Assembly (NCBI RefSeq): GCF_029975155.1
Contig: NZ_JARKPQ010000005.1
Span: 1-64,000 of the forward strand
Origin: Propionicimonas sp.
GTDB taxonomy: Bacteria; Actinomycetota; Actinomycetes; Propionibacteriales; Propionibacteriaceae
Direction: 5' to 3'
DNA: 64,000 nucleotides
How positions within the stretch are numbered: the first letter of the stretch is position 1; every line of letters starts with the position of its first letter. Made by a program: the position numbers and the translations under genes. This document shows, piece after piece, positions 1 through 64,000 of the stretch. The notes beneath the pieces were generated by a model. The model did not search any database and was not told where the DNA came from. It saw only the letters and a list, made by a program, of their open reading frames with translations.

Positions 1-53
1 TCCCACGAACAGTTGGGAGCGCGAGGGTCGAACCGCGTGAGAGTGAGCCCCCG

Positions 54-2174
54 ATGACCACCGTCGCCGATGATCCAACGGCCAGCCTGATCGACCCACC
101 TAAGACAATGGCTGCCGCCGTGTCGTACCTGCGGGTCTCGACCCGTGAGCAGGCCCAGAAGGGCGGGACCGACGAGGGATTCTCGATCCCCGCCCAGCGC
201 GAAGCGACCCGGCGTAAGGCGGAGCAGCTCGGTGCCGGCATCGTCGAGGAGTTCGTCGACGCGGGAGCGTCAGCCAAGTCGTCCGACCGGCCTGAGCTGA
301 TGCGGATGATCCAGTACGTCAAGGCCAACAAGGTCGCGTACTGCATCGTTCACAAGGTCGACCGGCTCGCCCGCAACCGGGCCGACGATGTGAGCATCCA
401 CCTCGCACTTCAGCAGTGCGGGGTCATGCTCGTTTCCGCGTCGGAGAACATCGACGAGACCCCGTCGGGGATGCTGCTGCACGGCATCATGTCCACGATC
501 GCCGAGTTCTACTCTCGCAACCTCGCCACCGAGGTCGCCAAGGGTATGAACCAGAAGGCCATCGGTGGCGGCACGAACGGGCGCGCCCCCATCGGCTACT
601 TGAACGTCCGCAAGCGCGATGAGCTTGGGCGCGAAGTCCGCACCATCGAGCTCGATCCTGAGCGGGCACCGATGATCGAGTGGGCGTTCAAGGCGTACGC
701 GTCGGGCAACTGGAGCGTCAGTCAACTCCACGACGAGCTCACCTCGCGGGGGCTGCGCAGCCTGCCCACGCCGAAGAGGCCGGCGAAGCCGCTGGCCGTG
801 TCCACCATCCACCGGCTCCTGACCAACCCGTACTACAAGGGCGATGTCATCTACCGAGGCACCCGCTACAAGGGCAACCACCCGGCGCTCGTTTCTGCCG
901 AGGTCTGGTACCAGGTCCAGTCCGTGCTCACCGCGCACCAGTGCGCCGTCGAGGCAACCCAGGTCCACGGCCACTACCTCAAAGGCACCATCCACTGCGG
1001 CCAATGCGGGTCGCGGCTCATCGTCTCCAACGCGAAGAACCGACACGGCAACGTCTACTGCTACTTCGTGTGCTCCGGTCGGCACTCCAAGCGCACCGAC
1101 TGCACACGCCAGGCGATGCTGATCGAGGACGTGGAGAAGCTCGTCGAGGACTACTACACCCGCGTCCAGATCACGCACGCCCAGCAGGACGCACTCGCGG
1201 GCATGCTCCACCACGAGTTCGACCGGCTCATGGCCGCCGAAACCGAGGAACTGGAACGCCTCACCACCAACCGCGACCGGCTCGAAAGCGAGCAGGACCG
1301 CCTCATGCAGGCGCACTACGCAGACGCGATCCCGCTGACCGTGCTCAAGCGCGAACAGGACCGCATCGTCGCCGAACTCGACCAAGTGACCCGCCGCATC
1401 GACGCCCACTTCGGCGACTACGCCGACGCCCGCGCCCACCTCGACGACGCCCTCGGCCTGCTCGCCAACTGCGCCGACATCTACCGCAGGTGCGACGACA
1501 CCAACCGGCGGCTGTGCAACCAGGCCTTCTTCACGAAGGTCTTCATCGACGAGGACAACGAGCTGCGCGTCGAGCACAATCGACCCTTCGAGATGCTCCT
1601 CGATCCACAGGTCAACGCCAACGCTCTGACCTGGGCCGCAGACGCCAACAAGGCCCGAACCTCGGCCAGTGTTGCCGTTGGCAAGGGTTCGAGCCTTGTG
1701 CGTGGGGTGGACCTACGTAGAGAGTTTGACAACTTTGGCTCGGCTGCGCGAACCGTGTGTTCTCGCTGGTCGCAAGGGGTTTACCGGACATCGAAGCGGC
1801 CATCGGAACCCTGTGTTGTGGACTCCCGGGGCCAGTCTGTCCGCTCACTTGAGATGGCTCAAACTTTTCTGACCGACGCTGAAGTCGACGAGCTGGTCGC
1901 TGGATATGAGGCTGGCGCGACCCCTGCGCGGGCTGGCCAAGCAGTTCCATATCCACCGCCTGACCGCGGCAGCTCATCTCGCACGCCGCGGTGTCCCTAT
2001 TCGCCGCGCGGGTCTGGATTCTGTGCAGGCCAAGGACGCCGCCCGGCTGTACGAAGCTGGTTGGACGCTCGTGCAGCTGGGCCGCCGGTTCGAGGTGGAC
2101 GCGCAGACCGTGCGTCGAACCATCGCACGTCAGGGAGTGTCGATCCGGCCAGGTGGTCGACCACGCCGGGGTGA
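54..2174 (+). CDS. large serine recombinase (phage/ICE-type integrase)
   Basis: Site-specific DNA recombinase of the large serine family, which integrates or excises mobile DNA through a serine-DNA intermediate. In order: resolvase-type catalytic domain (about residues 22-170) with the YLRVSTREQ motif holding the nucleophilic Ser29; a recombinase domain (about 190-300); a zinc ribbon with paired Cys (CGQCG near 315, further Cys near 340-355); and a long helical stretch (about 390-450) expected to be coiled coil. Family-like sequence ends near residue 540-560. The last 150 or so residues are odd and read into a separate helix-turn-helix relic, so the native stop may have been lost and the true C-terminus is unclear. 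The ATG at 54 fits the domain start; the ribosome site before it is weak. It may have carried the neighbouring DNA in, but no attachment site could be defined. Confidence 0.85.
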   Translation: MTTVADDPTASLIDPPKTMAAAVSYLRVSTREQAQKGGTDEGFSIPAQREATRRKAEQLGAGIVEEFVDAGASAKSSDRPELMRMIQYVKANKVAYCIVHKVDRLARNRADDVSIHLALQQCGVMLVSASENIDETPSGMLLHGIMSTIAEFYSRNLATEVAKGMNQKAIGGGTNGRAPIGYLNVRKRDELGREVRTIELDPERAPMIEWAFKAYASGNWSVSQLHDELTSRGLRSLPTPKRPAKPLAVSTIHRLLTNPYYKGDVIYRGTRYKGNHPALVSAEVWYQVQSVLTAHQCAVEATQVHGHYLKGTIHCGQCGSRLIVSNAKNRHGNVYCYFVCSGRHSKRTDCTRQAMLIEDVEKLVEDYYTRVQITHAQQDALAGMLHHEFDRLMAAETEELERLTTNRDRLESEQDRLMQAHYADAIPLTVLKREQDRIVAELDQVTRRIDAHFGDYADARAHLDDALGLLANCADIYRRCDDTNRRLCNQAFFTKVFIDEDNELRVEHNRPFEMLLDPQVNANALTWAADANKARTSASVAVGKGSSLVRGVDLRREFDNFGSAARTVCSRWSQGVYRTSKRPSEPCVVDSRGQSVRSLEMAQTFLTDAEVDELVAGYEAGATPARAGQAVPYPPPDRGSSSRTPRCPYSPRGSGFCAGQGRRPAVRSWLDARAAGPPVRGGRADRASNHRTSGSVDPARWSTTPG

Positions 2175-2199
2175 CACGAAGTGCAGCTCAGCAGCGTGA
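1854..2199 (+). pseudogene. frameshifted helix-turn-helix gene
   Basis: A small DNA-binding gene of the kind often found beside actinobacterial recombinases. It begins MAQTFLTDAEVDELVAGYE in the frame of the upstream recombinase. From about 1921 the conserved sequence continues in the next frame (LRGLAKQFHIHRLTAAAH, then a second similar repeat VQLGRRFEVDAQTVRRTI) and ends at the stop at 2197-2199. The two halves join sensibly only if one base, an extra C near 1921-1924, is removed, so the gene is broken by a one-base frameshift. The two repeated helix-turn-helix units suggest a Hin-recombinase-like DNA-binding fold. A sequencing error would look the same. Confidence 0.6.
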
Positions 2200-2549
2200 G
2201 TTGGTGGAGACCCGCACCCGGCCTGTCGGGCGCACCACCTGGGCCATCATCTGCTCGCGCCTGACCGCTTGCACGAGGCGGAACAGGCTGATGGGACCGT
2301 TGAGAATGAACTTGAAGGCATTCCAGATGCCCCACAGCACGACCAGGTGCAGCCACTCGGGCGCCCCACGGTCGATCAGGATCGTGCACACGTTGGCGAT
2401 GGCAAGGTACGGGACACTGACGAGCATTGCCGGGACGCCCCCGTCAGCCCTCGCCGGGTTCGCGTAGCTGCGAGCAGTCGGTTGCTCGGCATGTAGTGCT
2501 GGAAGAAGTCATGGGCATGGATGCTGAGCATCCAGATGGTTCGGAACAT
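2188..2549 (-). pseudogene. frameshifted small membrane-protein gene (hypothetical)
   Basis: A short actinobacterial-type hypothetical protein, function unknown. The N-terminal half starts at ATG 2549 (MFRTIWMLSIHAHDFFQHYM) and reads to a RRGLTG motif near 2440. The C-terminal half lies in a different frame from about 2442 to 2188 and holds two hydrophobic stretches (MLVSVPYLAIANVCTILI and LHLVVLWGIWNAFKFIL) that look like membrane helices. The halves form one coherent protein of roughly 110 residues only if a one-base shift near 2437-2445 is allowed. The gene is therefore called broken. The 3' end slightly overlaps the helix-turn-helix relic on the other strand, so the last residues may not be native. 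Confidence 0.55.
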
Positions 2550-3130
2550 GGTCGGGCTCTCGTCACACGTGGTACTCCGTCGAGGAGGCAGTACGTGGAT
2601 GAGCGCCCGTAGGCCGTCCCGAAGGACCCGCAGATAAGGAGAACCTGCCTCACCTACAATCCTACGGCCTCGGAGCAGCTCCCGAAGTCGTAGGAGCGAA
2701 CGGATGTGACCAGGTTGCCGTGACCAGACTTGCCCCGAGAGGATTGCCGACCACATCCGCCCCACTTGCCCTGGAGGTAGTCGCCGCGGTGCGGAGGGAC
2801 GGTGCGAACCTACCTGATATGGGTGTGGGTTTTGTCAAGAGGGCAGGACGAGGCGCCGCCGGGGTGGATGCCTGGCGGCGCCTCATCTTTTGTTGGCCCG
2901 AAGGGGCTGTGGTCAGGGGTTTCGCGTGTCTTTTCGACGGCGATGTCAGTCTGATATTCGCGGGTTGGTTACCGCAGGACGGTGCTTTCGGCTCGGAACG
3001 TCACGCCTGTCTAGAGTCGAGCGTCACCGCCCGCCAGGACGGCTGCTCATAGCTGTTTCGCGGGTCGTTCCGGTCGCTGCGTCACCTCTTCGCCTTCCGG
3101 TCTCCGGGCCAAGTTTGTGAGCCTCGAGGA
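2550..3130. other. about 580 bases without a convincing gene
   Basis: Short open frames occur on both strands, but none has a ribosome site, a recognisable domain or convincing coding character. The one structured element is the hairpin followed by T residues at 2847-2891, listed separately. The right part, about 2900-3130, directly follows the 3' end of the transposase relic and may include the end of that IS110 element. IS110 elements usually lack clear terminal inverted repeats, and I could not place a boundary. Confidence 0.5.
2847..2891 (+). terminator. rho-independent-type hairpin with T run
   Basis: The left arm GACGAGGCGCCGCC (2847-2860) pairs with the right arm GGCGGCGCCTCATC (2874-2887) across a 13-base loop, with one G-T type mismatch. 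TTTT follows at 2888-2891. This is the form of an intrinsic terminator reading on the plus strand. No intact plus-strand gene sits immediately upstream, so it may be left over from a lost gene or may insulate the transposase relic. Confidence 0.55.
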
Positions 3131-4218
3131 CTATTCTTCGAGGACGGCCAGCGACCAGCACCAGCCCGCGAGTTCGCGGGCGATCGCGGTGTTCGCGATG
3201 GTGGGCTTCTTCTGGCGCTTCTTGAACTGGTCCCAGCGGTGGTTGAGGCGCCGGTTGCCCAGGTCCCCGCGGGCCCGGGCCGCCGGGGAGGCGAGGTCCC
3301 AGCGGTCGCGGATCGTCTTGCCGGGAACGTAGCGGTGTTGGTGGTGCCAGGCGGCCTCGACCAGCAGCCGGCGGGCATGGCCGTTGCCGGTCTTGGTGAT
3401 CGGCCCGAGTGAGCGTGACTGGCCGGATGAGTTCTCCGAGGGGACGAGGCCGACGAACGATCCAATGGAGTTGCCGGTGAACCGGATCCAGTCGCCGATC
3501 CCGACCGCCAGCCCGAAGCCGGTCAGGGTCGAGATCCCGCGCAGGCAGCCGAGCCAGCGCACGACATCGGTGTACTGGCTGTTCACCGCCATGGCTGTGA
3601 TGCGTTCATCGAGACGATCACGGCGCGCCGTGATCGTGACCACACTGTCGTAGGACTCGTCGAACGCGACCTGGACCAACGGCGAGTCGAACCGTTGTCG
3701 TCGCAGCCAGGCGTCGTGGGCGCCGACCCAGGCCTGCCCGCCCGAGTAGACGATCCCGTGGCGCAGCAGGAGTTTCGAGAGTCGATGCCGGGCCCGCATC
3801 AGGTCGCTGCGGCAGTCCTCGCGGGCGCGGACCAGATCGCGAGCGGCTTCGGTCAGCTCATCGGGAACCGTGACCGCCGTGAACGCGTCCAGCCGCAGCA
3901 GGGTCGAGAGGTGTTCGGCGTCGATCGCATCGGTCTTCACCCGCGATCCCGAAGGCCGTTGCAGCTTGGACGGGGCCGCGACGACAGTCCTGATGTCACT
4001 GGCCAGCAGGGTTCTGGCCAGGCCATAGCCGGTCGGACCGGCTTCATAGATCGCCGCAGCCGGGCCGGGCAGGGCAGGGCCTTGATCCAGGCCGTGACCT
4101 CACCAGGGTCCGGGCAGAGTCGGGCCTTGAAGATCTCTCCGGTCTAGACGTCCATCACATGCGCCACGACGGAGCGGGCATGCACATCCAGGCCGACACT
4201 CGTACGCTCGGTAAACAA
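3131..4218 (-). pseudogene. IS110-family transposase, inactivated
   Basis: Transposase of the IS110 family (DEDD RuvC-like nuclease plus a C-terminal serine domain). The probable start is TTG at 4218, six bases after GGGAGG. The N-terminal part contains GLDVH with the first acidic residue; the middle contains IYEAG and KTDAIDAEHL; the C-terminal half contains LRGISTLTGFG and the serine region SENSSGQS. Two lesions are visible. A TAG stop at 4144-4146 interrupts the frame after HVMDV. A one-base shift near 4060-4075 separates KALP from the continuation PAAAIYEAGPTGYG. The reading frame is intact from GTG 3940 to the stop at 3131. The element lies between the recombinase debris and the ABC-F gene and is probably immobile unless helped in trans. 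Confidence 0.85.
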
Positions 4219-4389
4219 CCGGGGCCTCCCACGTATGTCGGAAAGGCCAGACAGGCCGCCCCTGTCCGGCAACCCACGAATCGTTACGCGGCGAGGCCCC
4301 GGCCTGCCAGAGCTCTCACCCCGAATCGGGGCCACCCATACCGTCTAGCCGTGCTAGCTTGGGGGCACTGTCGAACGAAAGGCATTGAC

Positions 4390-4413
4390 GTGTTGGTTCC
4401 GGTCGTCCTCTGA
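4390..4413 (+). CDS. candidate 7-codon leader peptide upstream of the ABC-F gene
   Basis: A tiny open frame GTG TTG GTT CCG GTC GTC CTC TGA encodes M-L-V-P-V-V-L. It is preceded by GAAAGG (4377-4382) with a 7-base gap, which is a good actinobacterial ribosome site. It lies 51 bases before the ABC-F start and its stop codon overlaps the left arm of a hairpin. Known antibiotic-resistance ABC-F genes are often controlled by drug-induced ribosome stalling on such short leaders. That role is inferred here from layout only. A chance short frame is the main alternative. Confidence 0.4.
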   Translation: MLVPVVL

Positions 4414-4440
4414 CGCCGTCGAGCACCCGCTCCGGCGTCG
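4411..4440 (+). promoter_or_regulatory. hairpin between leader frame and ABC-F gene
   Basis: GACGCCG (4412-4418) pairs with CGGCGTC (4433-4439) across a 14-base loop. The left arm begins inside the TGA stop of the 7-codon leader. The ABC-F ribosome site AGGAG (4455-4459) lies 16 bases beyond the right arm. The position would allow attenuation that depends on a ribosome stalled on the leader. No T run follows, so a transcription terminator is less likely than a translation-linked fold. Confidence 0.35.
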
Positions 4441-4464
4441 TCCACCCACGACCCAGGAGCCTTC

Positions 4465-6108
4465 ATGCCCATCTCGATCAACCATCTCGTTTTCTCGCAC
4501 TCCCCCAACGATCCCGTCGTGTTCGACGACGTCACGGCCACCATCTCGGGTCCGCGCACCGGAATCATTGGACGCAATGGATCGGGCAAGTCCACGCTGC
4601 TCGCGCCCATCGCCGGCGAACTGACGCCCACCTCCGGCGAGGTGGCGGCGTCCGGACGCGTGGTGCGGCTGCGCCAGGACCTCGTCCAACGCGACGACGT
4701 CACCGTCACCGACCTGCTTGGTATTTCGGAACGACTCGCCGCCTTGCGCCGGATCGAGGCGGGCAGCATCGACCTGTCGGATTACGACCCCCTAGGCGAC
4801 GACTGGGACATCGAAGCCTGCGCTCTCGCGGTGATCGCGCAGCGGGCGCCCAGCGTGAGCTTCGAAGGTGTCCTCGACCGCAGCACACTGGCGCTGTCCG
4901 GTGGCGAGGTCGTCCAGTTGGGGCTCGCGTCGGCTGAACTCGACGGCGCCCCGATCGCCCTGCTCGATGAGCCGACCAACAACCTGGACGCCGCCGCCCG
5001 CGATGCGCTGTACGCGGCGGTCGAGGCGTGGCCGAGTCAACTCGTCGTCGTGAGCCACGACGTGACCCTGCTCAACCTCATGGACCAGATCGTCGAGGTA
5101 TCGCCGATAGGGCTCGACGTCTACGGGGGCAACTACGAGTTCGCCGCCGCCGAGCGCGAGAAAGTCCGCGAAGCGGCGCTGCGAGAGGTCCGCGACTCGC
5201 GACAGGCGTTGCACGCCGAGCGGCGCGACTTCCAGCAAGTCCAGACCGCCACCGCCCGGCAAGAGCGACACAACAAGGTGAAACGCCAGACCAAGCCCGG
5301 CGTGCCACGGACGTCCGATCCCACGGCCAAGCGCGCTGCTCAGGCGCGCCGCGCCGAGCGGGTGCGGGACGCCGCCTCGCACGTCCGCGAGGCAGCCGAG
5401 AAGCTGGACGCGGCCCGCATCCTCGTCCGCGACGACGATTCGATCCGGATCGAGATCGTCGACCCCCGCGTCCCCAGCGGACGCCGGATCGCCGAGCTCG
5501 TCGGTTCGGACGGCCGCCGGTTCGTCCTCGCCGCGCCCGAGAGATGGGCGTTGGTGGGTGGCAACGGCGTCGGGAAGACGACGCTGCTGCGGACGCTGCT
5601 CGGCATAAGTCAAGCGCACCCTCGCCCAGCGGCGTCCGGACGTCTGCTCACCGACCGCGTCGGCTACCTCGACCAGCGGCTCGCCCTCGACGACGCCAAG
5701 TCAGCGTTCGAACTGGTCAGCGGGGCGGCACCACAGCGACTCCCCCACGACACCTACGAGGGGCTCGCCCGGTTCCTGCTGCGCGGCGACGCGATCCACC
5801 GACCCGCCAGGACGCTGTCGGGCGGCGAGCGCTTCCGGGTCGCGCTCGCCCGCGTCCTGCTGACCGTGCCGCCACCGGAGCTGCTGCTCCTCGACGAGCC
5901 GACCAACAACCTCGACCTCGACTCCGTCGACCAGCTCGTGGACGCCCTCGGCTCGTACCGCGGTGCGTTGATCATCGTCAGCCGCGACCGTCACCTGCTG
6001 TCCCGGCTCGGACTCGACCGGGTCCTCGATCTCTCCCCCGACGGCACGCTGCGCCCCAGCGAAATCGGGGCTTCACCGTCGCCGGAATCACCGCCGATGT
6101 ATCGGTAG
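4465..6108 (+). CDS. ABC-F family ATPase (ribosome-associated, possible self-resistance)
   Basis: A 547-residue soluble protein with two ATP-binding cassettes and no membrane segments, the hallmark of the ABC-F class, whose members act on the ribosome rather than as transporters. Cassette 1: Walker A GRNGSGKS (36-43), signature LSGGE (143-147), Walker B LLDEPTNNLD (165-174), H-switch VSHD (195-198). A charged helical linker (about 215-330) corresponds to the tRNA-contacting arm. Cassette 2: GGNGVGKTT (364-372), LSGGERF (450-456), LLLDEPTNNLD. In cassette 2 the H-switch reads VSRD, with Arg506 where His is usual. ATG 4465 follows AGGAG by 5 bases. It converges on the PKS operon with 62 bases between the stops. 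ABC-F proteins near biosynthetic clusters often protect the producer's ribosomes; that role is inferred and would imply a ribosome-targeting product. A housekeeping translation factor is the alternative. Confidence 0.85.
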   Translation: MPISINHLVFSHSPNDPVVFDDVTATISGPRTGIIGRNGSGKSTLLAPIAGELTPTSGEVAASGRVVRLRQDLVQRDDVTVTDLLGISERLAALRRIEAGSIDLSDYDPLGDDWDIEACALAVIAQRAPSVSFEGVLDRSTLALSGGEVVQLGLASAELDGAPIALLDEPTNNLDAAARDALYAAVEAWPSQLVVVSHDVTLLNLMDQIVEVSPIGLDVYGGNYEFAAAEREKVREAALREVRDSRQALHAERRDFQQVQTATARQERHNKVKRQTKPGVPRTSDPTAKRAAQARRAERVRDAASHVREAAEKLDAARILVRDDDSIRIEIVDPRVPSGRRIAELVGSDGRRFVLAAPERWALVGGNGVGKTTLLRTLLGISQAHPRPAASGRLLTDRVGYLDQRLALDDAKSAFELVSGAAPQRLPHDTYEGLARFLLRGDAIHRPARTLSGGERFRVALARVLLTVPPPELLLLDEPTNNLDLDSVDQLVDALGSYRGALIIVSRDRHLLSRLGLDRVLDLSPDGTLRPSEIGASPSPESPPMYR

Positions 6109-6170
6109 CTCCCAAGCATTTTGCTCACGCCGCGACGATGACAAAGGGGTCCGGCGTGGCCGGGCCGCCT

Positions 6171-9100
6171 TCACGAGACTGAGTACAAGCGGTCACGAAG
6201 ATCGTCCAGCAACTCCTGCTCGCTCTGGTCGTGGTGGAGGAAGAAGTGGTCGCCCTCGAACACGCGCAATGCGAAGGAGCCGCTGGTCAACCCCTCCCAA
6301 GCGCGCATCTCCTCCTCGACCACGAACGTGTCGCGGCGACCGTGGTAGCCAGCGATAGGAATCGTCAGACGCTCCTCGTCGGGGTCGAACTGATACGTGT
6401 GCACAAGCCGGAAGTCCGAGTACCCAACAGGTTTGAGTGCATCGCGCATCTCGTCATTGACCTCGATTCCGAAGCTCTCACTGATGTAGTCCTCGTACTC
6501 TTGGGACCGATCCTTCGGCATCTGGATCAACTCCTCCACCTCGGGGAGCGTGTCGAAACCGAATTCCTGGAAGGATTCGACCACGCGGTCATAGACGGGG
6601 TTGGACCCGATCGACGGCGACGAGAATGCCCCCACGAACAAGTGCCGCAGCAACCCGTCGGATCGCTCGGCAAGACGATGGGCCAACCGGAAGGCCACCA
6701 AGGCCCCCACACTGTGCCCATAGATCGCGAAGGGCCGGTCCATGTAGCCAGCGAGCACCTGCTCGAGCGCGCCCACCGCTTCATCCATCTCGGAGATGGG
6801 TCGCTCGTTGATTCTGCCCTCCTTCCCGGGGAACTGCACGGGGCACACGTCGATGTCGTCGGGCAACAGGCTCTTCCACGAGGCGTACAGCGATGCGCCC
6901 TTGATGCCGTAGGGAATGCAGAAGAGCCGGGCGCGCGGTGCCGCGGTCAGACGCTCATGGGCCAGCCAGTCGCCGGGCTGCGTCGAATACTCGCCGGAGT
7001 GCCACGAGACCTGCTCGTCCGCTTCATCTCTGGAACCACTGTCATCGGCGCCGTTGATGATCCTCAGGATCGACGCACCCAGACCCTCGATGCTGGGCCC
7101 TTGGATGAGCAGTTCCAGTGAGAGTTGGACGCCAAATTCGTTCTTGACGGATCGGCGCAGCTCAAGCGCGGCAAGCGATTCCAATCCCAATTCCGCCAAG
7201 GAGACGTCGAGGGGGACATCGCCGTCCCCGTTGCCGAGGATGTCCTGGACGGCCGCGACGAGGTGGCCACGAATCCGCGACTCCAGTTCTTCGTCCGCCT
7301 CGGAGCTGAGCCCACCCGCCCTCGCGTCCACGACGGTGCCGTCGTCACCAGGCACCCCCGCGACCTCGCCGGTCAGTTCCTTGGGGATGACACGCAGCCG
7401 CATTCCTTGACACCGGGTCACGTAGTTGCCGCTGCCGTCGTACACGTCGAAGTCGACGGAGATGGATCCGGCCCCCTGGTCATCGACGGCCCACAGATGG
7501 CACCAGACCTCTTCTCCCCAACGTCGGTCGGGAACCTCGAAGTGGGCGATGTCCACAGTGATGTAAAGGTCGTCGTCGGCCAGTTGGTCCCTGCCTGCGA
7601 TCATGGCCAGCTGTGCACAGGCATCGAAGAACCCCGGCGACAGGTGCGCGGCCGCCGCACCCTCGGACGCCCGCGTGCGGATCCTGGCCAGCGCTTGCCG
7701 CGCGCCGATCCGCACCTCCTTGACCAGCCTCACTGAGGCCCCCACTTCGAATCCACGAGCGGCGTAGTCCCGGTAGAAGTCGCTGCCCTCCAAAGTCTGC
7801 GGGCACTGGTCCATGACCTCTTGGCGGCCCTCGCTGGTGACCTTCGGACGCATGGGGACATGACGCGCATGGACGGTGCCTCGGGCGTGGAGTTCCCACA
7901 CGTCACCGTTCGCCTCTCGACTGTGGAACTCGAACGGCTGCTTGCCCTGGTCGTCAGGGCTCCCCATCACCATCTGCACGAGGCGGTCGTCCGTCCCGGA
8001 GATGTGGAGCGCCTTCACGAACGTGAAATCCTCCACGATCATGTCACCGACCATGCCCAGTTCACGCAGTGCGTGCTCGACCATGCGGGTGTAGTAGCCG
8101 ATGTGGAACAGACCACCGGTGTCCGCGATCTCGGGAAGCAGCCAAGTGTTGATGCGAGCCTCGACCTGTCGGGTTGGCAGCGGCGACGCGACGAGGGAAC
8201 CCGGGACCGTCTCCTGGGTCTGGCCGTCGGCGACCGCCACCGGATCCTCGAGGAAGAGCCGGTACTGGAAGGGGTAGGTCGGCAGATTGAGCATTCGCGC
8301 GGGCACGGTCTGGAAGAACCGCTGCCAGTCCATGTCCCACCCCTCCTGGGCCAGGCGCGAGACGCCACTGGACAGCAGCTCCCAGGCACCCTCCGCTCCA
8401 CTCGCCGATGCGACGACGACCGTGTCCGTCCCAGCTCCGCCCAGTTCGCGGCCGGACACGTAGACCACGGCCCTGTAACCGCGTCCGAGAAGTGCGGTCA
8501 TCTGCGCTGCGACGTCCAGAGGTGGGCATGGCTGGTTCCACGAGTCTGCGCCGGTCTGGGCACGACCGTCGGCGCAGATGAAACGCACTTGCGCGGGGCG
8601 CAACTCAACGTCCACCACAGGCCCCTGGCCATGCCTCTGGGCAAGAATCGCCAGGGCCTCGTCCTCGGTGAGCAGGCCAGCCACCACGGCTGCGGGGAGG
8701 TCGCCGTCCCCTTCGGCGAGGACGGCTGCGGGTCGAATGCCCCAAGATGTCCACAATCGAGCGACGCCCAACTGAGCGGCAAAGTCCTGCGCAGCCCGCG
8801 TCAGCAGCTCGTCGCACGAGCCGTCGACGCCCGCCTGCTGATGGGCATCCAACCACTGGGCAACCTGGTTCCAGGTGTCAACAAACACCGACTCAGTGGC
8901 GAGCTCGTCGAGGAGGGCCGAGGGCGCCTCAAGGTGACCGCCGAAGACCATGGCGATGTTGCCGCCTGCGCCTCGGCTGGAACGCCCCCTGTCGATGGCA
9001 TCGGTTAGCTGCCGCACGGCGTCGTCGATCGACTTGACGCAGAATCCCCGCCGGACCCTGTGCTGGACGCGCCCCTCGCACATGGTTCGACACAGGCTCG

Positions 9101-10601
9101 CCAGCGAGGTCTCGGGCTGGGCTTTCACGTATAAGAGGAGCCGGCGCATGCTCTCGGCCAGCGGTTCATCCGCACGAGCCGACATCACCAGAGGATAGGC
9201 GGTCCTGTGACCGGGCTCGTCCGCCGCAGCATCATCATTCTCGTCGGCCTGGGTGATGATTATGTGGGCATTCGTGCCGTTGAACCCAAAGGAACTGATC
9301 CCGGCCGCTCGGACAGCCGTGTCCGGCCAGGGCTCCAGGGCCGTGGGAAACCTGACCGAGGAGACATCGGCCGCAATCCGGGAGTTCAGTTTCGTGAGGT
9401 GCACGTTCGGTGACACTTGCGCGTGCCGCAACGACAGAACCGCCTTGATCAGCCCGGCGACGCCCGCCGCTGCTTCCAGATGCCCGACGACGGACTTGGC
9501 CGACCCCACCAACAGCGGGGCCTTTCTGCGCTCGCTCGCGTAGGATTCCAGGGCCGCACGTACCTCGATCGGGTCACCTAGAGGGGTCCCCGTGCCGTGC
9601 GCCTCAAGGTAATCGACCTGCTCGGGCTCCAATTGTGCCGATTCGAGCGCCTCAGAGATGAGTCGACGCTGGGCCGCTCCGTTGGGGACGGTGACGCCGC
9701 TGCTGTGCCCATCGTGGTTGATCGCGGTGCCACGAATGACCGCGAGGATCGGTGATCCGTCCGCCTGGGCGTCGCTGAGTCGGCGCAGAACCACCATGCC
9801 GCACCCCTCCGACCTCACGTAGCCGTCAGCCGCCTCGTCGAAGACCTTGCACCGGCCATCCGGGGATAGCGCGTGCATCTTCGAGAGCATCACGAATGGC
9901 GCTGGGGAAAGCAGCGCATTGACCCCGCCCACGAGGGCCGCATCGATCTGCCCGCTGCGCAACGCCCCGACCGCCAAGTGGACCGCCACCAGCGACGACG
10001 AGCATGCGGTGTCGACGGCCAGCGCCGGACCGCTCAGGCCCAGGGTGTGTGAGATCCGGCCCACGGCGACGCTCATGACTGAGCCCGTGGCCGCATAGGG
10101 ACCGATGTCCGTGTTGCGGGGCAAGGTGGCGTACTCGGAGGCCGTCGCACCGACGTACACGCCGATGCGATGCCCGGGCAGTCGATCGGAAGGCAGCGCC
10201 GCAGACTCCAAGGCCTCCCAGCTGGTCGTCAGCAAGAGTCGATGTTGGGGGTCCATCTCGCGTGTCTCCGCTTCCGAGATCGAGAAGAACGCGGGGTCGA
10301 ACCGGTAGAGATCATCGGCAAGGAAACCGCCATCGGCGACGTACGTCTTTCCGGGAGCATCCGGATCTGTGTCCAGATACGCCTCGGCGCTCCAGCGATT
10401 GGCGGGCACTCGTGAGATGGCATCCCTGCCCGAAGCGACCAGATCCCAGTACTCGTCGGGATTGGAGACCCCACCCGGAAAGTGGCATGCCATCGCTGAG
10501 ATCGCGATCGGCTCGGTGCCCCGGGACCTCGCCGCTTCGAGTTCATTCCTCAGTTCCTTAATCGTCAGCAGTGCCCGTCGGATCAATGTCTCGTCTTGCA
10601 C
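6171..10601 (-). CDS. PKS-5: terminal PKS module KS14-degenerate AT-hotdog-ACP-TE
   Basis: 1476 residues; last condensation and chain release. The start is GTG 10601, 6 bases after AAAGGAG; an upstream in-frame extension to 10799 overlaps PKS-4 and is rejected. Residues 1-28 form a short helical segment like the N-terminal coiled-coil docking helix of cis-AT PKSs. KS14 spans 31-452 (Cys200, His335, His374). An eroded AT follows (545-750) with AEGDG in place of GHSxG. A double-hotdog domain (810-1072) lacks the DH histidine but keeps D993xxxQ. ACP: 1105-1182, LGLESL, Ser1142. TE: 1222-1472, like the type II thioesterases of PKS/NRPS clusters, with GHSVG Ser1297, Asp1424 and His1452. It lies 55 bases after PKS-4. 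Whether the TE hydrolyses or cyclises cannot be told from sequence. Gene style differs from PKS-1 to PKS-4 and suggests recruitment of a cis-AT module. Confidence 0.9.
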   Translation of the reverse strand: MQDETLIRRALLTIKELRNELEAARSRGTEPIAISAMACHFPGGVSNPDEYWDLVASGRDAISRVPANRWSAEAYLDTDPDAPGKTYVADGGFLADDLYRFDPAFFSISEAETREMDPQHRLLLTTSWEALESAALPSDRLPGHRIGVYVGATASEYATLPRNTDIGPYAATGSVMSVAVGRISHTLGLSGPALAVDTACSSSLVAVHLAVGALRSGQIDAALVGGVNALLSPAPFVMLSKMHALSPDGRCKVFDEAADGYVRSEGCGMVVLRRLSDAQADGSPILAVIRGTAINHDGHSSGVTVPNGAAQRRLISEALESAQLEPEQVDYLEAHGTGTPLGDPIEVRAALESYASERRKAPLLVGSAKSVVGHLEAAAGVAGLIKAVLSLRHAQVSPNVHLTKLNSRIAADVSSVRFPTALEPWPDTAVRAAGISSFGFNGTNAHIIITQADENDDAAADEPGHRTAYPLVMSARADEPLAESMRRLLLYVKAQPETSLASLCRTMCEGRVQHRVRRGFCVKSIDDAVRQLTDAIDRGRSSRGAGGNIAMVFGGHLEAPSALLDELATESVFVDTWNQVAQWLDAHQQAGVDGSCDELLTRAAQDFAAQLGVARLWTSWGIRPAAVLAEGDGDLPAAVVAGLLTEDEALAILAQRHGQGPVVDVELRPAQVRFICADGRAQTGADSWNQPCPPLDVAAQMTALLGRGYRAVVYVSGRELGGAGTDTVVVASASGAEGAWELLSSGVSRLAQEGWDMDWQRFFQTVPARMLNLPTYPFQYRLFLEDPVAVADGQTQETVPGSLVASPLPTRQVEARINTWLLPEIADTGGLFHIGYYTRMVEHALRELGMVGDMIVEDFTFVKALHISGTDDRLVQMVMGSPDDQGKQPFEFHSREANGDVWELHARGTVHARHVPMRPKVTSEGRQEVMDQCPQTLEGSDFYRDYAARGFEVGASVRLVKEVRIGARQALARIRTRASEGAAAAHLSPGFFDACAQLAMIAGRDQLADDDLYITVDIAHFEVPDRRWGEEVWCHLWAVDDQGAGSISVDFDVYDGSGNYVTRCQGMRLRVIPKELTGEVAGVPGDDGTVVDARAGGLSSEADEELESRIRGHLVAAVQDILGNGDGDVPLDVSLAELGLESLAALELRRSVKNEFGVQLSLELLIQGPSIEGLGASILRIINGADDSGSRDEADEQVSWHSGEYSTQPGDWLAHERLTAAPRARLFCIPYGIKGASLYASWKSLLPDDIDVCPVQFPGKEGRINERPISEMDEAVGALEQVLAGYMDRPFAIYGHSVGALVAFRLAHRLAERSDGLLRHLFVGAFSSPSIGSNPVYDRVVESFQEFGFDTLPEVEELIQMPKDRSQEYEDYISESFGIEVNDEMRDALKPVGYSDFRLVHTYQFDPDEERLTIPIAGYHGRRDTFVVEEEMRAWEGLTSGSFALRVFEGDHFFLHHDQSEQELLDDLRDRLYSVS
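8352..8969 (-). other. eroded AT domain inside PKS-5
   Basis: Residues 545-750 of PKS-5 still read as an acyltransferase fold. There is an N-terminal VFGG stretch where VFxGQGxQ is usual. A conserved AQDFAAQLGVARLWTSWGI helix region leads to the nucleophile elbow, which reads AEGDG (8703-8717) instead of GHSxG. The C-terminal part (GYRAVVYVSG and the NLPTYPF exit) is also recognisable. The middle of a normal AT, with its conserved Arg and substrate-binding His segment, is missing, so the domain is about 200 residues instead of about 300. With no serine it cannot load extender units. Confidence 0.8.
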
Positions 10602-10656
10602 GCTGGTCTCCTTTCGTCGGTGCTCGGCAGGGGGTGGGGGTCGGGGATTGCAGGGC

Positions 10657-13600
10657 TCACCAACCTGAGTCCAACTCATCGAGCAATTCGGCGAGTTCGG
10701 ACTGTGCTTGGCTCGGTGGCGTCTCTTGGGCCCGCTCGATGGGTAACAGGGCCGACAACTGTTCCATGTCGGCGACCACGACGCCGACCTCGGCCGCATC
10801 CCCGGCGAGTGCGGCGTCGAAGGTCCTCAGGCCCGATCCGGTGGTGAGCTGAGCGATGCCCAACCGCCTTCGCATCGTTTCGCGGGTTTGCTCGTCCAAC
10901 TCCATGCCGCCATCGCGCCATGTCGGCCAAATGAGGGCACGGCTGAGCCCATGGCGTCGACCGTCGATCCGGAGTTCCTCGCGAGCAGCAGCGAATGAAC
11001 CCAAGAACCGGTTTGCGAAGGCGTAGTCAGTCTGTCCGGGATTTCCACCCACGGACGCCATCGACGAGAAGACCACGAAGAAGTCGAGCCGATCCTCCGA
11101 CGTGGCCGCGTCGAGGTTGAGTGCACCGGCCAATTTGGGATCGATCACCGTGTGCATCTGCTGTGCGGTCCGCGTCAGGAGCATCCCGTCGTCCAAGACG
11201 CCGGCCGCATGGATGACACCGGTGATGGGCCCCCGGTTCCGAACCGACTGCATGAGCGAGGACACTGCCGCTCGGTCGGTCACGTCGATGGACTCGTAGC
11301 TGGCCTCGGCTCCCAGTCGCCGCAGCTCCTCGATCTGGGTGACGTGGCGCCCGTCCTGAGCTGACCTGCCGGTCAGGACCAATCGCTTGACGCCGAGGTT
11401 GACCAAGTGCCGGGCAACGATCCGCCCCAGGCCACCTGCTCCTCCGGTGATAACGCAGGTGCCGCCCCCATCGAGGCGGATCTCTGACGACGATGATTCG
11501 GCCACGTTCGTCTGCCTGAGCGACCGTGTCCACCGCTGCCCCCAACGGTACCGGACCTCGTGCTCGGCTGAGTCACCACCGAGTTCACGCAGGCAGGCCT
11601 CAGCGATAAACGAGACGCGATCGTCCACATGAGCGGTCTCCAGACCCAGCGTGCGAACCACCACGTTGGGACTCTCGTGCCTGACCGCACGACCAAAGCC
11701 ACCGAACCCCTCATGGACGGGATCAGGCGTGCCGTCGAACACGTGGGCGTAGACGATGTCCACAGGGCGAGTGGGGCGAGACCTGACGACGGCCTGCACC
11801 AGGTGGAATGCAGGGAACGAACATTCCCCCTCCGCGCCATCGGCGTGGACCGTCCTGGTGGGGCGGAGGTCGAGAATTACGTCGGGCATCGTCCCCAGAT
11901 CGTCGAAGAGCCGTCGAAGATCGTCCGGCTCGTCGCGCCCGATCCTGAAGGTGGACTGGTCACATCGCGCATATGAGTCCCCGGCAAGGACGAGGACCAC
12001 CGGCTGACCCGGCCACATCCCACGCGCAAGGATGTACTCTCGCACTGCGTCATCCGCGTCAAGGATGACCAGCGGTCCCTTGGGCAGATCGTGGTTGGGG
12101 GCCGCGACCTCCGACGTCACCCAGTTCGCGGTGTAGATGACGCGCTCCAGAGCCGAGTCGTCCGCGAGTTCATCCCGCCCCTCCTCCAACGGAGCCGCGG
12201 CGCTCGACCACGTCCGGGAGAGCTCCGCTGCCAGCTCCTCGATCGTTGGATGGTCGAACATGGCATTCGCATGCAGGACGATGCCAAGGTCCAGTTCAAC
12301 CTGGTTCACCAGCCTCGTGGCGAGCACGGAGTCCATTCCCATCTCGAAGAAGCCGCTGCGACCATCCACGTGGGAAGGATCCGGCATCTCGAGCAGTTCA
12401 GCAACCTTCTCGCCGAGGTACATGGTCAGGATCTGACCGCGCTCGCCCTCGGTGGCGTCCAACAGTTCGCCCTTGAGCCCAGTGCCGATGTCGGACGATG
12501 CACCGGGGGTGCTCACAGCCTCGGCATGAGGCACCGGCGGCGCGGGGGCGGTCGGCTCGGAGCCGCTCGGCCGTGACGCGTCGAAGGGATCGACGATCCA
12601 GTACGACGCGCGCTCGAAAGGGTAGGTCGGCAACGGCACCCGCCCGGGCGTTCCGTGGGGGTAGAGTTGACGCCAGTCAGGTTCCTCTCCACGGAGCCAC
12701 CGCCCGGCCAGGTCGCTCGCGAGGCCCCGCGCCGACTCCTCTCGGTCCGTGTCAGGATCGCGCGGTCCCCCATCCCCGGCACCTGAGCGGGGGGACCCAA
12801 CCTCGGTGACCCGAAGATCATTGGACTCCCGGCCCTCCCGGGCGAAGCTCTCCAGAGTCTCGGCGGCTGCCTTGGGGTCGCTCGTCAGGAGGGCGAGCCT
12901 GTGCTTCAGCGATCGCCGACCGTCCTGGAGGGTCCAGGCGATCGACGAGAGGTCCCCCTCGCTCGGCTCCACGCCCCTGAGATGCTCGGCCAACCTCAAT
13001 GCTGCACTCCTCAGCGCAGACGGGGTCCTGGCCGACAGGACGAGAACCACGGGGCCGTCGCCCCGCAGCCGTCGGTCCTCCACTGGCTTGGGTGCCCCCT
13101 CGACGATCACGTGGACGTTGACGCCGCCGGCCCCGAAGGAACTCACCCCGGCCCGTCTGCGGCCGCCTCTCCCCGCAATTGGCCATGGTCCCAGTGAGCG
13201 CTGCACCGTGAAACCCGCACTGTCGAAGTCGATGTTCGGGTTCAGATTGTCCGAGTGGATCAGCGTCGGAACCATCTGCGCGTGGGTCAACTGCAGGACG
13301 ACCTTGTGCATCTGGGCGATTCCCGCAGCCGCCTCGGCATGACCGATGTTCGACTTGACGGAACCGATCGCACAGCGGGACGGCCTGTCGTTGGCGTCCC
13401 CCAAGGCTCCGACCAGACCCCTGATCTCCAGCGGATCACCAAGGCTGGTCCCCGTGCCGTGCGCCTCCACGTAACTGATGGTGTCGCTGGTCACCGACGC
13501 ATCAGCCAACGCCGCCGAGATCACCTCGGTCTGAGCGACGGGGTTGGGCACGCTGTACCCGAACGTGTGACCGTCATGGTTAATGGCACTCCCCAGGATC

Positions 13601-16600
13601 GTCGCGTATACGTGGTCACCGTCCTCGAGCGCCTGCGAGAGGGGCTTGATCAGTACCGCCCCGACGCCCTCTGCCGGCACGTAGCCATCGCCGCCCTCGC
13701 CGAACGAGTGGCAGCGCCCATCGCCCGCGATGAAGCCAGACTCCGCAAGCGTGACGTACTTCGACGGATGCAGGGTGAGGTTCACTCCCCCCGCGATCGC
13801 GGCGTCGCATTCCTTCCGCCGGATCGCCGCGCACGCCAGGTGGATGGCGCTGAGCGAGGACGAGCATGCCGTGTCCACGGTGAGGCTGGGCCCCGCGAAG
13901 TTCATGAGATACGAAACGCGGTTCGCCAGCGAGAACGTCTGCGAGTTGACGGGGAGCCAGTCGCCGTGCTCCAGCTGGGAGGCGGCGTACATCTGGTAGT
14001 TGTTGTACGTCGCCCCGACGAAGACGCCGACGCGCCCCCTGGAATCACCCGCGGCCCCGCGCGTGATCGTCTCCGGTGTGTGGCCCGAATCCTCGATGCA
14101 CTGCCATGCTGTCTCGATGAACAGGCGCTCCTGGGGATCCAGGAAACGCGCTTCGAGGGGAGAGATGTTGAAGAACTCGGGCTCGAAGGCGTCATACCCA
14201 TCGATGAAACCGCCCCAACTGGGGTACGACTCCTCCCCCAGTCTCTGGCGCGCCACCTCCTCGTACTTCTCCCAGCCGGGACGGTCTGCAGGGATGGGGC
14301 TGACACAATCCCTGCCGTCGACCAAGTTCGTCCAGAACTCCGACAGGTCGTCGGCCATCGGATATCGTCCGCTCATCCCCACGATGGCGAGCGGTCGTCG
14401 ATCCTCGCCCAGCAGTGGGCGCTGGGACATCGTCGCGGCCTCGGACGCCGGGTCACCACTGCCCTTGACGGTGTCTTCACGTACGTCCTCATCGACCTCG
14501 GCGTGGACTGGGACCAGATGGCGGTCGACGTAGTCCGCGAGCGCCCCGGCGGTCTTGAACTCGAACAGCATGGTGGCGGGAAGGGCACCGAACTCAGCGG
14601 CGAACGCCTCGTTGGCCTCCTTCACGAGGACCGAGGTAAATCCCAGTTCCTCGAAGGTCGCCTCGGGGTGGATCTCGGAGGAATCCCACCCGAGCACACG
14701 CGCAAGCAACCGCTGGACGCGCGCCAACGTGGTCCGGCGAGGGGCCTCCTCTCGGCGATCGGTGACGACGTCCGACGGTGCTGGCTTCGGCGTGGGCGGC
14801 TCGGGTTGGGACGCAGTGTGGCTCGCCCCAGGCCGCGCATACTTGCCACGAGGTTCGAGGTCGACCCGGTGAATGGTTGCGTCTAACCAACACCTGCGGG
14901 GCTCGAACGGGTAGGTGGGCAGTGACACCCGCAAGGGGCGTACCCCGTCCCACAGACGGTCCCAGTCGAGGTTGATGCCCCCGACCCAGAGCCGCGCTAG
15001 CTTGTCCGGGGCGTGCGATTCCCGCAGTTCGCGCTGATAGGCATCGCCCTCGGCCCCGGTCAACAACAGCCCGGTGAGGTCCTGCACCGCTGAGACGTCC
15101 CCCGTCCAGACGCCCGGGAGGGACCTCTCGCCGTCCAGGTGTCTCCCCAAGAGGTCGTGGAGTTCCTCAACGCTGCCGGCCACGATGGCCAGACGGTGCG
15201 CGAATGGTTCGCGACCGGTCTGCAGGGTGTAGGCGAGGCCATCGAAGTCGACGGGCGCCCGCGTCAGTTCAGCCAACGCCGAGTCAGCGCCCAGCCCGCT
15301 GCCGATGACGTCCACGAACTCGCTCACCGTCCTGCAACGCCCCGCGGTCACCAGGTCACCAGGAATCTGGTACTTGTCCGACACTCGGGTGCACAGGGTC
15401 GCCATGTCCACCGGATCCAGACCGATCTCGCCAAGATCCTCGTGGGTGTCGATGTCGGACGGATCAACCTGCGCGATGTCGGCCACCAGTCGCGAGACCT
15501 CCTTGAGGCGTGTCTGCGTTTCGACAGGCACACTGCGGCGGTTGCGTTCCAGATGCGCGAGCAGCGCGCGACCTTGACGTTCCAGCGCGTCCATGGTCTT
15601 GGCGCTGAGCGTCACGACCTGGGGACGGCCGGACGAGACCGCCGGAACGGGCTGCCGGTGCTCCTCAAGAACGATGTGGGCGTTGATGCCGCCATACCCG
15701 AAGGAACTGATGCCCGCTCGTCGAGGCGATCCATCGGCGTGGGTGGGCCAAGGTCGGAGTTCGCTCGAGATCGAGAACGGGGTCGGACCCAGGTTCAGAA
15801 GTGGCGACACGGCACGAAGGTTGGACTGCGGTGCGATGACCCCGTCCCTCAACGACAGGAGCACCTTCGTGAGGGACGCCATGCCGGCGGCCGTCTCAAG
15901 GTGACCCACATTGGCCTTCACCGAACCGAGGGCACAACCTGTCCCTGGCGCCGCGTGATGCCGATTGAAGGCCTCAACCAGGCCTTTGATCTCGACAGGA
16001 TCGCCAAGCCGGGTGCCAGTGCCGTGAGTCTCGATGTAGTCGGCGCTGGTGATGGAGACATCGGCTTGGTCCCATGCGGCCTCGATGATGTCGGCCTGGG
16101 ACTGCGCCGATGGAGCGGTCAGTGAGACGCCCCGTCCCCCATGGCCGATCGCCGAGCCCCGGATCAGAGCGTAGACGTGGTCGTGATCCGCTTCGGCGTC
16201 GGACAAACGCTTGAGGACGACGGCCCCGACCCCCTCCCCTCGGACGTACCCGTCAGCATCGGCGCTGAAGGACTTGCAGACGCCGTCGGACGCGAGCATG
16301 CCTGCCTGCGAGAACGCGATGAACCCGGTGGGAGAGCACAAGACATTGACGCCGCCGGCAATGGCAGCGTCCGACTCATGAGCACGCAGCGCTTGGACGG
16401 CACGGTGCATGGCCACCAGGGACGCCGAGCAGGCGGTGTCGATGGGCTCGGAGGTGCCACGCAGGTCATAGAGGAACGAGATGCGATTGGCGAGCAGCGA
16501 GTGCGCAGACCCGGTGGCGGTGTGTGCCCCCACACCCGCCCCAGAGGCCCGCAACAGCTCAGAGTAGTCGAAGCCGCCCACGCCCACAAACAGACACATG

Positions 16601-19600
16601 TTGGTCCGGGCGAATTCACTCATTCGGTGTCCGGAGTCCTCGACCGCAGCCCACACGGTCTGCATGAAGATACGCTGCTGGGGATCCATCAACTCGGCCT
16701 CACCCGGCGAGACCCCAAAGAATTGGCAGTCGAAGTTCTCGACCCCCGGCGCGAAGCCACCGAACCTCACACCATTGGCTTCGTCGTCACCGGAGCCCTG
16801 CCATTCACGCCAGTCCCAACGCCACGCTGGCACCTCTCCGGTCATGACCTCACCGGCGCGCACGCGTCGCCAGAACTCCTCGGTGTCCCCACCCGGGAAG
16901 AGACCAGCCATACCCACGATCGCGATGGGTTCGGGGGCATCGTCACTCTCGTCGATCCGAATCGTGGCCGCCACCTGCGGGGTAGCGGTGGCCAATGGGT
17001 GTGCGTCATCGCGATCCGACGTCCGCTGTGAACCCTTCTCAGCAGGGCCCGGGTCCGTGGGCTCGGCAGGCACGCTGGGAGCGTCCGGCTTGGTCCCAGG
17101 CGTCTCGGGGACGGAGACGGCCCAGCCGCGCTGCGTCGCGACCTCACTGCCGAACTCGTCCGCGACGAAGTCCACGAGCGATCTCAGCGTGGTGTGGTCG
17201 TAGAAGACCGACGGCAGCAGCTCGAGGCCCCACAGGTTATTGAGCCAGGAGGCCAACTCGGTGAACGTGATCGAATCGAAGCCGAACTCGACCAGTTCTG
17301 CCCCCAGGTCGACGTCTTGGTCCGCCAGACCCAGGGTGGTGGCCACACCGCGCGCGAGGTCGCTTCCCAGCAGGTACCTGACGCGGTCCGTCTCCGCGTC
17401 GTGCGCCGGCTGCGCCACCTGATCGACGTTGCTCGGTCGGTCGGCAGGGTGGCCCCTCCGAACCGTGCCGCCGGGTCCGTCCTGGGTTCGGACGTCCCCG
17501 TCCGGCAACCTGGCGGTCTGGTCGGCGAAGAACCGTCCGGCGATCTTGGAGTGATCTCCCTTAACGATCGAAATCACCGGGTGAGGCGCGTCGTGGATGA
17601 GGTTGGCGAGGATGGTGAGGCCCTCCCCCGTTCCCAGCGGGCTCAGACCACCGGTCTGGCGCATGAATCGCTCAGTGGCAGGGTCGATCTGCATTCCGCC
17701 GTCCTTCCACAGCGGCCACTCGATCGATAATGAGGTCCCGGGGTGGCCCGCGTGCCGCGACCGCCAGACCATGAACTCGTCGACGGCCCGGTTGGCATAT
17801 GCGTAGTCCGACTGACCAAGGTTGCCCCTGAGCCCCGCCACTGACGAGAACACCACGAAGAAGTCCAGAGGATCGTCGGACGTCAGTTCGTCGAGGCAGA
17901 CTGCCCCAACCGCCTTGGCAGCGACCACGGCCTCGACATCCCCGGGCGACTTCTCCCAGGTCAGCGAGTCGTTCAGGACGCCCGCCGCGTGCAACACTCC
18001 TCGGATTGGCCCCAGGGTCCGGGCGCGCGCGAGGGCCTCGGCCAAGGCACCGCGATCCGTGACGTCGACCTTGATCGAGGTCACCGGCCCAGCGACCTGG
18101 GCCAGCCATTCGGGGGAGGCACCAGAGCGCGAGAGAACCACGGCGTGCCCGCCGGCGGCGACAATCCAGTCGACAAGGTGCCGACCGACGCCACCTGTTC
18201 CACCGGAGACCAAATACACCTTCCCAGCCAGGATCGGAGTCTCGTGGAGCGTCCAATCAAGCGGAATCTCGCGAATCCTCGGTGATCGGCACCCCTCGGG
18301 GCCCACACGAACTTCCTGGACGCCGGACGTGGTCACCGCGGCGGCCAGTTCCCCGGCCAATGCCGCGACCGGATCGGTCGCCATGACCACTCGAGCGGAG
18401 AAGCCCGACCATTCCAACGCGACACTGTGCGCCCAGGCGCCGACGGGCTTGTCCCACATGCTCATGATGGACTGCTCCTGCCCACTCAGGAACACGAGTC
18501 TGAGCGTGCCGGCGACCCTGTGAACGGCGCCAACCAACGCGGTCAGATCCATCACGCAACGGCGGTTGGATCCACCCATCCACAGCACCAAGTCTGGCTC
18601 CCGCGATGCTCGGGCTGAAGCGGCGTAGGCGTCAGCAGCCGCGTCCGGGAGCACCACCTGCGCCACCTCGCCCCCGGCGCTGGTCACCCGCCGCACCACC
18701 TCGTCCTGGCGCCCCTCGCCGACGACGAGGACCGTCTGCCCCGCCAAGTGCCCTGCGACAGGGCTGGCGCAATCCACCCAGTCCTCGACCAACCCCACGA
18801 CTCCAATGCCCACCCGCCTCAGCTCGAAGTCCCGAATGACAATGAGGACGCGACCTTGGTCGTCCGCGATGTCGAGGTCGAACCGAATCTGATCGGAGCG
18901 GGCGGCGGACGTGGACCGCTGGGCGCGCACCCACATTCGGTCGTCCAACGCTGCGTACCGCTCGATCCGGCCGATCCGGAACGGTAGGTAGAGCGGACGC
19001 ACGGTCTCCTCGACCGGCGCTTCCGAACCGACCACCACACCGCTGATCGTCTGCAGCGCGGCGTCCAGCAAGGACGGGTGGAGCGGCCAGTCATGCACGC
19101 TGTCACGAAGGTCATCGGAGAGTTCGAGACGGGCCAAGGCCTGACCATCACCACGGTGGAGACGGGTGATCGAGCGGAACGATGGGCCATAGGCCAGTCC
19201 GGTCCGGCTGAACTCGTCGTAGCATTCCTCACCAAGTCGGAGGTCGGGGCAGTGCTGTATGACCGACGAGACGTCGAGGAATTCCTGCGTCCCGCGCCCT
19301 GAGCCATACTCGAGACGCCCGCTCGAACACACCTTCTCGTTGTCTCCTTCGAGGCATCCGATGGTGAACGAGGCACGGGTGTCCGACTCCTTGCGGACGA
19401 CCACGTGCACCTCAGCACCCTCGGATGCCATGATCGGCGCCGCCCAGGTCACGTCCGATATGGTGCCGGCCCGCAGCTCGGGGAAGCCGGCCTCGCTGGC
19501 GCGCAGCGCAAGGTCCAGGTGTGCCGCGCCCGGAACGATGTTGTCTCCCTTGACCACGTGGTCACGCACGACGAAGTCTTGGCGCGTCAGATGGACGCGG

Positions 19601-22600
19601 TAGTGGACCTCGTCGTCCTCACGAACGACGCTGGCGCGGGACGTGGCTGTGGCCGACCGCGTCGAGTCCCCCAGGACATCTGTGAACCAGTAACGATCAC
19701 GAGCGAACGGGTAGGGGGGCAGGCTGGTGACCCCGCCGGAGGGGCCCAGGGCGTTCCATTCGACGGGCTCCCCCTCCTCAAACCGACGCGCCGCATCGTG
19801 CCTCGGGTCGGCCCGGACCGCGTGGGCAGGAAACTGACCGCCGCGTGCAAAGGCCTCGAGTTGCGTCACCGCATCGTTGACGTCCACGACCACGAACGCC
19901 GCCCTCGACGCCATGGTCGCCCGACCCGTCTGGAGGGTGTGGGCGGTATCGGAAACCGTCGACCGCCGCTTGGCCAGGTGACCGGCCAAGAGACCAGCCA
20001 TCTCGCGCAGTTGCGGCTCGGTCCTGGCGGAGAGCGGCAGGATGAGGGCTCCCGCCCGATCGACCTCTCCGGGATGGCTGTACTCCTCCACGACGATGTG
20101 CGTGTTGTTGCCCGACATGCCGAAAGAGCTGACCCCCGCACGTCGAGGCGTGCCGGTCCGACGCGGCCATTCCTCCAGATGGTCGTTGATCCGGAGGCCG
20201 GAGTCCTCGATCTCGAGATAGGGGTTCTGCGTCGAATGGTTCGGCATGGCAGGAATCTCACCGTGTTGCATAGAGAGGATCACCTTGATCAGCCCGGCGA
20301 GGCCCGCGCACGCCTCGAGGTGACCGACATGCGACTTGACCGAACCGATCACACAGTCGAATGATGAGTCTTCGCCTGCGACCTCGCGGCGTGCCGTCAC
20401 GAGCGACTTGGTCTCGATGGGGTCCCCTAGGAGGGTTCCCGTCCCGTGCGCCTCGACATACCCGAGAGTGCTCGGGTCGACACCGGCATCGACCCACGCT
20501 TCGTGGAGCACGGCCACCTGGGCTTCCGGGGACGGTGCAGTCGGGCTGTTCGCCCTTCCGTTGTGATTCGTGGCCGTCCCCTTGATCACCGCATGGATCC
20601 TGTCACCGTCCGCGAGCGCCAGATCGAGGGGCTTGAGCAGGACTGAGGCGACCCCCTCGCCGGGAACGTAGCCGTCGGCGGCGGCGTCGAAGGAACGGCA
20701 ACGGCCCGTCGGTGACAGTGCCCCGACCCTGCTGGTGTACACGTAGTGTAGGGGGCTGATGAGCAGGTTCGTCCCCGCCACCACCGCCTGCCGACACTCT
20801 CCGGCGCGGAGGGAGGCCACCGCGAGATGCAAGGCGGTCAGGGAAGAGGCACACGCGTTGTCGACCGGGACGCTTGGCCCCCGGAAATCGAAGATGTACG
20901 ACAGACGCCCCGACAGCGCCGACGGCACGCACGACACCGCTTGGTAGTCCGTGAACTCCACGCCCGATCTGAGGATCTCGTCCCAGTACTCGTGGAAGGC
21001 GACCCCAAGGTAGAAACCGGTGGTGGTCCCCCGCAACAGGTCGGCGCATCCGGCGTCCTGAAGGGTGCCATGGACGACTTCCAGCAGGACACGCAGCTGC
21101 GGGTCCAGCCACAACGCCTCGCGAGGCGCGACTCCGAAGAACCCCGCGTCGAACTTGTCCGCCTCGATGAAGCCGCCCCATCGCGACCGGGACCGGTTCG
21201 GGGCCCCCGGCTCGGGGCTGTACCAGTCGCGCCAGTTCCACCGTTCGGCCGGAACCTCAGTGATCAGGTCGTCGCTGGCACGCAGGTGCTCCCAGAAGGT
21301 CCACAAGTCGGGCGAACCGGGGAAGCGTCCATCCATCCCGACGATCGCAATGTCCCTGTTGCGCTCGGGCACGACGGCCGGGGCGGGCCCCGACGGAGCC
21401 GGAGCCGGCTCGTCGCGGGTCGCGTCCGTTAAGGCTCCGAGACGAGCGGATAGGGCCTCCCCGTGCTGGGCCACTAGGGCCGCGCTGAGCTCTGCGATGG
21501 TGGGATACTCGAAGAACAAGGTGGGGTACAATTCGAGACCCAGGGCGTCCTCCAGAACACCCGTCATGGCAATCATCTGGGCGGAGTCCGCCCCCAGCTC
21601 CATGAAGCTGACCTGGTCGTCCAGAACCTCGCCCGTGCCGAGCGTCCGTTGCACGACCCCGGTCACGTAGCGACGCACGGTCGCGTCCGACGCATCCGAC
21701 GCCCTGGAGGGCGGCTCGGGGGCCGCCCCAGTGGCCTCGGTGGGCTGCGCCGACGTCGGCGCACCGCCGATGCGGCGCAGCGTCATGCCGTCAACCTCGA
21801 GGACGCACCGTCCCTCGTCGTCATGGAAGCGAAGATCCATGGTGATCAACTGGTCCGTCACCCGCACGGAGCTGGCGCGGCACCAGCAGGCGTTCGGAAG
21901 GGTGCTTCCCGTTCCCCGCATGGCCCGCACCGCCATGGTCACCCAGGTCGACCCATCCGATGGCGTCAGGACGGCGGGATCAACGAGCGTGCCGCCGACC
22001 ACGAAACCACCGTCGAGGAGTGCAGGGTGGACCGCGAGCTCCCCCTCCGCCGCGATGGCTTCGGGGCGCAGTTGCAGCCGCCCCAAGGCCTCGTCGCCTC
22101 GGATCCAGACCCGGCTGACGCAGTCGAGAACCGGGGCGCGAGACAGCAGCGGGACCGCCCGGATCTCGTCTGCGGACAGCGTTCGGTCGGACGTCCCCGT
22201 GAACGTATCAACCACCATCGGCTCCGTTGCGCGGCCACCGTCATCCATGTCCCCCAGCTCAGCCGTCATGGTCACGCGCTGCGCTCTCCCGCTGATCGAG
22301 AAGCGACCGACCAGCTTGCTCACATCCGCGTCGTCGCGCTGGACGACCACGTCCACGCTCGCCCCCGGGGGAACCACGACGGGCTCGACAAGCACGAGAT
22401 TGCGCACACCGAATTCCTCGGACGCAAGCTGGGCCGCCATGGAGCAAAGCGTGGTGCCCAGCAGCACCTGCTGCCCCTGGACGACGTGTGCGGCCAAGTA
22501 CGGTTCATCATGAACCCATCGCCGCTGGACGGACTCCCCCCGGGGACGGCTCCGACGCCTCACCAGCTCCCCCACCTGGTCCCTGGTCAGCTGCCCGCGG

Positions 22601-22686
22601 GCGAACATCTCCAAGGCCGCCGTGATCGAGTGCTCGTGGCGGGGCTCGGCAGGGTCGGACTGACGGTTGTCCGGAGTGTCGCTCAT
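10657..22686 (-). CDS. PKS-4: trans-AT PKS, DH*-ACP / KS11-DH-KR-ACP / KS12-pseudoACP-ACP / KS13-ACP-KR
   Basis: 4009 residues. ATG 22686 overlaps the PKS-3 stop (ATGA) and follows GGAGAGG; the ATG at 22707 is a weaker choice. Domains: docking helices 18-48; DH* 57-308 (His67 present, Pro of HxxxGxxxxP is Leu76, Gln of DxxxQ is Val229); ACP Ser368; KS11 443-869 (Cys612, His747, His789); DH 1028-1293 (His1043, Pro1052, Asp1208); KR 1303-1718 (Tyr1628, Asn1632); ACP Ser1805; KS12 1918-2341 (Cys2086, His2221, His2262); pseudo-ACP 2393-2461 (Pro2425); ACP Ser2685; KS13 2765-3197 (Cys2941, His3076, His3116); ACP Ser3453; KR 3513-3978 (Tyr3888, Asn3892, LDD motif of B-type KRs). No cis AT or ER. 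The last module has its ACP before its KR, against the usual order. The short C-terminus (SELAELLDELDSGW) probably meets PKS-5. Confidence 0.9.
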   Translation of the reverse strand: MSDTPDNRQSDPAEPRHEHSITAALEMFARGQLTRDQVGELVRRRSRPRGESVQRRWVHDEPYLAAHVVQGQQVLLGTTLCSMAAQLASEEFGVRNLVLVEPVVVPPGASVDVVVQRDDADVSKLVGRFSISGRAQRVTMTAELGDMDDGGRATEPMVVDTFTGTSDRTLSADEIRAVPLLSRAPVLDCVSRVWIRGDEALGRLQLRPEAIAAEGELAVHPALLDGGFVVGGTLVDPAVLTPSDGSTWVTMAVRAMRGTGSTLPNACWCRASSVRVTDQLITMDLRFHDDEGRCVLEVDGMTLRRIGGAPTSAQPTEATGAAPEPPSRASDASDATVRRYVTGVVQRTLGTGEVLDDQVSFMELGADSAQMIAMTGVLEDALGLELYPTLFFEYPTIAELSAALVAQHGEALSARLGALTDATRDEPAPAPSGPAPAVVPERNRDIAIVGMDGRFPGSPDLWTFWEHLRASDDLITEVPAERWNWRDWYSPEPGAPNRSRSRWGGFIEADKFDAGFFGVAPREALWLDPQLRVLLEVVHGTLQDAGCADLLRGTTTGFYLGVAFHEYWDEILRSGVEFTDYQAVSCVPSALSGRLSYIFDFRGPSVPVDNACASSLTALHLAVASLRAGECRQAVVAGTNLLISPLHYVYTSRVGALSPTGRCRSFDAAADGYVPGEGVASVLLKPLDLALADGDRIHAVIKGTATNHNGRANSPTAPSPEAQVAVLHEAWVDAGVDPSTLGYVEAHGTGTLLGDPIETKSLVTARREVAGEDSSFDCVIGSVKSHVGHLEACAGLAGLIKVILSMQHGEIPAMPNHSTQNPYLEIEDSGLRINDHLEEWPRRTGTPRRAGVSSFGMSGNNTHIVVEEYSHPGEVDRAGALILPLSARTEPQLREMAGLLAGHLAKRRSTVSDTAHTLQTGRATMASRAAFVVVDVNDAVTQLEAFARGGQFPAHAVRADPRHDAARRFEEGEPVEWNALGPSGGVTSLPPYPFARDRYWFTDVLGDSTRSATATSRASVVREDDEVHYRVHLTRQDFVVRDHVVKGDNIVPGAAHLDLALRASEAGFPELRAGTISDVTWAAPIMASEGAEVHVVVRKESDTRASFTIGCLEGDNEKVCSSGRLEYGSGRGTQEFLDVSSVIQHCPDLRLGEECYDEFSRTGLAYGPSFRSITRLHRGDGQALARLELSDDLRDSVHDWPLHPSLLDAALQTISGVVVGSEAPVEETVRPLYLPFRIGRIERYAALDDRMWVRAQRSTSAARSDQIRFDLDIADDQGRVLIVIRDFELRRVGIGVVGLVEDWVDCASPVAGHLAGQTVLVVGEGRQDEVVRRVTSAGGEVAQVVLPDAAADAYAASARASREPDLVLWMGGSNRRCVMDLTALVGAVHRVAGTLRLVFLSGQEQSIMSMWDKPVGAWAHSVALEWSGFSARVVMATDPVAALAGELAAAVTTSGVQEVRVGPEGCRSPRIREIPLDWTLHETPILAGKVYLVSGGTGGVGRHLVDWIVAAGGHAVVLSRSGASPEWLAQVAGPVTSIKVDVTDRGALAEALARARTLGPIRGVLHAAGVLNDSLTWEKSPGDVEAVVAAKAVGAVCLDELTSDDPLDFFVVFSSVAGLRGNLGQSDYAYANRAVDEFMVWRSRHAGHPGTSLSIEWPLWKDGGMQIDPATERFMRQTGGLSPLGTGEGLTILANLIHDAPHPVISIVKGDHSKIAGRFFADQTARLPDGDVRTQDGPGGTVRRGHPADRPSNVDQVAQPAHDAETDRVRYLLGSDLARGVATTLGLADQDVDLGAELVEFGFDSITFTELASWLNNLWGLELLPSVFYDHTTLRSLVDFVADEFGSEVATQRGWAVSVPETPGTKPDAPSVPAEPTDPGPAEKGSQRTSDRDDAHPLATATPQVAATIRIDESDDAPEPIAIVGMAGLFPGGDTEEFWRRVRAGEVMTGEVPAWRWDWREWQGSGDDEANGVRFGGFAPGVENFDCQFFGVSPGEAELMDPQQRIFMQTVWAAVEDSGHRMSEFARTNMCLFVGVGGFDYSELLRASGAGVGAHTATGSAHSLLANRISFLYDLRGTSEPIDTACSASLVAMHRAVQALRAHESDAAIAGGVNVLCSPTGFIAFSQAGMLASDGVCKSFSADADGYVRGEGVGAVVLKRLSDAEADHDHVYALIRGSAIGHGGRGVSLTAPSAQSQADIIEAAWDQADVSITSADYIETHGTGTRLGDPVEIKGLVEAFNRHHAAPGTGCALGSVKANVGHLETAAGMASLTKVLLSLRDGVIAPQSNLRAVSPLLNLGPTPFSISSELRPWPTHADGSPRRAGISSFGYGGINAHIVLEEHRQPVPAVSSGRPQVVTLSAKTMDALERQGRALLAHLERNRRSVPVETQTRLKEVSRLVADIAQVDPSDIDTHEDLGEIGLDPVDMATLCTRVSDKYQIPGDLVTAGRCRTVSEFVDVIGSGLGADSALAELTRAPVDFDGLAYTLQTGREPFAHRLAIVAGSVEELHDLLGRHLDGERSLPGVWTGDVSAVQDLTGLLLTGAEGDAYQRELRESHAPDKLARLWVGGINLDWDRLWDGVRPLRVSLPTYPFEPRRCWLDATIHRVDLEPRGKYARPGASHTASQPEPPTPKPAPSDVVTDRREEAPRRTTLARVQRLLARVLGWDSSEIHPEATFEELGFTSVLVKEANEAFAAEFGALPATMLFEFKTAGALADYVDRHLVPVHAEVDEDVREDTVKGSGDPASEAATMSQRPLLGEDRRPLAIVGMSGRYPMADDLSEFWTNLVDGRDCVSPIPADRPGWEKYEEVARQRLGEESYPSWGGFIDGYDAFEPEFFNISPLEARFLDPQERLFIETAWQCIEDSGHTPETITRGAAGDSRGRVGVFVGATYNNYQMYAASQLEHGDWLPVNSQTFSLANRVSYLMNFAGPSLTVDTACSSSLSAIHLACAAIRRKECDAAIAGGVNLTLHPSKYVTLAESGFIAGDGRCHSFGEGGDGYVPAEGVGAVLIKPLSQALEDGDHVYATILGSAINHDGHTFGYSVPNPVAQTEVISAALADASVTSDTISYVEAHGTGTSLGDPLEIRGLVGALGDANDRPSRCAIGSVKSNIGHAEAAAGIAQMHKVVLQLTHAQMVPTLIHSDNLNPNIDFDSAGFTVQRSLGPWPIAGRGGRRRAGVSSFGAGGVNVHVIVEGAPKPVEDRRLRGDGPVVLVLSARTPSALRSAALRLAEHLRGVEPSEGDLSSIAWTLQDGRRSLKHRLALLTSDPKAAAETLESFAREGRESNDLRVTEVGSPRSGAGDGGPRDPDTDREESARGLASDLAGRWLRGEEPDWRQLYPHGTPGRVPLPTYPFERASYWIVDPFDASRPSGSEPTAPAPPVPHAEAVSTPGASSDIGTGLKGELLDATEGERGQILTMYLGEKVAELLEMPDPSHVDGRSGFFEMGMDSVLATRLVNQVELDLGIVLHANAMFDHPTIEELAAELSRTWSSAAAPLEEGRDELADDSALERVIYTANWVTSEVAAPNHDLPKGPLVILDADDAVREYILARGMWPGQPVVLVLAGDSYARCDQSTFRIGRDEPDDLRRLFDDLGTMPDVILDLRPTRTVHADGAEGECSFPAFHLVQAVVRSRPTRPVDIVYAHVFDGTPDPVHEGFGGFGRAVRHESPNVVVRTLGLETAHVDDRVSFIAEACLRELGGDSAEHEVRYRWGQRWTRSLRQTNVAESSSSEIRLDGGGTCVITGGAGGLGRIVARHLVNLGVKRLVLTGRSAQDGRHVTQIEELRRLGAEASYESIDVTDRAAVSSLMQSVRNRGPITGVIHAAGVLDDGMLLTRTAQQMHTVIDPKLAGALNLDAATSEDRLDFFVVFSSMASVGGNPGQTDYAFANRFLGSFAAAREELRIDGRRHGLSRALIWPTWRDGGMELDEQTRETMRRRLGIAQLTTGSGLRTFDAALAGDAAEVGVVVADMEQLSALLPIERAQETPPSQAQSELAELLDELDSGW
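15304..15510 (-). other. pseudo-ACP C, inside the post-KS12 linker of PKS-4
   Basis: Residues 2393-2461 of PKS-4 have the helix pattern and hydrophobic spacing of an acyl carrier protein (VSRLVADIAQVDPSDID, then LGEIGLDPVDMATL). The phosphopantetheine serine is Pro2425 (codon CCG, 15412-15414). It interrupts the normal KS linker between ALLAHLERN and the continuation LAYTLQTGREP. The paralogous KS8 linker in PKS-3 has no such insert. A genuine ACP with LGFTSVL follows about 190 residues later. Confidence 0.75.
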
Positions 22687-22817
22687 GCTCGCGGATTCCT
22701 CTCCCATGGTTCTGCGGACGCGGGATTCGCTCCCAACAACACTGAGGCCGCCTCCGGGGACAGCTGGCCGGCTTCGATCTTGTCGAGCACTGCCTCGAGG
22801 TCGCCCACCGCCAGGTC
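22543..22817 (-). other. docking pair PKS-3 C-terminus / PKS-4 N-terminus
   Basis: PKS-3 ends with a two-helix motif (LEAVLDKIEAGQLSPEAA) just after KS10. PKS-4 begins with a matching one (AALEMFARGQLTRDQVGEL) just before DH*. The L..L....G.L[ST]...A pattern resembles the four-helix-bundle docking domains described at split KS|DH sites of trans-AT PKSs. It would reunite one module over two proteins. Confidence 0.65.
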
Positions 22818-25800
22818 CGATGGCTTGGCCGCGCCGACGGGGTCACCCACCTTGAGGTGCCTCCGGTTGAAGCGAGGGGGCGCCAACGACTGGCGGGTCG
22901 GAAGATCCGGGTCGGCCGCCTCAAGCACGGCGTGGGCGTTGGTGCCCCCGAACCCGAAGGCCGACACTCCCGCTCGACGCGGATGGGCGGCATCCCCTGG
23001 CCACGGCACCAGTTCGCTGACCGGGTAGAAGGGCGACTCCGAGAAGCGGAATCGGGGGTGCGGATTCGGACAGTTGAGGGTGGGGGGGATCTGCCCATGT
23101 CGAAGAGCAAGGATCACCTTGATGAGGCCGGCAATCCCAGCTGCCCTCAGCAAGTGGCCGATGTTCGACTTCACCGACCCCACACCGCATTGTTGACGCT
23201 CCGCGCCGTCCGCGGTGAAGACACGCGAGGCGGCCTGGATCTCGATCGGATCGCCGAGCGAGGTCCCGGTCCCATGGGCCTCCAGGTACGAGATGTCGCT
23301 GGCCCGGACGCCAGCCGCGGCAAGCGCGCTCGCCACGACGTCCTGCTGGCCGTGGAGGTCGGGGACCGTCAGCCCGATGGTGTGGCCGTCGTTGTTCACG
23401 GCACTGCCCAGGATGACCGCGTGGATGGTGTCCCCATCCCTGACGGCCGCCCGGTAGGGCTTGAGAAGCACCAGACCAGCCCCCTCGCCGGGCACCATCC
23501 CGTCAGCGTCCGCGTCGAAGACCCGGCAGACGCCGTCCGCAGCCAGGGCACCCGCCTTGCTGAAGCCGATGTGCACCTGCCCGTCGGTCAGGAGCTCGAC
23601 GCCGCCCACGATCGCGGTGTCGCAGTCCCCCGCCCGCAGGCCGGCACACGCCTGGTGGAGTGCCACCAACGCCGACGAGCAGGCAGTGTCGATCATCTGC
23701 GACGGGCCCCTGAGATCAAGGAAGTCCGAGACTCGAGCAGCGGCCATGTTCGGGATCGTGTTGACCACAGCGCGCCGCATCATCGAACTGGACAGCTGCG
23801 AGAGCTGGACCTTGAGGTAGTTGCTCTCGCCGCCCCCCAGGTAGACGCCGGTCTTCGAGCCGGCAAACTCCTCGGGCCGGTACCCGGCTTCGTGCAGCAA
23901 TTCCACCGACAGCTCCAGCACGAGCCGGTGGTGGGGATCCATGACCATGGCGTCCTCCTCACCGATTCCGAACCAGTCCGGGTCGAAGGCGAAGATGTCA
24001 TCGTCCAGGAAGCCACCGTGCTTGGAGTACGTGCGACCCGCCGCGGACCGGTCGGCGCTGTAGAGCTGGTTCACGTCGAAACGATCTCGGGGCATCTGGC
24101 GCACCAAACAGTCCCCCGACTGCAAGTGACGCCAGTACTCCTCGACCGTCCGGGATCCCGGCAGTCGCGCGGCCATGCCGATGACTGCTACCCGGTCAAC
24201 GTCGTGGGGAACCTCCGGGGTCTGCGCGACGTCCCTCCCCGGGTCCACCGACGGCTGTGGGGCTGCCGAGGGTCGATCGGGCATCACAGGGCGACCAACT
24301 CCCCGGTCCTCCAGGTGGCGGGCCATCATGGCCAGAGTCGTGAGCTGTGAGAACTCGCCCGGGTCGACCGTGGTCGAGAAGGCCTCCTCCACGCAGTTCA
24401 TCAGCGTCATCAGCCCGATGGAATCGAGGCCGTAGTCGTGGATGTCCTCGGTCGGATCGATCTCGCTGGGCGGGTACTTGAGGATGTCCGCGCAGATGTC
24501 GACCAACCGGGCCTCCATGTCGCGATGGGAGGGCGCCGCCGCGTCGTCCGTCTCGACCGCGCGGCCAGACAGGCCCATGACTTCGGTGACGCGCTCGCGA
24601 TGACCATTCAGGACGCCCACCCAGGGTCGTCCAGCGGCGAGAAGCGGTCCGAAGAGGCGCTGTCCGACCTCGGTGGCCATCGGGACCGTTCCGACCGTGC
24701 GCTCGAGTCGTGCGACGGCCTCGTCGTCTAGACCCATGCCCCCGTCCGACCACAAGGGCCAGCCGATCGACAGACTCCTCCCAGACCGTTGCCCGGACGC
24801 GCGCAGCCGCTCCCGATCGGACATGTAGGCGTCCATGAAGCGGTTCGCATACGCGTATTCGCACTGGCCGGGGTTGCCGACTGCCCCTGCCAGCGACGAG
24901 AAGCAACCGAACCAGTCCAGGTCCATGTCGGCGGTCTCCTCGTCCAGGACCACCGTGCCGGTGACCTTCGGGGCACACACCTCGTCCCATGCTCCGGAGT
25001 CCTTGATGGCGAGCAAGCCATCACGAAGCACGCCCGCCGCATGGAGGATCCCCCTCAGTGGTGGACGCTCGGAGTCTCGAAGCGTCTGAACAAGCTCGCG
25101 AACCGATGCTCGATCGGAGACGTCGAGCGCTCGGTACTCTGCCGCGCACCCCAGCGAGTCCAACCAGGCGGCGGCCTGCGGGTCCAATGCTCTGCGACCG
25201 GCGAGCACGACGCGTCCCGCCCCCCGCGCGGCCAAGAACTCCGCGAACCGACGGCCCAGGCCGCCCAGGCCGCCGGTGATCAGGTAGGAGGCGTCGTGGC
25301 GCGCGCGAAAATCGGTGGACTCGTCCAGGATGAACCCGGCCCAGCCCAGCACCTCGCGATCCGACTGCTGAAGCCGGACCTCGGCATCGTCGGCCCCACC
25401 CCGGATCTCGTTCAGGAGCGCGTCCGGGGCCACACCGTCGCCGACCTGGACCGCCGAGGCTCGCAGCCGCGGTTGCTCCGCGCGCACGGTGCGAGCCATG
25501 GCCGCCAGGGCCCGGACGTCGGCGGATGCACCGTCGTGCACCATGACGAGGCGTTGGATCCGCCTGTCCGCAACGGCGTCCCTCAGCGCGTGATAGGCGC
25601 CGGTGGCATCCACGTTCTGGTACGCAACACCAGATTCGAGAACGAGCCGTTCGAGAGGCGGCGACGCGTCCACCAGGAGGGTGCGCGTCTCGGATGGACC
25701 CACCTGGGCCACGCCGGACGCCGGCTTCTTCCGCCAGTCAGGCCCGAACACGACGTGACCGACCTCCCCCTGCGACACCCGGTTCCCGGGCGCGTGGTCC

Positions 25801-28800
25801 GGCACCACCGGCGCGGCAATCGCAAACTGACGGAGCGTGAGGCCATCGATCCGCACGACGGGATTCCCGCCGTCATCGGTGACGACGATGTCGACCTTGC
25901 GCACCCGCGCGTCCGGGCAGCGCACGACCTGCACCCAGCCGCTGCCGGGAAGTTTCCCGCTCCACGTGAGTCGAGACAGGGCGAAGGGCACCCAGACGCC
26001 CCCGACATCGTCCGAGTCCGACAGGCCCAACACGGTCTGGAAGGCCGCATCGATGATGCTTGGGTCGAGGGTGTCGTTGCCCGTCCCGCCACCAGAGGGA
26101 ATCTCCCACCTCGAGAGTGCCATCTGGCTGCCACAGTGGATCTCGCGCAGACCCCGGAAGGTGGGGCCGTAGTGCAGACCGGCGTCGTCCAAGGAGCGGT
26201 AGCAGTCCTCAGCCGGGAGGGTCCGATGCATCCTGCGCAGGAGGGCATCCGGATCGACGCGTTCGCCCATGTCTTCCGGCTGACGGGACACGTGAACCCG
26301 CCCCCGGCAGTACTCGGTGGCCTGATCGGCGCCATGCCCCGTGACCGCGAAACGGATTGCATTGTCCGATGCCGTCAGGGACAGGTCAACGCTGGTCGTC
26401 CGATCGGTGGCCTGGATGGGGCGTGCCCACAGGACGTCGGAGATGGCGCGCACGGGCTCCCCCGACGCCAACGTCCCACCCGCCCGCGCCATCTCCAGCA
26501 CCGCCGCACCGGGCAGCGTCGGGTCCCCCACCACCACGTGGTCCGCCAGGTGGGGCTCGTCAGACCTGAGCACGGTGGTGAATCGGGTGTCCGTCAGGGA
26601 AGACGTGTTCGTCCCCAGCAGTGGCGCGAGGCGCCGATCTTCGTCAGCATCATGCACGGCGCTCACCGCAGCGTCGCTCTGGTGGACCACTCCGGTCCGG
26701 CTTCGAGGGAATCTGCAGTCAACACGTTCGAAGGGGTAGGTCGGAAGCTCGACGGTCCTGGCTCCCTGCCCCAAGGGCACGCGCCCCCAATCGATGGTGG
26801 CCCCCATCACCCACAGACGAGCCAGTTCGGCCCAGTCCTCCTGATCGATCGCCAGATCGACGTCCGCATCATCGGGACGATCGCCGCGCCGCTGCGTTGG
26901 GCGAGTCGACCAAGCGTTCTCACGGTTCGCCGCGGCGTCGAGTTCGGTCAGCAGCTCGGCCAGCGTCGACACCACGAAGCCGATGCGCTCGCCCATCGGC
27001 TCCCTGCCCACCCGCAACGTGTGGGCCACGTCGATCAGCCGGAGGTCGCTTCGGTGGCGGCCACCCAGATCTGTCACGTCCACGAGCTCCAACAGGCTCG
27101 AGTCAAGCGATACGTTGGGCAGCGAGCCAGAGCGTGGGGCGCCCACGTCCGTGAGCAGGGTCGTGAGTCCGACGATGTCCAACCCTTGCTCACCGAGAGT
27201 CGCCTCGGGGTCGATCGCGTCCTCGCTGACGCCGAGCACGCGAGCGGCAGCCGTCACGAGTCGACCGAGCCGGTTGTCGTCCTCCCGGGCCGACAACGCC
27301 CCTCGCCTGGCGCGAAGGTGATCGGCCAGGGCGGCACAGTACCGGCTCAGCTGCTCGGGAGTTCGAGCGGACAGCACCACAATCTGGGGGCCAGCGCAGT
27401 CTTGAGGGGCATCACTGGTGAATTCCTCGACCACCACGTGCACGTTGGTGCCACCGGCCCCGAACGAGCTGATGCCCGCCCGCCGCGGCCCCTCGACGAG
27501 TTCGCCCGCGACCATGCTGGTCGGGGCCTGCCACTCAGATGCAGCCGTCTGCAACTCGATGCGAGTGTCGTCGAAGTCCAGTCGAGGGTTCACCGGCGTG
27601 CAGTTGAGCGTCGGCACGAGCGTTTGGTGCCGGAGCTCGAGGATGACCTTGGTCAAGCCGGCGATACCCGCCGCGCCTTCCAGGTGCCCGATGTTCGACT
27701 TGACCGAACCCAGGGAGACCGCACCCAGGTTCCCCGCGGGGGCACCCACCACGTTCTTCAGCGCAGCCAGCTCGATCGGATCGCCCAGGACGGTTCCGGT
27801 GCCGTGGGCTTCGATGCACCCGATGCTGCCGGGGTCCACACCTCCGGTTTCGAGGGCCGCGCGAATGACGTTCGACTGCGCGGCGGGATTGGGAACGGTG
27901 TAGCCATTGGTCCGGCCACCATGGTTGGTCGCGGTCCCCTTGATGACGGCGACCACGTTGTCACCATCCTCGAGTGCGTCCGCCAGCGGCTTGAGCAGGA
28001 CGGCGCCGACTCCCTCGCCGGGGACGAAGCCATCGGCGTCCTGACCGAAGCTCGAACAGCGCCCGGTGGGAGACAGCATCCGCGCCTGGGCCAGCGTGAT
28101 GTACCTCGCGGGATGCATGTAGAGGTTGACGCCGCCTGCGAGCGCCATCCGGCAGGATCCGTTGCGCAAGGCCTCGCAGGCGAGGTGGACGGCGCTGAGG
28201 GACGCGGCGCAGGCGGTGTCAACCGTCATGCTGGGGCCACGGAGGTCCATGATGAAGGACACCCGATTGGCCAGTGACCACGACGCCGACTGCGGGTTGA
28301 CGCCGCTCTCGGCGGCCCACTGTTCTGGAGCCCACATCTGGTTGGTGTATGTCGTCACTCCGGCAAAAACGCCCACCTCATCACGGGATGTTCTCAGTCG
28401 CGATGGCGGGTAGCCGGCCGCCTCGAAGGTGTGCCAGGACGTCTCGAGGAAGAGGCGCTCCTGCGGGTCGAGGGTTTCCGCGTCGCGCGGGGAGATGCCG
28501 AAGAACTTCGGGTCGAACCGTTCGACCCCGTCCAGGAAGCCGCCCCACCGCCCGTACGAGCGACCCCCCCTGGCATTCTCGGGATTCTCGTCGAGGAGCG
28601 CATGGGCGTCCCACCGGTCCAGGGGGACTTCCCGAATTGCGCTCCTTCCCGCCACCAGCAGGTCCCAGAACTCGTCCAGATCGTCCGCCCCCGGATAGCG
28701 CCCGTCCATGCCGATGACGGCAATGTCGCCCGACCGAGCCCGGGCAGGATCCGGGAGCAGTGGCCGACCTGCCGGGACCTCTGGCCGAGGGACGTCGTCG

Positions 28801-31800
28801 TCCGCGGACGACGAGGCACCCTTCGTGGCCGGAGTGGTGCCCTCTTGTCCTGGAGCCGGTCGCTCCCTGGCCAGCGCACCCAAGGCGTCCCCATGGAACC
28901 TGACCAGGTAGTCGACCATCTGCGCCAATGTGGGATGCTCGTAGGCCAAGGTGCTCGGCACCTGCCCCAGAGCCTGCATCAAACCCCTGTTCAGGCCGCG
29001 GACGACCATCGAGTCCATGCCCAGTTCGGCCAATGGTACGCCCGGTGCGATGTTCTCCGGCGCAAGCCGCATTTCCTGGGAGAGGATGGCCCGGAGCAGC
29101 CGCTCGGCGGTGTCGCTCGCGCTCTCGGCGGGCCCCACCCCAGCGGCAATTGCTCCCGAGTTCGCAGGCGGATCCGATCGAGAGTCCGGGGCCGGCGACT
29201 CGATCGGGAGAGGCAGCGTGCTGGTGCCCCCGACCCCGACGCTCGGGGTATCCCGTTGCGCCCACGCGCGGTCTGGCGAGTCGAAGAGGTCCACGAGCGT
29301 CGCGTACGAGGTGGGTGTTCCGTACGCACACAGGAGCTCGGGTTCGTCGCTGATGAGGGCCCCCGTGAGCGCGCCGAGACCCGTGGCGACCGGCAGCCGC
29401 TCACCGCCTAGGCGCGCCAGATCCTGCATACGAGCGGCGTCGACTCCCATACCCCCGCCCGCCCACAACGGCCAATGGACGACCCGCACCGTTCGATCGC
29501 CCTCGGCGCGTCGTTGCTGGGCGTAGTGGGCAAGGAAGGCGTTCGCATAGGCGTAGTTGCTTTGTCCCGCATTCCCGACGACGCCCACTGAGGACGAAAA
29601 CAGCAGTAGGAATTCCCTTCCGGCCCCACGAGTGGCGAGGTCGATGTTGCGGGTGCCTTCCGCCTTCGGGCCCAGCACTGCCTCGATGTCCGCCCGATCG
29701 AGGTTGCGGACGAATCCATCGCGCAGCGTTCCGGCGCAGTGGATCACCCCGTCGATGCGTCCATGGCGTGCGATGACCTCCTCCATGAGCGCCGTGACGG
29801 CGGACGCTTCGCAGACGTCGCAACTCGCATACTCCACCGTTGCGCCCAGCGCACGAATCGAGTCGAGCAGTCCGTCCTCAGGAAGCGACGACCGTGCCAT
29901 CAGCACCAGATGGGCCTGAGACGTCTCGGCAACGTGCCGCGCCACATGGGCGCCAAGGCCCCGCCCCCCACCGGTGATGACGTAGACGCCGCCTCGACGG
30001 AACGTTGCCGCGTTGGGACCAGAGCCAGAGCTGGCCACGGACGAGTCCTGGACCAAGCACCTCGTCGACCGACGTTGGCCGTCCCGTCGGACCTCGAAGC
30101 CATCCCGCTCACCGAACTCCTCCAGCAGATCAGCGATCTGCCAAGCATCCGACACCTCCACGGTCCTCGCGCGGAACCTCGGTTCCTCCTGCGCGAACGA
30201 CCGCAGGAATGCGGCGGTCGCCGCGTTGGCCGGATCGGCGCCCCCGCCGCGACGCGCGTGGGTGCGGACGAAGCGCAGCTCGGAGAGATCCCGTCGGCCA
30301 CTCAAGGAGACGAAGAACGCGGACAGCTGCACGAGCGTGTCCACTGGGTCCGGCTCTTCGGCAGCGTGCGTCCCATCCAGCGCAGACAGGTCGAGCACGT
30401 CGATGGTGCCGCTGCTGGGGATCGACTCGGTGCCGTGTGGCCCGTTCCCGGGGATCCGCACCACGGTGCGCCACTGATCGGCCTCCACCGGCCACTCCTC
30501 ACCACCGATGACCACGAGGACGTCGCCTTTGACAGCGATGCGGCCGCCGGCGGCCGGCCTCCACACTGGTCGCAGCCACGAGACCGCGGGCTGCTCCTCG
30601 CAAGGCGGAACGGCCAAAGGTTCCGGTAGCCAGTGACGCTCAGCGGCGAAGGGATAGGTGGGCAGCGACACTCGCTGGAAGTCGTGGTCGAACTGCGCAT
30701 CGGCCCAGTCGACGTCCAGACCGTGCGTCCAACACGAGGCGAGGTCATCCCACGCGCCACTGGCTACGAGGTGGTCGATCAGAGCCGTGCTTGATCCGCT
30801 CGCCGAGAGCCGCTTGGCCAACGAGTCCTCACGTCCCACGGTGCCACGATGGACGCCTGGGACCAGGTCATCGGTCAGGAAGGAGTCCAGGGCAGTCCCC
30901 ACCTGCTCGAGGTCGGACGCGACGATCGCCAACCGTTCGGGCATCGGCTCGCGCCCCTCCTGCAGCGTGCGGGCGAGGTCGGTGAGCGAGAGCTCGGGGT
31001 GGGCCGCGATGTGCTCACGAACGCTTTGCGCGTAGCGGCGGAGCCGATCGGCATCCTTGGCACTGAGTGTCACGACCTCGGCGTGGGACGACGTGCGGGT
31101 GGCGACCCGCGTCGGGGGTTCCTCGACGACGATGTGGGCATTGACACCACCATATCCGAACGAACTGATGCCGGCCCGCCGGGGGGTCCCATCCTCGTGC
31201 GAGGGCCAAGGCTGCGGACGCGTCGGGATCGTGAAGGCAGTCGAGTCGAGCCTCAACAGCGGCGACACCGTCTCGAGAGTGGGGTGTGGAGCGATCGTGT
31301 CGTCGCGCAGGGAGAGAAGCACCTTGGCCAAGGACGCGATGCCGGCTGCCGTTTCCAGATGACCAACGTTCGCCTTCACCGATCCGATTGCGCAGTGTTT
31401 GGAGAAATCGTGGTCGTGCTGTCGGAAGGCATGGTCGAGGCCTTCGATCTCGACAGGATCGCCGAGGCGTGTGCCAGTCCCGTGGCTCTCGATGTAGTCC
31501 GCAGTGGTGATCGGAACTCCAGCATCGCGCCAGGCGGCGTCGATCACCTCGGACTGGGACCGCGCGGAGGGCGCCGTCAGCGAGACGCCGCGGCCACCGT
31601 GCCCGACCGCGGTGCCCACCACGAGACCGTAGATGTGGTCGTGGTCAGCGCGCGCCTGGGACAGCCGCTTCAGGACGACGGCCCCCACCCCTTCGCCACG
31701 GACGTAGCCATCGGCGTGCTCGTCGAACGCCTTGCACAGCCCGTCCGGTGACAACATCCCCGCCTCGGAGAACGCCACGAATCCCGTTGGGGAGCACAAG

Positions 31801-34244
31801 ACGTTGACCCCGCCCGCGATTGCCACGTCCGAGTCACGGTTGCGCAGCGCCTGCACCGCCCGGTGGATCGCCACCAGCGAGGCGGAGCAAGCCGTGTCGA
31901 TCGGCTCGGAGGCTCCACGAAGATCGAACAGATAGGACACCCGGTTCGCGAGGACGGAATGCGCGGAGCCCGTGGCCGCATGGGCCATCATGCCCACCCC
32001 GTCCGCCCGAAGGAGCTCGGCGTAGTCCGATCCTCCGACGCCCACGAACAGACTGGCACTCGTGCCCGCGAGCTCGCTGATTCGGTGACCGGAATCCTCC
32101 ACGGCGGACCACACCGCTTCGAGGAACAGCCGCTGCTGGGGATCCATCAGGTCCGCCTCGGCGGGCGATATGCCGAAGAACTGGCAGTCGAAGTTCTCGA
32201 CTCCTTCAATGAAGCCACCGAAGCGGACGTCGGTCCGATGTCCCGAACCCGTTGCGCCGTGCCAAGCACGCCAGTCCCAGCGCCAAGCCGGGACCTCACT
32301 GGTCAGGACTCGCCCAGAGCGCAGCGATTCCCAGAACGACTCTATGTCACCGCCCGGGAATCGTCCCGCCAGACCCACCACGGCGATGGGCTCGTCGGCG
32401 GCTGCCTCCGGCGCAGATGGGCGGGCCACGTCCAGCGCTGCTGGGGCGGGCTGGGCGAATGTCTCTCCATTCGTGTGGACCTGGTCATTCATGTGAACCA
32501 GGTCGTTCGTCTGGACCGTGTGGACAGGTTCGACACCACGCCAGCCTCGGTGGTCGGCGATCTCGTCACCGAAGCATCCACCGACGAAGTCCACGAAGGA
32601 TCCGACTGTGGCGTGGTCGTAGAACACAGACGGCAACAGTTCCAGCGCCCAGCGTTCGTTCAGCCAGGACGCCAGTTCGGTGAAGGTGATCGAGTCGAAA
32701 CCGAACTCCACGAACTCGGAAGAACGGTCGATCTGGTCGAGCGGAACGCGCATGGTCGTCACGATCGCCCGAGCCACGTCATGCTCCACCGACTCGGCAA
32801 TGGTGGCTGACCCAGCGCTCCGTACCGCCGTCGGTTGCTCGGGGGCGTTTTCGCCCGGCGGTTCCATGAAACGATCGGAGATCTTGCGACGATCGCCCTT
32901 GAGAATGGCGATGGTGGGGTTCGGCGCGGCGTCGAGGAGGCTGCCGAGGACGGCCAACCCCTCGCCGGTCTCAAGCGACGAGAGCCCACCCGTACGACGC
33001 ATGTATCGCTCTGCGGCGGGCCCTGGACGCATCCCGCCATCCGCCCACAGCGGCCAAGCGATCGAGAGCGAGGCACCAGGATGGTCCGAATGGTCGGCAC
33101 GCCATTGGACCAGCGCATCCAACACCCGGTTCGCATAGGCGTAGTCGGACTGGCCCAGGTTGCCGCGCAATCCAGCCACCGCCGAGAAGGCGACGAAGAA
33201 GTCGAGGGGGTCGTCGGCCGTCGCCTCGTCGAGCCACAGCCCGGCACACGCCTTCGTCGTCACCACCTCGGTGATGTCAGCGGCGGACTTCTCCCAGACC
33301 AACGAATCGTGCAGGACGCCCGCCGCGTGGATCACACCACGCACCGGCCCCAGCTCCCGCGCCTTCGCCAAGGCCCGCGCGACGCCGTCACGATCACCGA
33401 GGTCGGCGACCACCGACGTCACCGCCCCGCCGAATGCGGACAACCAGTCCGTCGGCACGCCCGACCTGGACACGACGACGGCGAGACCCCCTGCTCGAGC
33501 CACCCACTCGGTGACGTGCCGACCGACTCCCCCGGTTCCACCCGTGATGACGTAGACGCCCCCCGGGACGAGGGGCGGAGTGCGCCCGTTCAGGGTCAGG
33601 GGGATCTCAGCCAGCCGAGGCGAGCACCGGCCATCACCGCTCCAACGGCTCTCTTCCACACCCAAGGTGTCCTTCACAAGGGCCAACTCCGTCGCCATCA
33701 CTTGCTGCGGATCACCACCGCACGTCACACGGGCATGAAATCCCGACCACTCAAGGGCGACGCTCCGCGCCCATGCCCCGATGGCGCAACCCCAGATGCC
33801 TTGGACGGTTGATGCCTCTCCCCCGACGAACACCAATCGGAACTCGTCCATGGCCTCGTGGGCGGCGCCCACCAAGCTGGTGAGGTCGACCACCGTCTGG
33901 GGTCCGTGTGTGCCGAGCCAGACCACGGCATCGGGCGTGCGGGACAGCCTCACCAGCTGGGTCAATTCCTCCGCTGCCTTGCTGGCGCTCGTAAGCGTCA
34001 CCTCGCCCACTCGGTCCGACAAGAGCGCATCCGACTGTGGCGCATCGTCGTCGCAAACCAGCAGCACGTGCCAGCCGGTCACGTCCGTGCCCGCGACGGG
34101 AGCATCGTCGACCCAGTCCTCCACGAGAGCCATGACCTCCCCGTCCGCCCGGAGGGAGCGGATGAGGCTCGCGCCGTCTGCGGGCGACAGTGAGCCGCTC
34201 TCGATGCGGGCGAGAATGTCGTCGACTGGCAGCGGGGTCGTCAT
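22683..34244 (-). CDS. PKS-3: trans-AT PKS, KR-ACP / KS8-KR-ACP / KS9-pseudoACP-DH-KR-ACP / KS10
   Basis: 3853 residues; start ATG 34244 overlaps the PKS-2 stop (ATGA). Domains: docking helices 1-35; KR 40-460 (GGTGGVG, Tyr368, Asn372) completing the KS7-DH half-module of PKS-2; ACP Ser518; KS8 618-1042 (Cys786, His921, His962); KR 1225-1650 (Tyr1564, Asn1568); ACP Ser1745; KS9 1838-2275 (Cys2012, His2147, His2187); pseudo-ACP 2325-2392 (Ile2357); DH 2540-2810 with canonical HxxxGxxxxP (His2569, Gly2573, Pro2578) and D2732xxxQ; KR 2830-3225 (Tyr3130, Asn3134); ACP Ser3275; KS10 3350-3775 (Cys3522, His3657, His3697); docking helices 3812-3845. All three KSs have complete catalytic residues. 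There is no AT and no ER. KS10 is separated from its DH*-ACP, which open PKS-4. The product of KS9 would be a C=C bond, or saturated if the trans ER acts. Confidence 0.92.
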   Translation of the reverse strand: MTTPLPVDDILARIESGSLSPADGASLIRSLRADGEVMALVEDWVDDAPVAGTDVTGWHVLLVCDDDAPQSDALLSDRVGEVTLTSASKAAEELTQLVRLSRTPDAVVWLGTHGPQTVVDLTSLVGAAHEAMDEFRLVFVGGEASTVQGIWGCAIGAWARSVALEWSGFHARVTCGGDPQQVMATELALVKDTLGVEESRWSGDGRCSPRLAEIPLTLNGRTPPLVPGGVYVITGGTGGVGRHVTEWVARAGGLAVVVSRSGVPTDWLSAFGGAVTSVVADLGDRDGVARALAKARELGPVRGVIHAAGVLHDSLVWEKSAADITEVVTTKACAGLWLDEATADDPLDFFVAFSAVAGLRGNLGQSDYAYANRVLDALVQWRADHSDHPGASLSIAWPLWADGGMRPGPAAERYMRRTGGLSSLETGEGLAVLGSLLDAAPNPTIAILKGDRRKISDRFMEPPGENAPEQPTAVRSAGSATIAESVEHDVARAIVTTMRVPLDQIDRSSEFVEFGFDSITFTELASWLNERWALELLPSVFYDHATVGSFVDFVGGCFGDEIADHRGWRGVEPVHTVQTNDLVHMNDQVHTNGETFAQPAPAALDVARPSAPEAAADEPIAVVGLAGRFPGGDIESFWESLRSGRVLTSEVPAWRWDWRAWHGATGSGHRTDVRFGGFIEGVENFDCQFFGISPAEADLMDPQQRLFLEAVWSAVEDSGHRISELAGTSASLFVGVGGSDYAELLRADGVGMMAHAATGSAHSVLANRVSYLFDLRGASEPIDTACSASLVAIHRAVQALRNRDSDVAIAGGVNVLCSPTGFVAFSEAGMLSPDGLCKAFDEHADGYVRGEGVGAVVLKRLSQARADHDHIYGLVVGTAVGHGGRGVSLTAPSARSQSEVIDAAWRDAGVPITTADYIESHGTGTRLGDPVEIEGLDHAFRQHDHDFSKHCAIGSVKANVGHLETAAGIASLAKVLLSLRDDTIAPHPTLETVSPLLRLDSTAFTIPTRPQPWPSHEDGTPRRAGISSFGYGGVNAHIVVEEPPTRVATRTSSHAEVVTLSAKDADRLRRYAQSVREHIAAHPELSLTDLARTLQEGREPMPERLAIVASDLEQVGTALDSFLTDDLVPGVHRGTVGREDSLAKRLSASGSSTALIDHLVASGAWDDLASCWTHGLDVDWADAQFDHDFQRVSLPTYPFAAERHWLPEPLAVPPCEEQPAVSWLRPVWRPAAGGRIAVKGDVLVVIGGEEWPVEADQWRTVVRIPGNGPHGTESIPSSGTIDVLDLSALDGTHAAEEPDPVDTLVQLSAFFVSLSGRRDLSELRFVRTHARRGGGADPANAATAAFLRSFAQEEPRFRARTVEVSDAWQIADLLEEFGERDGFEVRRDGQRRSTRCLVQDSSVASSGSGPNAATFRRGGVYVITGGGRGLGAHVARHVAETSQAHLVLMARSSLPEDGLLDSIRALGATVEYASCDVCEASAVTALMEEVIARHGRIDGVIHCAGTLRDGFVRNLDRADIEAVLGPKAEGTRNIDLATRGAGREFLLLFSSSVGVVGNAGQSNYAYANAFLAHYAQQRRAEGDRTVRVVHWPLWAGGGMGVDAARMQDLARLGGERLPVATGLGALTGALISDEPELLCAYGTPTSYATLVDLFDSPDRAWAQRDTPSVGVGGTSTLPLPIESPAPDSRSDPPANSGAIAAGVGPAESASDTAERLLRAILSQEMRLAPENIAPGVPLAELGMDSMVVRGLNRGLMQALGQVPSTLAYEHPTLAQMVDYLVRFHGDALGALARERPAPGQEGTTPATKGASSSADDDVPRPEVPAGRPLLPDPARARSGDIAVIGMDGRYPGADDLDEFWDLLVAGRSAIREVPLDRWDAHALLDENPENARGGRSYGRWGGFLDGVERFDPKFFGISPRDAETLDPQERLFLETSWHTFEAAGYPPSRLRTSRDEVGVFAGVTTYTNQMWAPEQWAAESGVNPQSASWSLANRVSFIMDLRGPSMTVDTACAASLSAVHLACEALRNGSCRMALAGGVNLYMHPARYITLAQARMLSPTGRCSSFGQDADGFVPGEGVGAVLLKPLADALEDGDNVVAVIKGTATNHGGRTNGYTVPNPAAQSNVIRAALETGGVDPGSIGCIEAHGTGTVLGDPIELAALKNVVGAPAGNLGAVSLGSVKSNIGHLEGAAGIAGLTKVILELRHQTLVPTLNCTPVNPRLDFDDTRIELQTAASEWQAPTSMVAGELVEGPRRAGISSFGAGGTNVHVVVEEFTSDAPQDCAGPQIVVLSARTPEQLSRYCAALADHLRARRGALSAREDDNRLGRLVTAAARVLGVSEDAIDPEATLGEQGLDIVGLTTLLTDVGAPRSGSLPNVSLDSSLLELVDVTDLGGRHRSDLRLIDVAHTLRVGREPMGERIGFVVSTLAELLTELDAAANRENAWSTRPTQRRGDRPDDADVDLAIDQEDWAELARLWVMGATIDWGRVPLGQGARTVELPTYPFERVDCRFPRSRTGVVHQSDAAVSAVHDADEDRRLAPLLGTNTSSLTDTRFTTVLRSDEPHLADHVVVGDPTLPGAAVLEMARAGGTLASGEPVRAISDVLWARPIQATDRTTSVDLSLTASDNAIRFAVTGHGADQATEYCRGRVHVSRQPEDMGERVDPDALLRRMHRTLPAEDCYRSLDDAGLHYGPTFRGLREIHCGSQMALSRWEIPSGGGTGNDTLDPSIIDAAFQTVLGLSDSDDVGGVWVPFALSRLTWSGKLPGSGWVQVVRCPDARVRKVDIVVTDDGGNPVVRIDGLTLRQFAIAAPVVPDHAPGNRVSQGEVGHVVFGPDWRKKPASGVAQVGPSETRTLLVDASPPLERLVLESGVAYQNVDATGAYHALRDAVADRRIQRLVMVHDGASADVRALAAMARTVRAEQPRLRASAVQVGDGVAPDALLNEIRGGADDAEVRLQQSDREVLGWAGFILDESTDFRARHDASYLITGGLGGLGRRFAEFLAARGAGRVVLAGRRALDPQAAAWLDSLGCAAEYRALDVSDRASVRELVQTLRDSERPPLRGILHAAGVLRDGLLAIKDSGAWDEVCAPKVTGTVVLDEETADMDLDWFGCFSSLAGAVGNPGQCEYAYANRFMDAYMSDRERLRASGQRSGRSLSIGWPLWSDGGMGLDDEAVARLERTVGTVPMATEVGQRLFGPLLAAGRPWVGVLNGHRERVTEVMGLSGRAVETDDAAAPSHRDMEARLVDICADILKYPPSEIDPTEDIHDYGLDSIGLMTLMNCVEEAFSTTVDPGEFSQLTTLAMMARHLEDRGVGRPVMPDRPSAAPQPSVDPGRDVAQTPEVPHDVDRVAVIGMAARLPGSRTVEEYWRHLQSGDCLVRQMPRDRFDVNQLYSADRSAAGRTYSKHGGFLDDDIFAFDPDWFGIGEEDAMVMDPHHRLVLELSVELLHEAGYRPEEFAGSKTGVYLGGGESNYLKVQLSQLSSSMMRRAVVNTIPNMAAARVSDFLDLRGPSQMIDTACSSALVALHQACAGLRAGDCDTAIVGGVELLTDGQVHIGFSKAGALAADGVCRVFDADADGMVPGEGAGLVLLKPYRAAVRDGDTIHAVILGSAVNNDGHTIGLTVPDLHGQQDVVASALAAAGVRASDISYLEAHGTGTSLGDPIEIQAASRVFTADGAERQQCGVGSVKSNIGHLLRAAGIAGLIKVILALRHGQIPPTLNCPNPHPRFRFSESPFYPVSELVPWPGDAAHPRRAGVSAFGFGGTNAHAVLEAADPDLPTRQSLAPPRFNRRHLKVGDPVGAAKPSDLAVGDLEAVLDKIEAGQLSPEAASVLLGANPASAEPWERNPRA
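27069..27272 (-). other. pseudo-ACP B, inside the post-KS9 linker of PKS-3
   Basis: Residues 2325-2392 of PKS-3 look like a carrier protein (LGRLVTAAARVLGVSEDAID, then LGEQGLDIVGLTTLL). The modification-site residue is Ile2357 (codon ATC, 27174-27176) instead of Ser. The insert sits between CAALADHLRARRG and LIDVAHTLRVGREPM of the normal linker. A DH-KR-ACP set follows. The related KS13 in PKS-4 has no insert. Confidence 0.75.
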
Positions 34245-34333
34245 GCCATTTCCTCCACTCGTTTGCGGGCGTCCGTCACAGTGATCTCTCTCCTAGACAG
34301 TTTGGAGAGCAGATCCTCCAATGGATCCGGCTC
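34140..34333 (-). other. docking pair PKS-2 C-terminus / PKS-3 N-terminus
   Basis: PKS-2 ends DPLEDLLSKLSRREITVTDA; PKS-3 begins with VDDILARIESGSLSPADGA. Both share the short leucine-rich two-helix pattern of four-helix-bundle docking domains. Here the split lies between DH (PKS-2) and KR (PKS-3), not between KS and DH as at the other two junctions. Confidence 0.6.
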
Positions 34334-37300
34334 CTCGTGCTGCCCGTCGAGGCGGTTCGTGGCCGTGGATTGCTGCCTTATGGTCAAGTCGTGGAAAGCG
34401 ACCCTCGTGGCCCCCTGATCGTCCACGATGCGCACGTCGAACCGGTGCCCGCCCTGGCCTGCAGGGGTCGAGGACGGTCGAACCAGGGCCCAGCCAGTGG
34501 CCGGGGTGGCAGACAGCATGTCAATGCGTCCGACATCGAACGGCACGCTGGGACGCGAGCTGTGGGCCAGCTCGCCCTCGTCGAGAACCCCAATGCCGCC
34601 CTGTAGCGCCCCGTCCATCACGGCGGGGTTGAGCACGCAGCCGACAAGGGCTTCGTCCGACGGCGCATGGAGCCGGACCAGCACGCCGCCATCCACGTGG
34701 TACAGGGTCTCGATCGCTTGCAGCGCGGGACCATAGTGCAACCCGTGCCGACCAAACGACTCGTAGATGTCCTGGCCGTCGGTGGGCGGACGCGTTGCAG
34801 ACGACAGCAGCCGTTCCAGATCGACGTGAGCAGGTTCCGATACCACCGCGTCGTCCACAAACACGCGTCCCTGGCTGTGAACCACGCGTCCGTCCTGGCT
34901 GGCGAGTGTGAAGTCGAGGGATCCCCCACGGCGCATTGAGATCGTGGTCTCGACAGTGATGCCCCCACGGGGGACGACGATGGGTCGCGACCAGACGATC
35001 CCCCCAATCACATGAACTGGCGCGCCGGTCGCGATCTCGCTGGCAGCCCGGACCATCTCGATCTGCGCGACGCCCAGAACGGTGGGGTTGCCGGCGACGA
35101 TGTGGTCACGCACCACGCCCTCCTCGCGCGTCAGATGCGTCATGAAGGCGCAGTGATCGAGCGTGGACATGTTCACGTGCAGCAGCGGATGAGGACGCTG
35201 CGGGCGTCCGGAGGGGCCCTCCGTTCCCACCACGATGGACACGTTCGTGGGGGCCCAGTAGCTGTCCCCCCCAAAGGGATACGTCGGCAATGACAGTCGC
35301 TGGGGTGACTCGTCCCGGAACAGGACCTCCCAATCGACCACGCCGCCCGCCAGGAAGTCGCGCATCGCAGCCTCCACGTCCGTCGAGGCCGCTGAGCTGT
35401 CCACCTCGCGGTGGTCGTCCTCGGCCCGCGCGAGGACCAGGCTCCTCAGCTCCGCGACGCTCGAGACGACCCATCCAGCCCGATGCGAGAAGTGCGACCG
35501 TCCGACCGCCAAGGTGAACGCGAGGTCACGCAGGTCGGCGTCCGGATTCTGGTCGATCCACTGGGCCAGCTCGACCAACTTGTGCCGGAGATCGCCCTGC
35601 GACCGCGCGGAGACGGGAACTGGGTGGGCGGCACGTCGACACTGACGTTGTTCCTGCGTGCCAGGCGCTTCGCGCACCACCAGGTGCGCGTTGGTCCCGG
35701 AGAATCCGAAGGAACTGATTGCGGCCATTCGCTGGCGCCCATTCGGCGTCTCCCACGCGTGCAGGCGCTGGTTCACCCTGAAGGGCGAGTTCTCGAAGTC
35801 GATGAGGCCGTTCTCACGTGTGACATTCACCGTCGGGACCAGCATGCGATGATCCAGACACATCAGTGTCTTGATGAGCGCCGCAACTCCTGCTGCGGCC
35901 AGCGTGTGGCCGATGTTCGACTTGATCGAACCGATCTCGCAGTAGCCGTTGGCCTTGGTGTGCACACGGAAGGCATCCGTCAGCGCGTCCACCTCGATCG
36001 GGTCGCCCAGACGCGTGCCCGTACCGTGCGCTTCCACGTAGGTGATGTCGGACGCGTCGATCCCATACCGCTCGTAGACAGAGAGTTCGAGCTGGGTCTG
36101 CGAGGGCCCGCTGGGCGCCATGATCCCGTTGGTCTGGCCGTCCTGATTCGTTCCCGACCCCACGATGACCCCGTAGATGTGGTCACCGTCGGCGACGGCA
36201 TCCTCCAGCCGCCTGAGCACGACCACGCCCACGCCCTCGCCGGGGATGAATCCGTCCGCATCATCGGAGAACGTCCGGCACAACCCCGACGGCGAGATCA
36301 TCCCGGCGCTGCTGGCGAGATGGTGGAAGAACGGCGTCGTCATGATCATGACCCCGCCGGCCAGGGCCGAATCGATGCTGCCGTCCCTGAGAGCCCGGCA
36401 TGCCGTGTCAACCGCCACCAGGGACGACGAGCAGGCGGTGTTGACGGTGACGCTCGGACCGCGCAGGTCCAAGCAGTACGACAGCCGCGCAGCGAGGATC
36501 GCCTCACTGTTCCCGACGAAGGCGTGCGAATCGGGGTGCTTCACGCCATCGTCGACCAGACGGTAGTAGTCACTGCCGTTGAAGCCGATGTAGACGCCAC
36601 ACGAGCTTCCACGCAACGAGTCCGGCGAGTGTCCCCAGTCCTCGATCGCGCGCCACGACTCCTGGAGGAGCAGCCGATGCTGGGGATCCATCACCTCGGC
36701 TTCACGCGGTGAGATGTTGAAGAACAGCGGGTCGAACCAATCGACCTTGTCCAGGAAGCCGCCCCTCCTGCTGTACGAGATCCCCGGATGGTGACGGTCG
36801 TAGGGGTTGTCGGAACCCCAGTGGGCGCTCTCGCCCACGGAGCAACGCCCCGCGCAGAGGTTGGCCCACAACTCGTCCAGGGCGCGCGCACCGGCGAACT
36901 GGCCGGACATGCCGACCACCGCGATGTCCAGCGCCTTCGGACCCGCGGGGGGTACGGGCCCATCGGCCGTGACTTCGCGTTGAGCGTGCGCGGCCGTTCC
37001 CTCAGACCGCAGAACCCGCGACGCCAGCGCCACACCGTGTTCTCGGCAGATGTGGGCCACGAGCTTGCGGGGACTTGGGTAGTTGAACAGGTCGGTCGAC
37101 CTGATTCGGATCTTCATGGTCTCGTTGATGACGTTCGCGATCTCGATCGCCATCACCGAGTCCACCCCCCGATCGGCATGTGGCTCGTCGAGATCGAGGT
37201 CGGCCTCGCCCACATGGAGGATGTCGGCAATGATTCCCACGATGGTCTCCGTGACCCATGACGTGAGCGCCTCATCCCCATCGTCCGGCGGGGGCACCGC

Positions 37301-40300
37301 CGGAGCCGGGGCGGTCGTCTCCGCCCCCTGCCCGGACGACAGCGATTGCGGCTGCGCCGCGACCAGCTCGGGTTCGCCGGACGCGACCGCCACGATGACG
37401 CTTTGCTGGTCCGCTAGCGTCTCGGGCGCATCGGGCCCAAGACCGAGGACTTCGCACGAGGCGAAGCCGGCGGACGCGAGCACCTCGAGCCAGCCATTGC
37501 GGTCGATCATCGGGGACGCGGGCAATCGGCGGTGCTGATCCCTGCTGCTCCACCAACCGGGCAAGAGGCCAAAGGTCAGCGTCGCGTAGTCGTGGACGCG
37601 CGTTCCCTCGTTGAGGACGAGCCACCCCCCGGGACGGAGGAATTCCCGCACCCGGCCAACCGATACGGCAACGTCGGATGTCGCATGGAGCACGTTCGTC
37701 GCAACCACGAGGTCGAAGTCGCTCCCGTCCCGGCCCTGCTCAGCGAGGTCTCGTTCGATGTCGAGGACGCCGAACTGCATTCGCGGGTACCTGGCGCCCA
37801 GCCGCGCCTTGGCCTGGGCCACCAGCTGGGCAGAGATGTCGGTGAACTCGTAGGAGACGTGCGCGAGGTCCTCCCCCAGTCCTCCCAGGATGACCTCGGT
37901 GGTCGCACCCGTGCCCGCCCCGACCTCGAGGATCCGGATCGAGTCCCAACCGCGGGCCAATCGGTCGCGTACCGCGGCCCTGATGGTATGGGACACCAGG
38001 CGGTTGAAGTGATGAGTGATCGCGTCCCCGCGATAGATCTTCTCGAGCAGATCCCCTCGCCCGCCTGGGAACATGACCTCCGTGGGGGTGACCTCGTCCT
38101 TGAGGAGTTCCGGGTAGCGGTCCATACACGCCTCCAGAAGACGGACGTGCGCCCGAACCCCCGGATACTCGTCCGCGAGGCGGCGCCCGTCCTCTCGAAG
38201 CGTCGTCAGGCGAAGGTCCTCGTCAGGTCTCGGATCCTGGGCGTCCCGGTCCAAGATGGCGGCCATCGCCGCAACCAGCCGATCATGCTCGACTGCCCTG
38301 TCTGGCCATTCGCGCAGGCGCGCAGACAACGACCCACCGACATCTCCCGCTGGGGCGCACAAGGACGTGGCCACAACGCGCAGCCAACGGCGCGCAAGGT
38401 CCGCCAGGCCCGTCCACGCCGCCTCGGCGTCGCGAAGGGTCTCCCCGTCGAGCCTGGGTGCATATGCCAGGGCCACGCGAAGGTCGGAGCCGGAGTCGTC
38501 GGCTGGCCCTTCCGACTTGCCGTCGGTCAGGCGCACATACTGGCCCAGCTTCTCCGTGTCGACCTGGGCCGCCATGACCTGGTCAACACTGTCGCTGGCC
38601 AACAGTCGAGTTACGACCTCCAGCCCAGAACTCGGCTCGATCGGCTGTGCCCCCTGTTCGCCCAGCCGCCGCGCATAGGACGGCGCGGACACTGCGCCCA
38701 CCGCACCCCAGTACCCCCAGTTCACGACCTTGACCGGCCACGGCGCGCCGACGCGCAGCCACTGAGCGTACCCGTCCTCGAACTGCGATGCGGCAGCATA
38801 GTTGCCCTGTCCCGCGGCGCCGATGAAGGTCTGGGCCGAGGACATCAAGAGCAGGAAGTCCAACGACTCCCCCCGAAGGGCGTCGGCCAGGGCCACCAGT
38901 CCGGCGACCTTTGGGGCAAAGACGTCACGGAGATCGCCGTCGGTCATCGACCTCAGCGTCCGGTCGCGCAGGACCATGGCCGAGTGGATCACGCCGTCCA
39001 GACGGCCGAACTCGTTCTTGGTGGTCTCGATCGCCCGACGCACCTGCTCGCGGTCGGTGACATCGCAACGGATGTAGAGCCCTTCGCCGCCCTCCGCCCG
39101 GATGGTGTCCAGCAGTTCACGATGGCTTGCCCCCACGGCGGCGCGGCCGAGCAGCGCGACCTTGGCGCCACAGGCCTTCGCCAGATGGCGCGCCAGAAGC
39201 GAGCCGACGCCCCCGGCTCCCCCCACGAGGAGGTAGACGCCCTGCGGGCGGAACGGACTGCGGTGAGCGTCCTCGACAGTGACGGGGCGCAAAGCCCTGA
39301 CGAGCAGCCTGGTCCCTTCGATGCGGACCTCCTCGCCGAACGGAATGGGTTCTCGCAGCAGAAGGTCGACGTTGCGCGGCGAAGGCTGTGCGCCGTCGAT
39401 GTCGGCGATCACCACTTCCCATGCAGGGTGTTCACGCGCAGCCGATCGGGCGAGTCCCAAACAGGTGGCCGCGTAGGGAGCGGCAGGTCCGCCGATGGAG
39501 CGGTGGACATCACGGGTGACCACCCAGAGGCGGACGGGCGTCTCGGACAAGCCCGCCGCGTCCATGCCCCTGATCAGCCTGAGCAAGCCCAAAGCCGAAT
39601 CCGATTCCTCACTACCGGGGAGTACCTCGTCCGCCTCGTGGACGCCCAGGAACCAGACGTCCTCGGAGGGGCCGGGGGTGTCCCCCGCCAGGTAGTCGCG
39701 GAAGGTCGCGGACGCATACCGGACGGCGATCTCTTGGGCCAGCGCGGCTCCCTGACCGCTGCTCACAATCCAGGCTCTGTTGGAACGTCGTTGCCCACCT
39801 TGCGAGGAACGCGCCGCTTCGACCCAGCACGGCTCGCGCAGGATCGACAACAGCGGGTCAGCGGACACTGGCAACGCCGAGCTGGGAGCGGGAGGGGTGC
39901 TCTCGAACCAGTACCGGGTACGCGCGAACGGATAGCTGGGCAGCGGCACGCGGCGAGGCTCACGCGTGCGATCCAACGAGCCCCAGTCGATGCCGAGGCC
40001 CCGCACCCACAGGTCGGCCAGCTCCTCCACGCGCTGCGTCCGCCACAGCGACGCGACCTGCCCACGGCTGACGTCGATTTTGGCAAAGTCCAGTTCCCCG
40101 GACGCCGACGAGTTCGTGACGGCCATCGCCGGCGTGGTGCCTGCGGCAAACGTCGACAGCTTCTCCGCCGCCTCCCCGAGGGTGGACGCCACGAAGGCCA
40201 GCCGCTCGCCCATCTGGTGCCGCCCCACTTGCAGGGTGAAGGCCACGTCCTCGAGGGTGACTCCGGCCGGCCCCCCTCCGTACCTCGCGCTCCTGAGAGC

Positions 40301-43300
40301 TTCGGACATGCGCGCCGCATAGTCCCGCAGACGATCCTCGGTCCGCGCCGACAACACCACGAGCTGGCGAGAACCGCCTCCGATCGGAATCTCCTGCGGG
40401 GGCGCATCCTCGACGATGACGTGCGCATTGGCACCTCCGAAACCGAACGATGACACACCCGCTCGGAGGGGCAACGCGACGCCGTCGTGGTCGACCGCCG
40501 CCCGCCACGGGCCGGTCTCGATCCCCAGACGGAATCGGGACCCGTCCAAGGGCAGGTACGGGTTCTGCAAGGTGAAGTGGAGTAGCCCCGGAAGGGTGCG
40601 ATGCTTCATGGCCAGCACGACCTTGATCAAGCTGGCGACGCCAGCCGCGGGCTCGAGGTGGCCGATCTGATTCTTGACCGAACCCAAGGTGCAACCCGGA
40701 TCCGCGACGTGGTCGTCCCCATAGCTCTCAAAAGCGGCAGTGAAACCGCGCACCAGCCCCTCCACCTCGATGGGGTCGCCCAGCTCGGTCCCTGTCCCGT
40801 GCGCCTCGACGTAGGTGACGCTCGCCGGGTCAACACGGGCGTCCGCCAAGGCACGCTGGACCACCTCGCCCTGCGCGATGGCGTTCGGCGCCGTGGGCGA
40901 ACTGGCCCTGCCCCCGTGGTTGACGGCGCTGCCGCGCAACACCGCGTACACGTGATCACGGTCCCGGAGCGCGGATTGCAGGGGCTTCAGCAGCAGGACT
41001 CCGACCCCCTCGCCCCTGACATAGCCGTCGGCGCTCGAGTCGAAGGTCCTGCAGCGTCCTGTTGGCGACAACACCCCCGCCTGGTTCGACAGCACGTGGT
41101 AGTACGGACTCAACACCAAGCTGACACCACCGGCCAGAGCCGCCTCGCAGTCCCCCGTCCGCAGCGCCCTGATGGCCCGATGGATTGCGACCAAGGAGGA
41201 CGAGCACCCGGTGTCGACGCTTTCGCTCGGGCCCCTGAGATCGAGGAAGTAGGATACCCGGTTGGGGATCATCGTGTGCGCATTGCCCGTGCCGACCTGG
41301 ACTCGTTGGATCCCCGCCTTGTCCACGAGGGACTGGTATTCCGAGAATTGGACGCCCGCGAAAACGCCGATCGGGCGTCCTCGCACCGCGTCGGGCAGCC
41401 ACCCCGCGTCCTCCAGGGCCGCCCACGACGTTTCAAGGAAGAGACGCTGCTGCGGGTCCATCAACTCGGCCTCGCGGGGCGAGATGCCGAAGAAGTCCGC
41501 GTCGAACATGTCGTGTCCCTCAAGGAAGGCGCCCCACTTCGACTGCGTCCTGCCCGGCGTCATCCTCTCGGGGCTGTAGATGTCCTCCCAACACCATCGG
41601 TTGGTTGGCACCTCCGTCACCAGGTCATCGCCGGCAACCAGCCGCTGCCAGAACGAGTGCGGATCGTCTGCTCCCGGGAATCGGCCTGCCATGCCGATCA
41701 CCGCCACGGGGTAGTTCGCTTCCCCACCCAGGTCGACGGCGGCCGACGCGGGCGGGGACGACGGTTCGCCAACGGTCTCGAGGACGCGCTCGGCCGCGGG
41801 CGGATGGGGGGAGGTTTCCCGTCCCTGACGAGCGACGCCGATGCCATCGGGGTCATCGCGAACGATGAATTCCGCCACCGAGTCCAGCGTCGGGTAGGTG
41901 TAGAAGACCGTGGGCGTCACCACCACGCCGAGCTGCTCCTGGACGGCTCGGGTCAGCTCCTTGAGAGTGATGGAATCGAAGCCATATGACCCAAGGTTCT
42001 CGTGGGGATCGATGTCTGCCGGCTGGACAGTCAACACCTCGGCGGCCATGGCCGCCAGCCTCTCGCTCACCCACGGGACGAGGACGTCGGCGTCGTTGAC
42101 GATTTCGGTGTTTTCGGCGTGGTCCGTCGCCGGCTCGCCAGCGTCCTGCGCTGCCTCGGACATCTCGGCGTTTCCCTCCTGCGGCGTCGTGATACGGACG
42201 AGGGCCTCGTGGGTTCCCGACAGGACCACGACGTGGGACAGGTCGGACGCCATGACGGCGTCGAAGGCGGCGAGCGCATCGTCGGTTTCCAGGTAGTCGA
42301 GCCCCGAGGCGCCCAAGTACAGCGACTCGTTCGTCACGTGCATGCCCCCGTCACGCCACAGTGACCACGCGATGCTGACGCTGCGGCCTCGCCGCTGTCC
42401 AGCAGAACGGCGCAACTCGCGCTCGGTCACGTAGGCGTCCAGGTATCGATTTGCGGCGGCGTAGTCGTCCAGGCCCATTCCGCCCAGCGCCGATGACGCC
42501 GATGAGAAGACCACGAACGCGGCGAGGTCGTCGGTGCTCGTCGCCTCGTCGAGAGCGCGGACCCCGAGCACCTTGGGCGCCAGGACGGAGTCGATGTCCG
42601 CGTCGGCCTTGTCGAACCATGGCCGACCGTCGGCGACGCCAGCGGCATGGATGACGCCACCGATCCGTCCCAGCCGCGCACGGACGTCGCCCATCAGGGA
42701 CGCGACTGCCTGGGCGTCGGTGACGTCGAGTTGGCGATACTCGCAGTGTGCGGCCCCGACCGATCGGAACTCAGCCACGACCCGCTCGGATTCCTGCGAT
42801 GGGGCAGAACGCCCAGTCAGGACAAGCCCTGCGTGGAACCTCTCGGCAAGGTGGCGTGCCAGTAGCCGCCCCAGCGCACCCAGCCCACCGGTCACGATCC
42901 ACGGACCGTCGACGTCGAACGGCGGACGGTCTGGGCCGACGCCGCCGATCCTGGCCAGCGCGAGCGTCAGTTGTCTCTTCCAACGGTTGCCGGACTCGAG
43001 TCGTACCTCGCCTCCCTCACCACTCAGCTCGGTTAAGGCCACCTCCACGAGGGACGCTGGATCGCGGCCGTCGGACACCTCGGCCACGGTGAATGGGCAC
43101 CGAATTGCTGCTGGAGTCAGCGTCACCGCACCCAAGGCCACCGCTGCGGGCTGGGGCGGGTGAGCAGCCTCGTGCCCGTGGACGATGACGACGCGGCGAG
43201 GAGCCCGCCGTCTAAGTTCGGCAAGCAGTCGGAAACCGAAGCGCAGCGACCATGCGGGCCCCCATAGGATGATGACGTCCGCACCATCGACGAGGGAGGG

Positions 43301-46300
43301 CTCCAAGGTGACGTCCGACCCGGCCAGAGCGATCTCCGCGACGCGAACGTCCTGGCCACGGCGCAGACCCGTCCGGGCTTGCGCCAACGCCTCCTGGTCT
43401 CCGAGCAGGACGACGGCGCCCCCCGCCGCACGTTGCGCAGGGCCGACTGCGCGCCATCCGGGCACATACAGCTCCGACGTGCGGCGGTCCTTCGTTGACT
43501 CCTTACGGTCTGCGGTGGCGTCGGTCGCGTCGGGTCCGGTCGGAGAGATGGGAAACCAGTGCCGATCCGGACGGAAGGGGCGGGGCGGCAGCAAGATCAT
43601 CCGCCCGGGGGCACTTCCCGGCATGGCCGCTCCCTCGAGCCAGGCGCGAGCAGCCCGCACGTCCACGGTCTCGTCGTCGGTTTCCCAGCCGACAGTGCCG
43701 GGCGCGGTCTCTCGCAACAAGCCGATGGCGACGTCAAGGCGATCCGCCACGACGGCCATCCGGACTGGGTGGGCCTCCCGTCCGTGCCGCAGGGTGTGGG
43801 CCACGTCGCTCAGCGCCGGGCGCTCGAGTTCGATGTGGTGCGCGACCGAGTCGGCCCAGCGGCGCAGTTGATCCTCACTGGGAGCGCTCAAGAGCAGGAC
43901 GGAGGCCCCTTCCTGCTCGGGGGCAGGATCGGGACGCATCGGCGCCTCCTCGACAACCACGTGCGTGTTCGTGCCCGAGAGACCGAACGAGCTGATCCCC
44001 GCGCGCCGGGGACCACCGTGAAGCGTCGTCCAGGGCTGCGGGTCCACATCGAGTTCGAACGGCGCGTCGTCGAGCGCCAAGTAGGGATTCGGTGCTTCGA
44101 ACCCGGACATGCCGACGTACGTTCCGTGGTGCATGCACAGCACCACCTTGATGAGGCTGGTCAGCCCCGCCGCCCCCTCCAGGTGGCCGATGGCGGGCTT
44201 CACGGAGCCGACCCGGCAGACGGACGACGTGACCTCGGCGCGCGAGAAGGCCTGCTTGATGGCCGAGAGCTCCACGGGATCACCCAGGAGGGTGCCCGTA
44301 CCGTGCGCCTCCAGATAGGTGATGGCGTCCGCGTCCACCCCCGCGTCCTTCCACGCCGCCTCCAGCACGGCCACCTGCGCGTCGCTGCTCGGGGCGGTGG
44401 GATTGTTCGATCGCCCGTTGTGGTTGGTGGCGCTGCCCTTCAGCACGCCTTGGATGGGGTCGTGGTCGCGGATCGCTGCGTCGAGGGGCTTGAGGAGGAC
44501 CGCCGCAACGCCCTCACCTGGCACGTATCCGTCCGCGCGGGCGTCGAACGTGTGGCACTGCCCACTCGGAGACAACGCCATGGCCTTGGCAGCCGCGACG
44601 TGGTGCAGTGGACTGAGAACCAAGTTGACTCCGGCGACAAGCGCCGTCTCGCTCTCTCCCGACCGCAGCGACGCCATGGCGAGGTGCAGGGCCGTCAGGG
44701 AGGAGGCACAAGCAGCGTCAACCGTGACGCTCGGACCATGGAGGTCAAAGGTGTAGGACAAACGACCAGCCAGGGCGGAGAACAGCCCCGAAGCGGCCTG
44801 GTAGTCCTTGATGGGAACGCGAGCGCGGACGACCTCGTCCCAGTAGTCCGTGAAGCAGCTCCCGACGAAGGTCCCAGTCGTCGTGCCCTTGAGACGTCCC
44901 CCCATGCCAGCCGCCTCGACCGCCTGGTGACAGACCTCGAGCAACAGACGCAGCTGCGGATCCATCCATCGTGCCTCACGGGGTGACACACCGAAATGTT
45001 GAGCGTCGAACTGCGCAACGTCGATGAAACTGCCCCAGCGAGAATAGGTTCGGCCTGCCGAGGTTGGATCCTCGTCGAACCACTCCCGCCAGTCCCACCT
45101 GTCGGAGGGAACCTCGCTGATGAGGTTCCTGTTCGCCGACAGGTTCTCCCAGAACGAGTCGAGATCCGGCGATCCGGCGAATCTGCCAGCCATCCCGATG
45201 ATCGCGATGTCCGCGCTGTGCGCTGCCGGTCCGGGCGCGGGGCGCGGCCCTGCCTCGGCCGGGCGTGAAGTGGTCTGGGGCGCGGGCGCGTCCGAGTCTG
45301 CAAGTTGTTCGAACGCGCTCGCATGGTTCTCCGCGAACCATTCGACGAGTTCGGTCAAGGTCTGGTGCTCGAAGAAGAGGGTCGGGTACAGCGCCACACC
45401 CAGGTCGTCCTCGATGCTGCGCGCCAGCTCGATCAACCCCATGGACTCCATGCCATTGGACATGAACGTCTCGTCATCCAGAACGTCGACGTGGCCGTTG
45501 CGCTGCCACAGCTTGTCGGCCAAGAAGTCGCGGATGCGGTTCCGCAGCGGCATGGTGACGGCGTCTCGAACGCCGGGTGACGGCGTGTCGACGCTGGGGG
45601 CGTCCGCCCCATAGCGCACAAAGCGGTAGGTGAAGCCGACGATCGACAGCAGCACCCGGCCCTCGTCGTCGCACAGGGCGATGTCACACGTGTGGACGTC
45701 GCCGCGTGAGCGTGCGTTGCGAACCACGCACGTGGAACTGCGACCCACCAAGGCATGCGCCTCAACCCGATCGATCAAGAACGGAATCCAGACCCCCGTG
45801 GCCCCGTCGAGGTCCCCACGCTCCCCATCACCATCGACCAGCTCCAGACTGGCCACGTAGCCAGCATCGAGCAGCGAGGGGTCAACGGCGAGGCAGCTGG
45901 CGTCCAGTTCGAGCTCGTCGCTCATCTCCAACTCGGCGACCACCCGTCCCTGTCCGCTCCAGAGCCGACGGATGCACTGGAGGGAAGGGCCTCGTTGACC
46001 CTCCACCCGCGTGGCAAGGCGGTGTGCGTCCACCTCCTGGAGGCCATCGCGGGCCGCCTCAAGGTCCACCGACTCCGCCGCACCGGCGTCGCACTGCCGG
46101 GCTGACGCGACGGTCGTCCCCACCGGATCGTTCGGGCCGACGGTTTCCACCGTCACGACGCCAGTGGCGGGTTGCGTTTCGACATGGGCGATGACCTCGG
46201 CGTCTTCGCCGTCCAGCAGGACTGGACGATCGAAGCTGACCGAACGCAGCCCCACGGCACCGCCTTGAGCTCGCATGAGCGTCGTGATCGCCATGGCGCA

Positions 46301-46525
46301 CCACGTCAGGCCGAGGACCACCCGGGTGCCGGACCTGGAGTCGAAGGGATTGAGGCCCCTGTGGTCCCTCACCCGGGGCGCCGCATAACCGATGGTCGCG
46401 CTCGGTGAATCGGATCCGAGCTCCAGGATCCGCTTGGCCTCGCGATTCGACATGCGCCCGTCGCGGACCTCCCGCAGAGTCTGTCGAAGAACCTCGGAAC
46501 GGAAATCACTCGGGCGTGTGTTCAT
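34241..46525 (-). CDS. PKS-2: trans-AT PKS, DH*-ACP / KS5-KR-ACP / KS6-KR-cMT-ACP / KS7-DH
   Basis: 4094 residues; ATG 46525 overlaps the PKS-1 stop (ATGA). Domains: docking helices 1-40; DH* 45-305, in which alignment to the PKS-4 DH* puts Asp62 at the catalytic His site, Leu71 at the Pro site and Val224 at the Gln of DxxxQ; ACP Ser361; KS5 438-862 (Cys606, His741, His781); KR 1015-1440 (Tyr1355, Asn1359); ACP Ser1518; KS6 1605-2040 (Cys1774, His1909, His1956); KR 2230-2660 with GGAGGVG and an altered active site (Tyr2576, Ser2580 where Asn is usual); C-methyltransferase 2770-3050 (LEVGAGTGATT); ACP Ser3123; KS7 3200-3620 (Cys3365, His3500, His3540); DH 3780-4050 (His3808, Leu3817 for Pro, D3971xxxQ); docking helices 4065-4094. 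KS6 should add an alpha-methyl, beta-hydroxy unit if its KR works. The KS7-DH half-module continues with the KR of PKS-3. Confidence 0.92.
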   Translation of the reverse strand: MNTRPSDFRSEVLRQTLREVRDGRMSNREAKRILELGSDSPSATIGYAAPRVRDHRGLNPFDSRSGTRVVLGLTWCAMAITTLMRAQGGAVGLRSVSFDRPVLLDGEDAEVIAHVETQPATGVVTVETVGPNDPVGTTVASARQCDAGAAESVDLEAARDGLQEVDAHRLATRVEGQRGPSLQCIRRLWSGQGRVVAELEMSDELELDASCLAVDPSLLDAGYVASLELVDGDGERGDLDGATGVWIPFLIDRVEAHALVGRSSTCVVRNARSRGDVHTCDIALCDDEGRVLLSIVGFTYRFVRYGADAPSVDTPSPGVRDAVTMPLRNRIRDFLADKLWQRNGHVDVLDDETFMSNGMESMGLIELARSIEDDLGVALYPTLFFEHQTLTELVEWFAENHASAFEQLADSDAPAPQTTSRPAEAGPRPAPGPAAHSADIAIIGMAGRFAGSPDLDSFWENLSANRNLISEVPSDRWDWREWFDEDPTSAGRTYSRWGSFIDVAQFDAQHFGVSPREARWMDPQLRLLLEVCHQAVEAAGMGGRLKGTTTGTFVGSCFTDYWDEVVRARVPIKDYQAASGLFSALAGRLSYTFDLHGPSVTVDAACASSLTALHLAMASLRSGESETALVAGVNLVLSPLHHVAAAKAMALSPSGQCHTFDARADGYVPGEGVAAVLLKPLDAAIRDHDPIQGVLKGSATNHNGRSNNPTAPSSDAQVAVLEAAWKDAGVDADAITYLEAHGTGTLLGDPVELSAIKQAFSRAEVTSSVCRVGSVKPAIGHLEGAAGLTSLIKVVLCMHHGTYVGMSGFEAPNPYLALDDAPFELDVDPQPWTTLHGGPRRAGISSFGLSGTNTHVVVEEAPMRPDPAPEQEGASVLLLSAPSEDQLRRWADSVAHHIELERPALSDVAHTLRHGREAHPVRMAVVADRLDVAIGLLRETAPGTVGWETDDETVDVRAARAWLEGAAMPGSAPGRMILLPPRPFRPDRHWFPISPTGPDATDATADRKESTKDRRTSELYVPGWRAVGPAQRAAGGAVVLLGDQEALAQARTGLRRGQDVRVAEIALAGSDVTLEPSLVDGADVIILWGPAWSLRFGFRLLAELRRRAPRRVVIVHGHEAAHPPQPAAVALGAVTLTPAAIRCPFTVAEVSDGRDPASLVEVALTELSGEGGEVRLESGNRWKRQLTLALARIGGVGPDRPPFDVDGPWIVTGGLGALGRLLARHLAERFHAGLVLTGRSAPSQESERVVAEFRSVGAAHCEYRQLDVTDAQAVASLMGDVRARLGRIGGVIHAAGVADGRPWFDKADADIDSVLAPKVLGVRALDEATSTDDLAAFVVFSSASSALGGMGLDDYAAANRYLDAYVTERELRRSAGQRRGRSVSIAWSLWRDGGMHVTNESLYLGASGLDYLETDDALAAFDAVMASDLSHVVVLSGTHEALVRITTPQEGNAEMSEAAQDAGEPATDHAENTEIVNDADVLVPWVSERLAAMAAEVLTVQPADIDPHENLGSYGFDSITLKELTRAVQEQLGVVVTPTVFYTYPTLDSVAEFIVRDDPDGIGVARQGRETSPHPPAAERVLETVGEPSSPPASAAVDLGGEANYPVAVIGMAGRFPGADDPHSFWQRLVAGDDLVTEVPTNRWCWEDIYSPERMTPGRTQSKWGAFLEGHDMFDADFFGISPREAELMDPQQRLFLETSWAALEDAGWLPDAVRGRPIGVFAGVQFSEYQSLVDKAGIQRVQVGTGNAHTMIPNRVSYFLDLRGPSESVDTGCSSSLVAIHRAIRALRTGDCEAALAGGVSLVLSPYYHVLSNQAGVLSPTGRCRTFDSSADGYVRGEGVGVLLLKPLQSALRDRDHVYAVLRGSAVNHGGRASSPTAPNAIAQGEVVQRALADARVDPASVTYVEAHGTGTELGDPIEVEGLVRGFTAAFESYGDDHVADPGCTLGSVKNQIGHLEPAAGVASLIKVVLAMKHRTLPGLLHFTLQNPYLPLDGSRFRLGIETGPWRAAVDHDGVALPLRAGVSSFGFGGANAHVIVEDAPPQEIPIGGGSRQLVVLSARTEDRLRDYAARMSEALRSARYGGGPAGVTLEDVAFTLQVGRHQMGERLAFVASTLGEAAEKLSTFAAGTTPAMAVTNSSASGELDFAKIDVSRGQVASLWRTQRVEELADLWVRGLGIDWGSLDRTREPRRVPLPSYPFARTRYWFESTPPAPSSALPVSADPLLSILREPCWVEAARSSQGGQRRSNRAWIVSSGQGAALAQEIAVRYASATFRDYLAGDTPGPSEDVWFLGVHEADEVLPGSEESDSALGLLRLIRGMDAAGLSETPVRLWVVTRDVHRSIGGPAAPYAATCLGLARSAAREHPAWEVVIADIDGAQPSPRNVDLLLREPIPFGEEVRIEGTRLLVRALRPVTVEDAHRSPFRPQGVYLLVGGAGGVGSLLARHLAKACGAKVALLGRAAVGASHRELLDTIRAEGGEGLYIRCDVTDREQVRRAIETTKNEFGRLDGVIHSAMVLRDRTLRSMTDGDLRDVFAPKVAGLVALADALRGESLDFLLLMSSAQTFIGAAGQGNYAAASQFEDGYAQWLRVGAPWPVKVVNWGYWGAVGAVSAPSYARRLGEQGAQPIEPSSGLEVVTRLLASDSVDQVMAAQVDTEKLGQYVRLTDGKSEGPADDSGSDLRVALAYAPRLDGETLRDAEAAWTGLADLARRWLRVVATSLCAPAGDVGGSLSARLREWPDRAVEHDRLVAAMAAILDRDAQDPRPDEDLRLTTLREDGRRLADEYPGVRAHVRLLEACMDRYPELLKDEVTPTEVMFPGGRGDLLEKIYRGDAITHHFNRLVSHTIRAAVRDRLARGWDSIRILEVGAGTGATTEVILGGLGEDLAHVSYEFTDISAQLVAQAKARLGARYPRMQFGVLDIERDLAEQGRDGSDFDLVVATNVLHATSDVAVSVGRVREFLRPGGWLVLNEGTRVHDYATLTFGLLPGWWSSRDQHRRLPASPMIDRNGWLEVLASAGFASCEVLGLGPDAPETLADQQSVIVAVASGEPELVAAQPQSLSSGQGAETTAPAPAVPPPDDGDEALTSWVTETIVGIIADILHVGEADLDLDEPHADRGVDSVMAIEIANVINETMKIRIRSTDLFNYPSPRKLVAHICREHGVALASRVLRSEGTAAHAQREVTADGPVPPAGPKALDIAVVGMSGQFAGARALDELWANLCAGRCSVGESAHWGSDNPYDRHHPGISYSRRGGFLDKVDWFDPLFFNISPREAEVMDPQHRLLLQESWRAIEDWGHSPDSLRGSSCGVYIGFNGSDYYRLVDDGVKHPDSHAFVGNSEAILAARLSYCLDLRGPSVTVNTACSSSLVAVDTACRALRDGSIDSALAGGVMIMTTPFFHHLASSAGMISPSGLCRTFSDDADGFIPGEGVGVVVLRRLEDAVADGDHIYGVIVGSGTNQDGQTNGIMAPSGPSQTQLELSVYERYGIDASDITYVEAHGTGTRLGDPIEVDALTDAFRVHTKANGYCEIGSIKSNIGHTLAAAGVAALIKTLMCLDHRMLVPTVNVTRENGLIDFENSPFRVNQRLHAWETPNGRQRMAAISSFGFSGTNAHLVVREAPGTQEQRQCRRAAHPVPVSARSQGDLRHKLVELAQWIDQNPDADLRDLAFTLAVGRSHFSHRAGWVVSSVAELRSLVLARAEDDHREVDSSAASTDVEAAMRDFLAGGVVDWEVLFRDESPQRLSLPTYPFGGDSYWAPTNVSIVVGTEGPSGRPQRPHPLLHVNMSTLDHCAFMTHLTREEGVVRDHIVAGNPTVLGVAQIEMVRAASEIATGAPVHVIGGIVWSRPIVVPRGGITVETTISMRRGGSLDFTLASQDGRVVHSQGRVFVDDAVVSEPAHVDLERLLSSATRPPTDGQDIYESFGRHGLHYGPALQAIETLYHVDGGVLVRLHAPSDEALVGCVLNPAVMDGALQGGIGVLDEGELAHSSRPSVPFDVGRIDMLSATPATGWALVRPSSTPAGQGGHRFDVRIVDDQGATRVAFHDLTIRQQSTATNRLDGQHEEPDPLEDLLSKLSRREITVTDARKRVEEMA

Positions 46526-46620
46526 CGGAGTCCCTCCACCTTGTCGAACGCCTCGTCCACTGTGAGCTGACCGTCCCTGACGGCATCAAGCAACCGCTCA
46601 AGCTCGTCCTCGCCCGCACC
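46406..46620 (-). other. docking pair PKS-1 C-terminus / PKS-2 N-terminus
   Basis: PKS-1 ends with ELERLLDAVRDGQLTVDEA after KS4. PKS-2 begins with EVLRQTLREVRDGRMSNREA before its DH*. The two segments resemble each other (VRDG followed by a small polar residue and a second helix), as expected for paired four-helix-bundle docking domains at a KS|DH split. Confidence 0.65.
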
Positions 46621-49600
46621 GGCGCTCTCGTCATGGGCCCGCAGCCGGAACTGCTTGCGGGAGAACGACGGGGCGGGGTGCGGGCGCCTGCGGAGCACGA
46701 ACCCCGGTGGCGCATTGAACTCCTCGAGCACGAGGTGCGCGTTGGTCCCGCCGAACCCAAAGGACGAGACGCCCGCCCGCCGGGCTCCTCCGCCCGGGAC
46801 GTGCCACGGTTCCAGCTCCGTCACCGGACGGAACGGGGATTCGGAGAAGCGAAAACGCGGATGCGGATTCTCACAGTGCAAGGTGGGAGGGATCTGGCGA
46901 TGCTGCAGCGACAAGACCACCTTCACCACCGACGGCATCGCCGCTGCCCTGAGCAGGTGACCGACATTCGACTTGACCGAACCGACCCCGCAGTGGCCGA
47001 TTCCACTGCCGTGTTCACCGAGCACTTTGGACGCGGCGCGGATCTCGATCGGGTCACCGAGGAGGGTTCCGCTGCCATGGGCCTCGAGGTAGCTAATACT
47101 GGCGGGACTTACGCCCGCCGCCGTGTACGCCCTGCGCAGCACCTCTTCCTGGCCTTCGGCGCTCGGAACGGTCAGCCCCATCGTCCGACCATCGTTGTTG
47201 ACGGCACTGCCCAGGATGACCGCACGAACGTTGTCACCATCGCGAATCGCGGCGTCGTACGGCTTGATGAGCAACAGGCCCGCTCCCTCGCCCAGAACCA
47301 TGCCCCTGGCACGCTCGTCGAAGACGTAGCAGATGCCGTCGTCGGCGAGCACCTCGGCCTTGCTCAGTGCGACGTGCAGGTACCCGTCGACGAGCAGCTC
47401 GATGCCGCCGACGATCGCCTGCTCACAGTCGCCTGCCAGCACCGCGCGGCAGGCATTGTGCACGGCCACCAGCGACGACGAGCAGGCCGTGTCGATCACC
47501 TGGGCGGGTCCATGCATGTCGAACGCGTCACACAAACGAGCCGCCATCATGTTCGGGATGGTGTTCACCACCATCTTCCTCTCGAACTCGGGGAGGAGAT
47601 GGTCGGCAGCGCGATTCACGTAGTTGCTTTCACCGCCGCCGATGAACACCCCAGTGCGGGATCCCGCCAGCTCGGCGGCGTCGTAACCTGCATCGGCCCA
47701 CAGCTCGTCGGCCAACTCCATGAGCATTCGATGCGTGGGGTCCATCGCAAGGGCGTCGGCCTCGGTGATCCGATATCGCGCCGCATCGAAGCCATAGATG
47801 TCGTCCAGGAACCCGCCCCAGCGTGAGTACGACCGCTGGGCGGCGGTCTTGTCGGCGCTGAAGAACCCGTCCAGCGGCCAGCGATCGGACGGGATCTCGG
47901 TGACGACGTCCCGACCATCGACCAGGTTCCGCCAATAGTCGTCCAAAGTGGCGGCGCCGGGGAAACGTCCCGCCATGCCGATCACCGCCAGGCGACCATC
48001 ATGGCCCCCCACGTCTGCGGGGCGCGGCTCGGATGAACGGGACGGCGCCGACGACAGTGGTCCCGCCTCTGGAGAGCTGGACGGGTCCGACAGCGAGCGT
48101 TCCGTCTCGGGGACAGACACTTCGGGAGCCATGCCGCTGAGCGCCCCAGCCATGTCGCGGATCGTGGCTTGCTCGGCGAGTACACCCGGTTCGACGATGA
48201 CGCCCAGTTCCCTCTCGATCGCCTTCATCAGAGAAATCATCATGATCGAGTCCACGCCGTAGTTGGTGATGTCCTCGTCGACGTCCAGCTCCGAGACGTC
48301 CACCCTCAAGAGGTTCGCGACGACGCGCATGAGGGCGTCCTCATCGGCGGCCGGCGAGGCATCCGGTAGGTCTCGCGGCTGGTCTTCCACCAGGAGTTTT
48401 TCTCGAAGGGTCGACACGTCACCGAAGGCCACCCCCATTCGGGTCTGGTTGGACAGGGTCGCCGCGTCGAAGACCTCCAGACCGACGGCGATGGGCATCG
48501 GGGCCATCCCGAGGGTCTGGCGGAGCCGGTCCACCACGTGACCAGGCACCGTCATCCCACCATCCCGCCACAGCGGCCACGCGATGGACACGGTGTGACC
48601 GGAGCGTCGGTGGAGCTCGACCAGTTCCTCCCGTTGGCGCGCGAAGGCGTCGAGACGGCAGTTCGCGTAGGAGTAGTCAGCCTGCCCTGCGTTGCCCAAC
48701 ACCCCGGAGCACGAGGAACACAGGACGAACAGGTCTAAGTCGTCGCGTGCGGTGAGCTCGTCTAGGACCTCGGCCCCGCGTACCTTCGGCTCGACAACAT
48801 CAACCCAATCCGCATCGCTCTTTCGAGCCAGTGCCCCATCGCGAACCACGCCAGCCGCATGGACGAGGACATGGAGACCACCAAAACGGTCACGGGCGCG
48901 CCCCAGGGCGGCGGCGGTCGCTGCTCTATCCGTCACATTCGCGTCCTCGAGCATCACCGGCACCCCGAGCTGGCGGGCCCAGCGCTCGGTTTCCGCGTCG
49001 GCCGGATGGCGGCCGATCAGGACCACACCAGCGACGCCGCGCCCCACCAAGTGCTCGGCCAACAACCGACCGATCCTGCCTCGACCCCCCGTGACCACCG
49101 CGATCGCGCCTTCGCGGAAGGGCCGACCGGACGGCGCAGGCAGTTCGATCTCGCGGAGGGACTGACGGAATCGGCCGTCCGCCCCATGCAGGACGACGAC
49201 ATCGTCGTCTCCTCGCGAGACCTCCTGACGGACCCGCTCCACGTCCGGGAGACCGTCCGTCTGGACCACCGAGACTGCCAGCTCCGGGTTCTCGAGTCGG
49301 GAGGTGCGGGCAAGTCCGGCCAATCCCTCACCCACCGGGTCGCGCCGATCGGTGACGATCACAAGCCGTCCAGGATTTCTCTGGGCAACCAGGTCGCGGC
49401 AGGCGTGGAACACGTCCTCGACCGTGGCCGTTCTCACACTCACGTCCGCTTCCAGCGCGTGTCTCAGACGAGAGGCCTCCCCGACGCACAACACCTGGAC
49501 CGGGCGGTCCTTTTGCGCAGCTTTCCCCAGATCCCGGGGCACCCAACAGGGGGCGAAGGCGAGGACCCCATCGGTGGTCGAGGGATCGCCGATCGCCACC

Positions 49601-52600
49601 TCGGGGTCCCCGTAGCTGCCGTTGGCCGCGGGTGCCATCTGGCGCAGCGCCAGGTCATGGACGTCAACACACACGGCTCCGTCACCGTCCGTGATCCGAA
49701 GGTCGAAGCGGGGAACGTGACCAGCGCCCTGGCCTCTCCTGGTCGCATGGGCCCAGCCATTGGACGGAAGCGGCGCGTGGATCCGGACCTCCCCCATGCT
49801 GAAGGGCACGGACGGATTGCCGCTCGACTGGCCGACCAATGCCAGCAGTGTGTGCAAAGCCCCGTCGAAGGTGGCCGGGTCCAGTACCCAGCCTCGCTGC
49901 TCGGACGCCGGCTGCGGTGCTCGGGTCCACCGGGCGAGAGCCTCGTCCGCCGAGGACCACACCTCATCAAGACACTGGAATGAGGAACCGTACTCCAGCC
50001 CGGATCCCCGGAGCCGTTCATAGCATTGGGCCCCGGAGGCGAATGGCGTCAAACGGTCTCGGATGGCGGCAATCGGCAATGGCTGCTGGGTCTGCGCTGA
50101 CTCGGACACGAGGCATCTGGCCCGCGCGTGGATCCCTTCGTCCGAAGTGAACTCGATCGACACCGTTCCGCCCGGCCCTGCGGACGCGGCGGACCGCAGC
50201 TCCACGGGCGAGGGACCAGCCACCAAGGGCTTGGCCCAGATGAGGTCCTTCACCACGCTAATCGTTCCCCCCACGTGGAGACCCGCCGCGTAGCGGGCCA
50301 GTTCGAGGAAGGCGACCCCGGGGAGGGTACGAGAGCCATGAACCACGTGGTCTCGCAGGAAGAACTCACCTCCTCGCAGGGTGGTTGTGAGGGTCCAGAT
50401 TCCTTCCCTTTCGTCGACGCTGCCCGCGAAGGGATGCGTTGGTGGTGCGTCCGGAACTGTCCCAGCAACGGGTTCCGGCCCGCTGAACCAGTGGCGGGAG
50501 GGCTCAAACGAGTACGTCGGCAGCGACACCTTCCGCCCGGACATGTACGTGGACCAGTTGACGTCCTCGCCACGCAGCCAGTCCCTCGCGGCGGCCTCCT
50601 CGTCGCTGCCCCCACTCCCGCCAACCAGGGTCTCTGCTTCCCGCCCGTCGGCAAACTGCTCGAGCCGCTCCACGAGTTCGTCGATGGAACCCACCACGAC
50701 CGCGTAGCGGCGTGGGTGCGCTGTACGTCCCACCGCCAAGGTGTAGGCGACGTCGCCGAGGTCCACCGTGGCAGGCAAGCCCGCAGCAAGCTCGGCCACC
50801 GTGGTGTCAAGGCCCACGACAAGGCCGTGCGGCCTTGCCCCACACTGGGACCGCAGCCGCGACACCACCAACGCGATGGACGTCGCGTCAAGCCCGACGT
50901 CGCCCAAGGCGGTGTCCCCGTCCAACTCGGAGAAAGGCACTCCCAGCCACTCGCCCAACACGACCCTGACCCTCTCCAGGCGTCGGTCGAAATCTCGCGA
51001 CAGGAAGTCCGCCAGGTGCCTCGCGGATCGGCGAAGCTGCGCATCCGTGCGGGCGGAGAGCATGACCACTCGAGGATCCCCGACGCCCCCCGCAGGTTCG
51101 CCTGCCGGTGGCTCCTGCCGGTGCTCCTCGACGACCACATGCGCATTTGCCCCGCCGAAGCCAAACGAACTGACGCCGCCGCGACGTGGTTCGCCGTCGG
51201 TGACGGGCGTCGGCCAGACCGTGGAGCGATCAACCACGGTGAAAGGGCTGCCCTCCAGTTCCAAATAGGGATTTCGCGGCAGGGCATTGAGCGTGCCCGG
51301 CATGATGTGGTGGCGCAGCGCGAGGATCAGCTTCACCAGACCCGCGATCCCAGCGGCCGGCTCCAGGTGACCGATCTGTGTCTTGACGGAGCCCAATCCG
51401 CAGGCACCGATCGCGGGGGCCCTTCCCGAACGGCGGGCCGACTCGTCGAACGCTGTCGACAGGCCCTCGACCTCCACGGGGTCACCGAGCTCCGTTCCCG
51501 TACCGTGAGCCTCGATGTAACCGATGTCTGCGGCGTCAACGCCCGCATCATCCCAGGCCGCCAGCAGGAGGTCGGCCTGCGCCCGGGGGTTCGGAGCGCT
51601 AAATGAGTGGGCATGACCACCGTGCCCGACTGCGGAGCCTCGTAGCACCCCCCAGACATGGTCGTTGTCCCGTATCGCCTGTGCCAACGGCTTCAGGGTC
51701 AGGACGCCGACGCCCTCTCCCCGCACATAGCCGTCCGCATTGGCGCCGAAGGTGCGGCAGCGCCCACTGGGCGACGCCACGCCCATCTGGGTGGTCAGCA
51801 CGTGGTACTGGGGCGTCAGCATCAGGCTGACCCCACCGACCAGCGCGATCTCCGTCTCACCCGATCGGAGCGACCGCATGGCACGGTGGACCGCCGTCAG
51901 CGCGCCGGAACAGGCGGTGTCCACGACCTCGCTCGGCCCACGGGCGTCCAACAGATACGAAATGCGGTTCGCGAGCATGGAGTGCTCCACTCCGGTGCCG
52001 ATCTGGGCCTGGCTGAGACCAGCGGAGGCGAGCAACTGTGCATACTCGTGGAACTGTGCCCCCACGAAGACCCCCAGCCGACGGCCCGTGATGGACTCGG
52101 GCTTCCATCCCGCGTCCTCGATGGCCGCCCAAGCCGTTTGGAGCAGCAGGCGCTGTTGCGGGTCCATCATCTCCGCCTCCAGCGGCGAGATCTTGAAGAA
52201 GCGTGAGTCGAACTCGTCGACTCCATTGATGAACCCGCCCCACTTGCTCACCGACCGCCCTTCCCGATCCCCGTCAGCCGAGTACCAGTCCCGCCAGTCC
52301 CACCGATCACGCGGAATCTCGACGATGGAGTCGACTCCCCCGACCAAGTTCCGCCAGTACTCCTCTATGTTCCCGGCGCCCGGGAAGCGGGCTGCCATGC
52401 CGACCACCGCGATGGGCATGCTCGCGTCCTCGCGGACGTCCATCACCGGATTGACGGCAGCCGCGTCGTTCGCCAAGCCGTCGGTGAGATCGCCCGGCCG
52501 GAGATCACTGTGACCGTTTGGCACAGGGGCGGGGGCATCACCGAGCAAGGAGTCGGTCGCGTCAGCGGGGTCCGCATCCCTTTCGGGAGCCCGGCTGGCG

Positions 52601-55600
52601 GGGGGTACCTCGATCTGGTCGCCGTGCTGGTCCACGAGAAGACGTAGCACCTCGCCCAGCGTTCCGCACGCGAAGAACACGGTCGGCGAGACCGGAATCC
52701 CCAGTTCCTCTGTCAACCGTCGCGCATGGGTCTTGAGCGAGACGGAATCAAAGCCGTAGTCCGCGAGGTCCGCCTCGAGGTCAATACGCTCCACCTCGAT
52801 CCCGAGCGCCCGAGCAGTCGCATCGAGAACCTGCTCGCGTAGCGACTCGGACCCGGCAGTCTCCGGGCGGGCCGGCTCAGCAGCGCCACCCGTCGTGTCG
52901 ACAGTGGGCAGGTGGTCGGCATCGGCTCGCGGTGCAGGCGCCGCGCCGTCGTGAACGGCCGGCATCACCACGGCCGTTGAGATGCCGCGGGCGAGGACGG
53001 TGTCGAAGATGGCAAGGCCCTCTGCCGTGCCGAGTGGCACGACGCCAGACGCCTTCTGGTGGAGTCGCTGTCCCCCCGCCCGCATGGCGCCGTCCTCCCA
53101 GAGAGGCCAGTCGATCGATAAGGTCGCGCCCCGTCGGGCGCCTTGGGCGCGCAGGTGATTGCGGTACTCGCAGAACGCGTCGAGGAATCGATTGGCGACA
53201 CCGTAGCCGCCAAGCCCGAAGTCACCCAAGACCGCCGACGCCGACGAGAACAAGATGACCGCATCGAGGTCCTCGTCACGAGTGACCTCGTCGAGCACCT
53301 GGACGCCTTCGACCTTGGCCTTGAGGGCACCCTCGAGTGCCCGTTCATCCATGGCACTGAGGGGGCGGGAGTCGAGGACTCCGGCCGCGTGGACGACGGC
53401 ATGCACACCCCCGCGTTGCTGTCGGACGGACCGCACCACCTCACGCATGGCCGTCACGTCGCTGACATCGGCCTGCAGGTAGACAGCACTGGCGGCACCG
53501 GACGACTTCAGCGATTCCAAGTGTTCGCTCGTCGCCAGCGTGGGAGCCGAACGCCCCACCAGCACCAGGTGAGCCGCGAGGGTGGATGCCAGGTGCCGGC
53601 TCACGATCCGGCCGAGGGCCCCCATTCCCCCGGTGACGAGGCACACCGCTCCCCGGCGGATGACGATGGGCTCATCGGCGGCAGCCGGTGCCGCCAGTTC
53701 GGGCACGAAACGGGCGCCATCACGACGCAGGACCTCGGGGTCGGAGGCCGCCCACTCACTGACGGCATGGTCGACGCACTCACCGACAGAGGCGGCGCCA
53801 TCGACCCGGAGAAGGGTGAAGGTCATTTCGGGCGCCACGAGGGCGGCGGAGTGCCCCACCGCCGCTGCAGCGTCATCGAAGGGCCGGGGAACGCTTCCTC
53901 GACGAGTCACACACACCACGCGCCGCACTCGCGCCGAGGTCCGTCCGGCCGCGCCGACGAGGTGGAGCGAGGCCCCGATGGCGGGGTCCACGGATGCGTC
54001 GGAACCGGCGTGCAGGGGCCACAGGTTCAGGACATCGATGGGGACGTCTCCGGCCTGCGCGGCTAAAAGCTTGTCGAAGTCGCCCGCGCTACGGGGGCTG
54101 ATTCGCCAGCTCTCTCCCACGGGCACGAGGTCATCCTCGGAGGCCTGACCCACCAGGATGATGGGCGTCGAGGGCCAGTGCCGCCGGACCGCAGCGATGT
54201 CGCTTTCATCGCCCATCAGCAACAAGCGTCGAAGGGGCTCGACGGATGATGGAGCAGGTTCTGGCCGCCACGCCGGCACCTTCACCTCGAAGTGTCTCGT
54301 CGAGTAGACGACGCTTCCGGCAGGCTCGCTTGGCCGTCGCTGGAAGTTGATGTGGTCGAAGCGGTAGGGCGGCAGGCTCACGGGGGGCGCGAGAGGCTCG
54401 CCGTGAAGTTCGGCCCACGGCACGTCCAGTCCGTCCACCCAGGCCCGCGCCAGCGGCTTGAGGCGTCGACGCCGGGCGAGGTCCGCCAGGAAGTCGTGCC
54501 CGGCCCGGTCGCTGAACAGCGAGGCAATCGACGACGGCTGCGCCATGGTCTGACCCGCGAAGACTGCCTCGGACTCGCCGTGTTGCAGATGCTCCCGAAG
54601 CCGGGTGACGAGCTCCGAAGTGCTGGACGCCAGCACGGCGACCCTGTGCCCATGCGCGGTGCGGTTGAGCTGGGTCGTACGGGCAATCGCCTCCAGCCGC
54701 GGGGCGGCATCGCAATCTCCTCGTTCCACCCATTCGAGAAGCGCCTCCTCATTGCGGCGCAACGCCGTCTCGGTGTGGCCTGACACGACGACGACGTGTT
54801 CGAGGCCGCCATCGCGATCGGCGTGTTCTGGAGCCGGGGCCTCTTCGAGTAGGACATGCGCATTGGTGCCGCTCAGCCCGAATGCGCTGACCGTGGCTCG
54901 TCGCGGACCCTGTTCGGGCGCCTTCCACGGTGTTGCTTGCTCGGGAAAGTAGAAGGGGGACTCGTCCCAGACCATCAGATCGCTGGGCGTGTTGACATGC
55001 CACGTCGGCGGAATGGTTGCATGACGAAGCGCTTGGACGACCTTGATCACGCCGGCCACGCCCGCTGCCGCCGCGGCATGGCCCATGCCGGCCTTCACCG
55101 ACCCAAGCGCACAGTAGGTGCGCGCGGCCGTGAATCGCCGATGCGCTGCGGTGAGGGATTCGGCCTCGACGGCGTCGCCGAGCCGCGTTCCCGTCCCATG
55201 CGCCTCCGCGTATCCGATGCTCGTGACGTCAATCCCCGCCTGACGGTAGACCTCCTCCGCCAGGTCAGTCTGGGCTCGGGCGCTGGGCGCGGTGAATCCG
55301 TTGGACGCCCCGTCGTGGTTGAGCGCGGAACCGCGGATCACCGCGAGAATGCGGTCGCCACTCCGACGAGCCGCGCCGACCGTCTTGAGGACCAGGGCGC
55401 CGGCCCCCTCGCCGGGGACGAATCCGTCGGCGCGACTGTCGAAGGGACGGCAGGCACCTGCCGACGAGAGCAGTGACATATTGCTCATGGCCACGTGGAA
55501 GCGCGCCGAAGGCATCACGAAGACGCCGCCCGCCAGTGCCATGTCGGTCTCGCCCGAGCGCAGGCTCTGCACCGCCAAGTGGAGCGCGACGAGCGAGGAC

Positions 55601-58600
55601 GAACAGGCCGTGTCGATCGAGATGCTCGGACCATGCAGATCCAGAAGGTAGGAGATCCTGGCCGCCAGCACCGAAGAGTAGGAGCCCATCGTCGCGCCAT
55701 GGTCCGCGGAGGCGCCCTCCAACTCGTTGAGCAGAGGCGTCTCGTTTGCCACGCACCCGACGTAGACGCCGCACTTCGTGCCCCCCAAGGACACCGGAGG
55801 ATAGCCGGCATCCTCGAGGGCCTTCCACGCATGTTCGAGGAAGACGCGCTGCTGGGGATCTGTGATCTGCGCATCGCGACCCGACATGCGGAAGAAGAGC
55901 GGGTCGAAAAGGTCCGCATCGGGGATGAGCCCAGCGACCTTGCAGTAGGTACGGTCGAGCCGGTCCGGATCCGGGTCATAGACGGCGTCGACATCCCACC
56001 GCTCGCGGGGAACCGGCCTCACCGAACAACGACCCTTCACGATGTTGTCCCAATAGGCTTCTGGATCTCGAGCGTCCGGGAACGTGCCCGACATTCCGAT
56101 GATGGCGATGGCGTCATCGTCGGCCGCCGGGGGTTCCAGGTTCGCGTGGACCTGCCTCGCTGGCGTGACCAGGCCCACAGTTGGGGTCGGTGCCTCACGA
56201 ACTTCCCGACTCCCAGGGTCCCGCTCCACGCCGGAATCGCGAAGATGCTCGATGAGCTGATTGAGCGTCGAATGCTCGAAGAGAACCGCGGCACTCAGCT
56301 GGGTCCCCAGCACCGAGTTCAGGGTCGCAACGAGTTCCGGCGCGATGAGGGAGTCGACACCGAGCTCCACGAAGGCGGTGTCCGCATCGACGTCGGCGAC
56401 GTCCGCCTCAACTGCTTCCACCACGGAGCGCAGAACCGTCGCACGCAGTGCATCGGAACCGGACTGCCCATGGTCCCGGCGACTCTGCGCTGCCTCTGGC
56501 GAGTCGACGCGATGGCCCGCGTCCTCTCGCCCTGGTGTCCGCCGCAGCTCTTGTCGGATCGACGCCGGCTTGGCGGCGACCATGACGTTCTGGGACACGC
56601 CGTACCTGCCCACCGTCGGCCCCAGGACGGTCGTGGGGCCGAACCCCCCGTCCGACAGGACGGAACTCCAGTGGGTGGCGTCCAGCAGGGGGGATTCGGG
56701 GATTCGCACCTCCGGGTCGCGGAACAGCCACCAGCCGTCGAGAAGCCCCGCCGCCATCGCATACACGTCGGGACAGCCGGTCAGCTCGTTGAGGACGAGG
56801 ACTCCTCCTGGCCGCAACAACGAGTGCAGATTGCGCGTCGATTCACGAATGTCAGGCGTGGCATGGATGACGTTAGTGGCGATGACGATGTCGGCGTCGT
56901 CGTAGGCGAATCCCTGCTCACCGGGATCGGCCGAGATGTCCAGCCGGGCGAAGTGGACGCGCGGAAACTCCTTTTGGAACTTCTTGGCCCCCCATGTGCT
57001 GAAGGCCAACGAGAGATCCGTGTAGGCGTAGTCGATGCGGTCCTTCCACCGGTTCAACGCCTCCAGCACCGGCCGCGTGGTGCCCCCGGTGCCCGCCCCC
57101 ACCTCGATCATCTTGATGGTGCGGCCAGCGGGGACCTTGTCGAGGATGTGCTGAACGCACTGCCAGGCGACCAAGTCATTGCACAGATCCGCCATCTGGT
57201 TGCCCGTGTAGAGACGGCTCATCGGCGTGTCACTGACCTTGGGGAACAGCACCTCGACCGAGGTCCGGGTGCCAGCAAGGATGTCCGGATAATGCTCGAA
57301 GCACAACGCCAACAACGGCGTGTAGACGGCCGCTTCAGCGAACTCTCTCTCGATGTCCTGCCGGCGCTCGTCCAGGGCGGCCATCGGCTGAGCGCTGGCG
57401 GTGATCTGCAGGTGGTCGCCAGCGGCGCGCATGAACCCCTCGCGAACGAACATGCTGACGAGATGCTCGAAGTGCTGTCGATGACGATCGATCACCTGGA
57501 CGCTGTCTGCCAGGGCGTCCACGGTGTGCGAGCTTCCCCGCGCCCAATCACCGGCCGCGTCCGCCAGGACCGCGAACAACGTTTGCATGGCCCACGCGGT
57601 CAACGCGCTGTGGGCACGCTCATGCTCGTCGAGTTCCCGGGCCGACAACTCCGGCGCGACCGATGATCGCTCGGGCCCCGCATCGTGGGGCGCTGACGAG
57701 GCCGATTCCATGTCCGTAGGACCGCCGATCCAGTAGCGATGGTCGTCGAACCGATAACCGGGCAATGACAGTCGTTGCCGGTGGTCGCTGACGTGCAGTC
57801 GTTCGAAGTCGACCGTCGCACCACCGCAATAGCCACGGAAGAGGTCGGTCAGCTCGTCCGCCGAGATGTCGGGGCTGCCTGGGTCACTGCCCCCCTGTCG
57901 TTCGCCATCCAGCCGGCGGTCACCGCTCGACCAGAATGGCGCCATCCCGCCCTCCTGAGACAACGCCTGCTCGATCTGGAGGCGGAGCGTGCGACAGTCG
58001 TCCACAACAAAAGCGCGCCGACGAGCATAGTGCTGGCGACCGACCTGCAAAGTATAGGCGACGTCGCCCAGCGCGGCGTCATGGGTCGCGAGCCATTCCG
58101 CCAAGGCAGCGAGGTTCCCCCTCAACGCCTCGTCAGTCCTCCCCGAGACAGGGACCAGCTGCGGACGCTCACGACCGATCGAGCGACGAGCTGGTTTGAA
58201 CTGCTCGAGGATCACATGCACATTCGTACCATTGAAGGCGTAAGCGTTCACTCCCGCTCGCGTCGGCAACTCGCCGTCGGACGCCAACCGCGTTGGGGTC
58301 GCTCCGAGGACGAACGGCGAATCATGCGATGACAGGTGCCGATGATCAGCCTCGCCCCCGACCCATCCGGGGACCTCGCCGCGACGGAAGGAGGCGAGCA
58401 CCTTGGCCACCGCGGCCATGCCCGAGGCAGCCACCGCATGCCCCAGGACGCTCTTGGTGGACCCGAGAACGCAACTGTGGGGCGCAGCTCCCAGCTCGGT
58501 CAACGCCGCCGTGAGGGCAGAGAGTTCCGCGCTGTCGCCTACAGGCGACCCGGTGCCTTGCGCTTCCAGGAGGCGCACGCTACGCACGTCGGTCTCGCTG

Positions 58601-59982
58601 TCGCGGTACAGCTTGACGATCATGTCACGCATGGATCGGGTGACCGGCGCCATGACGGACGGCGCGCGTCCGTTGTGGCTCATTGCGCTGGCTCGGACGA
58701 TCGCGTAGACGTGATCGCCGTCGGCCAGCGCTGACGGCAAGGGCTTCAGGACGAGCACTCCCACACCATCGCCGAGCACCATTCCGTCGGCGTCTTCGCG
58801 GAAGGGACGACACCGTCCGCTGGTGGACAGCAAACCCGCCTCTGCAGCAAGCGCCTGGAACCGCGGCGAGGTCACGAACACTCCGGCAACGATGGCGAGC
58901 TCGCACTCTCCACGCCGAATGCTTTCCGAGGCCATGTGGAGCGCCGCCAAGGACGAGGTGCATGCGTCGTCCACCGTCACGCAGGGGCCCCTCGTGTCGA
59001 ACCAGTGAGCGAGCCGACCGGACAAGACGGACATCTCGTTGCCGAGCAACGCCTGGGAAGAAGGCCCGTCCACCCCAACGACCTGATCCTCGTAGCCGCC
59101 GACCTTCGCTCCGACGAAGACCCCCACACGGTCACCTGCCAAGGAGGCCGGGTCATGCCCGTAGTCCTCGATTGCGTGATAGGCCTCTTCGAGCAGCAGA
59201 CGCTGCTGGGGATCCATCCTGCGCGCCTCACGAGCGCTGATGCCGAAGAACGGCGCGTCGAACCGGTCTGGGGTGGGGATGGACCCGGACGGAACCTGGT
59301 CGCAACGCCAGGTGATCGAGCCCTCATTCCTGGCGTCGGCCCCCCACAAGGCCGCCTCGAGCGCGTCGACGTTGTCGAGATCCGCGAATCTCATGGACTG
59401 GCCGACGATCGCCACGGGCACCGTGGCTTCCTCTGCTGGCGTCGAATCCGATGTGAAGTCGACGAGCCGGTGGTCGGGCGCGGGCGTGGAGAGCAGCGAC
59501 TCGATGTGCCCCGCGAGCTGCCCGGGAGTGACGAAGTCAGAGATTGCCTCGGCGCCGAGGCTGATCCCCAACTCGTCGTTGAGCGCATCGACCAAGTCGG
59601 CGGAGTCCACCGAATTTAGCCCCAAGTCCGCCCATGTTCGGGCCGGGTCCCAAGGGCCGACATCCTGCCTCAAATGCAGCTTGGCCAGTCGTTCGACGAC
59701 ATCAGACAGGGAATCACGGACGGGGGACATCGTCATGCGGTCAGCCGAAAGCAGCTCCTCGGCGGCCGTGGACAGCCCAGCCAAGGTCGGATGATCGTAG
59801 ATCGCTTCGGCACCGAGGGTGAGGCCGTACTCGGCGTTGATCTCGTCGACGAGATCGACACCGAGGACCGACGTCAACCCCTGTTCTGCCATGGGTAGCG
59901 ACGGGTCGATCTCGGCCTCGTCACCGTTGGTGATGTCAGCAAAGAGGGAAAGCAATCGAACAAGGACGGGGGTGGGAGTCAC
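46522..59982 (-). CDS. PKS-1: trans-AT PKS, ACP-ACP-KS1-cMT-ACP / KS2-KR-ACP / KS3-pseudoACP-DH-KR-ACP / KS4
   Basis: 4486 residues; start GTG 59982, 8 bases after AGGAGA and 14 bases after the methyltransferase gene. Domains: tandem ACPs (Ser38 in GLTSV; Ser124 in GLNSV) that probably carry the starter; KS1 188-595 with Cys341 and His515 but Gln475 where HGTGT has His; C-methyltransferase 880-1140 (IEVGAGTGGTT); ACP Ser1211; KS2 1290-1715 (Cys1460, His1595, His1635); KR 1900-2345 (Tyr2260, Asn2264); ACP Ser2413; KS3 2520-2955 (Cys2691, His2826, His2872); pseudo-ACP 2995-3070 (Ala3033); DH 3184-3450 (His3212, Gly3216, Pro3221, D3373xxxH); KR 3480-3850 (Tyr3770, Asn3774); ACP Ser3912; KS4 3998-4425 (Cys4167, His4302 in HGSGT, His4342); docking helices 4455-4486. 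KS1 is likely non-elongating. The absence of a loading AT, GNAT or ligase means the starter must be loaded by an enzyme not in this protein. Confidence 0.92.
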   Translation of the reverse strand: MTPTPVLVRLLSLFADITNGDEAEIDPSLPMAEQGLTSVLGVDLVDEINAEYGLTLGAEAIYDHPTLAGLSTAAEELLSADRMTMSPVRDSLSDVVERLAKLHLRQDVGPWDPARTWADLGLNSVDSADLVDALNDELGISLGAEAISDFVTPGQLAGHIESLLSTPAPDHRLVDFTSDSTPAEEATVPVAIVGQSMRFADLDNVDALEAALWGADARNEGSITWRCDQVPSGSIPTPDRFDAPFFGISAREARRMDPQQRLLLEEAYHAIEDYGHDPASLAGDRVGVFVGAKVGGYEDQVVGVDGPSSQALLGNEMSVLSGRLAHWFDTRGPCVTVDDACTSSLAALHMASESIRRGECELAIVAGVFVTSPRFQALAAEAGLLSTSGRCRPFREDADGMVLGDGVGVLVLKPLPSALADGDHVYAIVRASAMSHNGRAPSVMAPVTRSMRDMIVKLYRDSETDVRSVRLLEAQGTGSPVGDSAELSALTAALTELGAAPHSCVLGSTKSVLGHAVAASGMAAVAKVLASFRRGEVPGWVGGEADHRHLSSHDSPFVLGATPTRLASDGELPTRAGVNAYAFNGTNVHVILEQFKPARRSIGRERPQLVPVSGRTDEALRGNLAALAEWLATHDAALGDVAYTLQVGRQHYARRRAFVVDDCRTLRLQIEQALSQEGGMAPFWSSGDRRLDGERQGGSDPGSPDISADELTDLFRGYCGGATVDFERLHVSDHRQRLSLPGYRFDDHRYWIGGPTDMESASSAPHDAGPERSSVAPELSARELDEHERAHSALTAWAMQTLFAVLADAAGDWARGSSHTVDALADSVQVIDRHRQHFEHLVSMFVREGFMRAAGDHLQITASAQPMAALDERRQDIEREFAEAAVYTPLLALCFEHYPDILAGTRTSVEVLFPKVSDTPMSRLYTGNQMADLCNDLVAWQCVQHILDKVPAGRTIKMIEVGAGTGGTTRPVLEALNRWKDRIDYAYTDLSLAFSTWGAKKFQKEFPRVHFARLDISADPGEQGFAYDDADIVIATNVIHATPDIRESTRNLHSLLRPGGVLVLNELTGCPDVYAMAAGLLDGWWLFRDPEVRIPESPLLDATHWSSVLSDGGFGPTTVLGPTVGRYGVSQNVMVAAKPASIRQELRRTPGREDAGHRVDSPEAAQSRRDHGQSGSDALRATVLRSVVEAVEADVADVDADTAFVELGVDSLIAPELVATLNSVLGTQLSAAVLFEHSTLNQLIEHLRDSGVERDPGSREVREAPTPTVGLVTPARQVHANLEPPAADDDAIAIIGMSGTFPDARDPEAYWDNIVKGRCSVRPVPRERWDVDAVYDPDPDRLDRTYCKVAGLIPDADLFDPLFFRMSGRDAQITDPQQRVFLEHAWKALEDAGYPPVSLGGTKCGVYVGCVANETPLLNELEGASADHGATMGSYSSVLAARISYLLDLHGPSISIDTACSSSLVALHLAVQSLRSGETDMALAGGVFVMPSARFHVAMSNMSLLSSAGACRPFDSRADGFVPGEGAGALVLKTVGAARRSGDRILAVIRGSALNHDGASNGFTAPSARAQTDLAEEVYRQAGIDVTSIGYAEAHGTGTRLGDAVEAESLTAAHRRFTAARTYCALGSVKAGMGHAAAAAGVAGVIKVVQALRHATIPPTWHVNTPSDLMVWDESPFYFPEQATPWKAPEQGPRRATVSAFGLSGTNAHVLLEEAPAPEHADRDGGLEHVVVVSGHTETALRRNEEALLEWVERGDCDAAPRLEAIARTTQLNRTAHGHRVAVLASSTSELVTRLREHLQHGESEAVFAGQTMAQPSSIASLFSDRAGHDFLADLARRRRLKPLARAWVDGLDVPWAELHGEPLAPPVSLPPYRFDHINFQRRPSEPAGSVVYSTRHFEVKVPAWRPEPAPSSVEPLRRLLLMGDESDIAAVRRHWPSTPIILVGQASEDDLVPVGESWRISPRSAGDFDKLLAAQAGDVPIDVLNLWPLHAGSDASVDPAIGASLHLVGAAGRTSARVRRVVCVTRRGSVPRPFDDAAAAVGHSAALVAPEMTFTLLRVDGAASVGECVDHAVSEWAASDPEVLRRDGARFVPELAAPAAADEPIVIRRGAVCLVTGGMGALGRIVSRHLASTLAAHLVLVGRSAPTLATSEHLESLKSSGAASAVYLQADVSDVTAMREVVRSVRQQRGGVHAVVHAAGVLDSRPLSAMDERALEGALKAKVEGVQVLDEVTRDEDLDAVILFSSASAVLGDFGLGGYGVANRFLDAFCEYRNHLRAQGARRGATLSIDWPLWEDGAMRAGGQRLHQKASGVVPLGTAEGLAIFDTVLARGISTAVVMPAVHDGAAPAPRADADHLPTVDTTGGAAEPARPETAGSESLREQVLDATARALGIEVERIDLEADLADYGFDSVSLKTHARRLTEELGIPVSPTVFFACGTLGEVLRLLVDQHGDQIEVPPASRAPERDADPADATDSLLGDAPAPVPNGHSDLRPGDLTDGLANDAAAVNPVMDVREDASMPIAVVGMAARFPGAGNIEEYWRNLVGGVDSIVEIPRDRWDWRDWYSADGDREGRSVSKWGGFINGVDEFDSRFFKISPLEAEMMDPQQRLLLQTAWAAIEDAGWKPESITGRRLGVFVGAQFHEYAQLLASAGLSQAQIGTGVEHSMLANRISYLLDARGPSEVVDTACSGALTAVHRAMRSLRSGETEIALVGGVSLMLTPQYHVLTTQMGVASPSGRCRTFGANADGYVRGEGVGVLTLKPLAQAIRDNDHVWGVLRGSAVGHGGHAHSFSAPNPRAQADLLLAAWDDAGVDAADIGYIEAHGTGTELGDPVEVEGLSTAFDESARRSGRAPAIGACGLGSVKTQIGHLEPAAGIAGLVKLILALRHHIMPGTLNALPRNPYLELEGSPFTVVDRSTVWPTPVTDGEPRRGGVSSFGFGGANAHVVVEEHRQEPPAGEPAGGVGDPRVVMLSARTDAQLRRSARHLADFLSRDFDRRLERVRVVLGEWLGVPFSELDGDTALGDVGLDATSIALVVSRLRSQCGARPHGLVVGLDTTVAELAAGLPATVDLGDVAYTLAVGRTAHPRRYAVVVGSIDELVERLEQFADGREAETLVGGSGGSDEEAAARDWLRGEDVNWSTYMSGRKVSLPTYSFEPSRHWFSGPEPVAGTVPDAPPTHPFAGSVDEREGIWTLTTTLRGGEFFLRDHVVHGSRTLPGVAFLELARYAAGLHVGGTISVVKDLIWAKPLVAGPSPVELRSAASAGPGGTVSIEFTSDEGIHARARCLVSESAQTQQPLPIAAIRDRLTPFASGAQCYERLRGSGLEYGSSFQCLDEVWSSADEALARWTRAPQPASEQRGWVLDPATFDGALHTLLALVGQSSGNPSVPFSMGEVRIHAPLPSNGWAHATRRGQGAGHVPRFDLRITDGDGAVCVDVHDLALRQMAPAANGSYGDPEVAIGDPSTTDGVLAFAPCWVPRDLGKAAQKDRPVQVLCVGEASRLRHALEADVSVRTATVEDVFHACRDLVAQRNPGRLVIVTDRRDPVGEGLAGLARTSRLENPELAVSVVQTDGLPDVERVRQEVSRGDDDVVVLHGADGRFRQSLREIELPAPSGRPFREGAIAVVTGGRGRIGRLLAEHLVGRGVAGVVLIGRHPADAETERWARQLGVPVMLEDANVTDRAATAAALGRARDRFGGLHVLVHAAGVVRDGALARKSDADWVDVVEPKVRGAEVLDELTARDDLDLFVLCSSCSGVLGNAGQADYSYANCRLDAFARQREELVELHRRSGHTVSIAWPLWRDGGMTVPGHVVDRLRQTLGMAPMPIAVGLEVFDAATLSNQTRMGVAFGDVSTLREKLLVEDQPRDLPDASPAADEDALMRVVANLLRVDVSELDVDEDITNYGVDSIMMISLMKAIERELGVIVEPGVLAEQATIRDMAGALSGMAPEVSVPETERSLSDPSSSPEAGPLSSAPSRSSEPRPADVGGHDGRLAVIGMAGRFPGAATLDDYWRNLVDGRDVVTEIPSDRWPLDGFFSADKTAAQRSYSRWGGFLDDIYGFDAARYRITEADALAMDPTHRMLMELADELWADAGYDAAELAGSRTGVFIGGGESNYVNRAADHLLPEFERKMVVNTIPNMMAARLCDAFDMHGPAQVIDTACSSSLVAVHNACRAVLAGDCEQAIVGGIELLVDGYLHVALSKAEVLADDGICYVFDERARGMVLGEGAGLLLIKPYDAAIRDGDNVRAVILGSAVNNDGRTMGLTVPSAEGQEEVLRRAYTAAGVSPASISYLEAHGSGTLLGDPIEIRAASKVLGEHGSGIGHCGVGSVKSNVGHLLRAAAMPSVVKVVLSLQHRQIPPTLHCENPHPRFRFSESPFRPVTELEPWHVPGGGARRAGVSSFGFGGTNAHLVLEEFNAPPGFVLRRRPHPAPSFSRKQFRLRAHDESAGAGEDELERLLDAVRDGQLTVDEAFDKVEGLR
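50773..51000 (-). other. pseudo-ACP A, inside the post-KS3 linker of PKS-1
   Basis: Residues 2995-3070 of PKS-1 form an ACP-like segment (LERVRVVLGEWLGVPFSELD, then LGDVGLDATSIALVV). The modification-site serine is Ala3033 (codon GCG, 50884-50886). Ser3035 lies two residues further on and is out of register with the GLDS motif. The insert sits between SARHLADFL and DLGDVAYTLAVGR of the normal linker. A canonical DH-KR-ACP set follows. The related KS6 in PKS-2 has no insert. Confidence 0.75.
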
Positions 59983-59996
59983 TTGTCAATCTCCTG

Positions 59997-60851
59997 TCAG
60001 ATTGTCGGTCGTCTGGCGGCGCTCACATGAAGTTGTCGGATCTGGGCATGTCGGGGACTTCGCACAACGTCACGCCAGCGTCGTGAAAGGCGGCCCATGG
60101 TCGAACTGCTCAGGTAGCCGTCCTGAACGAGTCGCGACGGGATGCTGATGCCCTCGGAGCGCGAGAAGATCTCGTCACCCAGCACCGCACTGTGCGCCGC
60201 GACGATGTCGTAGTCAACGTCGACGAACCCGGTCTCGCGCAGGAGCAGCGGAAGGTCTCGGCCAATCAGTGGGTTGCCGCCCTCGTCCTCGCGCGCCCTG
60301 CAATAGGCCGAGTACACCTCGCGTAACTCCGGCACTGGCGGGCTCGCCATGAGATGCATCTCGAAGTCGTTGTCCACTACGACCGCACGTCCGCCAGGCT
60401 TGGTGATCCGAAGGATCTCGTGCAGCGCCCTCTCGGGATCGGGCAGGTGCTCGAGGACGAGTCGCACGAGCACGAAGTCGAATGCCCCCTCTTCGTAGCC
60501 AGTGTCCAGAATGCTCGCCTCTCGAACGGTCACGTCCAACGACTCCTCGGCGAACATTTCGCGAGCGCGCACCACCAGGTCGGGATCGAGTTCAAGCCCG
60601 TGCAGTTCGAGACCGGAAAACTCGTGGGCCATGTGGCGCAGAACGAAGCCGGGACCACACCCCAACTCGACGACCCGACGGGCGGCGCCGAGCCCGTAGG
60701 ACTCGTAGAGCCTTCTCTCCTTCTCCCAGAAGAGGTCGACCTGGGCCGAGAGCCGCGCCGTCTCGGCGTCGATGCCGGCGCCGATTGAGCAGACATCATA
60801 CGAACTGGCACGGGTGCGGGACGCGACGACAGGAACTCCTTGCTGCGGCAT
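59997..60851 (-). CDS. class I SAM-dependent methyltransferase
   Basis: 284 residues, soluble, Rossmann-type. The SAM-binding motif VELGCGPGF is at 61-69. An acidic motif II (ELDPD, 87-91) follows, then a DFVLVRLVLEHLPDPE stretch (125-140) and the post-motif KPGG (151-154) typical of small-molecule methyltransferases. ATG 60851 shares its A with the stop of the hydrolase gene (TGATG), so the two are translationally coupled. The PKS-1 start follows 14 bases downstream. It is probably a tailoring O- or C-methyltransferase acting on the polyketide. Acceptor and timing cannot be read from sequence. It is separate from the two C-methyltransferase domains inside PKS-1 and PKS-2. Confidence 0.8.
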   Translation of the reverse strand: MPQQGVPVVASRTRASSYDVCSIGAGIDAETARLSAQVDLFWEKERRLYESYGLGAARRVVELGCGPGFVLRHMAHEFSGLELHGLELDPDLVVRAREMFAEESLDVTVREASILDTGYEEGAFDFVLVRLVLEHLPDPERALHEILRITKPGGRAVVVDNDFEMHLMASPPVPELREVYSAYCRAREDEGGNPLIGRDLPLLLRETGFVDVDYDIVAAHSAVLGDEIFSRSEGISIPSRLVQDGYLSSSTMGRLSRRWRDVVRSPRHAQIRQLHVSAARRPTI

Positions 60852-61663
60852 CAGCGCTCCTCCAACGATTCGAGGAAGTCGATCAGTCGGTCCGCGACCG
60901 CGACCCAGTTCGAATCGAGCATGGCCGCGTGGCCAACGCCGGGCACGATGGTGGCGTCCACGCCATAGGCATCGGCAGTCGCGTGATTCACCTGCGGGGC
61001 GAAGAACAGGTCCTCTTCTCCCCCGATGACCGCCACCGGCACGCCCACCGACTTGGGGTCCCGCAGAACCATCCGTGACAGCTGCTTTCCGGCACGCTGT
61101 GACTCTCCCTGCATCCGGCTACCGTACGAGACGAGCGTGTCCTTGTCGAGATCGCCGGCGAAGAACATCCCGTAGGGGAAGGCCGCCTGATCAGTAGCGT
61201 CCTCGGGGCCGAGCTTGCCGCTGTGCAGCTTCCACAACTTGACCATGGCCCCCATGCCGAGCTTCATCCACGCCAGCGCCTCCTTCCCCCCGACGCCGGA
61301 CGGGGGCATCGAGGACAACAGCACGACGCCGGACACAAGGTCCTCGTCAGCGCCGAGGACCTTCTGAACGATGCCACCACCCATCGAGTGACCGACAACG
61401 ACCGGTCTCGTCGGCATGGCCTTCAACGTCTCGACGACGTCCTCGACGTACTGCTCGAGCCTCAGCGATCTGAGCGGCTGCGTCGTGCGGCTTGCGCCAT
61501 GTCCCCGCAGGCTGACCGCCCACGAGCCGTAGCCCCGGTCCGCCAGATACGGCTGGAACTTCTCCCAGCACCATGCCGCGAAGTATCCGCCGTGGACGAA
61601 AAGGACGGTGGTGCCACACCCCTCCCTCGTCGGTTTCACCCGAATCGTCTCCAAGTCCAGCAT
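60851..61663 (-). CDS. alpha/beta hydrolase
   Basis: 270 residues from ATG 61663, which follows AGGAG by 7 bases; an in-frame extension to 61753 has no ribosome site, though its third codon positions are G/C rich. Fold markers: oxyanion HGG (24-26), a SLRGHG turn (51-56), nucleophile elbow GHSMGG with Ser93, an acidic residue in GGEEDLF (Asp218) and the catalytic His245 in GVGHA. No signal peptide is seen. In this cluster it could act as an extra editing or release hydrolase, or as an esterase on the finished product. It differs from the C-terminal TE of PKS-5. It sits between the AT-ER gene and the methyltransferase in one operon. Confidence 0.8.
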   Translation of the reverse strand: MLDLETIRVKPTREGCGTTVLFVHGGYFAAWCWEKFQPYLADRGYGSWAVSLRGHGASRTTQPLRSLRLEQYVEDVVETLKAMPTRPVVVGHSMGGGIVQKVLGADEDLVSGVVLLSSMPPSGVGGKEALAWMKLGMGAMVKLWKLHSGKLGPEDATDQAAFPYGMFFAGDLDKDTLVSYGSRMQGESQRAGKQLSRMVLRDPKSVGVPVAVIGGEEDLFFAPQVNHATADAYGVDATIVPGVGHAAMLDSNWVAVADRLIDFLESLEER

Positions 61664-61769
61664 CACGTTTCTCCTATCGGTCTGCATCATCGGTTTCGAG
61701 TAAGTCATCCAGTACGTCTGCGTCATCCAGGCGCGTGACCGATCGGATGCCATGCGTCAACGTGGTCAG

Positions 61770-64000
61770 TCAGCTTGCGAAATCTGCGAAACCCCGTGCC
61801 CTCGAATCCAACAACCGGCCCATTTCGGTCATCAGCTTGATCCCGATGTCATCGACGTGACGGTTCCGCCAGCTCTCGAACTCGGTGCCCTTGACCCACT
61901 GGTTGAACGCCCCCAGCGCCGGTCCGCAGTGGACTTGGAAGTCGACCACTTGGGTCTTGTCTCCGGCTAGGGCGAGCTGCGTCGAATGGGCGAGGTACCA
62001 CTTGAAGACCGCCAGCATCTTCTGCCGATCGGTGGGCGCTTCCCCGCAGTTGGTGCTGACCCGCGACTTCACCTCGTCCCAGATGCCGTCGAAGGAGCGA
62101 CGGAAGTACCGCTGCTCGAGCTGGTGGCGCGTGTCCACATCGATCGCCTCCCAGGAGTCGAACTGGCGGTACAGGGAGTAGAGCTTGTTCGCGCGAGCCG
62201 GGAAGAACACTCCTCGTCGCAACACCTGCACACGGCTTCCCAGCTCGAACATGTCCCCCGCCGGCGCGTAGTCGGTGTCCTGGACGTTGATGTCCTGGAG
62301 AAGGTCCTTCACCACGTCGCTGGCCCCGGACTCGACAGTGCACTGGTTGATCGAACCGGTGACGATGTACTCAGCGCCGAGCAGGTAGGCGGCGGCCGCA
62401 GACTCAGGAGTTCCGATACCACCGGCGCCCCCGACTCGCACCCGAGGCAACTGCGGCGACTCCTCCTGCATGCGGTCCCGCAGACGGGCAATGGTGGGGA
62501 TCAGGGTGAAGGCGACCGCAGCGTCCGTGTGCCCACCCGAATCAGCCTCGGCCGTGACATCGTCTGCCATGCGCACGTCACGCGCGAGGCTCGCCTCCTC
62601 GGCCGTGATGACCGCCGCATCCTTGAGCTGCGAGACGATCGATTTCGGCGGCGGACTCATGAACGCGGCGGCGACCTCGGGGCGGGAGAGCTTGGCCATG
62701 ACCCGGTGCGGTGTGATGACCCGCCCGTCCGCACCCCTGTGCGCGCCGTTGAGTCGGAACCGGACCAGGGCCGGACTCACATCAACGAAGGCGGATGCCT
62801 CGATCACGTTCACTCCTCGCGAGAGCAGCAGATCGACCAGCTCGTCCTCGCGTCGAGGATCACCGTGGCTGTGCAGAAGGTTGAACCCAAACGGCGTCCC
62901 CGCCGGAAGCCGCCGCTGGAGGTAGTCGATCGAAACGCCGACCTCGGACAGCGGCATTCCCCCAGTGCCGACGAACCCGAGCATGCCGGCCAGCGCGATA
63001 CGCTCAACGAGTTCCTTGGACGCAATCCCGCGATACATCGAGCCGGTGACATAGGGATGCTTGAGCCCGTATGCCGAGCAGAGCGTCTCATTTCCGGGCG
63101 CTGGCACGGGGGCGGACTCGACGCGCGGCTCTGGTTGTCCCGAACTGACCGATCGACGTACCTCCTCGGCGCGGGTCGTCTTCTCGTTCTGAGCCTTCGC
63201 GTCGCTGCGCACGATCGCGCGTGTCAGGCCGGTCAGCACGTTGCCGGGACCGACTTGCTCAAGGGTCGCTCCGGCGCGCATCAGGTAGCGCACCGTATCA
63301 ACCCACTGCACGGGAGAGGTGATCTGCTCGGCAAGAAGGCGCGCCGTGTCCGCGTCATAGGGGCGAGCGGTGACGTTTGAGATGACTGGGCAACAAGGCC
63401 TCCCAAAGGAAATACCCTTCAGCTGTTGCTCGAACTGCTCCCGCGCACCGCGCATGTAGCGGGAGTGGAACGCACCGCTGACGTTGAGCGGCACGAAGCG
63501 TGCCCCCGCCGCCGTGAAGAGCCGCTCGCAACTCAGCACCTCTTCACGCATTCCGGAGATGACGACTTGCTCGGGCGAGTTAAGGTTGGCGATGTCGACG
63601 GCCTCCTGGCCGCCCTTGGCGAGGACTGCGGCCACAGCGTCTTCGCCAAGTCCCAGGACCACGGCCATTCCTCCGCCCCGGGCCCGAGCCATCAACTGAC
63701 CTCGGATCTTCACGAGGGACAGCCCCGTGGCGAAGTCCACAATCCCTGCCGCATGGAGCGCGTTGTACTCACCCAAGCTGTGTCCCGCGACGAAGTCGGG
63801 AAGGGGCGCACCGTTCGCTGTCTTGCTGAGATAGCTCAACGCATTGACGACGTAGAGGGCTGGCTGCGTGAACTCCGTGTTGTCCAGGCGATCCTTCGGA
63901 CCGGCGAGGCACAACTCCTTCACCGACCAGCCGAGGATCCGATCGGCCTGGGCGAGCTCTTCCGAGTGCTGATCAAAGAGTTCATGGCCCATACCGATGG
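61770..64000 (-). CDS. trans-acting AT-ER bidomain protein (malonyl transferase + PfaD-like enoylreductase), 5' end outside window
   Basis: At least 742 residues; the start lies beyond 64000, because the first in-window codons read IGMGHELF, normally preceded by the GQGSQ motif. Counting from Met at 63992: AT about 1-270 with GHSLGE (Ser72), Arg97 and GAFHS (His177), the pattern of malonyl-specific ATs; ER about 310-740 of the PfaD family, an FMN enoylreductase, with GGAGGIGTPE and TGSINQ nucleotide-binding stretches. Such AT-ER fusions load malonyl onto all ACPs of trans-AT PKSs and reduce selected enoyl intermediates. This fits the absence of working AT and ER domains in PKS-1 to PKS-5. It is the first gene of the visible operon. 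After the TGA at 61770-61772 the frame stays open for 31 codons to TAG 61674-61676. Confidence 0.93.
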   Translation of the reverse strand, partial: IGMGHELFDQHSEELAQADRILGWSVKELCLAGPKDRLDNTEFTQPALYVVNALSYLSKTANGAPLPDFVAGHSLGEYNALHAAGIVDFATGLSLVKIRGQLMARARGGGMAVVLGLGEDAVAAVLAKGGQEAVDIANLNSPEQVVISGMREEVLSCERLFTAAGARFVPLNVSGAFHSRYMRGAREQFEQQLKGISFGRPCCPVISNVTARPYDADTARLLAEQITSPVQWVDTVRYLMRAGATLEQVGPGNVLTGLTRAIVRSDAKAQNEKTTRAEEVRRSVSSGQPEPRVESAPVPAPGNETLCSAYGLKHPYVTGSMYRGIASKELVERIALAGMLGFVGTGGMPLSEVGVSIDYLQRRLPAGTPFGFNLLHSHGDPRREDELVDLLLSRGVNVIEASAFVDVSPALVRFRLNGAHRGADGRVITPHRVMAKLSRPEVAAAFMSPPPKSIVSQLKDAAVITAEEASLARDVRMADDVTAEADSGGHTDAAVAFTLIPTIARLRDRMQEESPQLPRVRVGGAGGIGTPESAAAAYLLGAEYIVTGSINQCTVESGASDVVKDLLQDINVQDTDYAPAGDMFELGSRVQVLRRGVFFPARANKLYSLYRQFDSWEAIDVDTRHQLEQRYFRRSFDGIWDEVKSRVSTNCGEAPTDRQKMLAVFKWYLAHSTQLALAGDKTQVVDFQVHCGPALGAFNQWVKGTEFESWRNRHVDDIGIKLMTEMGRLLDSRARGFADFAS

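Follow-up and report, generated by a model that had tools for sequence, protein, structure and literature searches.

The question raised by this locus is how the last module of a trans-AT polyketide synthase (PKS) line comes to carry the remains of an acyltransferase (AT), and from where such a module would obtain its malonyl units. The window, the whole stretch of 64,000 nucleotides that was analysed, encodes five PKS proteins on the minus strand, PKS-1 to PKS-5, with 4, 3, 3, 3, and 1 KS domains. The line combines AT-less modules with an AT outside the PKS proteins, and thus is a trans-AT line: the frames of KS1-13, the remaining KSs of the window, gave no AT match above 10 bits, and an AT-AT-ER protein is encoded nearby (Table 1). 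According to the domain models, the order in PKS-5 is KS14, linker, degenerate AT, DH-like domain, ACP, and TE, and the domain model search gave no KR match anywhere in the PKS-5 protein. Taken together, the evidence makes it probable that PKS-5, the terminal module, descends from a cis-AT module (KS-AT-DH-ACP-TE), ends the trans-AT line with a dead AT, and has its ACP14 fed in trans, most likely by AT2 of the AT-AT-ER protein. The true start of PKS-5 is likely the GTG at 10601, behind AAAGGAGA; the N-terminal helical segment that follows is presumably of the docking type. At 3-2174, about 4 kb from the pks5 end, lies a large serine recombinase with Resolvase, Recombinase, and zinc ribbon domains, and the edge of the cluster may therefore be mobile.

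Table 1. Positions of PKS-5, its domains, and the related features in the window
Feature	Position	Strand	Remarks
PKS-5 open frame	6174-10799	-	1542 codons, stop-free
Terminal thioesterase	6198..6929	-	GHSVG and GDHFF
ACP14	7074..7262	-	serine in LGLESL
DH-like domain	7371..8180	-	His of HxxxGxxxxP gone; HIGYY (8091-8105) and DxxxQ (FFDACAQ) retained
Post-AT linker LNLPTYPFQYRLFLEDPVA	8235..8291	-	structure and sequence alignments
Degenerate AT	8292..8960	-	N-terminal half of large subdomain, elbow AEGDG; ferredoxin-like subdomain absent; C-terminal end shorter
Junction region	8544..8636	-	about 90 residues of an intact AT absent (small subdomain including catalytic His)
AEGDG at GHSxG position	8703..8717	-	nucleophile Ser to Gly
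KS-AT linker (KAsynt_C_assoc / RhiE-like linker)	9000..9362	-	domain model match
KS14	9246..10514	-	motifs DTACSSS, HGTGT, and KSVVGHLEAAAG all present; cis-AT clade in trees
Likely start GTG 10601 and N-terminal helical docking segment	10524..10601	-	ribosome site AAAGGAGA upstream of GTG
PKS-1 to PKS-4, 13 KSs	10657..59982	-	frames without AT match
PfaD-type enoyl reductase of AT-AT-ER protein	61806..63095	-	TIGR02814, 585 bits
Second AT (AT2) of AT-AT-ER protein	63174..63998	-	carries GHSLG, the Arg of KIRG, and GAFHS; DisD is the best match among solved structures

An AT remnant behind KS14 had been reported in an earlier note on this DNA, at 8352-8969 (residues 611-816 of PKS-5), and its presence was confirmed, with AEGDG in place of GHSxG and about 90 residues absent. 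Compared with solved structures, residues 434-882 match the DEBS module 5-type and other cis KS-AT didomains over the KS end, the linker, and the AT's first half as far as about residue 722. For DEBS 2hg4, a single stretch scores 109 bits (E 1.6e-31, query 2-289), and for CurL a second, weak stretch (14 bits, i-E 0.13) leads from about residue 749 into 'LNLPTYPFQ', reaching the post-AT linker. The match of the 'AT-less' chains 4qyr, 4zdn, and 4tkt is confined to the linker part and ends at query 154-169. The lowest E-value (2.8e-35) belongs to 7zma, a two-module PKS that we take to be trans-AT, and is summed over two copies with 57 and 56 bits, and its strongest match goes no further than query 218, short of the elbow. 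Since 7zma also matches weakly at LPTYPF (6 bits), this motif cannot by itself establish an AT.

These 7zma matches would agree with a segment that is only an ordinary trans-AT KS-flanking ('AT docking') linker and no AT remnant at all, as would the description of AT-less modules as keeping the KS-AT linker, formerly called 'AT docking domains' (PMC6164871). Such a reading is hardly credible, however, and was rejected, because the alignment to cis KS-AT didomains runs well past the standard KS-AT linker and extends to the AT elbow, and the AT model, which gives no match in the frames of KS1-13, matches this segment. A better fit to trans-AT linkers, named in the earlier note as a finding that would speak against a fossil AT, was therefore not observed.

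The size of the loss can be seen from the distance between the elbow and the post-AT anchor, which is 142 residues in PKS-5 versus 233 +/- 12 (186-259) in 60 intact ATs. The Pfam AT model (PF00698) did not reach E 1e-3 anywhere on PKS-5. With the AT model made from the fetched loci, the N-terminal half gave 25.8 bits (conditional E 4.4e-10) and the C-terminal half -1.3 bits, so the case for a kept C-terminal end comes from length, spacing, and the post-AT linker. No match in PKS-5 was found for model positions 112-207, the nucleophile being at about position 87. These unmatched positions span the catalytic His, so that what PKS-5 lacks is equivalent to the small ferredoxin-like subdomain, with the exact borders of the subdomains taken from FabD. 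For the disorazole AT, S86 is described as the nucleophile and H191 as the general base (PMC11907408). Both features of an active enzyme under PF00698 are absent from PKS-5: the Ser of GHSxG, which occupies its column in 59 of the 60 intact ATs, is lost in AEGDG, and the ferredoxin-like subdomain with the catalytic His is gone. Judged from the alignments, the AT of PKS-5 has lost its nucleophile together with the stretch containing the catalytic His. The original description, in which both ends are kept, the middle is absent, and GHSxG has become AEGDG, thus holds in outline, with the middle now identified as the ferredoxin-like subdomain and the C-terminal end found to be shortened. What is left would be a shell made up of the post-AT linker and a portion of the alpha/beta core. 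An AlphaFold model from the single sequence of the remnant had a pLDDT of 39.5, too poor to judge the folding of the core.

The origin of the module was approached through its KS and DH domains. In a tree of 131 KSs, which omits 5 of 136 (3 from the near-copy L015 and 2 of less than 350 residues), KS14 falls into a 54-row clade with SH-aLRT 99, consisting of 44 cis rows, 5 with a degenerate AT, 4 with none, and 1 cut, and all 13 other KSs of the window lie outside. This separation is not perfectly pure, with the 4 AT-less rows inside the clade and 4 of the 48 cis rows outside. A second tree of 70 rows covers part of the loci, with at most 2 rows per class and source except for the window and the rows with AT remnants of the same kind. 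Here the clade of KS14 (99/99) contains 32 rows, namely 21 with an intact AT, 10 without the small subdomain, and 1 split between frames; outside it are 12 of 12 other window KSs (KS1 not included), 2 of 23 intact-AT rows, and, weakly (88/25), the KS of Tolypothrix. A phylogeny of KS14 had been proposed as a check on the first reading, and in both trees KS14 groups with the KSs that precede an intact AT and not with the trans-AT clades. Additionally, a profile made from the DHs of PKS-5 and of G206, a genome of a different genus in the same family, was compared by score, with no tree: DHs behind intact ATs reached up to 102.6 bits (G698, G538, and G419), and the best DH of PKS-5's own line reached 32.8 bits. 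The clade of KS14 and the DH scores indicate that the KS and the DH, and probably the whole PKS-5 module, are of cis-AT type; it would then have moved as a single piece. The DH-like domain at 7371-8180 may itself have lost its DH activity, or may act as a hot-dog enzyme of different chemistry.

The same module is present elsewhere. In Actinomyces israelii DSM 43320 it shows 48 differences in 4428 bases, and an assembly error was therefore rejected; over a 567-residue segment of PKS-5 the identity is 99%, and residues 68-95 of PKS-5 show no difference. Among 29 other genomes of the window's genus, none matched the AT-DH segment at E 1e-5. G206 contains a 1539-residue frame with KS, degenerate AT (GDGAG), DH, ACP, and TE, whose DH has the HIGYY motif in common with that of PKS-5. 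This module is located downstream of AT-less KSs, at the end of a trans-AT line of its own, with two KS-free ATs (frames of 350 and 774 residues) about 45-51 kb upstream. The KSs of PKS-5 and G206 are sisters in the 70-row tree (99/85). Their identity is 52% in the KS, 24% in the AT remnant, 31% in the DH, and 33% in the TE; the alignment of the two remnants scores 8.4 SD above 100 shuffles, and the AT tree itself does not join them. Because the same type of module ends the trans-AT line of G206, the AT-dead state appears to be old and inherited, and it is simplest to assume that the ancestor common to both already carried the module. Elsewhere in G206 (L046, G206:C1:1105000-1124999), two KSs of one protein are identical and a third is nearly so, a hint of recent module duplication within the trans-AT line.

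Retention of the remnant can also be judged from substitutions. A comparison of the window with A. israelii shows nine changes in the remnant, 7 of them synonymous and 2 nonsynonymous, and from this single genome pair a dN/dS of 0.098 is obtained; the values are 0.089 for the KS, 0.104 for the DH, and 0.52 for the KS-AT linker (2 synonymous and 3 nonsynonymous). Under neutrality, 2 or fewer nonsynonymous changes of 9 have a probability of 0.0015, and no difference in selection was found between the remnant and the KS (Fisher p 1.0). On these nine changes, the comparison shows purifying selection on the remnant comparable to that on the KS. The term 'fossil', used in the earlier note, is apt for a degenerate AT and undersells a segment under such selection. 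Over longer times, the identity of 23.9% between the remnants of PKS-5 and G206, taken with the post-AT linker, lies below all 640 intact-AT pairs of similar KS identity, taken without it (39 +/- 6, minimum 26), and this speaks for relaxed constraint. Retention of the shell for its shape, with its chemistry no longer needed, would give both the purifying selection seen now and the faster long-term change; the KS-linker-AT body may need the remnant for folding or docking.

In PKSs, malonyl is loaded onto the ACP and not onto the KS, which takes the growing chain. The statement that KS14 receives malonyl thus has to be corrected, as the recipient is ACP14. At E <= 1e-3, three AT places were found in the genome, namely the two ATs of the AT-AT-ER protein plus one 348-residue frame that is FabD-like; the genome is a 5.0 Mb draft of 404 contigs with contamination 8.31, of which the window is part of contig C80, and a further AT could therefore be missing from it. 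The AT-ER protein had been named before as the malonyl source. A malonyl-type AT without KS is indeed encoded there beside the PKS genes, and AT2 is the proposed supplier of malonyl to ACP14, a loading step that we infer from its motifs and position. In the same protein, whose locus lies partly past the right end of the window (L004, C80:60000-66086), the first AT reads GASLG and has no malonyl Arg. A missing Arg at this position is described as diagnostic of acyl hydrolases (PMC11775670), and together these features suggest that this first AT is an acyl hydrolase, joined to AT and ER in one protein.

Loading of ACP14 by FabD of primary metabolism, or by another AT, is quite unlikely. It draws on the FabD-like gene of the genome and on similar lesions in G092 and in plasmids of Nostoc and Burkholderia arboris, where no AT was found outside KS-bearing or large frames, in a search in which G092 has a 307-residue FabD-like frame and Nostoc and B. 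arboris are covered by plasmid records without their chromosomes. Against this, a DisD-like AT with intact motifs is present in the same cluster, and the modules of the 13 AT-less KSs require some AT anyway. With AT2 as the most likely donor, KS14 would carry out a condensation, and the TE would then release the chain. The loss of the AT catalytic residues and the DH His and the absence of a KR match could also fit a non-elongating module, in which PKS-5 merely hands the chain to its TE; but the condensing motifs of KS14, the ACP serine, and the TE serine are all intact, and purifying selection acts across the module, which makes a non-elongating role improbable.

PKS-5 is not the only module with this lesion. 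Among 157 KSs of long loci, 64 have no AT, 22 are cut by the contig or frame, 60 have an intact AT, and 11 have an AT without the small subdomain; no other kind of AT truncation was found among them. Of the 71 KS-AT modules in which AT sequence remains, 11 thus have a degenerate AT, in each case without the ferredoxin-like subdomain. These figures refer to a non-random set, since L100, L101, and L104, with 4 of the 11 'hollow' ATs, were fetched for a hollow-like match; classes were assigned by script, with the AT model from ATs of the fetched loci, for long translated loci only and with L015 excluded, the overlapping G206 stretches L072, L098, and L099 count some AT-less KSs twice, and the near-identical species G037 and G132 are both included. 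The 11 are from the window, G206, G092, Nostoc sp. C052 (two), a B. arboris plasmid (two), G419, G335 (two), and Tolypothrix PCC 7601. Between elbow and anchor, 70 and 103 residues remain in one B. arboris and one G335 module, and 129-168 in the other nine. In the nucleophile column, 8 of the 11 have Gly and 2 have Ala, and Tolypothrix alone keeps Ser (GHSVG), the assignment of the column being unsure in the two modules with larger losses (one of B. arboris, one of G335); Ser is lost in 10 of 11 hollow ATs versus 1 of 60 intact ATs (Fisher p 2.6e-10). PKS-5 shows the features of the class: the core is kept, the small subdomain is gone, and the elbow Ser is changed to Gly or Ala. Two further candidates were dropped, G494 for unknown bases in the stretch and G546 for an AT that is intact.

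A single origin of all 11 was rejected (single clade, AU p 7e-9), and in the AT tree, built from the remaining columns, the branches marked with a star require a minimum of 4 state changes. The hollow AT of G419 joins the intact AT of its own line (100/92), and that of Tolypothrix its own neighbour (100/96). Five hollow ATs, those of G206, the window, G092, and both B. arboris modules, group weakly on long branches (79/84); they may share an origin according to this tree, and their KSs are spread in the 70-row KS tree. Several of these loci have features of their own. The G419 stretch (L100, G419:C8:122000-141999) with its hollow AT is possibly a mixed cis/trans line; it also encodes one intact cis AT, one KS that lacks an AT and falls near trans-AT KSs, and an AT whose frame has no KS. 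In the Tolypothrix sp. PCC 7601 plasmid (L104), the subdomain-less AT at 8001-8834 with GHSVG intact adjoins a gene with a full AT, and this module is possibly an early stage of AT loss. L101 (G335:C1:7621000-7640999) has two hollow ATs of differing extent in one 4823-residue frame, and the KSs of its modules 2 and 3 are nearly identical, a hint of gene conversion.

With the same lesion in unrelated bacteria, a unique fossil is too narrow a description, and the lesion looks like a repeated route of enzyme retirement and not a one-off relic. The pattern is read as repeated loss with the core kept, and a bias in which deletions arise could be an alternative. We tentatively propose, with confidence somewhat short of even, that 'hollow' ATs are a general, repeatedly evolved class, in which selection keeps the alpha/beta core in the KS-linker body while lesions converge on in-frame loss of the subdomain and change of the elbow Ser to Gly or Ala, and which marks cis modules fed in trans in trans-AT and cis-AT lines alike. 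Intact cis ATs adjoin the hollow one in the lines of G092, Nostoc, B. arboris, and G335, and for this reason the lesion alone is no proof of conversion to trans-AT use. Of the conversion claimed for PKS-5 at the outset, the cis ancestry and the AT loss are upheld. The same lines would allow the AT to have decayed inside a cis-AT line, with the AT-dead module captured by a trans-AT line later. This order of events is possible and rather doubtful; in the 70-row tree, with long stretches from 14 of the 34 other genomes with KS matches, the pair of the window and G206 has no sister with an intact AT or with a dead AT of a cis line. The AT may have died before or after the module joined the trans line.

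The exchange of parts between cis-AT and trans-AT lines is an open question, with module exchange described as widespread in trans-AT lines and all but unknown in cis-AT lines (PMC7930024). PKS-5 adds a concrete case: a cis-type module, found in two genera, that closes a trans line and has had its AT emptied in a specific manner. If this is a general solution, it would represent a naturally tested way of switching off a cis AT with the KS-AT body retained, and annotators would gain a mark for modules fed in trans. No description of this subdomain loss was found in the open-licence papers searched, and none of the titles found there for A. israelii and polyketide synthases dealt with this cluster.

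Lines of kirromycin or aurodox type resemble that of PKS-5 in being trans-AT lines with one cis-AT-type PKS, which in the hybrid trans-AT/cis-AT line of kirromycin is KirAVI; however, KirAVI is described as AT-harbouring (PMC5818483), and the AT of PKS-5 is dead. The intact arrangement is also seen in a plasmid stretch of S. globosus (L081), where two modules with intact ATs stand beside AT-less KSs. AT-less KSs have reportedly been studied by Lohman et al. in 2015. The pepstatin PKS PepC, for which a 'truncated AT domain' is described (PMC12081711), is like PKS-5 in having a truncated AT. For algal PKSs, displacement of cis ATs in trans was proposed from KS phylogeny, with no remnant AT mentioned in the available part of that report (PMC4661987). 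In AT-less modules the KS is followed by a linker domain and loading occurs in trans, as proposed for PKS-5; whereas AT-less chains match the linker part only, the segment in PKS-5 extends into the AT.
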